From positions 1-47,105 of the forward strand of contig NZ_NGFP01000039.1 of NCBI RefSeq assembly GCF_002149035.1: a stretch of 47,105 bases of DNA, read 5' to 3'. Positions 1-47,105 of this stretch are shown here, in pieces. Position numbers and translations under genes: made by a program. Position 1 is the stretch's first letter; the number at the start of each line of letters is the position of its first letter. The notes below the pieces were generated by a model. It was not told where the DNA came from and made no database searches. It saw only the letters and a program-made list of their open reading frames with translations. This DNA is from Streptosporangium minutum. Lineage in GTDB: Bacteria; Actinomycetota; Actinomycetes; Streptosporangiales; Streptosporangiaceae.

Positions 1-328
1 AGCAGGCGGGCGTGCCCGCCACCGGCGGCACCCGCCGGGTGGGCCGGGGCTTGGACCGGCTGAGCTCGAAGAGGTAGGCCCGCTCCACCCCGTCCAGCCG
101 CAGGGCGCGGGCGACGGCGTCCAGGACGCTCTCCGAGACGTTGAGATGACGGCCCTGCTCCAGGCGGGTGTAGTAGTCCACGCTGACACCGGCGAGACGG
201 GCGAGCTCCTCCCGGCGCAGACCGGGCACCCGGCGGGTGCCGCCGGTGGCGGGCACGCCCGCCTGCTGCGGGCTCAGGCGCGCGCGGCGGGCGCGCAGGA
301 ACTCCCGGAGCTCGGCGTTGTGGTCCAT
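1..328 (-). CDS. XRE-family HTH regulator (3' end outside window)
   Basis: Leftward gene whose start codon (ATG, complement of 326-328) is inside the window and whose end is not; 109 codons are visible. It begins MDHNAELREFLRARRARLSP and contains the HTH signature LRREELARLAGVSVDYYTRL at about residues 38-57, then EQGR and SESVLDAVARAL. This is the usual N-terminal DNA-binding half of the actinomycete XRE regulators that carry a C-terminal MmyB-like ligand domain; that domain would lie beyond base 1. Such proteins often control an adjacent oxidoreductase gene, and an aldo/keto reductase lies just upstream on the same strand. The target is unknown. Confidence 0.85.
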   Translation of the reverse strand, partial: MDHNAELREFLRARRARLSPQQAGVPATGGTRRVPGLRREELARLAGVSVDYYTRLEQGRHLNVSESVLDAVARALRLDGVERAYLFELSRSKPRPTRRVPPVAGTPAC

Positions 329-430
329 GTCCTCCAGTGTGCGCCGACGGCCGCCGGAGGCCTGGCCCGGGGCCGCCGCGCGTTCAGGCGGACCGGCGGA
401 CCGCGAGGGCGGGCTCGAAGACGACCGAGG

Positions 431-1333
431 TCACCTGGCGGGCGCGTCTCGGAGACCTCGATCACGGCGGCTCAGCAGGGCGAGCTCCTCCTCGGTGAGG
501 GTCAGGTCCGCCGCGGCCACCGAGTCCAGGACGCTCTCGGGCCTGCTGGCGCCGGGGATGGGGATCACCACGGGGCTGCGCGCCAGCTCCCAGGCCAGGC
601 ACACGCGCTGCGGCGAGACCCCGTGGTCCGCCGCGACCCGTCCGAACGCCGCGTGCTCGCCGCCGAGGGAGGAGGCCGCGCCCATCCCGCCGAGCGGGGA
701 CCACGGCAGGAAGGCCACTCCCAGCTCCTCGCACACGTCGATCTCCGGCTCGCTGGTCCTGAAGCGCGGCGAGTACTCGTTCTGCACGCCGGCCAGCCGC
801 CCGCCGAGGATGTCGTCGGCCAGCCTGATCTGCCCGGAGTCGGCGTTGGAGATGCCCGCCATGCGGATCTTCCCCTCGTCGAGCAGCTCGCGCAGGGCCT
901 CGACGCTCTCCTCGTACGGCACCGCGGGGTCGGGCCTGTGGTGCTGGTAGAGCCCGATGGCCTCCACGCCGAGCGCCTTGAGTGAGCGCTCACACGCGGC
1001 CTTGATGTACGCGCGGCTGCCGTTGACGTCCCAGCCGTCGTCTCCGACGCGGGTGTGGCCGCCCTTGGTGGCCACCAGCACGGCGTCGCGGTCGCCGCCC
1101 CACAGGTCCAGCGCCTTGGCCACCAGGCGCTCGTTGTGCCCCACCTCGGCGCTGGTAGGGGTGTAGGCGTCGGCGGTGTCGATGAGGGTGACGCCGGCGT
1201 CGAGCGCGGCGTGGATCGTCCTGATCGACTGGTCCTCGTCCGGCATGTGCCCGGCCACGGACATGGGCATCGCGCCCAGGCCGATGGCGCTGACTGTCAC
1301 GTTGCCGATGGTGCGTGTCTGCATGCCCTCCAT
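431..1333 (-). CDS. Aldo/keto reductase
   Basis: A 300-aa cytosolic NAD(P)H-dependent carbonyl reductase of the AKR superfamily, full length for a bacterial member. The catalytic tetrad is visible: D52 and Y57 in IDTADAY, K90 in VATKGG and H131 in LYQHH. The C-terminal cofactor region with PIPGASRPESV is also present. The ATG at 1333 is preferred because AGGGG lies about 5 nt upstream; ATG 1324 (MQTRTIG) is an alternative. It is on the same strand as the upstream subtilase, but a strong hairpin separates them, so it is probably transcribed alone. The substrate cannot be read from the sequence. Confidence 0.9.
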   Translation of the reverse strand: MEGMQTRTIGNVTVSAIGLGAMPMSVAGHMPDEDQSIRTIHAALDAGVTLIDTADAYTPTSAEVGHNERLVAKALDLWGGDRDAVLVATKGGHTRVGDDGWDVNGSRAYIKAACERSLKALGVEAIGLYQHHRPDPAVPYEESVEALRELLDEGKIRMAGISNADSGQIRLADDILGGRLAGVQNEYSPRFRTSEPEIDVCEELGVAFLPWSPLGGMGAASSLGGEHAAFGRVAADHGVSPQRVCLAWELARSPVVIPIPGASRPESVLDSVAAADLTLTEEELALLSRRDRGLRDAPAR

Positions 1334-1378
1334 CCTCGCCCCTGGAGTCGGCTCCAGGTCAACAGGGACACACGCGAC

Positions 1379-1408
1379 GCGGGCCGCTCCCCGGAGGGAA
1401 CGGCCCGC
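1379..1408. terminator. Hairpin terminator between subtilase and aldo/keto reductase
   Basis: Inverted repeat GCGGGCCG / CGGCCCGC (1379-1386 and 1401-1408) with a 14-nt loop. It lies just downstream of the subtilase stop and upstream of the reductase start. There is no T-tract, as is common in high-G+C actinomycetes. Confidence 0.6.
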
Positions 1409-1410
1409 GC

Positions 1411-1460
1411 CGGATCAGTCCGGATCAGTCCGGATCAGTCCGGGTCGGTCCGGGTCAGTT
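1411..1460. repeat. Five tandem 10-bp repeats at the subtilase stop codon
   Basis: Three perfect CGGATCAGTC units are followed by CGGGTCGGTC and CGGGTCAGTT. The last unit overlaps the stop codon of the leftward subtilase (1455-1457). It probably arose by slippage; a role in mRNA 3'-end structure is possible but not shown. Confidence 0.8.
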
Positions 1461-4370
1461 GATCGTCACGATCGTGCCGGCCCCGTTGGGGTACTCGATG
1501 TAGCCGGTCGCCGTCCGGTCCGGCTGGCCGGACCAGGTGGCCGTCAGCGGGAACGCCGTTCCCGGCGTGACCTTCGGCTTGTCGGGCGTCACCTTGAGCG
1601 CGCCGGAGCCGGAGCCGGCGTCCACGATGTTGATCTGCGTGCTGAACGGCGTCTCGGCGCTCCCCAAGGTGAGCATGAACAGGGTGTACTTGCCGGGCCT
1701 GGGGTTGGCCAGGACCGCGCGGTAGTCCTCCCACGAGCTGATCCAGGCCAGGCCCTGCATCGCGCCGCCCTCGGTGTAGCCCAGGATGGCGGCCACCTCC
1801 GTCTCGGGGTCACCGGGAATGAGCTTGAAGGAGACGGCCTTGGCGCCTTCGGGCACGACGACGGAGACTTCCTTGCCCCAGATGTCACTGGGACTCACGG
1901 TGCCGGGCACCGGGTCGGCGGAGACGGGCCCGTAGGCCTTGACGGGGAACTTCGACACGCTGGGGGTCACGTCGAAGGTGAGCGAGCCCGCCGGGCCCTC
2001 GCCCTTGACCTCGGCGGGCGCCTTGGCGCTCAGCGGGGTGACCATCACGGGGCTGCGGACGGCGGTGTCCCTGCTCTTCCAGGTCAGCGAGCCGGCGATG
2101 GCGCTGCCGCCGGTCTGGCGCGTCATCTCCATGGTGACGGTGAACTCCTTGGTCTCGCCCGCCTTCTTGAAGACCAGTGTGGAGGGCTTGACCTTGGTCT
2201 TGATGCCCGGCAGGTCGAGGTCCGCGTGGTAGACGCCGGGGGTCAGCGCCGTGACCTTGCGGGTGAGGGTCCTTGAGCCGAACAGGGTGCCGACCGCGAT
2301 GCTGGGGTAGTTCAGGTCGCTGGTGGCGACGGGTGCGGCGCCGGTGCCGGTCTTGACGCCCAGCCCCTCCAGGTACCCGTACCAGTCCTGGGCCGTGGCG
2401 TCGTAGACCAGGCCGGGCTTCAGCATGCGGGCGGGGTCGACGTGACCTGAGCCCTGCGCGAAGAGGTCGGGCGTCTTGGTGTCGTAGGCGGTGGTCATCA
2501 TCGCCGACTTGATGGCGGCGGGCGACAGGAGCGGGTCCGTGCCCAGGTACAGGGCGGCCAGACCGGCGATGTGCGGGGTGGCCATCGAGGTGCCGGAGTA
2601 GAAGTCGAAGTCCTTGCCCTGGTTCCCGGGGGGCGCGACGGCGGCGAGGATCGACACGCCGGGGGCGGCGATGTCGGGCTTGATCAGGTCGCCGTTGTTG
2701 CTGAGGGAGGGGCCGCGCGAGGAGAAGCTGGCGACCTGCGGGTATTCGACGCCCTCGGTGGAGGAGGAGGGGAGCAGCGTCACCGTCGCGCCGGGGGTGG
2801 CGGCGTAGGCGAGGACCTTCTCGGTGTCGGGGGTGTTGATGTGCACGGTCGGTACGGCGTGCACGTCGGCGCCGGTGTCCTGGTCGCTGGGGTTGCCCAG
2901 CACCATGCCCACGCCGCCGGCGCGCTTGACCTCGGCGGACTTGTCCACACGCTGGATGACGCCGCGCACGCAGTAGATGATCTTCCCGGTGGCCTTGGCC
3001 GGGTCCAGCGAACCCTCCGCGCAGACCTCGGCGTCGGAGTCGGAGGCGGCGGCGTTCTTCACCGACACCGAGGTGGCCAGCGGCTTGGGCCCGAACGGCG
3101 CGCTGACGGTGGTGCTGGCGCCGCGGAAGGTGCTGCCGTCGCCCAGCCGCACCTGGGCCAGGTAGGGCGCGACGGTGCTCGCGGCGACGGTGGTGGTCCA
3201 CGGGGCGGTGTTGTCCAGGGTGGAGGCCTCGGGGCCGGAGTTGCCGCCCGCGGTGGCGACGAAGATGCCGGCGTCCGCGGCGGCCAGGAAGGCCAGCTGG
3301 ACCGGGTCGTCGGTGGAGGACTCGCGCTCGCCGCCGACCGAGTAGTTGATCACGTCGACGCCGTCGGCGACGGCCTGGTCGATGGCCTCGACGATGTCGG
3401 AGGTGTAGCCGGTGCTTCCGTCCGCGCCCTCCCACAGCGCCTTGTAGACGGAGACGGCCGCTGCGGGGGCGACGCCGGAGATCCGGCCGAAGTCGATGCC
3501 GTTGGCGGTGGCGGGGACGGCGTGGTTGCCCGCGGCGGTGCTCGCGGTGTGGGAGCCGTGCCCGCCCCGGTCACGCGGAGAGGCGTACTCGCCGGTGGCG
3601 GCGGGGTCGTTGGCGTTCAGCCAGGCCTTGCCGAAGTACCTGGCACTCACCAGCTTCTGATTGCACAGATCGGCGGTGAACTCCGTGCCGGTCTCGCACA
3701 GGCCGGTGAAGGTGGAGCCGTCGGCCTTCTTCATGACCGTGGCCGTGCCCTGGCGGTAGGGCCGGTAGGGGTCGGCGGCGGTGGGCGCCTCGGTCCCGAG
3801 CGCGGGGCCGGCGAAGGAGGGGTTCTCCGGCCAGACGCCGGTGTCGATGACGCCGACCACGATGCCCTTGCCCGCGTTGGGGGCGCCGCCGAGCGAGGCC
3901 CATATGCCCTTGTCACCTGACAGGCCGAGGAAGTCGCTGGAGTTCCGGTCGTCCAGGGCCTTGCGCAGGGTGTCCTGGACGACGGACACGACGCCGCCGG
4001 TGCGGTGCAGTCTGAGGGCCTGAGCGGGGGTGAGGTCGGCGACGAAGCTGTTGGAGGCGACGGAGTTGTGCCGCTGCGCGGTCGCGCCGACGCTGCGGGC
4101 GGCCTCGTCCTGGCGCTTGGTCAGGTGCTCGCGGTAGCGCTTGGCGCCGGCGCTGGCCGTGTCGACCTTCTTGCCCCTGCCCGGCTTGGTGGCGGCGAGG
4201 CCGTCCACGCCGCCGCCGTAGGTGGCGAGCGGCTGGCCTGCGAGGGTGACGATGTAGCGGGAGGGGGCGCCTGCCGCGGCGGGTTCGGCGAGCGCCGGCG
4301 CCGCGACGGAGGTGACCGCCAGCGCGGCGGCGAGCGCCATGGCGCTGTAGACGCGGGGGTTGCGGGACAT
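1455..4370 (-). CDS. Secreted S8 subtilisin-like serine peptidase
   Basis: A 971-aa exported protease. A signal peptide (hydrophobic stretch about residues 8-28, ending PALAEP) is followed by an inhibitor I9-type propeptide (SRYIVTLAGQ onward). The catalytic triad is D176 (GVIDTGVWPEN), H271 (GGHGSHTAS) and S595 (SGTSMATPHIAG), with oxyanion Asn N377 in GGNSGP. A PA insert domain lies at about 420-540 (GGVGMVLGNPSDQD), and a fibronectin-III-like plus beta-sandwich tail fills the last 300 residues. This is the cucumisin-like architecture common in actinomycetes. It is divergent from the regulator at 4526, with a palindrome between them, which suggests local control. Confidence 0.95.
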   Translation of the reverse strand: MSRNPRVYSAMALAAALAVTSVAAPALAEPAAAGAPSRYIVTLAGQPLATYGGGVDGLAATKPGRGKKVDTASAGAKRYREHLTKRQDEAARSVGATAQRHNSVASNSFVADLTPAQALRLHRTGGVVSVVQDTLRKALDDRNSSDFLGLSGDKGIWASLGGAPNAGKGIVVGVIDTGVWPENPSFAGPALGTEAPTAADPYRPYRQGTATVMKKADGSTFTGLCETGTEFTADLCNQKLVSARYFGKAWLNANDPAATGEYASPRDRGGHGSHTASTAAGNHAVPATANGIDFGRISGVAPAAAVSVYKALWEGADGSTGYTSDIVEAIDQAVADGVDVINYSVGGERESSTDDPVQLAFLAAADAGIFVATAGGNSGPEASTLDNTAPWTTTVAASTVAPYLAQVRLGDGSTFRGASTTVSAPFGPKPLATSVSVKNAAASDSDAEVCAEGSLDPAKATGKIIYCVRGVIQRVDKSAEVKRAGGVGMVLGNPSDQDTGADVHAVPTVHINTPDTEKVLAYAATPGATVTLLPSSSTEGVEYPQVASFSSRGPSLSNNGDLIKPDIAAPGVSILAAVAPPGNQGKDFDFYSGTSMATPHIAGLAALYLGTDPLLSPAAIKSAMMTTAYDTKTPDLFAQGSGHVDPARMLKPGLVYDATAQDWYGYLEGLGVKTGTGAAPVATSDLNYPSIAVGTLFGSRTLTRKVTALTPGVYHADLDLPGIKTKVKPSTLVFKKAGETKEFTVTMEMTRQTGGSAIAGSLTWKSRDTAVRSPVMVTPLSAKAPAEVKGEGPAGSLTFDVTPSVSKFPVKAYGPVSADPVPGTVSPSDIWGKEVSVVVPEGAKAVSFKLIPGDPETEVAAILGYTEGGAMQGLAWISSWEDYRAVLANPRPGKYTLFMLTLGSAETPFSTQINIVDAGSGSGALKVTPDKPKVTPGTAFPLTATWSGQPDRTATGYIEYPNGAGTIVTIN

Positions 4371-4484
4371 TGCTCCTCTTGGGGGGATGAGGCTGCCACC
4401 CGCCCGGCCAAGATCGCCGGAGGGGCCGGGAAGCAGTCAACGGCCTGCGAGGATCCCTTGTCGAGATATGGTTATGACATTTTC

Positions 4485-4496
4485 GGCCATATGGCC
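4485..4496. promoter_or_regulatory. Palindrome GGCCATATGGCC in divergent promoter region
   Basis: A perfect 12-bp palindrome flanked by TTTTC and AAAAG, in the 155-bp space between the leftward subtilase and the rightward LuxR-type regulator. Position and symmetry fit an operator for the neighbouring regulator. No binding evidence is available from sequence alone. Confidence 0.45.
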
Positions 4497-4525
4497 AAAA
4501 GGGACACGATTCGGTCAGGTGGTAC

Positions 4526-5524
4526 GTGGAGGAGCAGCGGGTTCTCGGCGGGGTGGGGGTCGCGGAGTTCGAGGAGCGGGTGTACCGGTTGCTGCTGAGG
4601 CAGCCGGGCCGGCGCACCGCCGAGCTCGCCGCCGCCCTCGGGGTCACCTCCTCGCGGGTACGGCTCGCGCTGCGCCGGCTGGCCGAGGCGGGCCTGCTGC
4701 GCAGGACCGGTCCTGGCGGCTACGAGCCGGTCTCGCCCGAGGCGGCGCTCGGCTGGCTGGTGGACAGGCGCCGCCTGGAGGCGGAGACGAACCTGGCCAG
4801 GGTGCGCACCACGGTGGGCGACTTCGTCCAGCTCTACCACTCGGGCCGGATGTGGGCCGAGCCCGCGGGCGTGGTGGAGATCCTCTCCGGCGAGGACGCC
4901 GTGAAGCGGCAGATGACCGAACTGGCCCGCTCGGTCACCACCGAGCTGCTCTGCTTCGACAGCCCGCCGTACCTGGGCCGCCCCGACTCCTCCAGCGACA
5001 CCAACGAGTCGGAGCTGGAGGAGACCAGGGAACTGCTGGCCCGCGGCGTGGACATCAGGGTGGTGTACTGCCCCGGCTCGCTCACCAGGCCGGGCCGCAT
5101 GGAGACCCTGCTGCGCCTGGCCGAGGAGGGCGAGCGCTCCAGGTTCCTGCCGCGCCTGCCGTACAAGCTGCGCATCGCCGACCGGAGGGTCGGGTTGCTG
5201 CCCTTGGTGGACGGCGTCTACGACAACATCGCGCTGCTGCACCCCTCGCGGCTGCTGGACGCGCTCATCGAGCTGTTCGACGTCTACTGGGAGCGCGGCC
5301 AGCCGCTCACCGGCGACTCCCCGCCGGCGGATGACAGGCCCGCCGAGGAGGACCTGCTGGTGCTGCGGCTGCTGAACTCGGGACTCAAGGACGAAGCCAT
5401 CGGCAGGCACCTGGGCGTCAGCACCCGCACCGCGACCAGGAAGATCGCCGCGGTCGTGGAGCGGCTCGGCGTGACCACCAGGTTCCAGGCGGGCGTGGAG
5501 GCGGCGGCGCGGAGCTGGCTCTGA
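4526..5524 (+). CDS. TrmB/LuxR-type transcriptional regulator
   Basis: A 332-aa DNA-binding protein with two HTH regions. The N-terminal winged helix (AELAAALGVTSSRVRLALRR, about residues 33-52) is TrmB-like. The C-terminal LuxR/GerE-type HTH spans about residues 272-325 (LLVLRLLNSGLKDEAIGRHL then GVSTRTATRKIAAVVERLGV). The central part resembles the PLD-like effector domain found in this actinomycete family, which is frequently encoded divergently from a subtilase gene. The GTG at 4526 is the earliest in-frame start; an internal start is possible. It probably regulates the adjacent protease. Confidence 0.85.
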   Translation: MEEQRVLGGVGVAEFEERVYRLLLRQPGRRTAELAAALGVTSSRVRLALRRLAEAGLLRRTGPGGYEPVSPEAALGWLVDRRRLEAETNLARVRTTVGDFVQLYHSGRMWAEPAGVVEILSGEDAVKRQMTELARSVTTELLCFDSPPYLGRPDSSSDTNESELEETRELLARGVDIRVVYCPGSLTRPGRMETLLRLAEEGERSRFLPRLPYKLRIADRRVGLLPLVDGVYDNIALLHPSRLLDALIELFDVYWERGQPLTGDSPPADDRPAEEDLLVLRLLNSGLKDEAIGRHLGVSTRTATRKIAAVVERLGVTTRFQAGVEAAARSWL

Positions 5525-5531
5525 GTCAGGG

Positions 5532-6620
5532 GTGGCCGATAGCCTCCCCTGCGTGGGTGGTCACGTGAAGGCCGACGGCGGGGTGCCCGCGCCTGCGGGC
5601 GAGGAGGGCTTCCAGACCGTCCCCGAAAGTGCGGGCATGCCTGAGCCCGGGGGAGCGGATCTGCTGGAGCGGCACCGGATCCCCCTGACCGGCTACTGCT
5701 ACCGGATGCTCGGCTCGCCGTTCGAGGCGGAGGACGCCGTGCAGGAGACCCTGGTGCGCGCCTGGCGGAGTCTCGACCGGTTCGACGAGGGCCGTGCGCC
5801 GCTGCGGTCGTGGCTCTACGCCATCGCCACCAACGTCTGCCTCGACATGCTGCGGGGCGCGCGGCGCCGGGCTCGGGCGATCGACCTCGGCCCGTCCGTG
5901 CAGGCCGGTCCCGACCTCGGCGCGCCACTCCCGGAGAGCGCTTTCGTCCAGCCGGTCCCAGATGGCCGCGTGCTGCCCTTCGGCGGCGACCCGGCGGAGC
6001 TGGCCGCGCAGCGCGACACGATCCGCCTGGCGTTCGTCGCCGCGCTGCAGCGCCTGCCGCCCCGCCAGCGGGCGGTGCTGATCCTGCGCGACGTGCTGTG
6101 CTGCAAGGCCGACGAGGTCGCCCGGCTGCTGGACACCACTGTCGCGTCCGTCACCAGCGCGCTGCAACGCGCCCGTGCGACGCTGAGAGCCGCCTCCGCG
6201 GACCCGGGCGAGCCGTACCAGCCGATGGACCAGGCGCAGCGGCGTCTCCTCGCCAGGTACTGCGACGCCTTCGAGCGCTACGACGTCGAGGCCATGGTGG
6301 CGCTGCTGCACGAGGACGCCGTCACGTCCATGCCGCCGTTCCTGTGGTGGCTGCGTGGACGGGCCGAGATCCGCCGGCTGCTGCTCGCGGCCGGGCGGCC
6401 CTGCGCGGGCGCGCGCCTGGTGCCGGCCACGGCCAACGGCTCGCCCGCGTTCGCGCAGTACCGGCCGGCCGGGCCGGGCGGCAGGCTGGAGCCGTTCGCG
6501 CTCGTCGTCCTCACGGTCTCGGGCGGGCTGATCGTCGAGATGACGACCTACCTCGACGCCGACCGGCTGTTCCCGCTGTTCGGCCTGCCGGACGCCCTGG
6601 AGGCCGAGGCGACGTCCTGA
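5532..6620 (+). CDS. ECF sigma-70 factor with C-terminal SnoaL-like domain
   Basis: Up to 362 aa. Region sigma-2 reads YRMLGSPFEAEDAVQETLVR and WRSLDRF (about residues 57-85). Region sigma-4 has LQRLPPRQRAVLILRDVL followed by an HTH (ADEVARLLDTTVASVTSALQ, about 195-214). The last ~130 residues form an NTF2/SnoaL-like domain starting near YCDAFERYDVEAMVALLHED, as in the SigG/SigJ-like large ECF groups, where this domain modulates activity in place of an anti-sigma factor. The GTG at 5532 is the longest start; ATG 5637 (MPEPGG) may be closer to the true one. It begins 8 nt after the regulator stop, so it may be co-transcribed with it. Confidence 0.85.
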   Translation: MADSLPCVGGHVKADGGVPAPAGEEGFQTVPESAGMPEPGGADLLERHRIPLTGYCYRMLGSPFEAEDAVQETLVRAWRSLDRFDEGRAPLRSWLYAIATNVCLDMLRGARRRARAIDLGPSVQAGPDLGAPLPESAFVQPVPDGRVLPFGGDPAELAAQRDTIRLAFVAALQRLPPRQRAVLILRDVLCCKADEVARLLDTTVASVTSALQRARATLRAASADPGEPYQPMDQAQRRLLARYCDAFERYDVEAMVALLHEDAVTSMPPFLWWLRGRAEIRRLLLAAGRPCAGARLVPATANGSPAFAQYRPAGPGGRLEPFALVVLTVSGGLIVEMTTYLDADRLFPLFGLPDALEAEATS

Positions 6621-6718
6621 AAGATCTTCCGGACGAGCGATGAGTTTCCGGCCGCCGCTCCGTATTACCCGGGTGACCGGTGGCGATCACCGGTCCGGAA
6701 CGAGAGGACGGCGACACG

Positions 6719-7495
6719 ATGGCGGACTACGCGGATGTGAACGGCGCGCGTATGTGGTACGACGAGCGCGGCGAAGGAGAGCCGCTGGTGCTGCTCCACG
6801 GCGGTTTCTCCGACAGCAGGGACTTCGACGGCAACCTCGGCGCGCTGGCCGACCGCTTCCGGCTGCTGCTGCCCGACCGCCGCGGCCACGGCCGCACCGC
6901 CGACGTGCCGGGGCCGATCACGGTCGAGGTGATGGCGCAGGACACCATCGCGTTCCTGGACAAGGTCGTCGACGGGCCGGTCCGGCTGGTCGGCTACAGC
7001 GCCGGTGCGATCGTGGCGCTGTGGGTGGCCGTGCGCCGCCCCGACCTGCTCGACCGGCTCGTCCTGATCAGCGGCGCCTTCGACACGCAAGGAATGATCA
7101 TTCGGCCCTCCGCCGAGGGAGCGCTGCCCCCGCCCCTGGTCGCGGCCTACGCGGAGGTGTCGCCCGACGGCGCCGACCATCTCCCGGTCGTGGTGGCCAA
7201 GATCGTGCGGGCGGTGGCCGAGGAACGCGGCCTGGCGCCGGCTGAACTCCGTGCCGTGACCTGCCCGGCGCTGGTCATGGTCGCCGATGACGACATCGTG
7301 ACGTTGGAGCACACGCTGGAGCTGTATCGGGGACTCCCCGACGCCCGGCTGGCCGTCATCCCCGACGCGTCCCACCTCCTCCTCCACGAGAAGCCGGAGC
7401 TGTGCACCGGGCTGGTCGCCGACTTCCTGACCACCGCTCCCACGCCCACCTGGATGCCCATCCGCCGCGCGGGCGGCGGCCCTTCACAGGGCTGA
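6719..7495 (+). CDS. Alpha/beta-fold hydrolase
   Basis: A 258-aa hydrolase starting MADYADVNGARMWYDERGEG. The oxyanion motif LLHGGFSDSRDF is at about residues 24-35 and the nucleophile elbow GYSAGA at about 92-97 (Ser nucleophile). A late Asp (VMVADDDIVTLE) and His (DASHLLLHEKP) complete a triad. The ATG at 6719 is chosen because GAGAGGA lies about 10 nt upstream and the fold begins right there. It follows the ECF sigma gene on the same strand after ~100 bp. The substrate is unknown. Confidence 0.9.
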   Translation: MADYADVNGARMWYDERGEGEPLVLLHGGFSDSRDFDGNLGALADRFRLLLPDRRGHGRTADVPGPITVEVMAQDTIAFLDKVVDGPVRLVGYSAGAIVALWVAVRRPDLLDRLVLISGAFDTQGMIIRPSAEGALPPPLVAAYAEVSPDGADHLPVVVAKIVRAVAEERGLAPAELRAVTCPALVMVADDDIVTLEHTLELYRGLPDARLAVIPDASHLLLHEKPELCTGLVADFLTTAPTPTWMPIRRAGGGPSQG

Positions 7496-7626
7496 TCCCG
7501 GCCGATGCCCGTGCCGTACCGAGCGCCGCCCAGGTCCGCGCTCGGTACGGCCTCACCTGACGTCACCTGCCGGAGCCCGGAGAGGTACCGTCGTCTTATC
7601 GAACCTCAGCCACTGGGGGAGCCGCT

Positions 7627-8049
7627 ATGCCAAGCGATCCCGACCACGTGCTCGACGCCATCGACGGAGCCGTCGACGAGTGGCTCGCCATGAGCGAGGA
7701 CTCCATGCGCTGGGCACCACCGGAGAAGGCCCCGCCGAAGCCGCAGCTCGCGTTGCCGGCGCCGCCCCTGCCACGGGTCTCCGAGGAGTTCCTGCACGAC
7801 GTCGGCGTCCTGTTCGGCGCGCAGACGCAGGCCGCCGCGGAAGCGGTGGTGGAGGTGCTCCGCCCGCTGGGCGAGGAGCTGCTCGGCGCCTTCACCGCGT
7901 TCCTCGACAGCCCCGTCGTGCGGCAGTTCGTCGAGCTGGTCGAGCCGTCCGAGGAGCACGGGCTTCTCGGTCCCGCCGAGGGCGACGGGCTCCCGCCGGA
8001 GCCGCCACCCTCACCGCCGCCGGAGCCGCGATCGGACGGGCGCCCCTGA
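7627..8049 (+). CDS. Hypothetical protein, acidic with proline-rich tail
   Basis: A 140-aa protein preceded by GGGGGAG about 7 nt before ATG. The body is predicted helical (EEFLHDVGVLFGAQTQAAAE, VVEVLRPLGEELLGAFTAFL). The tail is P/E-rich (PPEPPPSPPPEP). No signal peptide or membrane segment is seen. I do not recognise the family. The 155 bp up to the next convergent gene contain nothing I can name. Confidence 0.55.
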   Translation: MPSDPDHVLDAIDGAVDEWLAMSEDSMRWAPPEKAPPKPQLALPAPPLPRVSEEFLHDVGVLFGAQTQAAAEAVVEVLRPLGEELLGAFTAFLDSPVVRQFVELVEPSEEHGLLGPAEGDGLPPEPPPSPPPEPRSDGRP

Positions 8050-8204
8050 GGGGCGGCCGGCGTCCGGACGTCCCGCGATCCGTCCACCGGCACGCTCATG
8101 CCGTCGTGCGCCCGCCCCGCCGGCCGCGGGCCGGCCCTCGTCCGCCCGCTCCACCCGGCGCCCCGCCGGACGGGGTCGGGCCCTCGTGTGCGGCCCGCGT
8201 CCCG

Positions 8205-9266
8205 TCAGAGGCTCCGCCGCAGCTCGTAGGCCTGGGCGATCAGCTCGTAGGAGCGGATCCGGGCCGTGGGACTGTGGACCAGCGTGGTGATCATCAGCTC
8301 GTCGGCCTCGGTGCGCTTGCGGAGCTCCTCAAGGCCCGTACGCACCTGGGCGGCGTCTCCGTACACCACCTTGGACAGGTAGTCGTCCAGGAAGTCCTTC
8401 TCAACCGGGCTGTACGGGTAGGTCTCTGCCTCCTCGGGCGTGGGGACGGGCTGCGGAGCCCCGCGGCGCAGGCGCAGCATGGACAGCCCGCCCGAACGGG
8501 CCATGCGGAGGGCCTGCTCCGGCGTCTCCGCGGCGACGGCGGAGACGCCGATCATCGCGTACGGCCGGTCCAGCACGGCCGAGGGCTGGAAGGAGGAGCG
8601 GTAGAGGTCCAGGGCGGGGACGGTGTTGGCCGCGCTGAAGTGATGGGCGAACGCGAACGGCAGGCCGAGCAGGCCGGCGAGCTGGGCGCTGAAGCCGCTG
8701 GAGCCGAGGAGCCAGATCGGCGGACGGCCCGCCTCGGGCGACCGCGGGACGGCGACGACCCGCTCAAGCGGATGACCCGCCGGGAACGCGTCATCCAGGA
8801 AGGCGGTCAGCTCGGCGAGCTGCTCGGGGAAGTCGTCGGCGTCCAGGCCGTGGCGGCGCAGCGCCCGTGCCGTGGCGGGGTCGGTGCCCGGCGCCCGGCC
8901 GAGCCCGAGATCGATGCGGCCGGGGTGCAGCGCGTGCAGGGTGCCGAACTGCTCGGCGACGATCAACGGGGCGTGGTTGGGCAGCATCACGCCGCCGGAC
9001 CCCAGCCGGATGGTCGTGGTCGCCGCGGCCAGGTGGGCGATCAGCACGGCGGGGGAGGAGCTGGCCACGGAGGGCATCCCGTGGTGTTCGGCGACCCAGA
9101 TCCGGTGGTAGCCCAGCTTCTCCGCCCGCCTGGCCAGCTCGGTGCCCGCCCGCAGGGTCTCGGTGGCGGTCACGCCCGAGCCGACCGTGGCCAGTTCGAG
9201 GATCGACAGGGGAACGTCGGAGGTGCCGCGCGCGACGCCACGGATGTTGTCTTCAGCCATGCCCAC
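8205..9266 (-). CDS. LLM-class flavin-dependent oxidoreductase (luciferase-like)
   Basis: A 353-aa cytosolic monooxygenase-type protein of the bacterial luciferase (LuxA/MsnO8-like) superfamily. It begins near LSILELATVGSG and has YHRIWVAEHHGMPSVASSSP (about residues 53-72), TTIRLGSGGVMLPNHAPLIVAEQ (split motif, about 84-106) and HPGRIDLGLGRAPGTDP (about 114-130). These are the diagnostic FMN/F420-binding strands. ATG 9260 (MAEDN) is an alternative start. It is convergent with the hypothetical gene and divergent from formate dehydrogenase. Confidence 0.9.
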   Translation of the reverse strand: MGMAEDNIRGVARGTSDVPLSILELATVGSGVTATETLRAGTELARRAEKLGYHRIWVAEHHGMPSVASSSPAVLIAHLAAATTTIRLGSGGVMLPNHAPLIVAEQFGTLHALHPGRIDLGLGRAPGTDPATARALRRHGLDADDFPEQLAELTAFLDDAFPAGHPLERVVAVPRSPEAGRPPIWLLGSSGFSAQLAGLLGLPFAFAHHFSAANTVPALDLYRSSFQPSAVLDRPYAMIGVSAVAAETPEQALRMARSGGLSMLRLRRGAPQPVPTPEEAETYPYSPVEKDFLDDYLSKVVYGDAAQVRTGLEELRKRTEADELMITTLVHSPTARIRSYELIAQAYELRRSL

Positions 9267-9497
9267 GGCAACTCCAACTAAGCGGAGGTTTATTCCGGTT
9301 AGCCGCCGCTACGGTCAGGCCGCCGGAGGACGGCGGGTCCGCCGGGCCGGGGAGAGCGACGCGTCGCCGCACCACCGGCGCAACCGCCGCCGGGTCCAGC
9401 CGTACCGGCCGTGACCTGGCCTTCGACAGGAGAGGATCGGTAGTCCGTCTCGCCGGGGGGTGATTAGACCGGAGGCATCGGGGGCAGGACACCCGAC
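9267..9497. other. Intergenic region upstream of formate dehydrogenase
   Basis: 231 bp between divergent genes, expected to hold the promoters of both. I see no clear -35/-10 pair or palindrome in it. Confidence 0.3.
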
Positions 9498-12400
9498 ATG
9501 GCACACGGGGGATGGCTCTCCCGCTGGCCGGTGATCCGCCAGCTCAGGGGAGAGGACGCCAGGAGCGACGCCGCCCGGTCGGCACGGACCGACGCGCTGC
9601 GGCCCCGCACCGAGGAGGCCGACACGGTCGCGAGATCGATCTGCCCCTACTGCGCGGTCGGATGCGGCCAGCTCGTCTACGTCAAGGACGGCGAGGTCAC
9701 CCAGATCGAGGGCGACCCCGACTCGCCGATCTCACGCGGACGGCTCTGCCCCAAGGGATCGGCGAGCAAGCAGCTCGTCACCCATCCCGGCCGGCAGACG
9801 CGCGTGCTGTACCGGCGGCCGCACGGCACCGAGTGGGAGCCGCTGGACCTCGAGACCGCGATGGACATGATCGCCGACCGGGTGGTCCGGACCCGGCGGG
9901 AGACCTGGCAGCAGGAGGAGGACGGCAAGGTCGTACGGCGCACCATGGGCATCGCCGGACTGGGCGGGGCGACGCTCGACAACGAAGAGAACTACCTGAT
10001 GAAGAAGCTGTACACCGCCCTCGGCGCGATCCAGGTGGAGAACCAGGCGCGTATTTGACACTCCTCCACCGTCCCCGGTCTGGGGGCCAGCTTCGGGCGT
10101 GGCGGCGCGACGGACTTCCAGCAGGACCTGGCGGAGTCCGACTGCATCGTCATCCAGGGCTCCAACATGGCCGAGTGCCATCCGGTGGGGTTCCAGTGGG
10201 TGGTCGAGGCCAGGGCGCGGGGAGCGAAGGTCTTCCACGTCGACCCGCGCTACACGCGGACCAGCGCGCTCGCCGACAAGCACGTGCCGATCCGGGCCGG
10301 GAGCGACATCGTCCTGCTCGGCGCGCTGATCAACCACGTGCTCGTCAACGAGCTCGACTTCCGCGAGTACGTCCTGGCCTACACCAACGCCTCGACGATC
10401 ATCTCCAAGCGCTTCCGGGACACCGAGGACCTGGACGGGCTGTTCTCCGGCTTCGACGCCGAGCACCGCAAGTACGACCCGTCGAGCTGGGCCTACGAGG
10501 GCGCCCGGGAGGAGGCCGCCGCCGGGCTGCGCGGCGAGCAGTTGGAGGGCGGGGAGAAACACGCCGAGGCCGCGGGGTCCGACCAGTACGGCTCGGGCGG
10601 CGCCGCGATGCTCGGCAGGCCGCCCACCGACCCGACGCTGACCCACCCGCGCTGCGTCTACCGGATCCTCAAGCGGCACTTCGCCCGCTACACCCCGGAC
10701 CTGGTGGCCGAGCTGTGCGGCATCTCCCGTGAGGACTTCGCCGAGCTCGCCGACGCGATCACCGCGAACTCCGGCCGGGAGCGCACCACCGCCTGGGCCT
10801 ACGCGGTCGGCTGGACCCAGCACTCGGTGGGCGTGCAGTACATCCGCACGGCCGCGATCCTGCAGCTGCTGCTCGGCAACATGGGCCGCCCCGGCGGGGG
10901 CATCATGGCGCTGCGCGGCCACGCCAGCATCCAGGGCTCCACCGACATCCCGACGCTGTTCAACATCCTGCCGGGATACCTGCCGATGCCCCACGCCCAC
11001 CGGCACGAGGGCCTGGACGACTACCTCGCCCAGGCCGGAGCCGACACCGGGTTCTGGGGCAGGAAGCGCTCCTACATGGTGAGCCTGCTCAAGGCGTGGT
11101 GGGGCGAGGCGGCCACCGAGGAGAACGACTTCTGCTTCGGCCACCTGCCGCGGCTCACCGGCGACCACGGCCACTACACGACCGTGATGGCGCAGATCGA
11201 GGGCGCCGTGAAGGGCTACTTCGTGGTGGGGGAGAACCCCGCGGTCGGCTCCTCCGGAGGCAAGGCGCAGCGCCTCGGGCTGGCCAACCTCGACTGGCTG
11301 GTGGTGCGCGACCTGACGCTGGTGGAGACGGCCACGTTCTGGAAGGACGGCCCCGAGCTGGAGACCGGGGAGATGCGCACCGAGGACATCGCCACCGAGG
11401 TGTTCTTCCTGCCCGCCGCGAGCCACGTGGAGAAGGAGGGGACCTTCACCAACACCCAGCGGCTGCTGCAGTGGCGGGAGAAGGCGCTCGACCCGCCGGG
11501 CGACTGCCGTAGCGACCTGTCGTTCTACTATCACCTGGGCAAGCGCATCAGGCAGCGGCTGTCCGACGACGAGATCGACCGGCCGCTGCGCGAGCTGACC
11601 TGGGACTACCCGGAGGAAGGCGAGCACCGGGACCCCTCGGCGGAGGCGGTGCTGCGCGAGATCAACGGCACCGGCCCCGACGGGCGGGCGCTGTCGGCCT
11701 ACACCGAGCTCAAGCCCGACGGCTCCACCCGGTGCGGCTGCTGGATCTACTGCGGGGTCTACGCCGACGAGGTCAACCAGGCGGCCCGGCGCAAGCCGGG
11801 GCGCGAGCAGAACCGGGTCGCGCTCGAATGGGGCTGGGCGTGGCCGGCCAACCGCCGCATCCTCTACAACCGGGCCTCCGCCGACCCCGAGGGCCGCCCG
11901 TGGAGCGAGCGCAAGGCCTACATCTGGTGGGACGCGGAGAAGGGGGAGTGGACCGGGGACGACGTGCCGGACTTCGAGAAGGACAAGCCGCCGGACTACC
12001 TGCCGCCCGAGGGCGCCAGAGCCGAGGCGGCGCTGGCCGGGACCGACCCGTTCATCATGCAGGCCGACGGCAAGGGCTGGCTGTTCGCCCCCGCCGGGCT
12101 GGCCGACGGGCCGCTGCCGGCGCACTACGAGCCGCACGAGTCGCCGGTGCGCAACACGCTGTACGGCCAGCGGGCCAACCCCGCGCGCAAGGTCTACCGG
12201 AGCCCCGTGGCCCCCTACAACCCGCCGGAGTCGCCGCGCTTCCCGTACGTGCTCACCACCTACCGGCTCACCGAGCACCACACGGCGGGCGCCATGAGCC
12301 GGCCGCTGTCCTACCTCGCCGAGCTGCAGCCCGAGCTGTTCTGCGAGATCTCCCCGCAGCTCGCCGCCGAGGTCGGGGTGGTCAACGGGGGCTGGGCGAC

Positions 12401-12689
12401 GATCGTGACGACGCGCACCGCGATCGAGGCCCGCGTCCTGGTGACCGAGCGCGTCCGCCCGCTCCGCGTCGAGGGCCGGCTGATCCACCAGGTCGGCCTG
12501 CCGTACCACTGGGCGTGGGGCAGCGGGGGCCTCGTCGCCGGCGACGTCACCAACGACCTGATGCCCCTGGTGCTCGACCCGAACGTCTACATCCAGGAGG
12601 GCAAGGCCGTGACCTGTGATCTGCGAGCCGGCAGGCGCCCCAGGGGGAAGGCCCTGATCGACCTGGTCGAGGAGTACCGCCATGACTGA
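9498..12689 (+). CDS. Formate dehydrogenase catalytic subunit, selenoprotein (TGA at 10056 = Sec)
   Basis: A 1063-residue molybdopterin enzyme oxidising formate to CO2. A [4Fe-4S] motif has C49, C52, C56 and C84 (ICPYCAVGCGQ ... LCPKG). The active-site segment NQARI-U-HSSTVPGLGASFG places selenocysteine at residue 187, encoded by TGA 10056-10058. The frame continues uninterrupted with SNMAECHPVGFQWV and DPRYTRTSALADKHVPIRAG, both typical of FdhG/FdnG-type subunits, and ends at TGA 12687-12689. A conventional gene caller would split this into two pieces at the TGA. No twin-arginine signal is seen (start MAHGGWLSRWPVIRQL), suggesting a cytoplasmic-side complex. Its stop overlaps the start of fdhB (12682), so the two were translationally coupled before the element inserted. 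Confidence 0.93.
10056..10095 (+). promoter_or_regulatory. Bacterial SECIS element (selenocysteine insertion)
   Basis: Immediately after the UGA codon, CCCC (10073-10076) and GGGG (10082-10085) pair around the apical loop GGTCT (10077-10081). The loop starts 21 nt after the U of UGA, the same spacing and loop motif (GGUCU) as the known E. coli fdhF SECIS. It would bind SelB and allow Sec-tRNA decoding. Confidence 0.85.
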
Positions 12690-12732
12690 GCGGATGGGGT
12701 TCTTCACCGACACTAGCATGGTGTACCTATAG
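12682..12732 (+). pseudogene. Truncated 5' stub of fdhB (formate dehydrogenase Fe-S subunit)
   Basis: The chromosomal start of fdhB: ATG at 12682 overlaps the catalytic-subunit stop. It encodes MTERMGFFTDT, then enters element sequence (SMVYL, stop TAG 12730-12732). GFFTDT continues at the other end of the element as GFFTDTSVCIGCKAC (from 46286), showing that one gene was split by the insertion. Confidence 0.93.
12700..12713. other. attL core of the integrative element
   Basis: TTCTTCACCGACAC, repeated directly at 46289-46302. It lies in fdhB codons 7-11, 39 bp before the serine integrase. The flanking element arm carries GTACCTAT (12723-12730), the inverted partner of ATAGGTAC (46278-46285) next to attR. 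Confidence 0.88.
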
Positions 12733-12751
12733 GCTCGATATACTGACGGGC

Positions 12752-14362
12752 ATGAGCGACAGCGACGACCTGTTCCCCGAGGGTGCTCGCACCTTGTCTG
12801 GCCTGCGCGTTGGCCTTTATGTCCGTATCTCCGACGACCGCGAGGAATTGGGTCGAGGAGTGGCCCGTCAACTTGAAGACGCAACCGCCCACGCGCTGCG
12901 TCGGGGTGCGTCCTACACGCAGGTGTACGAGGAGAACGACACCAGCGCCTACAAGAAGCGGCGGCGAGTGGTCCGGGGTGAGGATGGGATCCCGTACATC
13001 GTCTGGCGGGTGATCCGCCCGGTATGGCAGCAGATGCTGGCCGATCTCCGCCGTGGTGCGATCGACGCGGTCGTGGTCTATGACATCGACCGCCTGGCAC
13101 GTGACCCGCGTGACCTCGAAGACGCGATCGAGATCGCCCAGTACTGGGGCAAGCGCTTCGAGGGTGTGACCGGCTCGCTCGACCTCAACACGGACTCCGG
13201 CGTAGCGATGGCGCGCGTCATGGTAGCCATGGCGTCCAAGTCATCTGCCGACACGGCTCGACGGGTGAAGCGGATGCACCGGGAGTTGGCCGAAAAGGGC
13301 ATCTCGAAGGGCCCGTGGCGTCCGTTCGGCTGGAACGAGGACAGGACGACCGTTCACCCCGTCGAGGCGGAGCTGGTCCGTGAGGCCGTGCGGAAGATAT
13401 TGGCGGGCGTCCGTGTCGGCGGCATCGTGGCGGACTGGGACGAGCGCGGGATCAGGACGACTCGCGGCAACAAGTGGGTGTGGACCAACCTGCTCCTGAT
13501 GCTGCGAAATCCACGCCTCTGTGGCTATCGGGGACGGGTGAATCAGTGGCTCAACGACAGGGGCACGTACGTCAGCGAGATGGAGATCGTCACCAGGCCG
13601 GACGGCACGGAAGTGCTCGGGCAGTGGGAGCCGATCATTACCCGGGATGAGTGGGACAGGCTGATCAAAAAGATCGGCAAGCACGCGAAGCCGACCGGGC
13701 TCCCCGGAGGGGCCAGCGCCCGGAAGCACCTGCTGACCGGATTCGCCCGGTGTGGTGCCTGCGAGGGTCATCTGAAGATGGCAGGCAACGCCATCCGCCC
13801 CTCGAAGCGGTACAAGGAGAATTTCTTCTACTACTGCTCCGGCATGGAGCGTGGCGAATGTCCGGGCAACCGCCGGACAGGCCCGCCCGTTGACGAACTG
13901 ATCCGCGACTTGATCTTTAGGGTCCACGACCAGCAGATGAGCGGCGGAGTGGTCGAGGAGCCGGGCGACACGCCCGAGGACCTTGCCGTACGAGCCCGGC
14001 TCGCCGACATCGACGAGTTGATGAAGGACCTGTACGAGCGGTGGAAGGCGAAAAAGCTGCTGTCCGACCGGTACTTCGCCATGTCTGATGATCTGGAGGC
14101 CGAGAGGGGGGAGTTGATGGCGAGTCGGGCCACCCAAACCCAGGTTGTTGCCGACGCCGACTTCGCCGACGCGGTCAGGAAGGGCTGGGACGATGCCACG
14201 CTGGATGAGAAGCAGGCGTTTCTCGGAAAGTACCTGAAGGCGGTGATCATCCACCCGATCCCGCTCATGAAGAGCAAGAACAGCGACAAGATGGTGCCAT
14301 CCCCGAAGTTCAACCCGGACCTGATCGAGCCGGTATGGGTCCACGGCTCGCCGGTGGGATAA
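12752..14362 (+). CDS. Large serine recombinase (element integrase)
   Basis: A 536-aa site-specific recombinase that integrates and excises the element. The N-terminal resolvase domain has GLYVRISDD with catalytic Ser27, followed by GRGVARQLEDA and YDIDRLARDPRDLE. The recombinase domain follows (RPFGWNEDRTTVHPVEAELV). A zinc ribbon has CGAC (about residue 334) and YYCSGMERGECPGN (about 360-373), then a C-terminal coiled-coil region (ADIDELMKDLYERWKAKKLL). It sits 39 bp from attL, as expected for an integrase beside attP. Length and domain order match phiC31/TP901-type integrases. Confidence 0.95.
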   Translation: MSDSDDLFPEGARTLSGLRVGLYVRISDDREELGRGVARQLEDATAHALRRGASYTQVYEENDTSAYKKRRRVVRGEDGIPYIVWRVIRPVWQQMLADLRRGAIDAVVVYDIDRLARDPRDLEDAIEIAQYWGKRFEGVTGSLDLNTDSGVAMARVMVAMASKSSADTARRVKRMHRELAEKGISKGPWRPFGWNEDRTTVHPVEAELVREAVRKILAGVRVGGIVADWDERGIRTTRGNKWVWTNLLLMLRNPRLCGYRGRVNQWLNDRGTYVSEMEIVTRPDGTEVLGQWEPIITRDEWDRLIKKIGKHAKPTGLPGGASARKHLLTGFARCGACEGHLKMAGNAIRPSKRYKENFFYYCSGMERGECPGNRRTGPPVDELIRDLIFRVHDQQMSGGVVEEPGDTPEDLAVRARLADIDELMKDLYERWKAKKLLSDRYFAMSDDLEAERGELMASRATQTQVVADADFADAVRKGWDDATLDEKQAFLGKYLKAVIIHPIPLMKSKNSDKMVPSPKFNPDLIEPVWVHGSPVG

Positions 14363-14372
14363 GACACCGGTC

Positions 14373-14531
14373 TCAGGCGGCCTGCCGCCTTGGGCGGGCG
14401 TGCTCACGACTTCCGCTTACGCGGATGCCGAGGCAGGCATTGGCCGCCGCCCATTGCTCCGGGGAAAGCCGGGGGGCGAGTGCTGCGTGGCGCTCCAGCC
14501 ACGCCTCCCGCTTGCGCTCGTCCTCGCTCAT
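14373..14531 (-). CDS. Small hypothetical protein (52 aa)
   Basis: Reads MSEDERKREAWLERHAALAP then RLSPEQWAAANACLGI and a basic tail. Its ATG (complement of 14529-14531) overlaps the stop of the upstream 66-aa gene as ATGA, strongly suggesting translational coupling. It is convergent with the integrase, 10 bp apart. The family is unknown; small charged proteins in this position are frequent beside AICE integrases. Confidence 0.6.
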   Translation of the reverse strand: MSEDERKREAWLERHAALAPRLSPEQWAAANACLGIRVSGSREHARPRRQAA

Positions 14532-14728
14532 ACGGTCGCCTGATCATTCTCGGCACCGGCGAGGGCAACGACAGGTGTCCCGGAAAGGCGCACCGCCCCG
14601 ATCTGTGAGAGCGCGAAAATCGCACACCCAGGAGGGTTATTCACCGCTTCGGCCACCCGCCACGCGATGGCGGCCTCCACCTCTGCCTTTACGGTTTCGG
14701 CCCGCTTCTGCCTCGTACTCTCTTTCAT
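14528..14728 (-). CDS. Small hypothetical protein (66 aa) coupled to the 52-aa gene
   Basis: Starting at MKESTRQKRAETVKAEVEAA it has an amphipathic N-terminal helix and a C-terminal hydrophobic stretch (CAIFALSQIGAVRL, GTPVVALAGAE). An earlier in-frame start at 14776 would add 16 residues. The stop overlaps the next gene's start. I do not recognise the family; coupling and composition support a real gene. Confidence 0.5.
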   Translation of the reverse strand: MKESTRQKRAETVKAEVEAAIAWRVAEAVNNPPGCAIFALSQIGAVRLSGTPVVALAGAENDQATV

Positions 14729-14776
14729 GAATTCGAGGCTTCCGGCCTGCGTCCGATTTTCACAGTTGGGTCCCAA

Positions 14777-15225
14777 CTAGTCCGTTTCGCAACTTTCGCC
14801 GAGTTGGGATGTGGGCGCCAGGCCCGTCGGGGCGTGATAGGGATAGGCTGAGACCGTTACGGCATCGTGGGAGGCGAGTTTCTCTGAAGCTGCCAAAACG
14901 TCGCCGGGCTGCCCTGTAGCCGCCTGACGGATCTTCGTCCAGGACGACATTAATGGGGCCGGAGAATGGCTCCCAGGGCTGCGTGGAGGCTAATGTGGCC
15001 GGAGGTCGAGGACGCGGCGGGGGATTCTGGCTATCCCGTTGATAAATCGGCCGGAGGCCGTACCGGTAGCCGAGGATATCCATCCTCCTGATTTCCTGCT
15101 CCCTGCTCCTAACTCCCCACATCCTACGGCCTCATTCCTCGGCCTTCGGGTTTGGTCCCTCCCCGCAGCGCGCGGAGCGCGTTGCGTCTCTAGACCCTTC
15201 TCCCTCTAAACCTTCCCTCTATAGG
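14777..15225. other. Non-coding stretch before the iterons
   Basis: About 450 bp with no convincing gene. A leftward reading frame is open at 14760-15122 but lacks coding character. This interval, with the iterons to its right, is a candidate origin/control region. Confidence 0.35.
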
Positions 15226-15294
15226 AGCGGTGCTCCCTGAGCTATTTCAGCGGTGCTCTGTGAGCTGTCCCAGCGGCGCTCTGTGAGCCATGTG
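15226..15294. repeat. Three tandem 23-bp direct repeats (iteron-like)
   Basis: Units start at 15226, 15249 and 15272, exactly 23 bp apart. Each begins AGCGG(T/C)GCTC and has TGAGC at the same offset; units 2 and 3 share GCTCTGTGAGC. A spacing of about two helical turns and a position 266 bp before a double winged-helix protein fit iterons or an operator for that protein. A partial copy (CTCTGTGAGCCG) occurs at about 17129. Confidence 0.75.
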
Positions 15295-15502
15295 TGCCTG
15301 ACCTGCAGTTTCTCGGCGTACAAACTTTCGATCCTGGTGAGTTGGGATTTGTTGTGCGGATCCTACAAAAACCACAACTCGAATGCCTTTTTCTCGGGCT
15401 CGGCGACGTCCTCGGCCCTAGCGGCATTAACTCCCAGAATTGGGCTCCTGCTACCGTTGGATCATGGTCGCGAAACAGCGGCTCACGGAATTAAAAAGAA
15501 AA

Positions 15503-15532
15503 GGCCCGCGAGTGCGGCAAACACTCCGGGCC
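15503..15532 (-). terminator. Strong hairpin with leftward T-tract
   Basis: GGCCCGCGAGTG pairs with CACTCCGGGCC around CGGCAAA. On the minus strand it is followed by a T-rich run (complement of AAAAAGAAAA, 15493-15502), giving an intrinsic terminator for leftward transcripts. It lies in the leader of the rightward gene at 15560 and could also be a 5'-UTR hairpin. Confidence 0.55.
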
Positions 15533-15559
15533 GGCGAGACGAAGGATGAGGCTTCATCT

Positions 15560-16576
15560 ATGGCTAGAATAGCAGGTCAGAGCCCCGAAACGTACTTCGG
15601 CGAGCTCCCTGAAACGTCCATCTGGTCGGACCGGATTTCACACAATGGCATTCGTGTCCTGGCAGTTCTCTACGGTCGGTGGACCAAGAAGTTCTGGCCG
15701 GTTCTGACAAACGAGGAAATCGCCAAGCTCTCCAGCCTCAGCGTTGCGACGATCGGCCGGGCGGTTTCAGAGTTGAAGAAGCTCGGTCTGATCAAGGTCA
15801 CCAGGACCAAGGACGGTAACAAGTACGAGCTGATCAAGGTCGAGTTCGAGGACGACAGCTACCGCGGCCGGAACGTCGTCAGCCGTGAGGCTCACGCCAA
15901 GATCTTCCTCTCCATGACGGCCAGCCCGATTTCGTCCGGAGCCCTCCGGCTGTGGCTCATGCTCGACAGGATCGGCCGGACCCACGAATGGGCCTGGTCC
16001 TCTCAGAGCGCGCTGGCCAAGTACATGGGCGTGCAGCAGCGTCAGATCCGGGTTTACCTGAACGAGCTCAAGGAGGCCGGTCTTCTGGAGTCGCGTCGGC
16101 CGGATCCCCTTGGGAAGAACGAGTACCGCCTGATCCGTACGCCGGTCATGGTCAAGGTCGCCGAGGAACACGACGAGAAGCAGGCGATCCTTTCGGCCAC
16201 GGCTCGTGTCGCTCGCAAGTGGCTGACTGCCGTTCTCGGAGATGCAGCTCGTGAGTGGGTCAACGACAACGATGAGATCTACCAGTCGATCTGGCGTGAT
16301 ATCCGCGTAGCTGTCGCGTGCCTCGGCGAAGAGGCAACGGTCAAGATCGTGGACGACACGCTGGCGACGTACGGCACCGACTATCTGGCCGACTTCATCG
16401 TCAAGATCCTGGACGAGTGGGTGGACGAGGACGACGAGGAGGAGCCGAAGGACGACGACGAGGGGCACGAGGCCGACTTCCCGGACGCTGACCAGGTCCC
16501 TGGCGTGATCGACTGCTCGGACCCGACCAACGCCGCGAACCGTCTCGCCATGTACCGCGAGCGGATGGCCAGCTAA
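15560..16576 (+). CDS. Double winged-helix protein, putative replication initiator/regulator
   Basis: 338 aa from ATG 15560 (GAGG about 10 nt upstream); an upstream start at 15440 would extend it but crosses the hairpin. Two winged-helix units are visible: LTNEEIAKLSSLSVATIGRA with VSELKKLGLIKVTR (about residues 47-83) and WSSQSALAKYMGVQQRQIRV with LNELKEAGLLESRR (about 144-180). The C-terminus is very acidic (DEDDEEEPKDDDEG). Two winged helices downstream of three iterons is the arrangement of theta-type Rep proteins, so it may initiate replication of the excised circle. A regulatory role is the alternative. Confidence 0.7.
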   Translation: MARIAGQSPETYFGELPETSIWSDRISHNGIRVLAVLYGRWTKKFWPVLTNEEIAKLSSLSVATIGRAVSELKKLGLIKVTRTKDGNKYELIKVEFEDDSYRGRNVVSREAHAKIFLSMTASPISSGALRLWLMLDRIGRTHEWAWSSQSALAKYMGVQQRQIRVYLNELKEAGLLESRRPDPLGKNEYRLIRTPVMVKVAEEHDEKQAILSATARVARKWLTAVLGDAAREWVNDNDEIYQSIWRDIRVAVACLGEEATVKIVDDTLATYGTDYLADFIVKILDEWVDEDDEEEPKDDDEGHEADFPDADQVPGVIDCSDPTNAANRLAMYRERMAS

Positions 16577-16614
16577 GGAGTCATGACCACAGCGCGTGGC
16601 CGAGAGGAGCCAGA

Positions 16615-17082
16615 ATGACCCGCGACACACCAGCCTTCCGGGCCGCGCCGTACTCGGAGGTCTTGTTCCCCGACGACGAATACCCGGTCGTCCCCACGGC
16701 CTTGATCGAGGGTTTCGTACCGCCCGGTGCGGTCCAGCTCTGGCTGCTGTTGGCCCGGCTCGGCGAGGGGCACCCGGAGGTCGAGGTGCCCACGGCGCAG
16801 CTGGAGCGGCACAGCGGCTGGACCCGCGCGGAAATCGGGGAGCATGTGCGGGCCCTGTGCGACTACGACTGGTTGAAGATCCGGAGGGAAAGCGTGCCTG
16901 GGTCATACGTCCACAGGCTCCAGCGCATCCCGACCGTCGCTCAGGTCAAGGAGTGGGCCGAGGACCTGCGCGAGTCGAGGCAACTGCCGTCCGCCCCTCG
17001 TCCCCACGCAGGATCTGCCCGCCCACAGCACAACGCGGCGTTCCAGCTCGGGCGAGTGGACGACCTGCTACCCCGGCAGTAA
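16615..17082 (+). CDS. Winged-helix-like hypothetical protein
   Basis: 155 aa, 38 bp after the previous gene and probably in its operon. It contains FVPPGAVQLWLLLARLGEGH and VPTAQLERHSGWTRAEIGEH followed by VRALCDYDWLKIRR, a wHTH-like pattern resembling one half of its neighbour. GAGG lies about 10 nt upstream of the ATG. The C-terminal third looks disordered. Function unknown; a replication accessory or regulator is plausible from context only. Confidence 0.6.
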   Translation: MTRDTPAFRAAPYSEVLFPDDEYPVVPTALIEGFVPPGAVQLWLLLARLGEGHPEVEVPTAQLERHSGWTRAEIGEHVRALCDYDWLKIRRESVPGSYVHRLQRIPTVAQVKEWAEDLRESRQLPSAPRPHAGSARPQHNAAFQLGRVDDLLPRQ

Positions 17083-17532
17083 CGGCCCGACAGTCGGCCG
17101 GCAAAAATCCACCGGCCGCATGGGAATCCTCTGTGAGCCGCAAAACCGCAGGTCAGAAAATCGCGGAAAATACGAGCGCGTCCACCTGGCCCTCGTCGAC
17201 ATCCACTCACAGCCCCCTCAACACCGCCGGGTAGAAAATCGGCATCGGCTATGAACACTGCCCGGATGACCCAGAGGAGAACCACGCCAACGCTCTGCTT
17301 GTAGAGCTGGCGCGAGTGCTTGTCCCAGACCATTGGCCCGCAACGGACTTTCCCGGCCACCGACCACGTTTCCGCATGTCAAAAAATCGGGCAATTATTT
17401 GCGGCCCCATCCGAGACACCTCCCAGAGCATCCACGGACCTGCATGGCGCCAAACCGTCGGCGCGCGGAGGTAATTAGCCACGCCCACGGGTACTACAGC
17501 TAGGACGCGTCCTCCAGCGAGAGCAGGCCCCC
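17083..17532. other. Non-coding region with AAAATC-rich motifs
   Basis: About 450 bp without a supported gene. Several AT-rich words of type AAAATCG(C/G)G occur (near 17157, 17233 and 17383), and one partial iteron-like word CTCTGTGAGCC (about 17129). It could be part of an origin; nothing firmer can be said. Confidence 0.3.
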
Positions 17533-17718
17533 ATGGTCCAGATGAACGACGCCGACCTCATGAGGCTGCGTTGGGCCGAGCAGGGAAATCCGCCCTGCGA
17601 CCATCCTGAGATCGTGAAGGAGTACGACCTAGGGTCAAGCACGGGGGACAAGCGGTGTACCACGTGCGGGGCAGAGAATCCCGTACGCCCGGCGCCTGGG
17701 CCTGCCGAGGATACCTAA
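17533..17718 (+). CDS. Small zinc-finger-like protein, 3' end cut by IS630
   Basis: 61 aa beginning MVQMNDADLMRLRWAEQGNP, with a possible metal site C..H (PPCDHPEIVKEYD) and CTTCGAE. The stop codon TAA (17716-17718) is formed by the first bases of the IS630 inverted repeat (TAAGCG), so the original C-terminus was probably longer and lost by insertion. Function unknown. Confidence 0.5.
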   Translation: MVQMNDADLMRLRWAEQGNPPCDHPEIVKEYDLGSSTGDKRCTTCGAENPVRPAPGPAEDT

Positions 17719-18878
17719 GCGCCTATCCAGAAGTTCTGCACGTAACCAGGCGTGAGATCGCCGGGGGCATGAGGACATGACACGGGCCTCGCCGGGGGTT
17801 GGATCAAGGTTGCCACAACGTCCACCCACCGGCGAGGTCGTGGTCAGTATGCGTCCGCCCATCCTGTTCGCCAATGCCCCCGCCACCTCGATCGAGCAAT
17901 TACACGCCCAGCTGCGAGGTCACTGGCGGCAGGCGATACGCGCGGTGATGGTCCTGCTGTCGCTGCACGGCCTGCCGGCGGCGCAGATCGCCGACCTGCT
18001 CGGCTATGACGCCGGCACGGTGCGCCGATGGATCGACCGGTTCAACCGCCACGGCCTGGCGGGACTGGCCGACCGTCCCCGCCCCGGCCGCCCCCGCGTG
18101 AGCGGCGAGCGCCTGATGGGCCGGATCCCAAGCTGCTGGCCCGGCCGGGGCCGTGGACCCTCGCGCGGCTGTGGCGCTACCTGAACCGGCCCCGGTTAAG
18201 CAGGCGCACGTTGTACCGGCGGGTACGGCTGGTGTCCGTCTGGCGGCGTCCCAAGCTGGTGGCCCAGGGCGATCCGGACCGGTGGCGGGCGGTGGCCGCT
18301 ATCGCCGAGCGGTTGCGTGCCCTGCCGCGCGGGGCGGTGGTCTGGGCCGCCGATGAGACCCATGTGCACTTGCTGCCGCACATCCGATCAGGGTGAACGG
18401 TGCGCGCCGATCGTCCGGCCGTCGTCACGCCGGGCAAGAACCGGCAGGTCACCGTGTTCGGCGCCGTGGAGCTGACCATGGGGCGATGGGTGTATCGGCT
18501 GGGCCGCCGGTGCGCGGCCCTTCCTGCGCCTGCTGGATGAGGTGGCCGCCGCCTTTCCGGCCGCGCCGAAGACCGTGGTGATCTGCGACAACGACAGCAT
18601 CCACCACGCTCGGACCGTCGCGTGCTACTTGGAGACACACCCGCGGGTGGAGGTGCTGTACGGAGCGCGCTACAGCCCGCACGACAACCTGGTCGAGCGG
18701 ATCTGGGCCGCGCTCAAGGCGTTCATCGCCAACACCGCCGTCACCTGGCCCGGCCGTCTCAGACAGATCCATTCCTTCTTCCCGCCCGTTCACCGGAGCA
18801 GTTGCCGGCCACCGCCGCCCCGTGGACCAGCCCCTGGCTCCCGGCCGGTTACAAGCGGAACTTCTGGAATGCCGCTTA
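17716..18878 (+). mobile_element. IS630-family insertion sequence (degenerate)
   Basis: Imperfect inverted repeats of about 32 bp: the left end starts TAAGCG and includes CCAGAAGTTC, then GTAACC (17727-17747). The right end has GGTTACAAGCGGAACTTCTGG broken as GGTTACAAGCGG plus AACTTCTGG (18847-18867) and ends CGCTTA. The TA dinucleotides at both ends are typical of IS630/Tc1 targets. A second copy of the right end lies inverted at 23714-23833. Confidence 0.8.
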
Positions 18879-18879
18879 G
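17777..18879 (+). pseudogene. IS630-family transposase, broken by several frameshifts
   Basis: The N-terminal HTH is readable (AAQIADLLGYDAGTVRRWID, then GLAGLADRPRPGRPR). The frame shifts near 18120 to give RPGPWTLARLWRYLNRP and the first DDE Asp in WAADETHVHLLPHIRS. A stop follows at about 18396. The remainder (CDNDSIHHARTVACYLETHP, ARYSPHDNLVERIWAALKAF) with the second Asp and the Glu is in another frame, and the C-terminus GYKRNFWNAA is in a third. The element is inactive on its own. Confidence 0.88.
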
Positions 18880-19291
18880 TCATCGACGAGGCCCACATGC
18901 TCGCCCACGACCAGCTGGAGTCGGTCAGGATGCTTGACGCCGAGCTTGGTGCAGGCCCGGCACCCATATCCCAGCAGCAGGTCGGCACCAAACTGCGCCT
19001 ACGCACCCCCACTTGTCCGTCCAAGCCGCCTCAGCCTCCTTCCATAACCAACCATATGTTTTAAATATTAATTTTTACTTAACTATCTAGCAGAGTTAGC
19101 AGTATTCAGATAGACGTTGTATCACTCTGCGGAGTTTTAGCGTTGCACACGGTGCGAGAATTTTACAGCCCGAAATCCCCTAATGTAGGAACCGACTTGA
19201 CCCAAATTCCCGCTTTTCTAGATATCTTGCATTATCCTACTTGTCGAGTTACTGTCTCCCTTGTTGATCACTAGACCAACCAAGGAGAAAC
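18879..19291. other. AT-rich intergenic region upstream of secreted protein
   Basis: About 410 bp, markedly AT-rich from 19050 onward and unlike the surrounding DNA. No gene is seen. It contains the promoter candidate listed separately. Confidence 0.4.
19197..19224 (+). promoter_or_regulatory. Sigma-70-type promoter candidate for secreted protein
   Basis: TTGACC (19197-19202), a 16-nt spacer, then TAGATA (19219-19224), 68 nt upstream of the GTG at 19292. Confidence 0.45.
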
Positions 19292-19837
19292 GTGACGGGT
19301 ATCAGCAGATCAGCCCTCGCACTATCGGCATTCGCTGTAGCGTTGCTGAGTACTGCAATCCAAACTCCTGCATCTGCGACCACCTCCAACGATCCGATTC
19401 CTCACCCTTGGTCCCAGGAAGGAGGGTTGGTGCCTGTCGACCCTAAGGTTGACATCGGCGACACTCCGACCGACCCGCCCGTTCCGGACTCAGAGCCTCA
19501 CCCCAACGACACTGGGAAGAAGGGGCTGCTAGGCGGATCATCGGGCCCTCATTACATTCAGACAGTCAGTCCAGACAATGGGGACCACACTCCCTCGAAG
19601 AATGCAACTTCGAACGCACAAATGTGCTTCAATGCGCAAAACAACGATCAAGACTATGGTTATCGACTCTATCTGAACAGGCCAGGAACATTTGCCTGGG
19701 CGAGCCCTGTCTACTATGGCCCCAAGTCAGGAACATGCAGTCCCTGGAAGAATTTTAGCGGCCAATTCGCGGGACTTATTCAGGAGTTTGATTCTCCACG
19801 CCTAGTCTGGTCCGATGTTTGGCTGTACTGGAATTAG
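19292..19837 (+). CDS. Secreted hypothetical protein
   Basis: 181 aa from GTG 19292 with AAGGAG 4-5 nt upstream. A Sec signal peptide is clear (SALALSAFAVALLSTAIQTP, cleavage near ASA-TT). The mature part starts with a proline/aspartate-rich linker (about residues 30-75). It continues with a compact domain with two Cys (AQMCFNAQ and SGTCSPW) and aromatic-rich strands (YGYRLYLNRP, LVWSDVWLYWN), suggesting a small beta-rich exported domain. The family is not recognised. It is followed by a terminator and a lipoprotein gene. Codon use is less G+C-biased than the chromosome, consistent with transfer. Confidence 0.7.
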   Translation: MTGISRSALALSAFAVALLSTAIQTPASATTSNDPIPHPWSQEGGLVPVDPKVDIGDTPTDPPVPDSEPHPNDTGKKGLLGGSSGPHYIQTVSPDNGDHTPSKNATSNAQMCFNAQNNDQDYGYRLYLNRPGTFAWASPVYYGPKSGTCSPWKNFSGQFAGLIQEFDSPRLVWSDVWLYWN

Positions 19838-19847
19838 CAATTCTTCT

Positions 19848-19880
19848 CCCCCGTAGACCCCAAACAGGAGACTACGGGGG
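19848..19880 (+). terminator. Hairpin terminator after secreted protein gene
   Basis: CCCCCGTAG (19848-19856) pairs with CTACGGGGG (19872-19880), followed by TTCCATATTTT. Confidence 0.7.
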
Positions 19881-19905
19881 TTCCATATTTTACTACGGAG
19901 GAAAC

Positions 19906-20562
19906 ATTAAATCGCTTCGTCATGCTGGCTCATTATTGATTGCAGTAATGGCTCTCTCAGGGTGTACGCAGGCCGAGCCTGTTGCTCCAGCAGACAGTTC
20001 CAAGAAAGCATCCGAAACCGTCACGCCTAGATCTGAGCCTGTACCTAAAGATATCCGGGAGAAAGTTGGCAAGCGGCCAGCCAGCCTTACCGAGACTAAG
20101 ACTCTTGGGTCCACCACAGTCGACGGTACTCGTTGGTCGTTAGTTGCCTTCCATGACGGTAATGGGGATTTCTGCATCGCCGTCGATTCATCTAGTCGCC
20201 AAGGGACTCCCGCCTGCGGCATTGAGTTACCAAAAGCTCACCCTATTAATATGGCAATGGAAGTTATGGATGACAAGAAAGTCTTCCTCTACGGTGGGGT
20301 TAGGGGCGAAGTACGCGAGCTCTATCTTTCCGACGCATCCGGATCTCACCGGCAACGCACATACGCCCACCCATCCCAACCAAATAAATGGTTCTTCATT
20401 CCAGTCAGTCGACTCCCAGTTAAAGATATATCAGCAGTATTATCTAATGGGCGTTCCTACTCAATACAACCCGAAATATTGCAGGCTGCTAATGCCGCCG
20501 CAAACGGGGAATCTCCACCTACGTCTTACAAGTCCCCAACCCCTGTCGGGCCAAAATCATAG
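19906..20562 (+). CDS. Putative lipoprotein, possibly starting at ATT
   Basis: About 219 aa. GGAGG (19898-19902) lies 3 nt before an in-frame ATT (19906). Reading from there gives a classic lipoprotein signal: a basic start (KSLRHAGS), hydrophobic core (LLIAVMAL) and lipobox LSGC followed by TQAEPV. No ATG, GTG or TTG sits at that spacing. The longer upstream frame runs through the preceding terminator, so ATT initiation is the best fit; TTG 19933 would shorten the signal peptide. The mature domain (VDGTRWSLVAFHDGNGDFCI, VREVRELYLSD-like strands) is unrecognised. Low-G+C, laterally acquired patch. Confidence 0.6.
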   Translation: MKSLRHAGSLLIAVMALSGCTQAEPVAPADSSKKASETVTPRSEPVPKDIREKVGKRPASLTETKTLGSTTVDGTRWSLVAFHDGNGDFCIAVDSSSRQGTPACGIELPKAHPINMAMEVMDDKKVFLYGGVRGEVRELYLSDASGSHRQRTYAHPSQPNKWFFIPVSRLPVKDISAVLSNGRSYSIQPEILQAANAAANGESPPTSYKSPTPVGPKS

Positions 20563-20662
20563 AGATCCCCTCAATGAGCCTCTCTACTAGGATGCGTATC
20601 GAGTTGTGATCGATCTGCGGGATTTGCCCTTGGGGCGGGGCCTGATTCGGTAGGTCGTCTTG

Positions 20663-21605
20663 TATGACGCGGGTCCAACCGACAGACGAGGAGTGGGAGT
20701 TCATTGAGCCGTACCTGCCGATCGGCAGGTACGGCCCGTACCCCGAGCGGCTACGGCAGCAGTTTGAGGGCGTGATCTGGCGGTTCAGGACGGGCGGGCA
20801 GTAGCGGAAGATGCCCAAGGAGTTCGGCGCCTGGTCGACTGTCCGCAACTGCTTCCGGCAGTGCAGGGACGCCGGCGTCTTCGAAGCCCTGCGGAGGCCT
20901 GATCGCGGAAGCCGCACAACGCGGCGAGGTGGACTTGCCCCCGGCCGGTGTGGACTCCACCACCGCCCGGGACCACCACAACGCCGCCTGGACACATCTC
21001 GGCCAGGACGTCATCGCCGCCTTGGAGAAGACTGCTGAGCAGGAGAAGACTTGGCAAAAGGGGGCGGCCCGCAAAGACGGGAAGGGAAGAACGGCAACGC
21101 ATCCGGCGCCGCCGCAAGCTCCGGCTGAAAGCTGCCCTGCTCGGACGATCGAGGAGCGGGCAGACCAGCAAGATCCACCTCGCCGCCGACCGGAAATGCC
21201 GTCCACCGGCGTTCGTCGTGACCGCGGGGCAGAGCGCGGACAGCCCGCGGTTCATCCCCGTGCTCAAGAAAATACGGGTCCGCGGGCCGGTTGGCCGTCC
21301 CCGCACCCGCCCCTGACGCGGGCGCCGCCGACAAGGCCCACTCCTCCCGCGGCAACCACACCTACCTACGGAAACGCCGCATCAAGGCGGTCATCCTGCG
21401 GAAGAGGGACCAGGCCGCCAACCGCAAGAACAAGGACGGCAAAGGCGGCCAGCCTGTCAGCCACGACACCGACTTCTACAACGAGCGGAATACCGTCGAG
21501 CGCCTGATCAACAAGTTGAAGACCTGGCGAGGCATCGCCACCCGCTACGACAAGACCCCTGAGAACTACCTCGCCGACCTCCACCTTCGCGCCGCAATGA
21601 TCTGA
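20663..21605 (+). pseudogene. IS5-family transposase remnant, frameshifted
   Basis: The N-terminus MTRVQPTDEEWEFIEPYLPI and VIWRFRTGG is typical of IS5/IS1647-like DDE transposases. A stop follows at about 20802 and reading continues in other frames: GAWSTVRNCFRQCRDAGVFE, then DLPPAGVDSTTARDHHNAAW, then SGQTSKIHLAADRKCRP and NERNTVERLINKLKTWRGIA with YDKTPENYLADLHLRAAMI. At least three frame breaks are needed. Inactive. Confidence 0.85.
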
Positions 21606-22183
21606 ATCAAAAACCTCACCCGGGCCGTCCTTTGATCGCAACCAAATACGTGCCCTAGCGCGGACGAGCCGCTCCACAGTCGCTCGCAAAAAGCTCTTCG
21701 CTCAGCGGATAGCCCTTCGCCTTGTGCGTATCTCACGACGTCGATATATCCGGTAATCAAAGCACGTCAGGGTCTACGCCATCACCATTTCAGCCCCAGC
21801 AATTAGGGATGGTCCACCCGTATGGGCGCCCTTAAGCTCAAGGCTAGAGTCATTAGCGGACAACATAATATAACTTGCAGTCATATTCACAAATTACTAC
21901 CGAGCGAACAGGGGTGAGGACTATCAGCTAGTCGACCGCCGCGCGCGCAAACTGTCTAGAACTCAGCGTTACTAAGGGTCCGATTATGTACTCCATACGC
22001 TTCTTTCGCGACACTTTGGGTTCAAAGCATCGCCCTCAGTAAACAAATACGGCCGCATTGACATTCAAGATCCCCCATGTTGAGATTCATGTAGGGCCCC
22101 AGGGTGACGCACTCCGAAAAGGAGAGTTATTCGAACAACGCACAACTCCTAGCTAAATTCAATTTCTACACAAGGAGATCAAA
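21606..22183. other. Intergenic region with IS scar
   Basis: About 580 bp, AT-rich toward the right. Apart from the small IS fragment listed at 21680-21760, I see no gene. It should contain the promoter of the secreted gene at 22184. Confidence 0.3.
21680..21760 (-). pseudogene. Possible N-terminal fragment of an HTH transposase
   Basis: The minus strand reads MITGYIDVVRYAQGEGLSAE then RRAFCERL, resembling the RY-x-G-G-L-x-x-ER-R start of IS630-type HTH proteins. It then loses similarity. Probably a scar left beside the IS5-like remnant. Confidence 0.3.
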
Positions 22184-22765
22184 GTGAAAATCGGAAAAAA
22201 ATCCGCCATCACTATTTCGTTGGCGATGTTGCTGCTCGGCGCAGCATCGCCGGCCATCGCCGCCCCCATTCCTTCCCCGTCGGTAAGCAGTAATCAATCC
22301 GATGATTCACCGCCTCTACCTGGCCAGCCTGAGGTCACTGCAGGCCCTGGCTCGGTGTACTCCGGAACGACCACGGACGAAAAAGGACAGGCCAAAGCAG
22401 CCGACATAATTGGCTGCACTGTCATAGCAGAACCTCCTTTCACGCTCGTGTACAATAAAGCTCCGATCCGCGCTGAGGGCTACATAAATTGGTGTACACC
22501 GAAAAAGCCGGACGACTGCCGCACGGAAACCGACCTCGAACTGAAGATAAACGGGATTTGGACCGTTGTCGCCAACGGTCCAGTGAAGTGGGGATGCAAC
22601 GTAGGAAGCGGCTCGAAGTCCAGTACCTCCTACAACTGCAGGCAGGATCTTAACGGTCCTCACTACTACCGGACCAGAACTTATATAATAACGCAAGTTA
22701 ATGGCGTCTGGGCCCCTAATGCCGAAGTCGCCACAAGTGGAGCAAATAGCTGGTGGTGCGAATAA
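22184..22765 (+). CDS. Secreted hypothetical protein
   Basis: 193 aa from GTG 22184 with AAGGAGA about 6 nt upstream. The signal peptide is strong (KKSAITISLAMLLLGAASPA, cleavage near AIA-AP). A Pro/Ser linker is followed by a Cys-containing domain with six cysteines (IIGCTVIAEPP, INWCTPKKPDDCRTE, VKWGCNVGS, SYNCRQD and terminal WWCE), probably disulphide-bonded outside the cell. Lower G+C than neighbours. Family unknown; overall plan similar to the secreted gene at 19292. Confidence 0.75.
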   Translation: MKIGKKSAITISLAMLLLGAASPAIAAPIPSPSVSSNQSDDSPPLPGQPEVTAGPGSVYSGTTTDEKGQAKAADIIGCTVIAEPPFTLVYNKAPIRAEGYINWCTPKKPDDCRTETDLELKINGIWTVVANGPVKWGCNVGSGSKSSTSYNCRQDLNGPHYYRTRTYIITQVNGVWAPNAEVATSGANSWWCE

Positions 22766-22855
22766 AACTAGACACCAGCTAGCTCATCCGGAAAAACTTT
22801 CCTTCTCTAACTATCAACCGAGGAGAGGAAAGGCGTCTTATATAAGGAAATAAAT

Positions 22856-22894
22856 ATGTCCGCAGGTGTCGAATCATACCGCACCTGCGGACAT
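22856..22894. terminator. Bidirectional hairpin terminator
   Basis: Perfect 13-bp arms ATGTCCGCAGGTG (22856-22868) and CACCTGCGGACAT (22882-22894), followed by TTTCTGCC. It lies between two convergent genes. Confidence 0.85.
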
Positions 22895-22905
22895 TTCTGC
22901 CTAAA

Positions 22906-23352
22906 TCAATAAGAAGCAATCCTCTTCAGGCGAACCAGTGGCGCATAGCGCCTGCTTCTAATCTCGTAGCGTTCACCTAGAGGGAGATTTTCACAAAGGC
23001 GACCTAGAAGTCCGTCACGATATTCCTCATTTATTTCCGATGCGACAACATCAAAAGTTTGCTCACAAATTTCGACAGTTACAATCCCGCCATATTTCAT
23101 ATTGAGTAATTCATTTACCCATTTTGGGCGTTTTTCGACGCCACTTACCAGTGCAATGTAATCGCCGCCATCGCTTAAATAGCGAACTGAGAAGGTGCGT
23201 AACTTTGTTGTCCGGTGCTCGATCATCGTAAGGGAAAGGCTGGGCAAGCTGCCGAACCTATACAGCACGATACGCCCCCTGGTCATATGGAAAACTGTCC
23301 AGTTAACACTTCCAATGAAGTGAACTGCCACTGTCTCCAAAAATGTCCTCAT
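22906..23352 (-). CDS. Nitroreductase/F420-dependent (Ddn-like) family protein
   Basis: 148 aa resembling the deazaflavin-dependent nitroreductase/quinone-reductase family. The split-barrel strands are readable: TTKLRTFSVRYLSDGGDYIA (about residues 48-67), LVSGVEKRPKWVNELLNMKY (about 68-87), VTVEICEQTFDVVASEI and RSRRYAPLVRLKRI. These proteins use F420H2 made by most actinomycetes. It sits alone in the low-G+C cargo region and is convergent with the secreted gene. The assignment rests on pattern similarity only. Confidence 0.55.
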   Translation of the reverse strand: MRTFLETVAVHFIGSVNWTVFHMTRGRIVLYRFGSLPSLSLTMIEHRTTKLRTFSVRYLSDGGDYIALVSGVEKRPKWVNELLNMKYGGIVTVEICEQTFDVVASEINEEYRDGLLGRLCENLPLGERYEIRSRRYAPLVRLKRIASY

Positions 23353-23713
23353 ATTTTCTCCCTCGATCGAGCTCCGATAGCAGACCGTCGCGAGCTGGTA
23401 GCGTAACGTAAGCCATTCTATCCTTTACGCGTCCAAGCCAGATAGCAACATCTAAGCTGGCAAAAATTTCTCCTGAGGTTGAGCTCGTGATGTTGTAAGC
23501 CTCGGAATTCCTTGATCGCGAGATGCGCCTACATCATGAGACACGGCACAAGGCCAAGGGGCGCGCGCCGGACAAGGACGTTCCGCGAACAACCGCGGGC
23601 ATCGAGAGGCTCAGGCATCCAATTGGCCGAATGCAACTCGCTCACCCAGGCCCTGTGGCATGTAGGCGCGGAGATGCGCATTATGGTGAACCATCTGAGG
23701 CTGACAATCGTGC
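23353..23713. other. Intergenic region, no gene seen
   Basis: About 360 bp between the Ddn-like gene and an IS630 scar. Short open frames here lack RBS and coding character. Confidence 0.3.
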
Positions 23714-23833
23714 TAAGCGGTATTCCAGAAGTTCCGCTTGTAACCGACCGGGAGTCAGGGGCTGGTCCACGGGACGACGGTGGCCAGCAGTTGATCCGGT
23801 GAGCGGACGCGGAAGAAGAAATGGATCTGTCTA
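23714..23833 (-). mobile_element. 3'-end fragment of a second IS630 copy
   Basis: On the minus strand it encodes RQIHFFFRVRSPDQLLATVV then PWTSP, the C-terminus of the same IS630 transposase as at 17777. It carries the same right inverted repeat (CCAGAAGTTCCGCTTGTAAC at 23725-23744). It is in inverse orientation to the first copy and is cut at its inner side by the next IS. Confidence 0.8.
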
Positions 23834-24904
23834 ACGACCTCGTGCATGATTAGCCGTGGCTTCTGGGCTCTCGGCTCGTTGGGCCAGATGTGGTGAGAAC
23901 ACTCGCACGCGCGATCATCTTGAAGAACCGGCGGATTACGGGTCTGTCGGTCGAAGTGATCGCGCAGTTGGTAGCCGAGATCGGACCGTTGTGGCAGGCC
24001 CGGCACCAAGCCGCGCTCGCCGGTCGCCTACGACGACGCAACCTCGGTGCCGGCGCTGAACACAAGCTGATGTTCGTCGATCGACTGCTGGCCACGCTGG
24101 TGCACCTGCGCCACGGCGTCACCCATGACGTGCTGGGCTGCCGGTTCGGCGTCGACCGCTCCACCATCACCCGCTCCACCATCACCCGCGCCATCCACCA
24201 GATCCGCCCCTTACCGGCTGACCGAGGGTGCAGCATCACCACGGGCCAACGCTTACGAACTTCGGCCGATGTGATCGCCTACCTGGGAGACAGCGGTCAA
24301 GAAGCGATCTTGGACGCCACGGAGATCCGCGTCCGCCGCCCAGCCGCCGGCACCCCCGAACGAGATCGCTTCGTCTCCGGCAAAAGCCGGATGAACACGA
24401 TGAAGACGATGGTCCTCACCAACCTCCAAGGGGAGCTGCTGTTTTGCGGCGAAACCCGTCCCGGATCGGTCGCCGACATCACCCAAGCTCGCCGGTCCGG
24501 ACTGGTTGACCTGCTGGCCGACACCCACGGCCTGCAGATCCTCGCTGACGCCGGCTATCAGGGTCTGAACAGCCAGACCGCAGGTCAGATCCTCACCTCA
24601 CCTCGCAAACGGCGCGGCAGGAACCTGGAACACGTCCAATGGCTGATGGCCCATCACGATGCAGCCCGGCACGCGCACTCCTCCCGGCGCATTCCCGTCG
24701 AGCACGGCATCGCCCACCTAAAACTGGAGGGCCTTGGCGCGCCACCACGGCCGCCGCGACCACCTGCCCGAAACCATCCGCGCCGTGGCTGCGCTTCTAT
24801 CCGATCAGCAGACTGCATCCACCCGGCTCCGAGGACAGAAAGCATGATCAAAAAAGTGTCGCCTCAGCGAACCACGCCTTCATCGCAATCATGCACGAGG
24901 TCGT
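23834..24904 (+). mobile_element. IS element with DDE_Tnp_4-type transposase
   Basis: 18-bp terminal inverted repeats: ACGACCTCGTGCATGATT (23834-23851) and AATCATGCACGAGGTCGT (24887-24904), perfect complements. It sits directly against the IS630 fragment, which it appears to have interrupted. Confidence 0.85.
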
Positions 24905-24906
24905 AA
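23890..24906 (+). pseudogene. IS5-type (DDE_Tnp_4) transposase with C-terminal frameshift
   Basis: 338 aa as read. An HTH_Tnp_4-like N-terminus (FVDRLLATLVHLRHGVTHDV, LGCRFGVDRSTITRS) is followed by the DDE domain: ILDATEIRVRRPA (first Asp), ILADAGYQGLNS (second Asp) and RIPVEHGIAHLKLEGLG (Glu). After HLK the frame departs from the family; the expected continuation is in another frame (WRATTAAATTCPKPSAPWLR), so a single-base indel near 24725 altered the C-terminus. A 15-bp duplication (CGCTCCACCATCACC twice, about 24158-24187) adds five residues in the HTH. Probably inactive. Confidence 0.75.
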
Positions 24907-24967
24907 GGACTCCTAACAAAAGTGGGGTATCTGACCTGCTGGAATGCGGGTGTATCAGCTTTCGTTG

Positions 24968-26005
24968 ATGGGCCGCCGGAGGTGTGAGACAGCAGAGAAG
25001 AAGACGACCGTGCGCCGACCGCGGGAGGTTGAGGACGGGCTATGGGAGCGGATCGCGCCGCTGTTGCCTCAAATCAAGCGCAACTTGAAGCGCCCAGGGC
25101 GCCCGCGTTCGGATAACCGCAAGGTGCTGTGCGGCATCTTGTTCGTGCTACACACCGGGAGCCGTTGGGAGTTCCTGCCCCAGAAGCTGGGATTCGGCTC
25201 GGGCATGACGTGCTGGCGCAGGCTGCGGGACTGGAACGACGCCGGAGTCCGGCAGCGGCTGCACGAGGTGCTGCTGGCCGAGCTGCGGGCCGCGGACCTG
25301 CTGGACTTCTCTCGGGCCGCGGCCGACGGCTTGCACGTGCGGGCGATGAAGGGCGGGGCCAAGACCGGTCCGTCGCCGGTCGACCGAGGCCGGACCAGCA
25401 GCAAGCACCACGTCATCGTCGAAGCGCACGGTATCCCGCTGGCTGCCACCGTGACCGGCGGCAACCGCAACGACGTGACCCACCTGATCCCGCTGCTGCA
25501 GGCCGTGCCGCCGATCCGGGGCAAGCGTGGGCGCCCGCGCCAGCGTCCGGAACGGGTGTATGCCGACCGCGGCTACGACCACGACAAGTACCGCCGCCAG
25601 GTCCGCGCGCTGGCAATCACCCCGGTCATCGCCCGCCGCGGCACCGAGCACGGCTCCAGCCTCGGCATCTACCGCTGGGTCGCCGAAGCCGCGTTCGCGT
25701 TGCTGCACCGGTCTCGCCGCCTGCGCATCCGCTGGGAGATCCGCGACGACATCCACGAAGCCTTCCTCACCCTGGGCTGCGCCATCATCTGCCGGCGACG
25801 ACTCCGCGACACACCTTGTCAGGAGCCCTTAGGACTACTCGTAGCCGTCGGGCTCGTGCAGCCTCACAGCCGGGATCTCAGCACGTCGACCTCGCAGCCT
25901 GACGAGGACGGGTCGAAGCCGTGCTCGACAAGCCAGCGGACCGCCAGCATGCTTCGCAGCGACCACCACGCGCGGATCACGTCGAGATCAACGTCGGTGC
26001 CGTAG
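24968..26005 (+). CDS. IS5-family transposase
   Basis: From MGRRRCETAEKKTTVRRP. The DUF4096-like N-terminus is present (VEDGLWERIAPLLPQ, GRPRSDNRKVLCGILFVLHT, SRWEFLPQKLGFGSGMTCWR). The DDE catalytic core reads AADGLHVRAMKGG (Asp), YADRGYDHDKYRRQ (Asp) and a Glu region ending HEAFLTLGCAIICRRRLRDT. Members usually stop just after this (near 25820). Here the frame reads on about 60 codons into the passenger region, overlapping the 3' end of the convergent phosphotransferase. The core looks intact, so it may be active. Confidence 0.88.
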   Translation: MGRRRCETAEKKTTVRRPREVEDGLWERIAPLLPQIKRNLKRPGRPRSDNRKVLCGILFVLHTGSRWEFLPQKLGFGSGMTCWRRLRDWNDAGVRQRLHEVLLAELRAADLLDFSRAAADGLHVRAMKGGAKTGPSPVDRGRTSSKHHVIVEAHGIPLAATVTGGNRNDVTHLIPLLQAVPPIRGKRGRPRQRPERVYADRGYDHDKYRRQVRALAITPVIARRGTEHGSSLGIYRWVAEAAFALLHRSRRLRIRWEIRDDIHEAFLTLGCAIICRRRLRDTPCQEPLGLLVAVGLVQPHSRDLSTSTSQPDEDGSKPCSTSQRTASMLRSDHHARITSRSTSVP

Positions 26006-26610
26006 CCGGCGACGACGTCGCCAAGGTGCTCCTCGTGTCCGAGCGTCAAGACGGCGAGGTCGTACAGGGCATCGCCCTGGCCCGCCTCGGACCAGTCGAC
26101 CACGCCGGTGATCTCGTCACCGTCGACGAACACGTGGCTGATTTGCAGGTCGCCGTGGGTGAACACCGGTGTCCACGGCCGGAGCGCAGCCTCGGCGACC
26201 CGGCGGTTGCGCGTGACCAGGTCGGCGGGGAGGACGCCGTTCGTGACGAGCCACTCGCATTCGCCGTCGAGATCCGATGCGAGCTCATCAAGGCTCCGAC
26301 CGGGCCATGGCGGCAGCGGCGCGTCGTGCAGCTTCCGTGCGGCGGCACCCGCCGCGGCCCACGCCGCCGGCGACGCGGTCGACCGCTCACCGAGACGGCC
26401 GAGTGCCGTCCCCGGGAGGGCGGCGAGCGCGAGCACGGGTGGCTTCCGCCACAGGACCTCCGGAGTCGGGATCGGCGCCATGGCCATCGCCTCGACCTCG
26501 ACGTCGGCGCGCGTCTGATCAGCGTCGATCTTCAGGAACACGTCTCCGACGCGCAGGGTTGCGCGCTCGTGATGCGCGACGACGACCTCGACCTCCTCCA
26601 CATCGACCAT
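25864..26610 (-). CDS. Aminoglycoside-phosphotransferase-like kinase (transposon passenger)
   Basis: 248 aa from MVDVEEVEVVVAHHERATLR; a longer frame to 26703 exists, but its first 31 residues lack family character. The kinase core is recognisable: ATP-site Lys in VFLKIDADQTRADVE, the catalytic loop FTHGDLQISHVFVDGDE (Brenner-type HGD; the usual Asn is His, as commonly seen in this subfamily) and the metal-binding Asp in VVDWSEAGQGDALYD. The family phosphorylates small molecules such as antibiotics; the substrate here is unknown. Its location inside a transposon, G+C-rich against a lower-G+C flank, shows it arrived separately. Confidence 0.85.
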   Translation of the reverse strand: MVDVEEVEVVVAHHERATLRVGDVFLKIDADQTRADVEVEAMAMAPIPTPEVLWRKPPVLALAALPGTALGRLGERSTASPAAWAAAGAAARKLHDAPLPPWPGRSLDELASDLDGECEWLVTNGVLPADLVTRNRRVAEAALRPWTPVFTHGDLQISHVFVDGDEITGVVDWSEAGQGDALYDLAVLTLGHEEHLGDVVAGYGTDVDLDVIRAWWSLRSMLAVRWLVEHGFDPSSSGCEVDVLRSRL

Positions 26611-26755
26611 TATCGCGGGATGACCACCGACTGTCGCCGGGTTTATCGCGTGCGATGGCACGGCTGACCCCGTCCCGCCGCCCGGCGGCCTCGTACACGA
26701 CACCGACCGCTGACCAGGTCCAGCCCACTACTTTTGTTAGGAGTCTTTAGCCCGA

Positions 26756-26890
26756 AAAATCGGCGCATACTTGATGCGCTCCGTCTACCAGACCTCCATG
26801 AGGACCGGGACCATGGCCAGCACCGGATCCTGACCGCAGACCATCCGCATGACGCAACCGGATCCTGGCCAGAAAATCGGCGCACGCTTG
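26756..26890. repeat. Pair of 18-bp direct repeats
   Basis: AAAATCGGCGCATACTTG (26756-26773) and AAAATCGGCGCACGCTTG (26873-26890), 16/18 identical and 117 bp apart. They sit in non-coding DNA just outside the transposon. AAAATCG-type words also recur at 17.1-17.4 kb. Role unknown. Confidence 0.6.
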
Positions 26891-27153
26891 GGCTGAGCTC
26901 CAGCAGGACGGCATCATGCCATCCCTCGTACTCGGAACCACGTCGACACCGGCCCGTTCACGTGCAGGGAGGGTTACCGCGGCCTACCGACTACCCGTAG
27001 GCGGCAACTATACGTTTACCGGGGCCTGGGTGCGGTCGTGTGCCTGGCGGCCTGGGGCAGTGGCCGGATCCGGCCTACTGGCATCCCCCCGGCAGACCGG
27101 CCGCGCTGCTGGCGAATCCTACAGAGAGCACGCATCCCCCCTGGAGATCCCCC

Positions 27154-27436
27154 TTGCTCAAGAACTTGCTCGTGTCGGCCGCCCTAGTCAGCAGCGCCCT
27201 GATCGCACCGGCCGCCGTAGGCCCTGCCCGCGTCGGCGACGGTCGTCCAGGCCCCTGCCGTTTCAGTGTCCGCCGCGTGCCAGTACCGGCGATCCGGTAA
27301 CTCGTGGAAGTGCATCACGCCGGGCGCCTACTGCCCGGCAGCCGCACGCGGTAAGTACGGCTACGCCAAGGCCACCAACCGCAGGTACACGTGCTCCCGG
27401 TACGCCAACGGTCAGTGGCGTTGGAAGCGCGCTTAG
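27154..27436 (+). pseudogene. Small secreted protein with frameshift
   Basis: A TTG start at 27154 with GGAG upstream opens a signal peptide (LLKNLLVSAALVSSALIAPA). The mature domain is in another frame: SATVVQAPAVSVSA, then CQYRRSGNSWKCITPGAYC, ARGKYGYAKATNRRYTCSRY and NGQWRWKRA, stop TAG 27434-27436. This four-Cys basic domain resembles small secreted proteins common in Streptomyces. A single-base indel near 27215-27235 would join the two parts. It could be a sequencing error or a real pseudogene. Confidence 0.55.
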
Positions 27437-27529
27437 CCCCGGTCGCGACGAGAGCGCCCGCCCCAGCAGCAGGGAACGAGCGCTCTTCGGCTTCGGGGCC
27501 GTCAGTCAGGTAACCGGCCTACAGACCAG

Positions 27530-28642
27530 TCACCGGGTTGTCCCCTCTGCGGCCGGGCTCGCGTGCTCGCTACGCAGGTGGGCCAGGACGTCGCCAAGGG
27601 GAAGTTCGGCGACCAGGGCGGCCGAGAGCGCGGCGTCTTCGGCGACTCCGCGAGAACGGCGGTGGTAGCGCTCGGTGGTCGTGGATGAGGCGTGCTTCAG
27701 CTTGTGCTGGACCCGCTGAAGGGGCTGCCCAGATTCCAGCCAAGCCGTTGCTGCCGAGGTGCGCATGACGTGCGGGCGGACCGCGTCGGGGTTGTCGAGC
27801 CCGGCGGCCTTGGCCAGGCGCCGGAGAATCGGCGGGACATGGTGCCGGGCGAGGGTCTGGCCGTTGTCAGACAGCAGCAGCGAGCCGGTGGTGCGCCCGT
27901 CCATGGCCAACTCCAGCACTTCGACCACGGCGGGGTCGAGCGGCTCGGTCCGGCTCTTACCGCCCTTGGTCGGGACGACGAGCAGGGTCCGGCCGCCCTC
28001 ACGGATCAGGTGCTCGGCACGGGCTCGGCAGACCTCGGTGACCCGGAAGGCCGAGACGTACAGCAGCAGCACCAAGGCGAGGTCTCGCGGGCTGTTCTCG
28101 GCGGCCTGGATCAGGCGGCCCATCTCGCTCGTGTCCCGTGCCGGGGTCTTGCCGTCGTGGCTGACCTTCGGGCGCTCCAGCTCGCGGACAGGATTGGCCG
28201 GGACCACGGCGCGGGCGGCGAGGTGCTTGTAGAGCGCCGACAGCGACGACAGGCGGCGGGCGCGGGTCGTGGCCGACAGGGGTTTGCCGTAGCGGCCGGT
28301 CATCTCGCGCATGGCGTCGGCGTAGGCGGCGACCACGTCCATGGTCACGGCGAGCAGGTTGACCGGGGCGTCGTCGGCGGTGATGCCGTGGCGCTCCCTC
28401 AGCCACTCGATGAACGCGCGGACGTCGGTGGCGTAGGCGGCGCGGGTGTTGTTGGAGTCGATGGTGTTCAGCCACGTCTCGACCGGTCCGGCTGCTGGCG
28501 AGTCCTCACCGATAGACCGGGCCAGCGACAGCCGGGCGGCCTGCGGCTCGGACAGGTGGGCGCGCTCGGCGTCGGTGAGCCACCGGCGGACCCCGGAGTG
28601 GGGACGGTCGACGGTGCCAGCACGGAGATCAACAGCGGCCAT
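27530..28642 (-). CDS. Tyrosine recombinase/integrase
   Basis: 370 aa from the second of two adjacent ATGs (GGAG is 5 nt upstream of it). A core-binding SAM-like domain (NTIDSNNTRAAYATDVRAFI) is followed by the catalytic domain. All active-site residues are visible: R200 (YVSAFRVTEVC), Lys in PTKGGKSR (226-229), H291 and R294 (HVMRTSAAT), H317 (KLKHASS) and nucleophile Y326 (TERYHRR). It is a second recombinase in an element already carrying a serine integrase, so it may resolve dimers or act on another site, for instance the palindrome directly at its 5' end. Confidence 0.9.
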   Translation of the reverse strand: MAAVDLRAGTVDRPHSGVRRWLTDAERAHLSEPQAARLSLARSIGEDSPAAGPVETWLNTIDSNNTRAAYATDVRAFIEWLRERHGITADDAPVNLLAVTMDVVAAYADAMREMTGRYGKPLSATTRARRLSSLSALYKHLAARAVVPANPVRELERPKVSHDGKTPARDTSEMGRLIQAAENSPRDLALVLLLYVSAFRVTEVCRARAEHLIREGGRTLLVVPTKGGKSRTEPLDPAVVEVLELAMDGRTTGSLLLSDNGQTLARHHVPPILRRLAKAAGLDNPDAVRPHVMRTSAATAWLESGQPLQRVQHKLKHASSTTTERYHRRSRGVAEDAALSAALVAELPLGDVLAHLRSEHASPAAEGTTR

Positions 28643-28645
28643 CAT

Positions 28646-28671
28646 GTCTCCATAATACTGATTATGGAGAC
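28646..28671. promoter_or_regulatory. Palindrome with 11-bp arms at the start of the tyrosine recombinase gene
   Basis: Arms GTCTCCATAAT (28646-28656) and ATTATGGAGAC (28661-28671) with a 4-bp centre. The recombinase RBS (GGAG) lies inside the left arm. The geometry fits an autoregulatory operator, or a recombination core of two 11-bp binding sites. Confidence 0.75.
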
Positions 28672-28693
28672 AGAATGAGGAATCGGCGCCCAA

Positions 28694-29038
28694 CTACTTC
28701 GGATGAACCACGCCCCTACCAACGGTCGGCGTGGTCGACAGGGAACACAGGACATGCCGTATCGACGTCGTCCGGCGGTGGCCCTGCCTTGTGGTCAGCC
28801 CTGCGGCATGCTCCCGTCGGCTTGGCGGCCTCGTGCCCCGTGCCCTAGTGGCGGCTCGGCCCGATCCGGCCAGTCCTCTTGACAATGATCGACCCCCCCA
28901 CCGTTAAACGGCCCTGCCAGGGAGACCCCCACCCGGTCATTCGGGTAGGTAGAGGCCCATAGACCGACACAGTGGCCTGAAGTACCAGCCGTTCCCTTAC
29001 GTGCAGCGCCTGGTGGTCGAGGTCGTGTGCGCCTACAA
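28694..29038. other. Region between recombinase and CRISPR array, trailer side
   Basis: About 345 bp with no supported gene. A sequence GAGGCCCA followed by a loose match ending GAAG near 28952-28983 may be a decayed repeat outside the recognisable array; this is weak. Confidence 0.3.
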
Positions 29039-32000
29039 CCCACAATGAGGCCCAGCCGTGAGGCCGGGATAGAAGGCTTGAGGCACCTGTCCCAGTCGGG
29101 GGCACCGGGGTTGCCGCAATGAGGTCCGGCGGCAAAGCCGGAGTGAAACAGCATCTTGACCCGGGCGAACGTCAACGTGCCGCCCCCGTAATGAGGCCCG
29201 GCAGTGAAACCGGGATGAAGCTGCGGCTATGCAGCAGGAGCTGACCAACGTCAACGCCCCACAATGAGGCCCGGCGATGAAACCGGGATGAAGCTGCGGC
29301 TATGCAGCAGGAGCTGACCAACGTCAACGCCCCACAATGAGGCCCGGCGATGAAACCGGGCTGGAGCTGCTGCTGAATCATCGCGGTGGCCTCGTCCCAA
29401 GAGCCGCAATGAGGTCCGGTGCTGGAGCCGGAGTGAAGCGGCTCACGCCAACCCGAGATGATCGTTACCCAGGCGGCGCTGCAATGAGGTCCGGCGCTGG
29501 AGCCGAGGTGAAGCACCCGCTCCGGGGCGGGGATCTCCAGCAGGACAGCGCCGCAATGAGGCTCGGCGTTGGAGCCGAGGTGAAGCTCGATCCACGCGAT
29601 CGAGGCGGAGCCGCCCCAGTCGCCGCAATGAGGCTCGGCGTTGGAGCCGAGGTGAAGCGCAGCAGCTCAGGCTCCTCGCCAGGCCGTTCAACGACGCCGC
29701 AATGAGGCTCGGCAGTGGAGCCGAGGTGAGGCGAGCAGGTGATCGACGAGCAGGGCCACCGTGATGTCGCCGCAATGAGGCTCGGCGGTGGAGCCGAGAT
29801 GGAGCCCGCCCAACTGCGGCGACTTGGCCTCCTCCTCGAAGCCGCAATGAGGCTCGGCAGTGGAGCCGAGATGAAGCTCGCTTCCGAGGTGTACGGCAAG
29901 AGCTGGTGGTGACCGCAATGAGGCTCGGCGGTGGAGCCGAGATGAAGGCAGTGCCGGCCACCCGAACGGCTTGGCTGTAGGTGGGGCCGCAATGAGGCTC
30001 GGCGATGGAGCCGGGATGGAGCCCGAGGATCAGGGCGATCACGACGCCGGCAGCGGTGCCGCAATGAAGCCCGGCGCTGGAGCCGGGATGGAGCGCCGAC
30101 GGTGGCGACGTTTTGCGCCCACTCCAGACCGCCGCAATGAAGCCCGGCGATGGAACCGGAGTGAAGCACGCGGAACTGGCGGGTCTTGTCGTATAGCGGC
30201 AGGCCGCAATGAGGTCCGGCGTTAGAGCCGGAGTAAAGCTCACCGGGTAGGCCAACTGGTGAGCTTCGGTCTCCTGGCCGCAATGAGGTCCGGCGCTGGA
30301 GCCGGAGTGAAGCGACCCAGTGCGCGGATCACCTGGTCGGCCGTTCGGGCGCCGCAATGAAGCCCGGCGATGGAGCCGAGATGGAGCTGGGTCGTCTCGT
30401 CGGATCCCCAACCCTCGGAGTCGCCGCAATGAAGTCCGGCGATGGAGCCGGGATGGAGCTAGGCGCCGGCCAGGGCTCGTCGTTCGGCGTGCGGGCCGCA
30501 ATGAAGCCCGGCGCTGGAACCGGGATGGAGCCAGGCTGCGGCCTCACTTACGGGGAGTGGCTGCGCGCGCCGCAATGAGGTCCGGTGCTGGAGCCAGAGT
30601 GAAGCCACCGCCCACGCCTTCGGCACGTAGTTGTTGGTGTAGCCGCAATGAGGTCCGGCCTTGGAGGCGGAGTGAAGCCACGGCCAGGCCGACACCGGCG
30701 AGCGCCCACCCGACGCCGCAATGAAGCCCGGCGCTGGAGCCGGGATGGAGCGGAGCAGGGGTACGTGGACCGGGTGTGGGAGGAGCAGCCGCAATGAAGC
30801 CCGGCGATGAAACCAGGATGGAGCCCCTGAATGTTCTTCGGCGCCCCCTGAGCCAGGGACACGCCGCAACGAAGCTCGGCGCTGGAGCCGAGATGAAGCA
30901 TCAGCGCCCGCGATGCCCTCGGCTCCCTGCCGAATCAGCCGCAATGAGGCTCGGTGTTGGAGCCGAGGTGAAGCGCACCCAGGGACGCGGTCACCGGCTC
31001 GTCAGCGTCGCCGCAATGAGGCTCAGCGTTGGAGCTGAGGTGAAGCGTGCACGGCGAACGGCAGCAGGCTCCCATTGGACAGGCCGCAATGAGGCTCGGC
31101 GTTGGAGCCGAGGTGAAGCTGATCTCCCACGCGGTCGGGTAGTCGTCCGAGCCGCCGCAATGAGGCTCGGCGTTGGAGCCGAGGTGAAGCGCGGCGGCGG
31201 CGTTGCGACTTCGCATGTACCACGCGCCGCAATGAGGCTCGGCGTTGGAGCCGAGGTGAAGTCGGCCAGGGCCATCATGTCCGGGTCTGGTGCTCCGCCG
31301 CAATGAGGCTCGGCGTTGGAGCCGAGGTGAAGGCTGACGTGCTGGGTGGTCTGGGAAGTGCTTCGGGCCGCAATGAGGCTCGGCGGTGGAGCCGAGATGA
31401 AGCTCGGCGATGAAATCGGCGAAAGCTTGAACGTAGTTGCCGCAATGAGGCTCGGCGGCGGAGCCGCGGTGAAGCGCCCCCACTCGGGAGTGCCGGGGTA
31501 GGGGCGGAACTGACCGCAATGAAGCTCGGCGGTGGAGCCGAGGTGAAGCCGGGATGCGTAGCGCCTGCTCGCCGACGATGAACGCGCCGCAATGAAGCTC
31601 GGCAGTGGAGCCGAGGTGAAGCGCGCTGTTCTGCGGTGCGTGCCTCTATCGGGAGATTGCCGCAATGAAGTCCGGCCTTGGAACCGGAGTGAAGCCCGGG
31701 CTCTCGGCGGTGGGCCCAGTGCATTCCCAGGTAGCCGCAATGAGGTCCGGCCTTGGAGCCGGAGTGAAGCCCAGCGCGACGGCCGGGACGAGGTGCAGCC
31801 ACCGGCCGCAATGAGATCCGGCCTTGGAGCCGGAGTGAAGCGTTCGAGCTGTGGGGAGACACCAGCACCGGCAAGGCGCCGCAATGAGGTCCGGCCTTGG
31901 AGCCGGAGTGAAGCGGTTCGGGTCGGCGGCCTGATCTCGGTGCTGGCCAAGCCGCAATGAAGCTCGGCAGTGGAGCCGAGGTGAAGCTACCCCAACCTAG

Positions 32001-32942
32001 CCGCTTCGGCTAGCCAGGACTGGCCGCAATGAAGCTCGGCAGTGGAGCCGGGATGGAGCGCGCTCGCGCTCGCGGCGACTCGGCGCCCCGGGCCGGGCCG
32101 CAATAAGGTCCGGCCTTGGAGCCGGAGTGAAGCGGTAGGCCGAGCCAGCATCACCGCCGTCGCACCCACCCCGCAATGAGGTCCTGCCTTGGAGCCAAGG
32201 TGAAGCGGTTCGTTCCTGCTCCGACCAGCAGACAATCTGATCGCCGCAATGAAGCTCGGCAGTAGAGCCGAGGTGAAGCTACATCGAGCTGGGAGAGCGC
32301 GCGGCTGACGCGCTGCCGCAATGAAGCTCGGCAGTGGAACCGAGGTGAAGCCCTGGGAGCGCTGGGCCCGCGGAGATGACACCGATTAGCCTTAGCCGCA
32401 ATGAGGTCCGGCCTTGGAGCCGGAGTGAAGCCGGCCGGGCCGGTTGGGTGACCCACGTCTTGCGATCACCGCCGCAATGAGGTCCGTCCTTGAAGCCGGA
32501 GTGAAGCCTGCGGTTCGGCGCCGAGTTCGAGCAGGCCGGGTGGCCGCAATGAGGTCCGGCCTTGGAGCCGGAGTGAAGCACCTCCGGCAGCGCCGTCAGT
32601 GCCGCGTTGTTAGCGCCGCAATGAGGTCCGGCCTTGGAGCCGGAGTGAAGCCTCGGCCGTGTGCAGGCACAGCTCCATGACCTCGCGGCCACAATGAGGT
32701 CCGGCCTTGAAGCCGGAGTGAAGCACCTTCGTCCGGGCCGCAGTGGTCCGGGGACATGCTGCCGCAATGAGGTCCGGCATTGAAGCCGAAGTGAAGCCAG
32801 CGAACATCCCCACGCCGGCCATCACGGCCACTCAGCCGCAATGAGGTCCGGCCTTGGAGCCGGAGTGAAGCGCGCCGGGATGACGGTCACTGCCGCTTGA
32901 GAGAGGCCGCAATGAGGTCCGGCCTTGAAGCCGGAGTGAAGC
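29039..32942 (-). CRISPR. CRISPR array, 54 variable repeats, probably leftward
   Basis: 54 repeat units of 36-37 nt, the first at 29039 and the last starting 32906, with an average period of about 73 and spacers of about 36 nt. The plus-strand unit is (G)CCGCAATGA, a hairpin (6-bp arms, 6-nt loop such as GTTGGA or CTTGGA), then GTGAAGC or ATGGAGC. Repeats are not uniform: arm pairs are TCCGGC/GCCGGA, CTCGGC/GCCGAG, CCCGGC/GCCGGG and once CTCAGC/GCTGAG (unit at 31010). The 29-kb end is the most decayed (unit 1 at 29039, unit 3 at 29185); the 32.9-kb end abuts an AT-rich stretch beside the cas operon. This and the minus-strand repeat end ATTGCGGC (like the 3' handle of Cas6-cut repeats) suggest leftward transcription from a leader at 32943-33151. 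The spacer at 29221-29257 is repeated exactly at 29294-29330. Confidence 0.93.
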
Positions 32943-33151
32943 GCTCCGCAACCTGCAATTACTACTTAGAGCGATAAGTAAAACACGCTTGAGCCGACTG
33001 ATTTGTCCACCGAATGACCTTGTTGAGGTTCGGAACCCCCCTGGGAAAGCATGTGCACTTGAGGTTCCGAACCTGCGCATCAGAAACCTACGGGAGACAG
33101 CCATTGTGATGTTGTCAAGGAGCGTTTGAACCAAAAGAGCCGGACCAAGGA
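32943..33151 (-). promoter_or_regulatory. Probable CRISPR leader with inverted repeat
   Basis: 209 bp, AT-richer than its surroundings, between the end of the cas operon and the array. It contains the inverted repeat AGGTTCGGAACC (33026-33037) / GGTTCCGAACCT (33063-33074), perfect 12-bp arms with a 25-nt loop. This may terminate the cas operon or act as an operator. The stretch 32950-33000 (TTACTACTTAGAGCGATAAG) is the likeliest leader core next to the newest repeat. Confidence 0.6.
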
Positions 33152-34129
33152 TCAGTCTGGCTGATCAGCGATGCGGATCGGGACAAGGACACCGGCACTC
33201 TTGCCGCCTTCGATGGACTGCCGTTCTGCCCCGTAGACGTCGAAGACACCGAGCGGGAGAAGACGCTTGCGCTCGACGGTGACGGGCCGCCCCTGCCGCG
33301 AGGGGGTGGGCCGCAGGAGTGGGTGGTCGAGCAACGTTTGAACGGCATGGGCATCGAGGGCGGGTCTCCACAGAGGCCAGATCATGACCGCGCGCCGGTT
33401 GTGGCGGTGCCACAGCGTCGCGGAAGCGTTCTGGCCGTCTCCGGTGACACGGAGCAGGGGCAGCGCCTGGGTGGCCAGCCAGGTGGCACCGGGAACCCCG
33501 GCGGGAATGGACTTTCCCGATGGGTGGTCAGCGGCGCTACGCAGGACTCGGTGGTCGAGGTACTCGCCGGTGAAGCCGTCCACCCGGCGCCACCCGGTCA
33601 AGGCTTCGGCCAGCCGGGATGGTTCTGCTCGCACCACCTCCAGGGACTTACGGAAGAAGGTCCAGACAGTCTGCTTGCCGGCTGGGGCCATGTACGGCGT
33701 GAGCGCGGCACGGCCGGCGCGATCCACGGCCAGATCTGTCACCAGGAAGGACAGCCACTCGACGGCCGCGCTTCCCAGCGGCTCCACCCGGGCATAGAGA
33801 TGCTCGCCGTACGCCGGACGGAGCACACGCATGGGGTCGCTCTCGTCGGCCTTGTCCGCCCCATGCGCTCGGCTCGGGGGAGCCGGGCGGAGCGGGAACT
33901 TCGGTCCCAGCGCGGGAAGTGCCGCGTCATCGTCGGTGGCCTCGACGATGTCTCGCAGCGCGCCTGCGATCTCGTCGGTGTCGTGGAAGTCGCCGTGAAT
34001 CTGAGCGCAGCCGGTGGTGTCGGAGAAGCTGAGCCGGACCTGTTCTCCCAGGACCCGTAGCAGGCCCAGGGTGGCGAGGAATCCCAGCGGGTCACGGCCG
34101 TCCAAGGCCGGCAGGTCGACGGTGTTCAC
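33152..34129 (-). CDS. Type I-G Cas8-like / Cas3-extension protein
   Basis: 325 aa, last gene of the cas operon; its start overlaps the cas3 stop by 4 nt. The N-terminus VDLPALDGRDPLGFLATLGL then LRVLGEQ resembles the start of Csx17/Csb3-type small Cas8-like proteins of subtype I-G (old I-U), which have a conserved G-x-DPLGFLAALG-L motif. It is much shorter than full Csx17 large subunits, so it may be the reduced Csb3-like form or a Cas3-extension protein. If it is not a Cas8, the locus lacks a recognisable large subunit. A role in Cascade or target recognition is inferred from operon membership. Confidence 0.7.
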   Translation of the reverse strand: MNTVDLPALDGRDPLGFLATLGLLRVLGEQVRLSFSDTTGCAQIHGDFHDTDEIAGALRDIVEATDDDAALPALGPKFPLRPAPPSRAHGADKADESDPMRVLRPAYGEHLYARVEPLGSAAVEWLSFLVTDLAVDRAGRAALTPYMAPAGKQTVWTFFRKSLEVVRAEPSRLAEALTGWRRVDGFTGEYLDHRVLRSAADHPSGKSIPAGVPGATWLATQALPLLRVTGDGQNASATLWHRHNRRAVMIWPLWRPALDAHAVQTLLDHPLLRPTPSRQGRPVTVERKRLLPLGVFDVYGAERQSIEGGKSAGVLVPIRIADQPD

Positions 34130-36996
34130 GGTGTGCCCTCCTCTTCACGCTCGGAGCACCAGATGTCGGCCAGTCGCACGACGGACTCCAGCAGGGCAAG
34201 CCCCCAGCGGCCGTATCGCTGGTTGAGTTCGGCGAACCTGCGGGGCGCGTCCCAGTCGAGGGTTTCGCCGGTGTCGAGGGTGACCGACAACTCGTCGATG
34301 TGGACGGTTTCTGGAGCGGGATCGGTGATGGGCGGCAGCAGGGGGCGGCTGCGGCCGTGGTGGGCCGCGACCAGGTGGATCACGAGGTCGGGATCGACAT
34401 CGTGGGATCCGGCCTCCAGGTGGAGGTGGGCGATGCGGGCCGACAGAGCCTCGTGCCGCATCCCGTCGGGATACCCCGAAATGAGCTTGGCCCGCCGGTA
34501 GGCGGCTCGGTCGGCGGGATCGAGCCCGGACTTGGCCAGCAGTTCCCGGCGGGTTCCGCTGCGCAGGACGCGAGGGGGACGGCCATGCAGCATCGCCTGA
34601 AAGCGGGCATCCCGCTTGCCTTCGTCATGCCAGAGCGCCGCGACCCGCACACTGTTGACCAGCACCGGCCCCAAGCCGAGATTGAGAGCGAACTCCTCGG
34701 CCCGGTCGGCGACGGCGCGCTCATGGACATGCAGGGTCATCTTCTTGCCGGAACCGGCTACGGACGAGCCCCAAGCATCAGCGTCCCCGACCCATGCCCC
34801 GCCCTTGGTGGTCAGCAGCGCCACATAAGGCGCCTTGTCCGTGAAGGTGACCGTGCAGCGGGTCAGAGCACGTAGGTTACGGGCCAGCGGTAACGGATTC
34901 TCCAGGTCCTCCGCAGGCAGCAGGTCGATGATGCGCTGGAGCTCTTTTCGGTAGACGCCGGCGGCGGGTGGGGTGTCGTCGGCCAGGTCGGCGCGCGTCT
35001 GGTCGATCAGGTCCCGCAGCGCTTGCCCGATAGCGGGAGACTCACGGCGAGCGGCGTCAACGATTGCCGGGCCGAGCCGTACAGCGGGGCGGCCACCGCG
35101 ATAGGCGAGATCGGCCACATCAAGCACAGGGGAAGTGGACGTGGGATTCCAGCCGTACTCGTCGCAACCGCCCTGCTCACAGGGCACCACAATCAGATCA
35201 CCTGGCCGGATCTCGGCAGGGCTGATCAGCGTGACATCATCCTTGCCCCGGTAGCACACCACCTGGTTCAGCCGCCAAAACCGGCTCGGCGGCGGATCCT
35301 CATCCTGCGGCGCGCCTTCCACATCGCCCAGCGGGTCGCTGCTCTCCTCCTCGGCCAGCCACTGCCGCACCGCGTGCAAGGAGACCTCGACGGCCTCTTC
35401 GGTGGACGGCGGCATCTCCATGACCGTCGACGGCCACGCCTGCGGCTCCCCTTCCACCAGCCCCGATCGCCAGACCACCGCGACGTCGGGACTCCCCCGA
35501 TCGATCCCATGCAGGTAGGGGGCGACCGGCGGGTCGGGGTACGGGATAGGCGATGTCCGCACCCAGGCGTCCAGCACCTGGTCGAACAGCACGGGCATAT
35601 AGGGCAGCGGCTCGCGCATGCCCTGCCGCACAGTCGAATCCAGGGGCTCCAAGAGCCTGCGGAGGGCCAGCGGCGAGACGTCGATTCCATCGCCCAACTG
35701 GTTCGACTCAAGCGGTGCGGTCAGCGTGCTGAGCCACTGCCAGGTAGCCTGACGGGCCGGGCCGTACACCGGATCGTCTGGCCCGACGCTCGCGTCATGG
35801 ACCACCACCGCATCAGCTCGGGTGAGCTTGCCGAGCCGGTTGAGCCGCCCCAGCCGCTGGATCAGCGCCGCCAGCGACGCCGACTCGGTCACCAGATGAT
35901 CAGCGTCGATGTTGGCGCCGACCTCCACCGTCTGGGTCGCACATACGATCAACGGCTTCCCGGCGGCGCGGGTGCGGCCCACCTTCATCCGGGGGTAGCA
36001 GCGCCTGAGCAGGTATTCCCGGTCGATCGGCCTGCTGCGGCCGATCAGCAGCTCCACATCAGCGTCGCCGCCCTGCAGGAGGGTGTGTACGGCACGCGCC
36101 CGGCCGACCGTGTTGCAGATGACGGCGACGACGTGCCCCGACTGGGCGTCACCAACCAGAGCCTTCGCCCAGGCGGCCATCGTCATGGCCATCACGGCGC
36201 CGGCGTTCTTCTTGGTCACCTCCGGCTGGAGGAGATGGAGGCGGCGGGGAGCGGCCAGCCGCTGGCGGGCGATCTCGTGTTGGTCGTCGGTGTCGGCTCG
36301 GTGCACCTGCTGCCCCTCGGCCGCAGGCGTGGTCGCCGACATGGTGATAAGCGTCGGCTGTGGCCCCACCACGATCTGCGGGTCGTCCGCGATGAAGGCA
36401 GCTCGGAGCGTTTTGACCAGCGGCTCAGCCAGGTGCGCCTCGTCGATCACGATCAGGCTGTCGGTGCCGGTCAGTGCGGCGTCGATGGGACGCAGATGCT
36501 GGCCGACCTGGTAGCCGCGAAACAGCAGGCGGCTGCCGATCTGATCGACGGTGCCGACCACCACCGCGTACCGGTCGGGACGCTCCAGCCACCGCCACGA
36601 CCACGTGACGCCACCGCGCATCCGGGTGACCTGCAGCGCCGGCCCGTCATCGTTCTTCTGACGCAGTACCTGCGCGACATGGGCGCTGATCGGCCCCTTC
36701 GGCTCGGCGAGCGCCCCGGCCAACGCAATGGCGTGCTCGTACGCCTCGTCGACGACCAGGCGGCGATCCACCACGAAGAACAGCCGACGGCGCGCGCACT
36801 CAACGCCTGCCGCGGCCACGAAGACCGCGATATCGATCATCGTGGTCTTGCCCAGACCGGTCGGGACGTCCAGGACATCCGGCCAACGCCCCTCGGTCAG
36901 CACGCGCTCAACCAGGTGCTGCTGCCAGGGGAACGGCTTTCGGCCGTGAGTTTCTTGTAGGAATTCGGAGAAGTCCGCTGCGGTCAACTGGCTCAT
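34126..36996 (-). CDS. cas3: Cas3 helicase-nuclease, type I-G (HD domain C-terminal)
   Basis: 956 aa. The helicase comes first: Walker A DVPTGLGKTTM with K50, DEAH box at 185-188 (LIVIDEAHLAEP), motif III SATTPAAEG and motif VI IQRLGRLNRLGK (about residue 385). The HD nuclease is at the C-terminus: HDEGKRDARFQAMLHG (about 790) and VAAHHGRSRPLLPP (about 879). C-terminal placement of HD is characteristic of subtype I-G/I-U, unlike most type I systems. It unwinds and degrades DNA bound by Cascade. It overlaps csb2 upstream and the Cas8-like gene downstream by 4 nt each (ATGA). Confidence 0.93.
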   Translation of the reverse strand: MSQLTAADFSEFLQETHGRKPFPWQQHLVERVLTEGRWPDVLDVPTGLGKTTMIDIAVFVAAAGVECARRRLFFVVDRRLVVDEAYEHAIALAGALAEPKGPISAHVAQVLRQKNDDGPALQVTRMRGGVTWSWRWLERPDRYAVVVGTVDQIGSRLLFRGYQVGQHLRPIDAALTGTDSLIVIDEAHLAEPLVKTLRAAFIADDPQIVVGPQPTLITMSATTPAAEGQQVHRADTDDQHEIARQRLAAPRRLHLLQPEVTKKNAGAVMAMTMAAWAKALVGDAQSGHVVAVICNTVGRARAVHTLLQGGDADVELLIGRSRPIDREYLLRRCYPRMKVGRTRAAGKPLIVCATQTVEVGANIDADHLVTESASLAALIQRLGRLNRLGKLTRADAVVVHDASVGPDDPVYGPARQATWQWLSTLTAPLESNQLGDGIDVSPLALRRLLEPLDSTVRQGMREPLPYMPVLFDQVLDAWVRTSPIPYPDPPVAPYLHGIDRGSPDVAVVWRSGLVEGEPQAWPSTVMEMPPSTEEAVEVSLHAVRQWLAEEESSDPLGDVEGAPQDEDPPPSRFWRLNQVVCYRGKDDVTLISPAEIRPGDLIVVPCEQGGCDEYGWNPTSTSPVLDVADLAYRGGRPAVRLGPAIVDAARRESPAIGQALRDLIDQTRADLADDTPPAAGVYRKELQRIIDLLPAEDLENPLPLARNLRALTRCTVTFTDKAPYVALLTTKGGAWVGDADAWGSSVAGSGKKMTLHVHERAVADRAEEFALNLGLGPVLVNSVRVAALWHDEGKRDARFQAMLHGRPPRVLRSGTRRELLAKSGLDPADRAAYRRAKLISGYPDGMRHEALSARIAHLHLEAGSHDVDPDLVIHLVAAHHGRSRPLLPPITDPAPETVHIDELSVTLDTGETLDWDAPRRFAELNQRYGRWGLALLESVVRLADIWCSEREEEGTP

Positions 36997-38378
36997 CGGC
37001 TGCTCCTGTCCGGTACGAACAATCCCAGCCCGAGATAGCGCATCGACCCCGCCAGCACGGGGCCAACAACCGGCTGAGCGAACCTCACTCGCACATGCAC
37101 CATCGGACGGACCGGCCGGCCTTCGGGGATCGTGCCTTTGCGCGGCCGGTGCACGGCCCCCCGGGTCAATGCCGCCGGGGAGATCTCAACTTCATCCGGT
37201 TCGGGGTATCCGGCGGTGGCCAGGCTCCGAAAGACCAGATCACGAGCGTCCTGCTTCCGGGAGGGGTAGCGGTCGAGCATCAGCGGCGCGGCGGTCACCC
37301 AGCCGCGACTCCCTTGGGGAGCCGCCATCCACCACTCGGGGGTCAGCCGTAGCGGAGTGGTCAGATACGGGTCGTGCTCCACGGGGATCGCCTGGTCCCG
37401 GCGGATCGTCAACCGGCGGATCGGGTCATCGACGGTCCGTTCCAAAAGCCGGTCAAGGCTGCCGGGATCCATCTGGCGAGGCACGGCGAGCGCCACACCG
37501 AGCACATTGCCGTCCGCGTTGTCGTGCCCGGTGTTGAGCAGAGCGAGATAGCCCAGGTGCGGCCGATCCTCGGCCCCGTGGCCGGACACCTCCGCCGGGA
37601 CGTCGTCGCCGATCCGCTGGATGACCGCCTGGCGCAGCCTCGCGGTCATCGTCAGGAGCGAGTCTCCGGCCGGCTGTACCACGCGGGGCGCGAAGCGGAA
37701 AACGAGCAGGTCGGAGAAGGGTCCTTCCACCACCGCGGGCTCCGCCGTACGGCCGGCGACGGTGTAGGGGACACTGCGGGCCACGGCCCATGCGCGCTGA
37801 CCGTCGGCATAGGAATGCTGGAGCTGGTCGGTGTAGCCCGGGTAGGGGATCCGCAGCTCGGCGAGCGCATGCTCTCCGATACGGGAGGGCACGTAGCGCG
37901 CCCACTCCGGCCCCGGCTCGTCGATCTCGGCTTCCACGCTGAGGGACGCCGTCGAGGTCGCGCGACCCACGTACGGCACGCGCCGGGCGAGCCTGCGCAG
38001 GCACACCAGGGTGTCGCCGTCGGGGGTGGCGTGCGCCCACACGATCGTGAACGCCGGAACCTGGGGAATGGCCGAGACCCGAGATCGTGACCCGTTAGTC
38101 CGTCCGGGCCAGGACTGGCTGCCGCCCTTCTGCTCGATCGTGTTGGTCACCACATAGCCTTCGACGGCCTCCTGGTCGGCTGCTTCGCAGGCCCACACCT
38201 CGGGGACGCCCGCCGCCTCCAGCCAGCGCAGCGTCGCCCAATCGTTGTCATCCATGGCGGACGCCACCAGGGCGCAGAACAGCCGCGCGGGATGAGGGGG
38301 CCATTCCGCCTGCGACGGCCGCGTCCCTGCCGCCTCGTAGCGGCCCGCCCGCAGGCGGACCGTGATTGCCAACGGCAT
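36993..38378 (-). CDS. csb2: Csb2 (Cas5-Cas6 fusion of type I-G)
   Basis: 461 aa, GSU0054 family. The RAMP-type N-terminus contains EWPPHPARLFCALVASAMDD (about residues 25-44), a family hallmark, then PYVGRATSTASLSVEAE. The C-terminal half (about 250-440), with RPHLGYLALLNTGHDNADGN and a glycine-rich end (LAGSMRYLGLGLFVPD), corresponds to the Cas6-like part thought to cut the repeat hairpin. It lies 6 nt after csb1. It probably processes the crRNAs of the adjacent array, so its recognition must tolerate the variable repeat stems. Confidence 0.9.
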   Translation of the reverse strand: MPLAITVRLRAGRYEAAGTRPSQAEWPPHPARLFCALVASAMDDNDWATLRWLEAAGVPEVWACEAADQEAVEGYVVTNTIEQKGGSQSWPGRTNGSRSRVSAIPQVPAFTIVWAHATPDGDTLVCLRRLARRVPYVGRATSTASLSVEAEIDEPGPEWARYVPSRIGEHALAELRIPYPGYTDQLQHSYADGQRAWAVARSVPYTVAGRTAEPAVVEGPFSDLLVFRFAPRVVQPAGDSLLTMTARLRQAVIQRIGDDVPAEVSGHGAEDRPHLGYLALLNTGHDNADGNVLGVALAVPRQMDPGSLDRLLERTVDDPIRRLTIRRDQAIPVEHDPYLTTPLRLTPEWWMAAPQGSRGWVTAAPLMLDRYPSRKQDARDLVFRSLATAGYPEPDEVEISPAALTRGAVHRPRKGTIPEGRPVRPMVHVRVRFAQPVVGPVLAGSMRYLGLGLFVPDRSSR

Positions 38379-38384
38379 TAGGGG

Positions 38385-39536
38385 TTACTCCTCCGCTGCG
38401 GCCTGTGTCGTGGAGACATCGATCGCCTTGGCCAGGGACGGCATCGGCTCCAGCCGAATGGCATCCGTGGCCATCACCACCCCGGCCGCTGCTGCGCGGT
38501 CCCGCAGCTCGTGGAAGACCTCGATGGCCTCGCTCGCGGACAGGGCGAACTCCTCCCGGACGCCCCCGTCCTGTTCGAACGCCAAGATCTCGCCCGATCG
38601 AACGAGGTCGCAGCCTGAGCGCAGCCAGACCGACGGGCGGCCGAAGGTCAGGCGATCCCCGGCCAGTGCCAGAGCGACCAGCGTGGCCCTCGCCAGCTGG
38701 GCGGCTTCCGCTGAGGCATCACCGAACCGCAGCCGCTCGATCGCCGCCAGGGAGATCCAGCCCGACCGGCGAGCCTCGATGATCGAAACCCCGCCGTGGG
38801 CTTCTCCAGGCGCGATGTTGCCGTGCCCGATTTCGCTCAGTCGCTGGCCCTGTTTCTTCTCCTTCTTCTCCCCGACCTGCACGTACTGCCAGTCAGCTTC
38901 CGCCTTGGCCTTGTCGTCGATCGCTCCGGTGAGGTTGAGCGGGTCTACCCGCGTTGCCTTGCGCTGCCCCTCCTGCGGGTCGATGCCCACGATCGAGGAG
39001 GAGTAGATCCGGGCGAACTTCGGCCAGCGGCCTTTCCGGTGCGAGTCCCAGGCACCGAACAGCAGCGAGCCCGGGTCGCGCTCATACAGAGGGCAAACGT
39101 CCAATGCGCTGACCTGCCGCAGGTGCTGTCCGACCTCGCTGCGGTCGAAGCGCACCCCGTCCACCATGCTGTCGCGCAAGTAGGCATCCGCGTAGCGGTG
39201 TGGGAACTCCAACGAGGTGAGACGGAGCGTTCCACGGCTCGTCTCAGCCATCAGCTCGAACAGCGGAAGCTGGATGCGGCCGGCGTCCCGGGCCGCGAGT
39301 AACGCCTCCTCGACCCGGTTGGCCTGCGAGGGCACCTGATCCAGGACCACAACCTTCTTCGCCTCACCGTCCACCCACCGTGTCTCCATCAGGTAGGGCC
39401 CGTTGTTCCCCGGAAACGAGGGAGGCATGACCTTGTCCCCGGCCGCCGGGCGATAGACCGTTTCCACGCCGACCCCGGCGTCCGGCCGGTCCTCGCTAAC
39501 GGCCTCTACCAGCCGCTTAACGATGTGTTCGACCAC
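38385..39536 (-). CDS. csb1: Csb1 (Cas7 backbone subunit of type I-G)
   Basis: 383 aa from GTG 39536, chosen because GGAAGG lies 8 nt upstream and similarity starts there. The frame is open to a GTG at 39698, but that start has no RBS. The Csb1/GSU0053 motifs are present: VMPPSFPGNNGPYLM, VVVLDQVPSQANRVEEALLA and LLFGAWDSHRKGRWPKFARI then YSSSIVGID. It forms the crRNA-binding filament of Cascade. First gene of the leftward cas operon csb1-csb2-cas3-cas8-like. Confidence 0.9.
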   Translation of the reverse strand: MVEHIVKRLVEAVSEDRPDAGVGVETVYRPAAGDKVMPPSFPGNNGPYLMETRWVDGEAKKVVVLDQVPSQANRVEEALLAARDAGRIQLPLFELMAETSRGTLRLTSLEFPHRYADAYLRDSMVDGVRFDRSEVGQHLRQVSALDVCPLYERDPGSLLFGAWDSHRKGRWPKFARIYSSSIVGIDPQEGQRKATRVDPLNLTGAIDDKAKAEADWQYVQVGEKKEKKQGQRLSEIGHGNIAPGEAHGGVSIIEARRSGWISLAAIERLRFGDASAEAAQLARATLVALALAGDRLTFGRPSVWLRSGCDLVRSGEILAFEQDGGVREEFALSASEAIEVFHELRDRAAAAGVVMATDAIRLEPMPSLAKAIDVSTTQAAAEE

Positions 39537-40295
39537 GTACTCGCCCTTCCGCTTGTTTTGGAAGAAGGCTGAGTGCCGAAGCGCCCCACCTTCTGATGCG
39601 TTTTCGCGGTCACCCTTGTCCCTGACGAGGGTGAACAAAGGCTGACCGTACGGCAGGCCGCCGACATTTCGCGACGTACCGCTAAAGAAACGACACACCC
39701 AGTGAGGAATAGTTCAACCCGGGTGAAGGATTGCTCCTACGCAATGGCCCATCTGGGGCCACTGGTCTCCTGGCCCCGTCGGCATCGCCATGGTCTTCCC
39801 GAAGAACCGCCGCTGTGGCTACACGCCTCCGTCATGGCCGCTTTTACCAAACACCTGCAGCACCGCCTGTACCAGGCCGCCGAGCGGGAGTGCTCTGGTG
39901 AGACCTGCGGGCAGGCCGCCGAGGGCCCAATTAAGGGTGGACAGTGACTGGCATCGCCTGGTTGATCACGTTCCTCGACACCCGATTGGACGAGGGCGAG
40001 CGCACCACACGCCTGGCCGCCATATCGCTGACGTGCAGCCGAGGCAGGAGGCCCCTTATCGGCTCATACGAAAAGATACTTACTATGTTGCCGAATCCGT
40101 CAACCATGCAAATGCGGAAAACGACCTCCCCACAGTTGGGGCGGAACTACTGCAAACGCGGACCGAGATCCTAACTCGGGTCAGCCTTGCACAACGGCCA
40201 CCTCGGATCACTGCACAGGGCTCTGACCTAGGCAAATCCGCGTAGAGATGGTTTGCCAGCCAGCCCCCCGCCATAGGGGTGAGTAGTAAGTATTT
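39537..40295. other. Region upstream of the cas operon, no supported gene
   Basis: About 760 bp including a possible 54-codon extension of csb1. On the minus strand TTGACG (complement of 40105-40110) followed by a TAAGTAT-like box is a weak promoter candidate. No cas1, cas2 or cas4 remnant is visible. Other open frames here look accidental. Confidence 0.35.
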
Positions 40296-40583
40296 TCAGA
40301 CCGGTCCGGACGGTTCCGACTCGTTTTCGTCCTCGACCGCGACGAACGTCCCCTTGGCTGGCAGGGTCACAACGAGCCCCCGGTCCCGCAGTTCCTCGAC
40401 GGCACGCCGTACGGTGCCGAGCGCTACACCGTACTCCTCGGCCAGGGCGCGTTCCCCGGGCAGGCGGGAGCCGGGGCGGAGGTCACCGGCGGCGATGCGC
40501 AGAGCGATGTGGTCGGCCATCTGGGCGTAGACGTACGCCATATCTGATGGGTCGAAGTCGGGGATCCCCTGCACATCTGCCAT
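40296..40583 (-). CDS. GntR-family regulator (KorSA-like)
   Basis: 95 aa from MADVQGIPDF; an ATG at 40592 is also in frame. It is a pure GntR winged helix: YVYAQMADHIALRIAAGDLR, PGSRLPGERALAEEYGVALG and TVRRAVEELRDRGLVVTLPA then KGTFV. There is no effector domain beyond a short acidic tail. Small GntR proteins of this type (KorSA, TraR) repress transfer and replication genes in Streptomyces plasmids and AICEs. A symmetric site lies just upstream (40628-40641), suggesting autoregulation. Confidence 0.88.
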   Translation of the reverse strand: MADVQGIPDFDPSDMAYVYAQMADHIALRIAAGDLRPGSRLPGERALAEEYGVALGTVRRAVEELRDRGLVVTLPAKGTFVAVEDENESEPSGPV

Positions 40584-40627
40584 GCGAATCAATCTAGAAC
40601 GGTCTTGAGCTGCATAAACGTATGGGG

Positions 40628-40641
40628 AGCGGTCTACCGCT
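40628..40641. promoter_or_regulatory. Inverted repeat AGCGGT-CT-ACCGCT, probable GntR operator
   Basis: A perfect 6-bp dyad between the leftward GntR gene and the rightward gene at 40678, followed by further half-site-like words (GTACACCGCTCTATACCGCG). Best candidate operator for the GntR repressor controlling both directions. Confidence 0.6.
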
Positions 40642-40677
40642 GTACACCGCTCTATACCGCGTCATAGCCTGCTGGGT

Positions 40678-40911
40678 ATGGGAGTTGGAACTGGCGATGA
40701 GCCGAAAATCCTGGGCTACGAGGTCGCGCACACCGACGTCGGGTGGCAAGCGCGCTACACCGGCCTGTTGACCGAGAAGGCCATTGCCGAGGGCTGTGAA
40801 CAGGTCCTGGTCGACGATGACCTAGCACGTCTACGAATCCGTGCTGTGAAAAACCGGATTAAAGCGTGGTCGTGGGAGTACGAGCCGCCCGAAGACGACG
40901 TACCGGCGTGA
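40678..40911 (+). CDS. Small hypothetical protein (77 aa)
   Basis: Begins MGVGTGDEPKILGYEVAHTD; later ARLRIRAVKNRIKAWSWEYE. Acidic, no membrane segment. No clear RBS; the ATG may lie close to the transcript start. The stop overlaps the next gene's GTG by 4 nt, supporting a two-gene unit divergent from the GntR gene. Family not recognised. Confidence 0.55.
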   Translation: MGVGTGDEPKILGYEVAHTDVGWQARYTGLLTEKAIAEGCEQVLVDDDLARLRIRAVKNRIKAWSWEYEPPEDDVPA

Positions 40912-41423
40912 GCGCTGACATCTCCCCTGGGTGCCGAGTGGTCGTCGACTCCTTGTTCTTCAGCCACTCCTTCACACAGTCGGCCCGAAGGCTCGTCGGG
41001 AACCTCGGGTACGTGATCCGGCTCATCGAGCGAGGCGCGTCTACCTTCGCTCTGGTCGAGATGGACGACCCCGTACAGGAGTTTCCAGGGCAACGACGCT
41101 GGCCGATCCACGTGGCCGACCTCACGGTGGTCTCGACCCCTTCGAGGGCGCGCGGCGAGCGCGTTGTCTACACGGTTGGCTTCGAGGCCTTCCCCGTGGT
41201 CCTCAAGGCCAACAGAGCGATCCGGCACGCCGTGCCAGGCAACAGAGACAACCGTGAGGTGACGGAGGCGATTTGCGGGCTGGACGTCAAGCCTGTCAGC
41301 GCGGCTATCGGGAGAATCCCCTTCGATCCTGCGTCCGGCCTGGCTTGTCCTGGCTGCGTGAAGAACCTCCACGTCCGGCATCCCGAGCACGACCCCGAAA
41401 TCGGCGCCCCGGCAGGGTCGTGA
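40908..41423 (+). CDS. Hypothetical protein with C-terminal CxxC
   Basis: 171 aa from GTG 40908, translationally coupled to the previous gene (GTGA overlap). It contains VVVDSLFFSHSFTQSARRLV, PIHVADLTVVSTPSRARGER and a C-terminal ACPGCVKNLHVRHPEHDP with two Cys and His that could bind metal. Not recognised. It ends before a perfect terminator hairpin. Confidence 0.6.
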   Translation: MSADISPGCRVVVDSLFFSHSFTQSARRLVGNLGYVIRLIERGASTFALVEMDDPVQEFPGQRRWPIHVADLTVVSTPSRARGERVVYTVGFEAFPVVLKANRAIRHAVPGNRDNREVTEAICGLDVKPVSAAIGRIPFDPASGLACPGCVKNLHVRHPEHDPEIGAPAGS

Positions 41424-41454
41424 TCCGGATGCCGTTCGACTGGCGAGACGACAA

Positions 41455-41488
41455 GAGCCCCTGTGCCGTGATGCTGGCACAGGGGCTC
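41455..41488. terminator. Bidirectional terminator, perfect 13-bp stem
   Basis: GAGCCCCTGTGCC (41455-41467) and GGCACAGGGGCTC (41476-41488) with an 8-nt loop, between two convergent genes. Confidence 0.85.
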
Positions 41489-41502
41489 TCGCACGTACGG
41501 GC

Positions 41503-41706
41503 CTACTTCGAGCCGAACCACGCCCGAATTTCACCCGCGCCGCCGCAGCGCGTACAGGTTCGGTACCGGCTGGACAGGATCGAGCTGCGGATCTTCCTGG
41601 TCCCCTTGCATCGCGGGCACCGGGTCAGGTTGTGCCGGAAGACGCTCCGGCCGACGAACCAGACAGCGCCGATGGCCACCGCAGCGACGAGCAGTTGATC
41701 ATTCAT
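41503..41706 (-). CDS. Small membrane protein with DnaJ-like zinc motif
   Basis: 67 aa: an N-terminal transmembrane segment (LLVAAVAIGAVWFVGRSVF) and then CPRCKGTRK and CTRCGGAGE, two CxxCxGxx repeats as in DnaJ zinc fingers. It lies downstream of the translocase on the same strand. Its position suggests a transfer-related accessory role; function unproven. Confidence 0.65.
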   Translation of the reverse strand: MNDQLLVAAVAIGAVWFVGRSVFRHNLTRCPRCKGTRKIRSSILSSRYRTCTRCGGAGEIRAWFGSK

Positions 41707-41734
41707 GAGGGTTCCCTTCGGGGGTGATTTTCGG

Positions 41735-41888
41735 GGTAGCGGGCTTGATCGAGGTAGCGGATCCGCTACCAGGCCCCGCTACCGCCCTAACCTGCGAAAA
41801 CATCACGAGGTAGCGGGTAGCTGGGTGGGCTCGGTGCCCCAGAAATCGGCCCCAGAGGGGGGTCTGAGACACCGAGCCAGCCGCTACC
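41735..41888. repeat. Six GGTAGCGG octamers: clt-like transfer site candidate
   Basis: GGTAGCGG at 41735, 41753 and 41809 and its complement CCGCTACC at 41763, 41776 and 41881. Copies at 41753 and 41763 form an 18-bp perfect palindrome. The last copy overlaps the translocase stop codon. Clustered 8-bp repeats at the 3' end of traB are how Streptomyces TraB recognises its clt locus through a C-terminal winged helix. A separate inverted repeat GGCTCGGTG / CACCGAGCC (41828-41836, 41870-41878) sits within it. Confidence 0.7.
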
Positions 41889-43947
41889 TGGCAGTCAGCT
41901 CACGGCGTTCTACGGCGGCGTCGATCTCCGCCCGCTTGCAGCCCTTCAAGACGCGCCCGTCGGCCTTGACGTCCTCGCTCGGGACTCCCAGACCACGCAC
42001 CAGCGCGGAGACCGACTCGGCCGACAGGTCCCCATACGCCTCCGGCCGGTGGTCGGCGAGCATCTCGGCCAGCGTCTGCCACTGGACGCCGGCCCGGCCG
42101 GTCGGCCACACCCTGACCACGTCGATCAGGATGTCCAGCCGGGGCTGGTCCTGCTCGCTAGTCGGCACGTGTCCGCCACGGAGCTCTACGGCGCGGGCCA
42201 GGATCTTCTTGGTCTCGGACTCGGACGGGTAGTAGGACCGGATGGCCGAGGGGTCCTTCAGGCCGGTGACCATGCCCCAACCGGCGTCGATTTCCGGCCG
42301 GAACGCGGTACCGGTGATCCCGCGCTTGTAGGAGCCGGTGCCGAGGATCATGTCGTTGGCGACCTGCTCCTGGACCGCGAGGCACCAGCGCATGTTGACG
42401 CACCGGGTGATGTTCGGGGGCAGCGAGTCCTTGTCGGGGATCTGGGTGGCCAGGATGACGATCAGGCCCAGCGCCCGGCCACGCTTGATCAGCCGCTCGG
42501 CGCCGACGGCGGCGTCCTTGTCGGCCAGGAACAGCTCGTGCGCCTCGTCGATCAGGATGACGACCGGGTGAAGGCCGACGCCAGCGGTGGCCAGTTCCGG
42601 CGTCACCTTGCCCTCGGGCGCACGTCCCTCGGCCCGGTACTTCTTGATCCGCTTGCCGCGCCGCTCGGCCTCGGCCAGGCCCCACGCAATGATCCCGGCG
42701 CTTCCGGCAATCGCCTCGTCGTCGACACCGCAGTAGTACTCCGACGCGATCGGCTCGAAGTCCGCGAAATCGGCCGTGCCCTTGTGCTCGGCGATCTTGA
42801 ATTCCACTGTCGGGTCCAGGGACGCGACCAGGGCCAGGGCGCGGGCGGCGTACGACTTGCCCGACCCCGGCATGCCTCCTATCAGCCAGTTCCGCGAGAA
42901 CAGGGGCGAGGACACCGGGCGCTGGCGCTGGTCGGCGCCGAAGGCAACCGGCTCGAACACCGACGTACGCGCGCCGTCGGCGAGGACGGTCCACTTCGGC
43001 GGGCGCATCTTGCTCGCGGGCTGGTAGCCGACCCAGAGGTCAAGCTGGCCAGCGTGGTCCGGGCCGGCACTCGGCCACACCTGGTCAACGGGGAGCCGCA
43101 GGGCGCTGGAGAGCTTGCCGCGCTTCTCGACCACCGACACGGCTTCCACACCGAGCGGCAGGTTCACCCGCGCGAGCTGGCCGGGGCCGTCGCGGTGGAT
43201 CTCGGTCGGGAACGTGATCGCCTTCGGGTCCTTCAGGCCGGTCACGCCCAGGACACACAGCGCCTCCCGAACCCGCTCGGCCGTCAGCCTGTGGAACCGG
43301 GTCACGGTCACGGCAACGTTGGTGAGCGGCTTGTCTGCAGGGCGGCCGGCGCGGGCCAGGCCGACCGTCAGGCCGCCGTAGAGCATGGCCTGAGCCCACC
43401 AGGGGAGCAGGGTCCACGACGCGGCCCCGGCGCCACTCAGACCCGCCAGGCCAGACGCCGTAACGATCATGCGACGGCGGACCGTGCGGTCTCGCTGCTT
43501 GACCAGCCGGAGGTAGGCGTCCGAGTCCTTGGCGACGACCATCGACCGCCGCAGCGGCCGAGACTCGGCGTCGGTCATCCACCGCCAGGTACGGCCGACC
43601 AGGCGCCCGCCGCCGACCGGCGTCCAGCGGATGACCCGCAGGCCGTAGAGCGGGGAGTGCCAGGCGTGGTACCCGATCCGGTAGGCCACGTTGCCAGCCC
43701 ACCAGCGAGCCGTAGCGGCCAGATCATGACGCGACCGAGCCCACGCCGGGAGAATCGGCTGACGCTGGACATCCCCTCGGCCGGTGATCGTTGCGTAGAC
43801 GGCCTCAGAATCGCCGTCAGCGCCCTCGGGAAGATCAACGGGCCTCCCGACCAGGGTCTGCCCTGTCGCGCTCTCCGCGTCGATCATGGGGCTCTCGTCG
43901 ACATCCGGGACATGCGGGGCCGGGCGCTCGATCTCGGTTGCGGTCAT
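41884..43947 (-). CDS. FtsK/SpoIIIE-type DNA translocase (TraB-like conjugation protein)
   Basis: 687 aa. N-terminal soluble part, then hydrophobic segments around residues 160-200 (VTASGLAGLSGAG, WWAQAMLYGGLTVGLA). The motor domain has Walker A GGMPGSGKSYAA (about 355-366) and Walker B VVILIDEAHEL (about 459-469), followed by a C-terminal winged helix (LSAESVSALVRGLGVPSEDV). This is the plan of actinomycete conjugative translocases that move double-stranded DNA between mycelia. It is coupled to the upstream gene (ATGA overlap at 43947) and ends in the octamer cluster it may bind. Confidence 0.9.
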   Translation of the reverse strand: MTATEIERPAPHVPDVDESPMIDAESATGQTLVGRPVDLPEGADGDSEAVYATITGRGDVQRQPILPAWARSRHDLAATARWWAGNVAYRIGYHAWHSPLYGLRVIRWTPVGGGRLVGRTWRWMTDAESRPLRRSMVVAKDSDAYLRLVKQRDRTVRRRMIVTASGLAGLSGAGAASWTLLPWWAQAMLYGGLTVGLARAGRPADKPLTNVAVTVTRFHRLTAERVREALCVLGVTGLKDPKAITFPTEIHRDGPGQLARVNLPLGVEAVSVVEKRGKLSSALRLPVDQVWPSAGPDHAGQLDLWVGYQPASKMRPPKWTVLADGARTSVFEPVAFGADQRQRPVSSPLFSRNWLIGGMPGSGKSYAARALALVASLDPTVEFKIAEHKGTADFADFEPIASEYYCGVDDEAIAGSAGIIAWGLAEAERRGKRIKKYRAEGRAPEGKVTPELATAGVGLHPVVILIDEAHELFLADKDAAVGAERLIKRGRALGLIVILATQIPDKDSLPPNITRCVNMRWCLAVQEQVANDMILGTGSYKRGITGTAFRPEIDAGWGMVTGLKDPSAIRSYYPSESETKKILARAVELRGGHVPTSEQDQPRLDILIDVVRVWPTGRAGVQWQTLAEMLADHRPEAYGDLSAESVSALVRGLGVPSEDVKADGRVLKGCKRAEIDAAVERRELTAR

Positions 43948-44912
43948 CAGGCACCTCCGGCCGTGCAGAACGGGTGATGAGCGTCAAGGCCGCAGGAGGG
44001 ACAGGAGACTCCCTCGGCGACGTCTGCGGTGAGCTTGCGGACCACGTCGTCGAACCGGCGCAGGCGTTCGTAGGCCCCGAAATTCGGGTCGCCCAGGAAC
44101 TTGGCGGTGTAGACGATCACGGCCTCGGGGCCGTTGTCCGCGTGAAGGGCTTCCTCGATCTTGGTCAGCAGCCGGGAGCGCAGCCAGGCCGGAGCCGTCC
44201 GGTAGTGGTCCGGCAGCTTGCCGAGCACTTCCCCAGCCAGCCGAGGAAGGTCTTCCAGGTTCGCCGGAGGCGTCGTGACGGCGTCGCGCGCGTTACGGTC
44301 CGCAACGGCGCCTACGGCGAGATCAACAGCCGGGTTTTCGTCCTTGATTTTCTTCTTGGTCTTCTGGGTGTTTGTTCTTCTTATAGGGGTGGAAAATCCG
44401 TCGTTGGTGCTGACCTGCGACGATGCGTCGTTTCCGCTGGTCACGGCCATTGACGGGTTTCCCGTCGTAGGTGCGGCCTGGGCGTTGACCTCGTTTCCGC
44501 TGGTCGTGACCTGTGACGGGTTTTCCGGCGGAGGTGCGGTGGTGGCGGTACCACCAGTGACGGAAAATCCGTCGTTGGTGCTGACCTGCTGATTTCCGGC
44601 CGTCCAGGGGTCGCACAGGATGTAGTCGACGTGGCCGAGCTTCCCGCTGCTGGCGCGCTGACGCTCCCGGACGAGGTAGCCGTGCGTCTCCAGCTCCCTG
44701 ATGGCCCCGCGTACGGCGTCACGGCCGTCCGGCGCAGCGGCGATGAGGGTGTTCTCCGAGATCCGGAAACCCACCTTGTGGGAAGCCAGCCAGGCGAGGA
44801 CACCGCGAGCCTTCCAGGTCAGCCGCTTGTCACGGACCCACCTGTTACTGACCGTCGTGAAGTGATCGGTTGGGAGCTCGGCCCGGCGGAATCCCGGGGT
44901 ACGGTTGGGCAA
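43947..44912 (-). CDS. Winged-helix protein, putative replication initiator with repeat-containing linker
   Basis: 321 aa. The N-terminal wHTH domain reads NRWVRDKRLTWKARGVLAWL, GFRISENTLIAAAPDGRDAV and RGAIRELETHGYLVRERQRA (about residues 22-86). A long Thr/Asn-rich linker (about 105-175) contains repeats: VSTNDGFS twice and NPSxxxTSGN twice. The C-terminal domain (LPRLAGEVLGKLPDHYRTAP) ends in a zinc-like CPSCGLDAHHPFC. Proteins of this layout precede traB in AICEs and are taken as replication initiators; a regulatory role is the alternative. Confidence 0.65.
   Translation of the reverse strand: MPNRTPGFRRAELPTDHFTTVSNRWVRDKRLTWKARGVLAWLASHKVGFRISENTLIAAAPDGRDAVRGAIRELETHGYLVRERQRASSGKLGHVDYILCDPWTAGNQQVSTNDGFSVTGGTATTAPPPENPSQVTTSGNEVNAQAAPTTGNPSMAVTSGNDASSQVSTNDGFSTPIRRTNTQKTKKKIKDENPAVDLAVGAVADRNARDAVTTPPANLEDLPRLAGEVLGKLPDHYRTAPAWLRSRLLTKIEEALHADNGPEAVIVYTAKFLGDPNFGAYERLRRFDDVVRKLTADVAEGVSCPSCGLDAHHPFCTAGGA
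44391..44589. repeat. DNA repeats inside the putative initiator gene
   Basis: A 28-bp exact repeat (GGAAAATCCGTCGTTGGTGC and following) at 44391-44418 and 44562-44589. Between them lies a 63-bp tandem duplication (CGTTTCCGCTGGTC at 44429 and 44492; TGACGGGTTT at 44451 and 44514). All distances are multiples of 3, so the frame is kept. Candidate embedded origin or expansion of a disordered linker. Confidence 0.75.
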
Positions 44913-45037
44913 GGTTCGCTCCTGGTAGTGCAGGGGTGGCCCTAGACCCCGGGCCGGTGTTGGCGCACCGACCGGGGTCGTACTGTCTCTGTGGCTTCGT
45001 CAGGCCCTCGTGCGGGCCGGGGTCATCTCGGGGAGGC

Positions 45038-46036
45038 TCAGCGTTCGTCGCGGAGGGCCTTGGCGGTATCACGGCTGCAGCCGAGTGCCTTCCGGATGGT
45101 CTCTGCTGACGGCTTCGCCGGGAGATCGCCGTTCGCGATCAGGAGCGTCAGGTCCGTCCGGTGATCGGCCAGGGAGCGGCCACGCGGAGGGGTAGACGTC
45201 CGGGTGTCCGAACCCCTATCCCACTGCTGCTCAGCAGGGGCGGAGGGCGACGGCCGCCGAGTCGTCGGAGGAGTGTAGTCGGAGGCCTCCGCGCCAGTGC
45301 TCCGGCCGTGATCCAGCGCCGTGAACGCGGCCAGGATGATCGGGAGAGCGGTCACGATGGCCACGGCCACGATGGGCCCGAGGGTGTGCAAGACCAGAGC
45401 GGACAGGGAGAAATCGGCGGCCACGCCGGGGAGGTGGCGCCAGGCGTTCATACCGAGCGTGAGCCCCAGGAACAGGTACTCGATCCGCGTGAGCGTCTTG
45501 CTCGCGATGGGCTGGCCGTGGGTGGCCATGTAGGCACGGGCGCCGACGACGACCAGCAGGGCCATGCTCATGAACGGCTCGACCAGCCAGGCGAACACCC
45601 ACGAGGGCGACCAGGCCGGAGCACCCTCGGAGGCGAACACCTGGACACCGGCCGTCGACCAGGCCAGCGCGAGCGTCAGCGACACCAGGGACACGGCCAC
45701 CAGGAGCTTGCGCATCCGGGAGGCCTGCCAGGCGCGCATCATCGGGTCCTGGGCCAGTTCGTGAAGCCGTGCGGCCTCGTGGGCGGCCCGGCGGCGCTTG
45801 CGCACGCGGACGGTGTCCAACTGCAGCGGGGTGTCGTCGTCCTGCAGCTCGGCTAGCAGCCTGGCCTCGGCCACCTCGGCCCGGAGCTGGCGCACGCGCC
45901 GGGTCTCGCCGGTCACGGCCGCTGACGGGGCGGTGGCGGTGGGCGAAGTCACAGGCTGCTGGGCGACCAGGAATGCCTCAGTCTCGCTGATGAGCGCGGA
46001 GACATCCTCCGGCTCGGGGATGCTACTAATGGTCAT
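45038..46036 (-). CDS. Membrane protein with C-terminal HTH-like segment (AICE type)
   Basis: 332 aa. The N-terminal helical, charged region (TRRVRQLRAEVAEARLLAEL) is followed by transmembrane segments at about residues 110-130 (LLVAVSLVSLTLALAWSTAG), 148-165 (FMSMALLVVVGARAYM), 185-197 and 215-240 (TLGPIVAVAIVTALPIILAA). The C-terminal cytosolic tail has PSAETIRKALGCSRDTAKAL, an HTH-like pattern. It resembles DUF2637-type/Spd-like membrane proteins encoded upstream of initiator and traB genes in actinomycete elements, suggesting a role in intramycelial spread. First gene of the leftward transfer operon. Confidence 0.75.
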   Translation of the reverse strand: MTISSIPEPEDVSALISETEAFLVAQQPVTSPTATAPSAAVTGETRRVRQLRAEVAEARLLAELQDDDTPLQLDTVRVRKRRRAAHEAARLHELAQDPMMRAWQASRMRKLLVAVSLVSLTLALAWSTAGVQVFASEGAPAWSPSWVFAWLVEPFMSMALLVVVGARAYMATHGQPIASKTLTRIEYLFLGLTLGMNAWRHLPGVAADFSLSALVLHTLGPIVAVAIVTALPIILAAFTALDHGRSTGAEASDYTPPTTRRPSPSAPAEQQWDRGSDTRTSTPPRGRSLADHRTDLTLLIANGDLPAKPSAETIRKALGCSRDTAKALRDER

Positions 46037-46258
46037 GGGTCCTCTCCTGGTGTTGCAGGTGGGGGATCAAGGCCCTGAGCAGGTGTTCCAGCACCGGCTT
46101 GGGGCCGTTCGCATTTGTCAGGGGGATTTGTGGCCGAGTCCGTCACGACGGTCGTTGAGATGTTTGTCCGGCTCTGACCCGGGCAAGCCGCTCAGAGAGC
46201 CTCAGTGTTTTCGCAGGTCAGGGCAGAAACTTGGACACTCATCATTCGAGGACTTCCC
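46037..46258. other. Right terminal region of the element upstream of rebuilt fdhB
   Basis: 222 bp between the leftward transfer operon and the new fdhB start. It must hold the promoter of the operon and, if fdhB is expressed, a rightward promoter supplied by the element. No clear -35/-10 pair was seen. Confidence 0.4.
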
Positions 46259-47105
46259 GTGACGGACGTGGCACCACATAGGTACGGCTTCTTCACCGAC
46301 ACGAGCGTCTGCATCGGCTGCAAGGCGTGCGAGGTCGCCTGCAAGGAGTGGAACGACATCCCCGACGACGGCTTCGTCTTCCGGGCCACCTCCTACGACA
46401 ACACCGGGAGCCTGGGGGCGAGCACCTGGCGCCACGTGGCCTTCATCGAGGAGCGGAGCCGGGTCCCGGCCGATCAGGACCGGGACGGCGACGACGGGTC
46501 CGGGGGCATCGAAGGCTGGCTGATGTCGTCGGACGTGTGCAAGCACTGCACGCACGCCGCCTGCCTGGACGTCTGCCCGACCGGAGCGCTGTTCCGCACC
46601 GAGTTCGGCACGGTGGTGGTGCAGGCGGACGTGTGCAACGGCTGCGGCTACTGCGTGCCGGCCTGCCCCTACGGCGTGATCGACCGCAGGGAGCGCGACG
46701 GCCGGGCGTTCAAGTGCACGATGTGCTACGACCGGCAGCTCGGCGGGCTGGAGCCGGCCTGCGCCAAGGCCTGCCCGACCGACTCCATCCAGTTCGGGCC
46801 GCTGGAGGAGCTGCGGGCCCGCGCGGAGGAACGGGTGGAGCGGCTGCACGGGGAGGGCAGGCCGGAGGCCCGGCTGTACGGCGACAGCCCCGACGACGGC
46901 GTGGGCGGGGCCGCGGCGTTCTTCCTGCTGCTGGCCGAGCCCGAGGTCTACGGCCTGCCCCCCGACCCGGTGGTGACCACCCGTGACCTGCCGGCGATGT
47001 GGCGGTGGGCCGCGGGGGCGGCGCTCTCCCTCGTCGGAGCCGTCGCCGTGTCCTTCCTGAGCGGCGGTGTCCTTCCCGGCGAGGGGGCGGCGGGCCGTAC
47101 GGGTG
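46259..47105 (+). CDS. fdhB: Formate dehydrogenase iron-sulfur subunit, N-terminus supplied by the element (3' end outside window)
   Basis: Open from GTG 46259 to the window end (282 codons). GAGGA lies 5-6 nt upstream. The first 10 residues (MTDVAPHRYG) are element-encoded; from FFTDTSVCIGCKACEVACKE onward it is the host protein. Ferredoxin-type [4Fe-4S] clusters are visible: CIGCKACEVAC, CKHCTHAACLDVCP, CNGCGYCVPACPYG and CTMCYDRQ...ACAKACP. A hydrophobic segment near the end (WRWAAGAALSLVGAVAVSFL) should be the membrane anchor that passes electrons to a cytochrome or quinone partner. Before insertion it overlapped the catalytic-subunit gene; it is now 33.6 kb away. Confidence 0.92.
   Translation, partial: MTDVAPHRYGFFTDTSVCIGCKACEVACKEWNDIPDDGFVFRATSYDNTGSLGASTWRHVAFIEERSRVPADQDRDGDDGSGGIEGWLMSSDVCKHCTHAACLDVCPTGALFRTEFGTVVVQADVCNGCGYCVPACPYGVIDRRERDGRAFKCTMCYDRQLGGLEPACAKACPTDSIQFGPLEELRARAEERVERLHGEGRPEARLYGDSPDDGVGGAAAFFLLLAEPEVYGLPPDPVVTTRDLPAMWRWAAGAALSLVGAVAVSFLSGGVLPGEGAAGRTG
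46289..46302. other. attR core of the integrative element
   Basis: TTCTTCACCGACAC, identical to attL (12700-12713), within the rebuilt fdhB. The element-side arm has ATAGGTAC (46278-46285), inverted partner of GTACCTAT beside attL. Confidence 0.88.

Follow-up and report, generated by a model that had tools for sequence, protein, structure and literature searches.

The CRISPR array at a type I-G locus of Streptosporangium minutum is a patchwork of three stem classes and their hybrids. This patchwork is best explained, with a probability of roughly 0.6, as the aged and recombined array of an effector-only type I-G system, over ongoing repair of each hairpin. Because spacer addition would no longer be active, copying of the leader repeat would stop refreshing the array, old units would stay, and their repeats would gather mutations, as the comparison of relatives suggests. 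The three stem classes would be repeat lineages, each able to form a hairpin, interleaved by homologous recombination between related arrays through the 36-nt repeats and perhaps through the leader/cas8g side. Crossovers within repeats would give hybrids carrying one arm of each class. Stem pairing would therefore persist chiefly because classes are inherited whole, and selection on single units would be at most weak. The window referred to below is the whole stretch of DNA analysed, 47,105 nucleotides long.

The array and its effector genes

The array (29040-32942) holds 54 repeats of 36 nt and 53 spacers of 34-44 nt, all but one of them unique. It is read on the minus strand on the basis of the handle-like CATTGCGG found there. 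The array, its presumed leader and the cas genes are arranged as follows.

29040..32942, minus strand: CRISPR array of 54 repeats, with minus taken as the crRNA strand and the right side as the leader end
29222..29331, minus strand: spacer tandem duplication, 29222-29258 being the same as 29295-29331, with a repeat in between
32943..33151, minus strand: presumed leader, by its position between cas8g and the array; part is kept in the G306 relic
33152..34129, minus strand: cas8g, large subunit (PADLOC Cas8g, E 1.7e-26)
34126..36996, minus strand: cas3g, helicase and HD domain (PADLOC Cas3g, E 2.7e-264; Pfam Cas3 helicase C-terminal and Cas3_HD)
36993..38378, minus strand: csb2/cas5-6g, presumed crRNA-processing subunit (PADLOC Cas56g, E 8e-137; PF09609)
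38385..39698, minus strand: csb1/cas7g, backbone (PF09617, E 1.2e-40)

The four cas genes together make up a type I-G effector set, with mobile-element genes neighbouring the effector genes and the array, and the repeat has the 36-nt length and the hairpin of type I-G, here with a 6-bp stem. By analogy with the published type I-G enzyme, as described in passages of PMC9638904, Csb2 probably still cleaves at CCTC^ATTGCGG plus one base, a site lying 4 nt downstream of the stem, and would thereby generate an 8-nt handle. The Cas4-Cas1 fusion and Cas2 expected of type I-G were not found at the locus. Neither a genome-wide family search nor tblastn with the Cas1 of three relatives detected a Cas1 in the window, and the draft genome contains no match to PF01930 (Cas4) or PF09827 (Cas2). 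PF09827 does not see every Cas2, since it is silent at the genome's I-E locus as well. The one Cas1 that was detected in this genome lies on another contig (C1), as a Cas1e frame among Cas3e, Cas8e, Cas11e, Cas7e, Cas5e and Cas6e. The locus is filed as I-G by its effector genes and is an effector-only form, not a complete I-G system.

Repeats are generally identical within an array, according to passages of Kunin 2007 (PMC1896005). Repeat identity in the window array is 0.830, as compared with 0.974 and 0.989 in this genome's two I-E arrays (31 and 24 repeats). This value, like the window array's entry in the survey of relatives below, is for 53 of the 54 repeats, the terminal one having been left out by the detector; all 54 were used for class counts, hybrid register, class switches, stem pairing and copy-path counts. 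Rfam gave no match across the window at gathering scores.

Pairing and covariation in the stems

The original prediction described hairpin arms that change together in classes, and three such classes plus hybrids are borne out among the 54 repeats. Classed by the two outermost bases of either arm (plus strand), 18 are TC/GA, 19 CT/AG, 8 CC/GG, 7 arm-swapped hybrids and 2 others. Recounting the perfect 6-bp Watson-Crick stems returned the hand-counted 32/54. G-U pairs hold 11 more on the minus (crRNA) strand, close to the ten or so proposed, and stems are broken in 11/54 repeats. The predicted CTCAGC/GCTGAG unit was located at 31011-31046. The flanks had been described as fixed, which is correct for most units: CCGCAATGA is exact in 46 of the 54, not in all.

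Paired columns do covary, beyond both shuffles and slid controls, in an alignment of 44 distinct rows. Paired cells reach 95.5% versus 89.2 in shuffles, cells changed on both sides number 30 versus 13.2, and the covariation score is 0.368 versus 0.244 (slid controls ≤0.129); for each of these measures 0/500 shuffles reach the observed value. Covariation that stems from kinship among the repeats is not taken out by these shuffles. The other two of five measures are no higher than in shuffles (both-side-changed pairs, 3 versus 2.3; further pair types, 8 versus 7.5). Columns 8-25 and 9-24 supply nearly all of the covariation, and a third pair shows a two-sided change in a single unit.

One explanation for these patterns is long purifying selection on each crRNA hairpin after duplication, with compensatory drift of the stem unit by unit. 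This was one of two readings originally offered, and we regard it as unlikely. The paired-cell and score excesses over shuffles are what it would lead one to expect, and a paired-cell p ≤0.05 was obtained in 6/24 arrays, the window array included. In the window array, true pairs also covary above non-partner stem columns (0.390 versus 0.138), an excess that is not fully predicted by linkage alone and that counts against our preferred reading. Across arrays, however, mutual information is higher for partner than for non-partner columns in only 9/22 (p = 0.50). Partner co-changes on closest-relative (minimum-tree) steps number 16 versus 12.5 expected (Poisson p = 0.20), and co-substitution of partners is without enrichment at any step limit (2 versus 1.7, 6 versus 6.6, 16 versus 12.5, 28 versus 24.5). 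Unit 31011 is one clean private compensatory unit with a two-base change. Private compensatory pairs over 54 arrays are likewise in excess (6 versus 2.6 expected, p = 0.03), but counts in slid registers range from 0 to 6, matching the observed number at one slide, and the 8 private co-changes at the true register fall inside the slid range of 2 to 11.

One-sided stem changes comprise 264 G-U versus 152 A-C (p = 4e-8). We rejected this excess as proof of crRNA selection, since unpaired sites have the same bias of C>T over G>A (scaled share 0.609 at unpaired sites; stems have 283 to 175; Fisher p = 0.07 when all deviations are counted and 0.24 when only private ones are). Taken by itself, the window gives p = 0.048 with relatively fewer C>T in the stem, a direction contrary to that expected from selection for G-U. 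Among private changes, the stem rates of C>T and G>A (11.0 and 10.1 per 1000) are near the 10.4 and 9.1 of unpaired sites. Class switches occur 7 times between arms and 12 times between units, a count that omits junctions touching two units with an unclassed arm and that matches 15/36 (p = 0.82), which is the neutral rate. The weak part of the original interpretation is therefore selection acting on individual hairpins once they had been duplicated, in view of the co-change counts, the G-U excess matched at unpaired sites and arm switching at a neutral rate. Recombination, its second reading, fits best, from the interleaving of classes and the hybrids at their junctions.

Order of classes along the array

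Counting each hybrid as its own run, the classes form 27 runs along the array. The following blocks and hybrids stand out.

29479..29514, minus strand: hybrid with TC arm and AG arm, neighbours TC/GA and CT/AG
29987..30022, minus strand: hybrid with CT arm and GG arm, neighbours CT/AG and CC/GG
30132..30167, minus strand: hybrid with CC arm and GA arm, neighbours CC/GG and TC/GA
30352..30459, minus strand: two hybrids (30352, 30424), out of crossover register
30864..31622, minus strand: long CT/AG run of 11 units, one altered arm at 31440; contains the CTCAGC/GCTGAG unit
32024..32059, minus strand: hybrid with CT arm and GG arm, out of crossover register
32171..32206, minus strand: hybrid with TC arm and AG arm, neighbours TC/GA and CT/AG
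32396..32942, minus strand: leader-proximal block of 8 repeats, TC/GA by outer bases throughout, bar one altered arm at 32762

Four of the seven hybrids lie in exact crossover register between neighbouring class blocks, against a null mean of 0.35 (P = 0.0001); none is in anti-register. The three out of register count against an aged, recombined array. A rival reading is ordinary copying at the leader end, in which the leader repeat mutates over time and the next block inherits each version; passages of PMC2886076 read stretches of repeat variants in E. coli in this way. Local runs of identical repeats are present, and neighbouring repeats resemble each other more than randomly drawn pairs do (0.895 versus 0.830, p = 0.002). 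The classes, however, alternate back and forth among almost entirely unique spacers, and hybrids stand in register at the junctions. When the repeat tree was set against array order, as originally proposed, a path of adjacent copying took 209 changes, as opposed to 94 for the minimum tree and 335 for a shuffled path. Leader-end copying is already disfavoured in the middle of the array and is quite improbable as the general explanation, but it may apply to the leader block. If each unit is instead derived from its closest match among all the older ones, 117 changes are required, and a shuffled order does not need more (113.5), which is a point against the recombined array.

Nearest-neighbour changes are 0.96 in the leader half against 1.73 in the distal half, in keeping with a leader end at the right. 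The leader-proximal uniformity suggests that spacer addition into the array was active fairly recently, which does not favour an aged array.

Template switching within the palindrome, by which one arm is copied onto the other to give paired changes without selection, is described for RNA hairpins in passages of PMC8794818 and could produce the 31011 unit; it does not account for the interleaving of classes whose loop and tail letters are linked, nor for junction hybrids, and is very improbable here. A plain joining of several uniform arrays, or an artefact of assembly, is more improbable still: the classes do cluster in runs and the genome is a 548-contig draft, but there are far more runs than three blocks, similar heterogeneity recurs in many relatives assembled separately, and heterogeneous repeats should be easier, not harder, to assemble.

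Related arrays and known systems

Repeat identity is <0.97 in 43/54 I-G arrays examined in the family, after removal of out-of-register repeats (e.g., 8/56 in L056.0, 5/27 in L076.0, 4/30 in L057.0); any residual misregister would inflate the heterogeneity of the least alike arrays. The distal half is the more diverged in 36 of these 43 and the leader half in 7. Median repeat identity is 0.990 in 15 genomes with a strong Cas1 and 0.860 in 21 others (p = 9e-5 by genome), with a strong-Cas1 threshold chosen after the list had been seen. Heterogeneity goes with the lack of strong Cas1 by genus as well (p = 0.005). Within genera the association gives a stratified p = 0.23, with one of four informative genera reversed, and the arrays of L053, L068 and L071 are uniform with no Cas1 beside them; both observations tell against an array aged by loss of spacer addition. 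At 12 remote Cas1 loci, out of 16 genomes that have a strong match, there are either other repeats or no evident array; this gives no support to a supply of Cas1 in trans and is a further point against the preferred reading. We found no report, in the literature searched, of repeat heterogeneity in the family's I-G arrays linked to lack of a strong Cas1.

Comparison with related elements, another of the checks first suggested, showed that CC-type and mixed repeats recur in two genomes of the same genus. One (G307) has mostly CC-type repeats. The other (G306) has a relic with 154/325 residues of cas8g at 84% and with CC, CC/CT-hybrid and CT-like repeats; conservation of the leader there is based on alignment of 33023-33654 to L090 at 77.6%. 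The donors of the hybrids we infer, because none of 341 genomes has a uniform array of the TC/GA or CT/AG class, the only candidate being the mostly CC-type array in G307, and this too weighs against the preferred reading.

The locus resembles the type I-G (formerly I-U) system of Thioalkalivibrio sulfidiphilus, as presented in passages of PMC9638904, in Csb1, Csb2 (Cas5-6), Cas8g, Cas3, a 36-nt repeat and a hairpin followed by an 8-nt handle. It differs in a stem of 6 bp rather than 7 bp, in that Cas4-1 was not found adjoining, and in having heterogeneous repeats in one array. Reduced or unusual actinomycete type I-U variants, e.g., in Salinispora (parts of the review PMC12231136), likewise fall below the full gene set, and mobile-element CRISPR loci lacking adaptation genes (parts of the plasmid survey PMC9071438) likewise have effectors and an array, no adjoining cas1 and mobile-element neighbours; repeat heterogeneity, present in the array here, is not described in those parts of either. 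Stem-keeping paired changes are also found in the portions of Kunin 2007 cited above, where they are compared between arrays, whereas here the classes coexist in one. Passages of PMC8047081 describe far-end repeat polymorphism and recombination between repeats, and already discuss avoidance of array collapse for terminal repeats; here the variation is spread over the greater part of the array and sorts into stem classes.

Within-array covariation need not imply selection on each unit, as the window array shows. If heterogeneity is a clock of time without spacer addition, the sequence by itself could tell how old an array is and whether adaptation has been lost. Sites where blocks of memory were exchanged would be marked by hybrid repeats, making recombination between arrays countable. 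Tentatively, and with considerable doubt, the Cas1-less arrays of effector-only I-G systems in these actinomycetes may change over time mostly through ageing and through exchange mediated by the repeats: memory units would be shuffled between related mobile elements, stem classes would be shared alleles, Csb2 would tolerate many stems, and immunity would be kept and remixed without a spacer-adding enzyme.

At two weak spacer matches, the TTN PAM of type I-G is absent at the plasmid protospacer, and its presence at the phage protospacer depends on counting the spacer one base shorter. With the whole array as query and E up to 1, matches were obtained to 8 phage and 12 plasmid records, with E <0.01 for two spacers.

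Stem pairing in the array

The type I-G effector set in the window consists of cas8g, cas3g, csb2 (cas5-6g) and csb1 (cas7g), and lies to the right of the array on the same strand. The minus strand is read as the crRNA strand.

29040-32942: CRISPR array, 54 repeats of 36 nt and 53 spacers of 34-44 nt
32943-33151: presumed leader, from its position between cas8g and the array

Read on the minus strand, the repeat unit is a 7-nt head and a 6-bp stem with a 6-nt loop, followed by CCTCATTGCGG. The repeats are classed as TC/GA, CT/AG or CC/GG by the outer two bases of each stem arm on the plus strand. The original prediction was that these stems covary while the flanks stay fixed. Recounting gave the same 32 perfect stems among the 54 repeats; 11 more pair with G-U on the crRNA strand and 11 are broken. 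The covariation is real for the window array on the controls used. Paired cells make up 95.5% (89.2 when shuffled) and the covariation score is 0.368, against 0.244 shuffled and at most 0.129 in slid versions. Nearly all of it is carried by the two outer pairs. The fixity of the flanks holds in part: CCGCAATGA is exact in 46 of the 54 units and altered in the remainder.

Hybrid repeats and the origin of the stem classes

When stem class was assigned separately from each arm, 7 of the 54 repeats were hybrids with arms of different classes. Four of these (29479, 29987, 30132 and 32171) are in crossover register, i.e., the left arm matches the class of the left neighbor and the right arm that of the right neighbor. 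Random placement gives a mean of 0.35 (P = 0.0001), and none is in the opposite register. The hybrids at 30352, 30424 and 32024 are out of register. Classes switch 7 times between arms and 12 times between units, which matches crossovers placed evenly over the repeat (15/36, p = 0.82); hybrids are thus not visibly selected against. Copying between adjacent repeats costs 209 changes, compared with 94 on the minimum tree and 335 in shuffled order. Neighboring repeats are related, yet classes return along the array. The stem classes are best seen as lineages within an old array that is no longer refreshed. Recombination through the repeats would have joined these lineages, and base pairing would have been passed on together with the class.

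The alternative is selection on each hairpin, which we tested on events rather than cells, in the window array and the arrays of relatives. On 347 minimum-tree steps, each of 2 to 4 changes, partner positions co-changed 16 times against 12.5 expected (p = 0.20). Partner columns exceed non-partner columns in 9/22 arrays (p = 0.50), and paired cells reach p ≤ 0.05 in 6/24 arrays, including that of the window. Private mutations strike stems and unpaired sites at similar rates. Private compensatory pairs number 6 against 2.6 expected (p = 0.03, 54 arrays); slid registers give from 0 to 6 complementary pairs. Private changes of both partners number 8 in the true register, inside the slid range of 2 to 11. 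The best single compensatory case is the unit at 31011, where the two private changes hit the same pair and make it complementary again. One-sided stem changes give 264 G-U and 152 A-C. We rejected this excess as a sign of RNA selection because unpaired positions show the same bias of C>T over G>A, and mutation can therefore explain it. Within the window array, most of the pattern is best seen as not needing hairpin selection. Such selection probably acted when the classes arose; compensatory changes between different arrays are described in PMC1896005.

We searched 341 genomes of the family for the class consensus repeats (≤3 mismatches). Matches occurred in the host genome and two others of the genus only: G306, with one CC-like and one CC/CT-hybrid repeat, and G307, with two CC repeats. 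The G306 locus (L090, 10179-11366) is a relic retaining 154/325 cas8g residues (about half) at 84% identity. Its six or seven heterogeneous units have CC, CC/CT-hybrid and CT-like stems, and we saw no spacer common to it and the window. Among the 341 genomes we found no donor array for the TC/GA or the CT/AG class. Among the papers listed in a literature search that lacked most subscription journals, we found no account of stem classes inside one array or of repeat heterogeneity linked to Cas1 loss.

Cas1 and repeat uniformity in the family

Cas1 was not found in the window. Both Cas1 matches in the host's draft genome (9.58 Mb, 548 contigs) are a single frame on contig C1, a Cas1e amid type I-E genes. 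The two flanking arrays have repeat identities of 0.974 (31 units) and 0.989 (24 units). The draft yielded neither Cas4 (PF01930) nor a PF09827-family Cas2; PF09827 is also silent at the I-E locus and so does not detect every Cas2. At this locus (C1, 42000-61900) the arrays lie either side of the cas genes, and one has a 10-repeat block with a single changed base adjoining a 16-repeat block, an ordinary ladder pattern.

The csb1 gene (PF09617) is present in 41 of the 341 genomes, at 45 places. The 40 regions examined take in 41 of the 44 that lie outside the window. The detector found an array in 38 of the 40, and two or more in 28 of these. Among multi-array loci (L044-L083), some have arrays on both sides of the cas operon, reading outward (e.g., L044-L049); in others (e.g., L051, L054, L065, L066) both arrays read in the same direction. 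One array (L046, 6569-8485) contains a duplicated two-spacer block with 100% identical spacers, an internal clock for repeat change.

Of the 54 arrays that have 8 or more usable repeats, 43 show a repeat identity below 0.97. The distal half is the more diverged in 36 of these 43 and the leader half in 7 (p = 9e-6). Cas1 adjoins only three of the 40 regions (L059, L067 and L082), whose arrays are uniform (identity 1.000, 1.000, 0.996 and 0.981); the effector proteins of the latter two are distant from those of the window. The uniform arrays of L053, L068 and L071 have no Cas1 adjoining. Cas1 matches occur in 29 of 38 genomes searched, and the nine genomes with no match have repeat identities of 0.82-0.91. 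If E ≤ 1e-60 counts as a strong match, a threshold chosen after the list was seen, median identity is 0.990 in 15 strong-Cas1 genomes and 0.860 in 21 others, the window's included (p = 9e-5). The association is kept when genera are compared by their means (p = 0.005). Inside genera it is not significant (p = 0.23), and one of four informative genera is contrary. Twelve strong-Cas1 loci were inspected. Their Cas1 is about 22-40% identical to the three query Cas1, and they have other repeats or no clear array; help in trans from a remote Cas1 is thus possible only.

Spacer targets and setting of the locus

Targets were sought for all 53 spacers, and matches are given for two. Spacer 32725-32761 has matches in five small Streptomyces plasmids, at 90-94% over 35-42 nt with E-values of 6e-4 to 3e-2; the protospacer adjoins a DUF2637 gene in both plasmids inspected. 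For spacer 31476-31513 the match is Streptomyces phage SF3, at 94% over 32 nt with an E-value of 8e-3. The type I-G PAM is TTN according to PMC9638904; it is not clear at the plasmid or the phage protospacer.

The presence in the window of a serine recombinase, an FtsK-like protein and two transposases makes a mobile-element setting likely. The recombinase gene (12752-14362) lies immediately downstream of one for a molybdopterin oxidoreductase (10167-12689), perhaps the place where a mobile element integrated. An HTH gene (43947-44912) contains two direct-repeat pairs at 44391-44589, one of 28 identical nt set 171 apart and one of 49 nt, 84% identical, set 63 apart. The two transposase genes, which differ from each other, are next to one another and left of the array (23890-26005).
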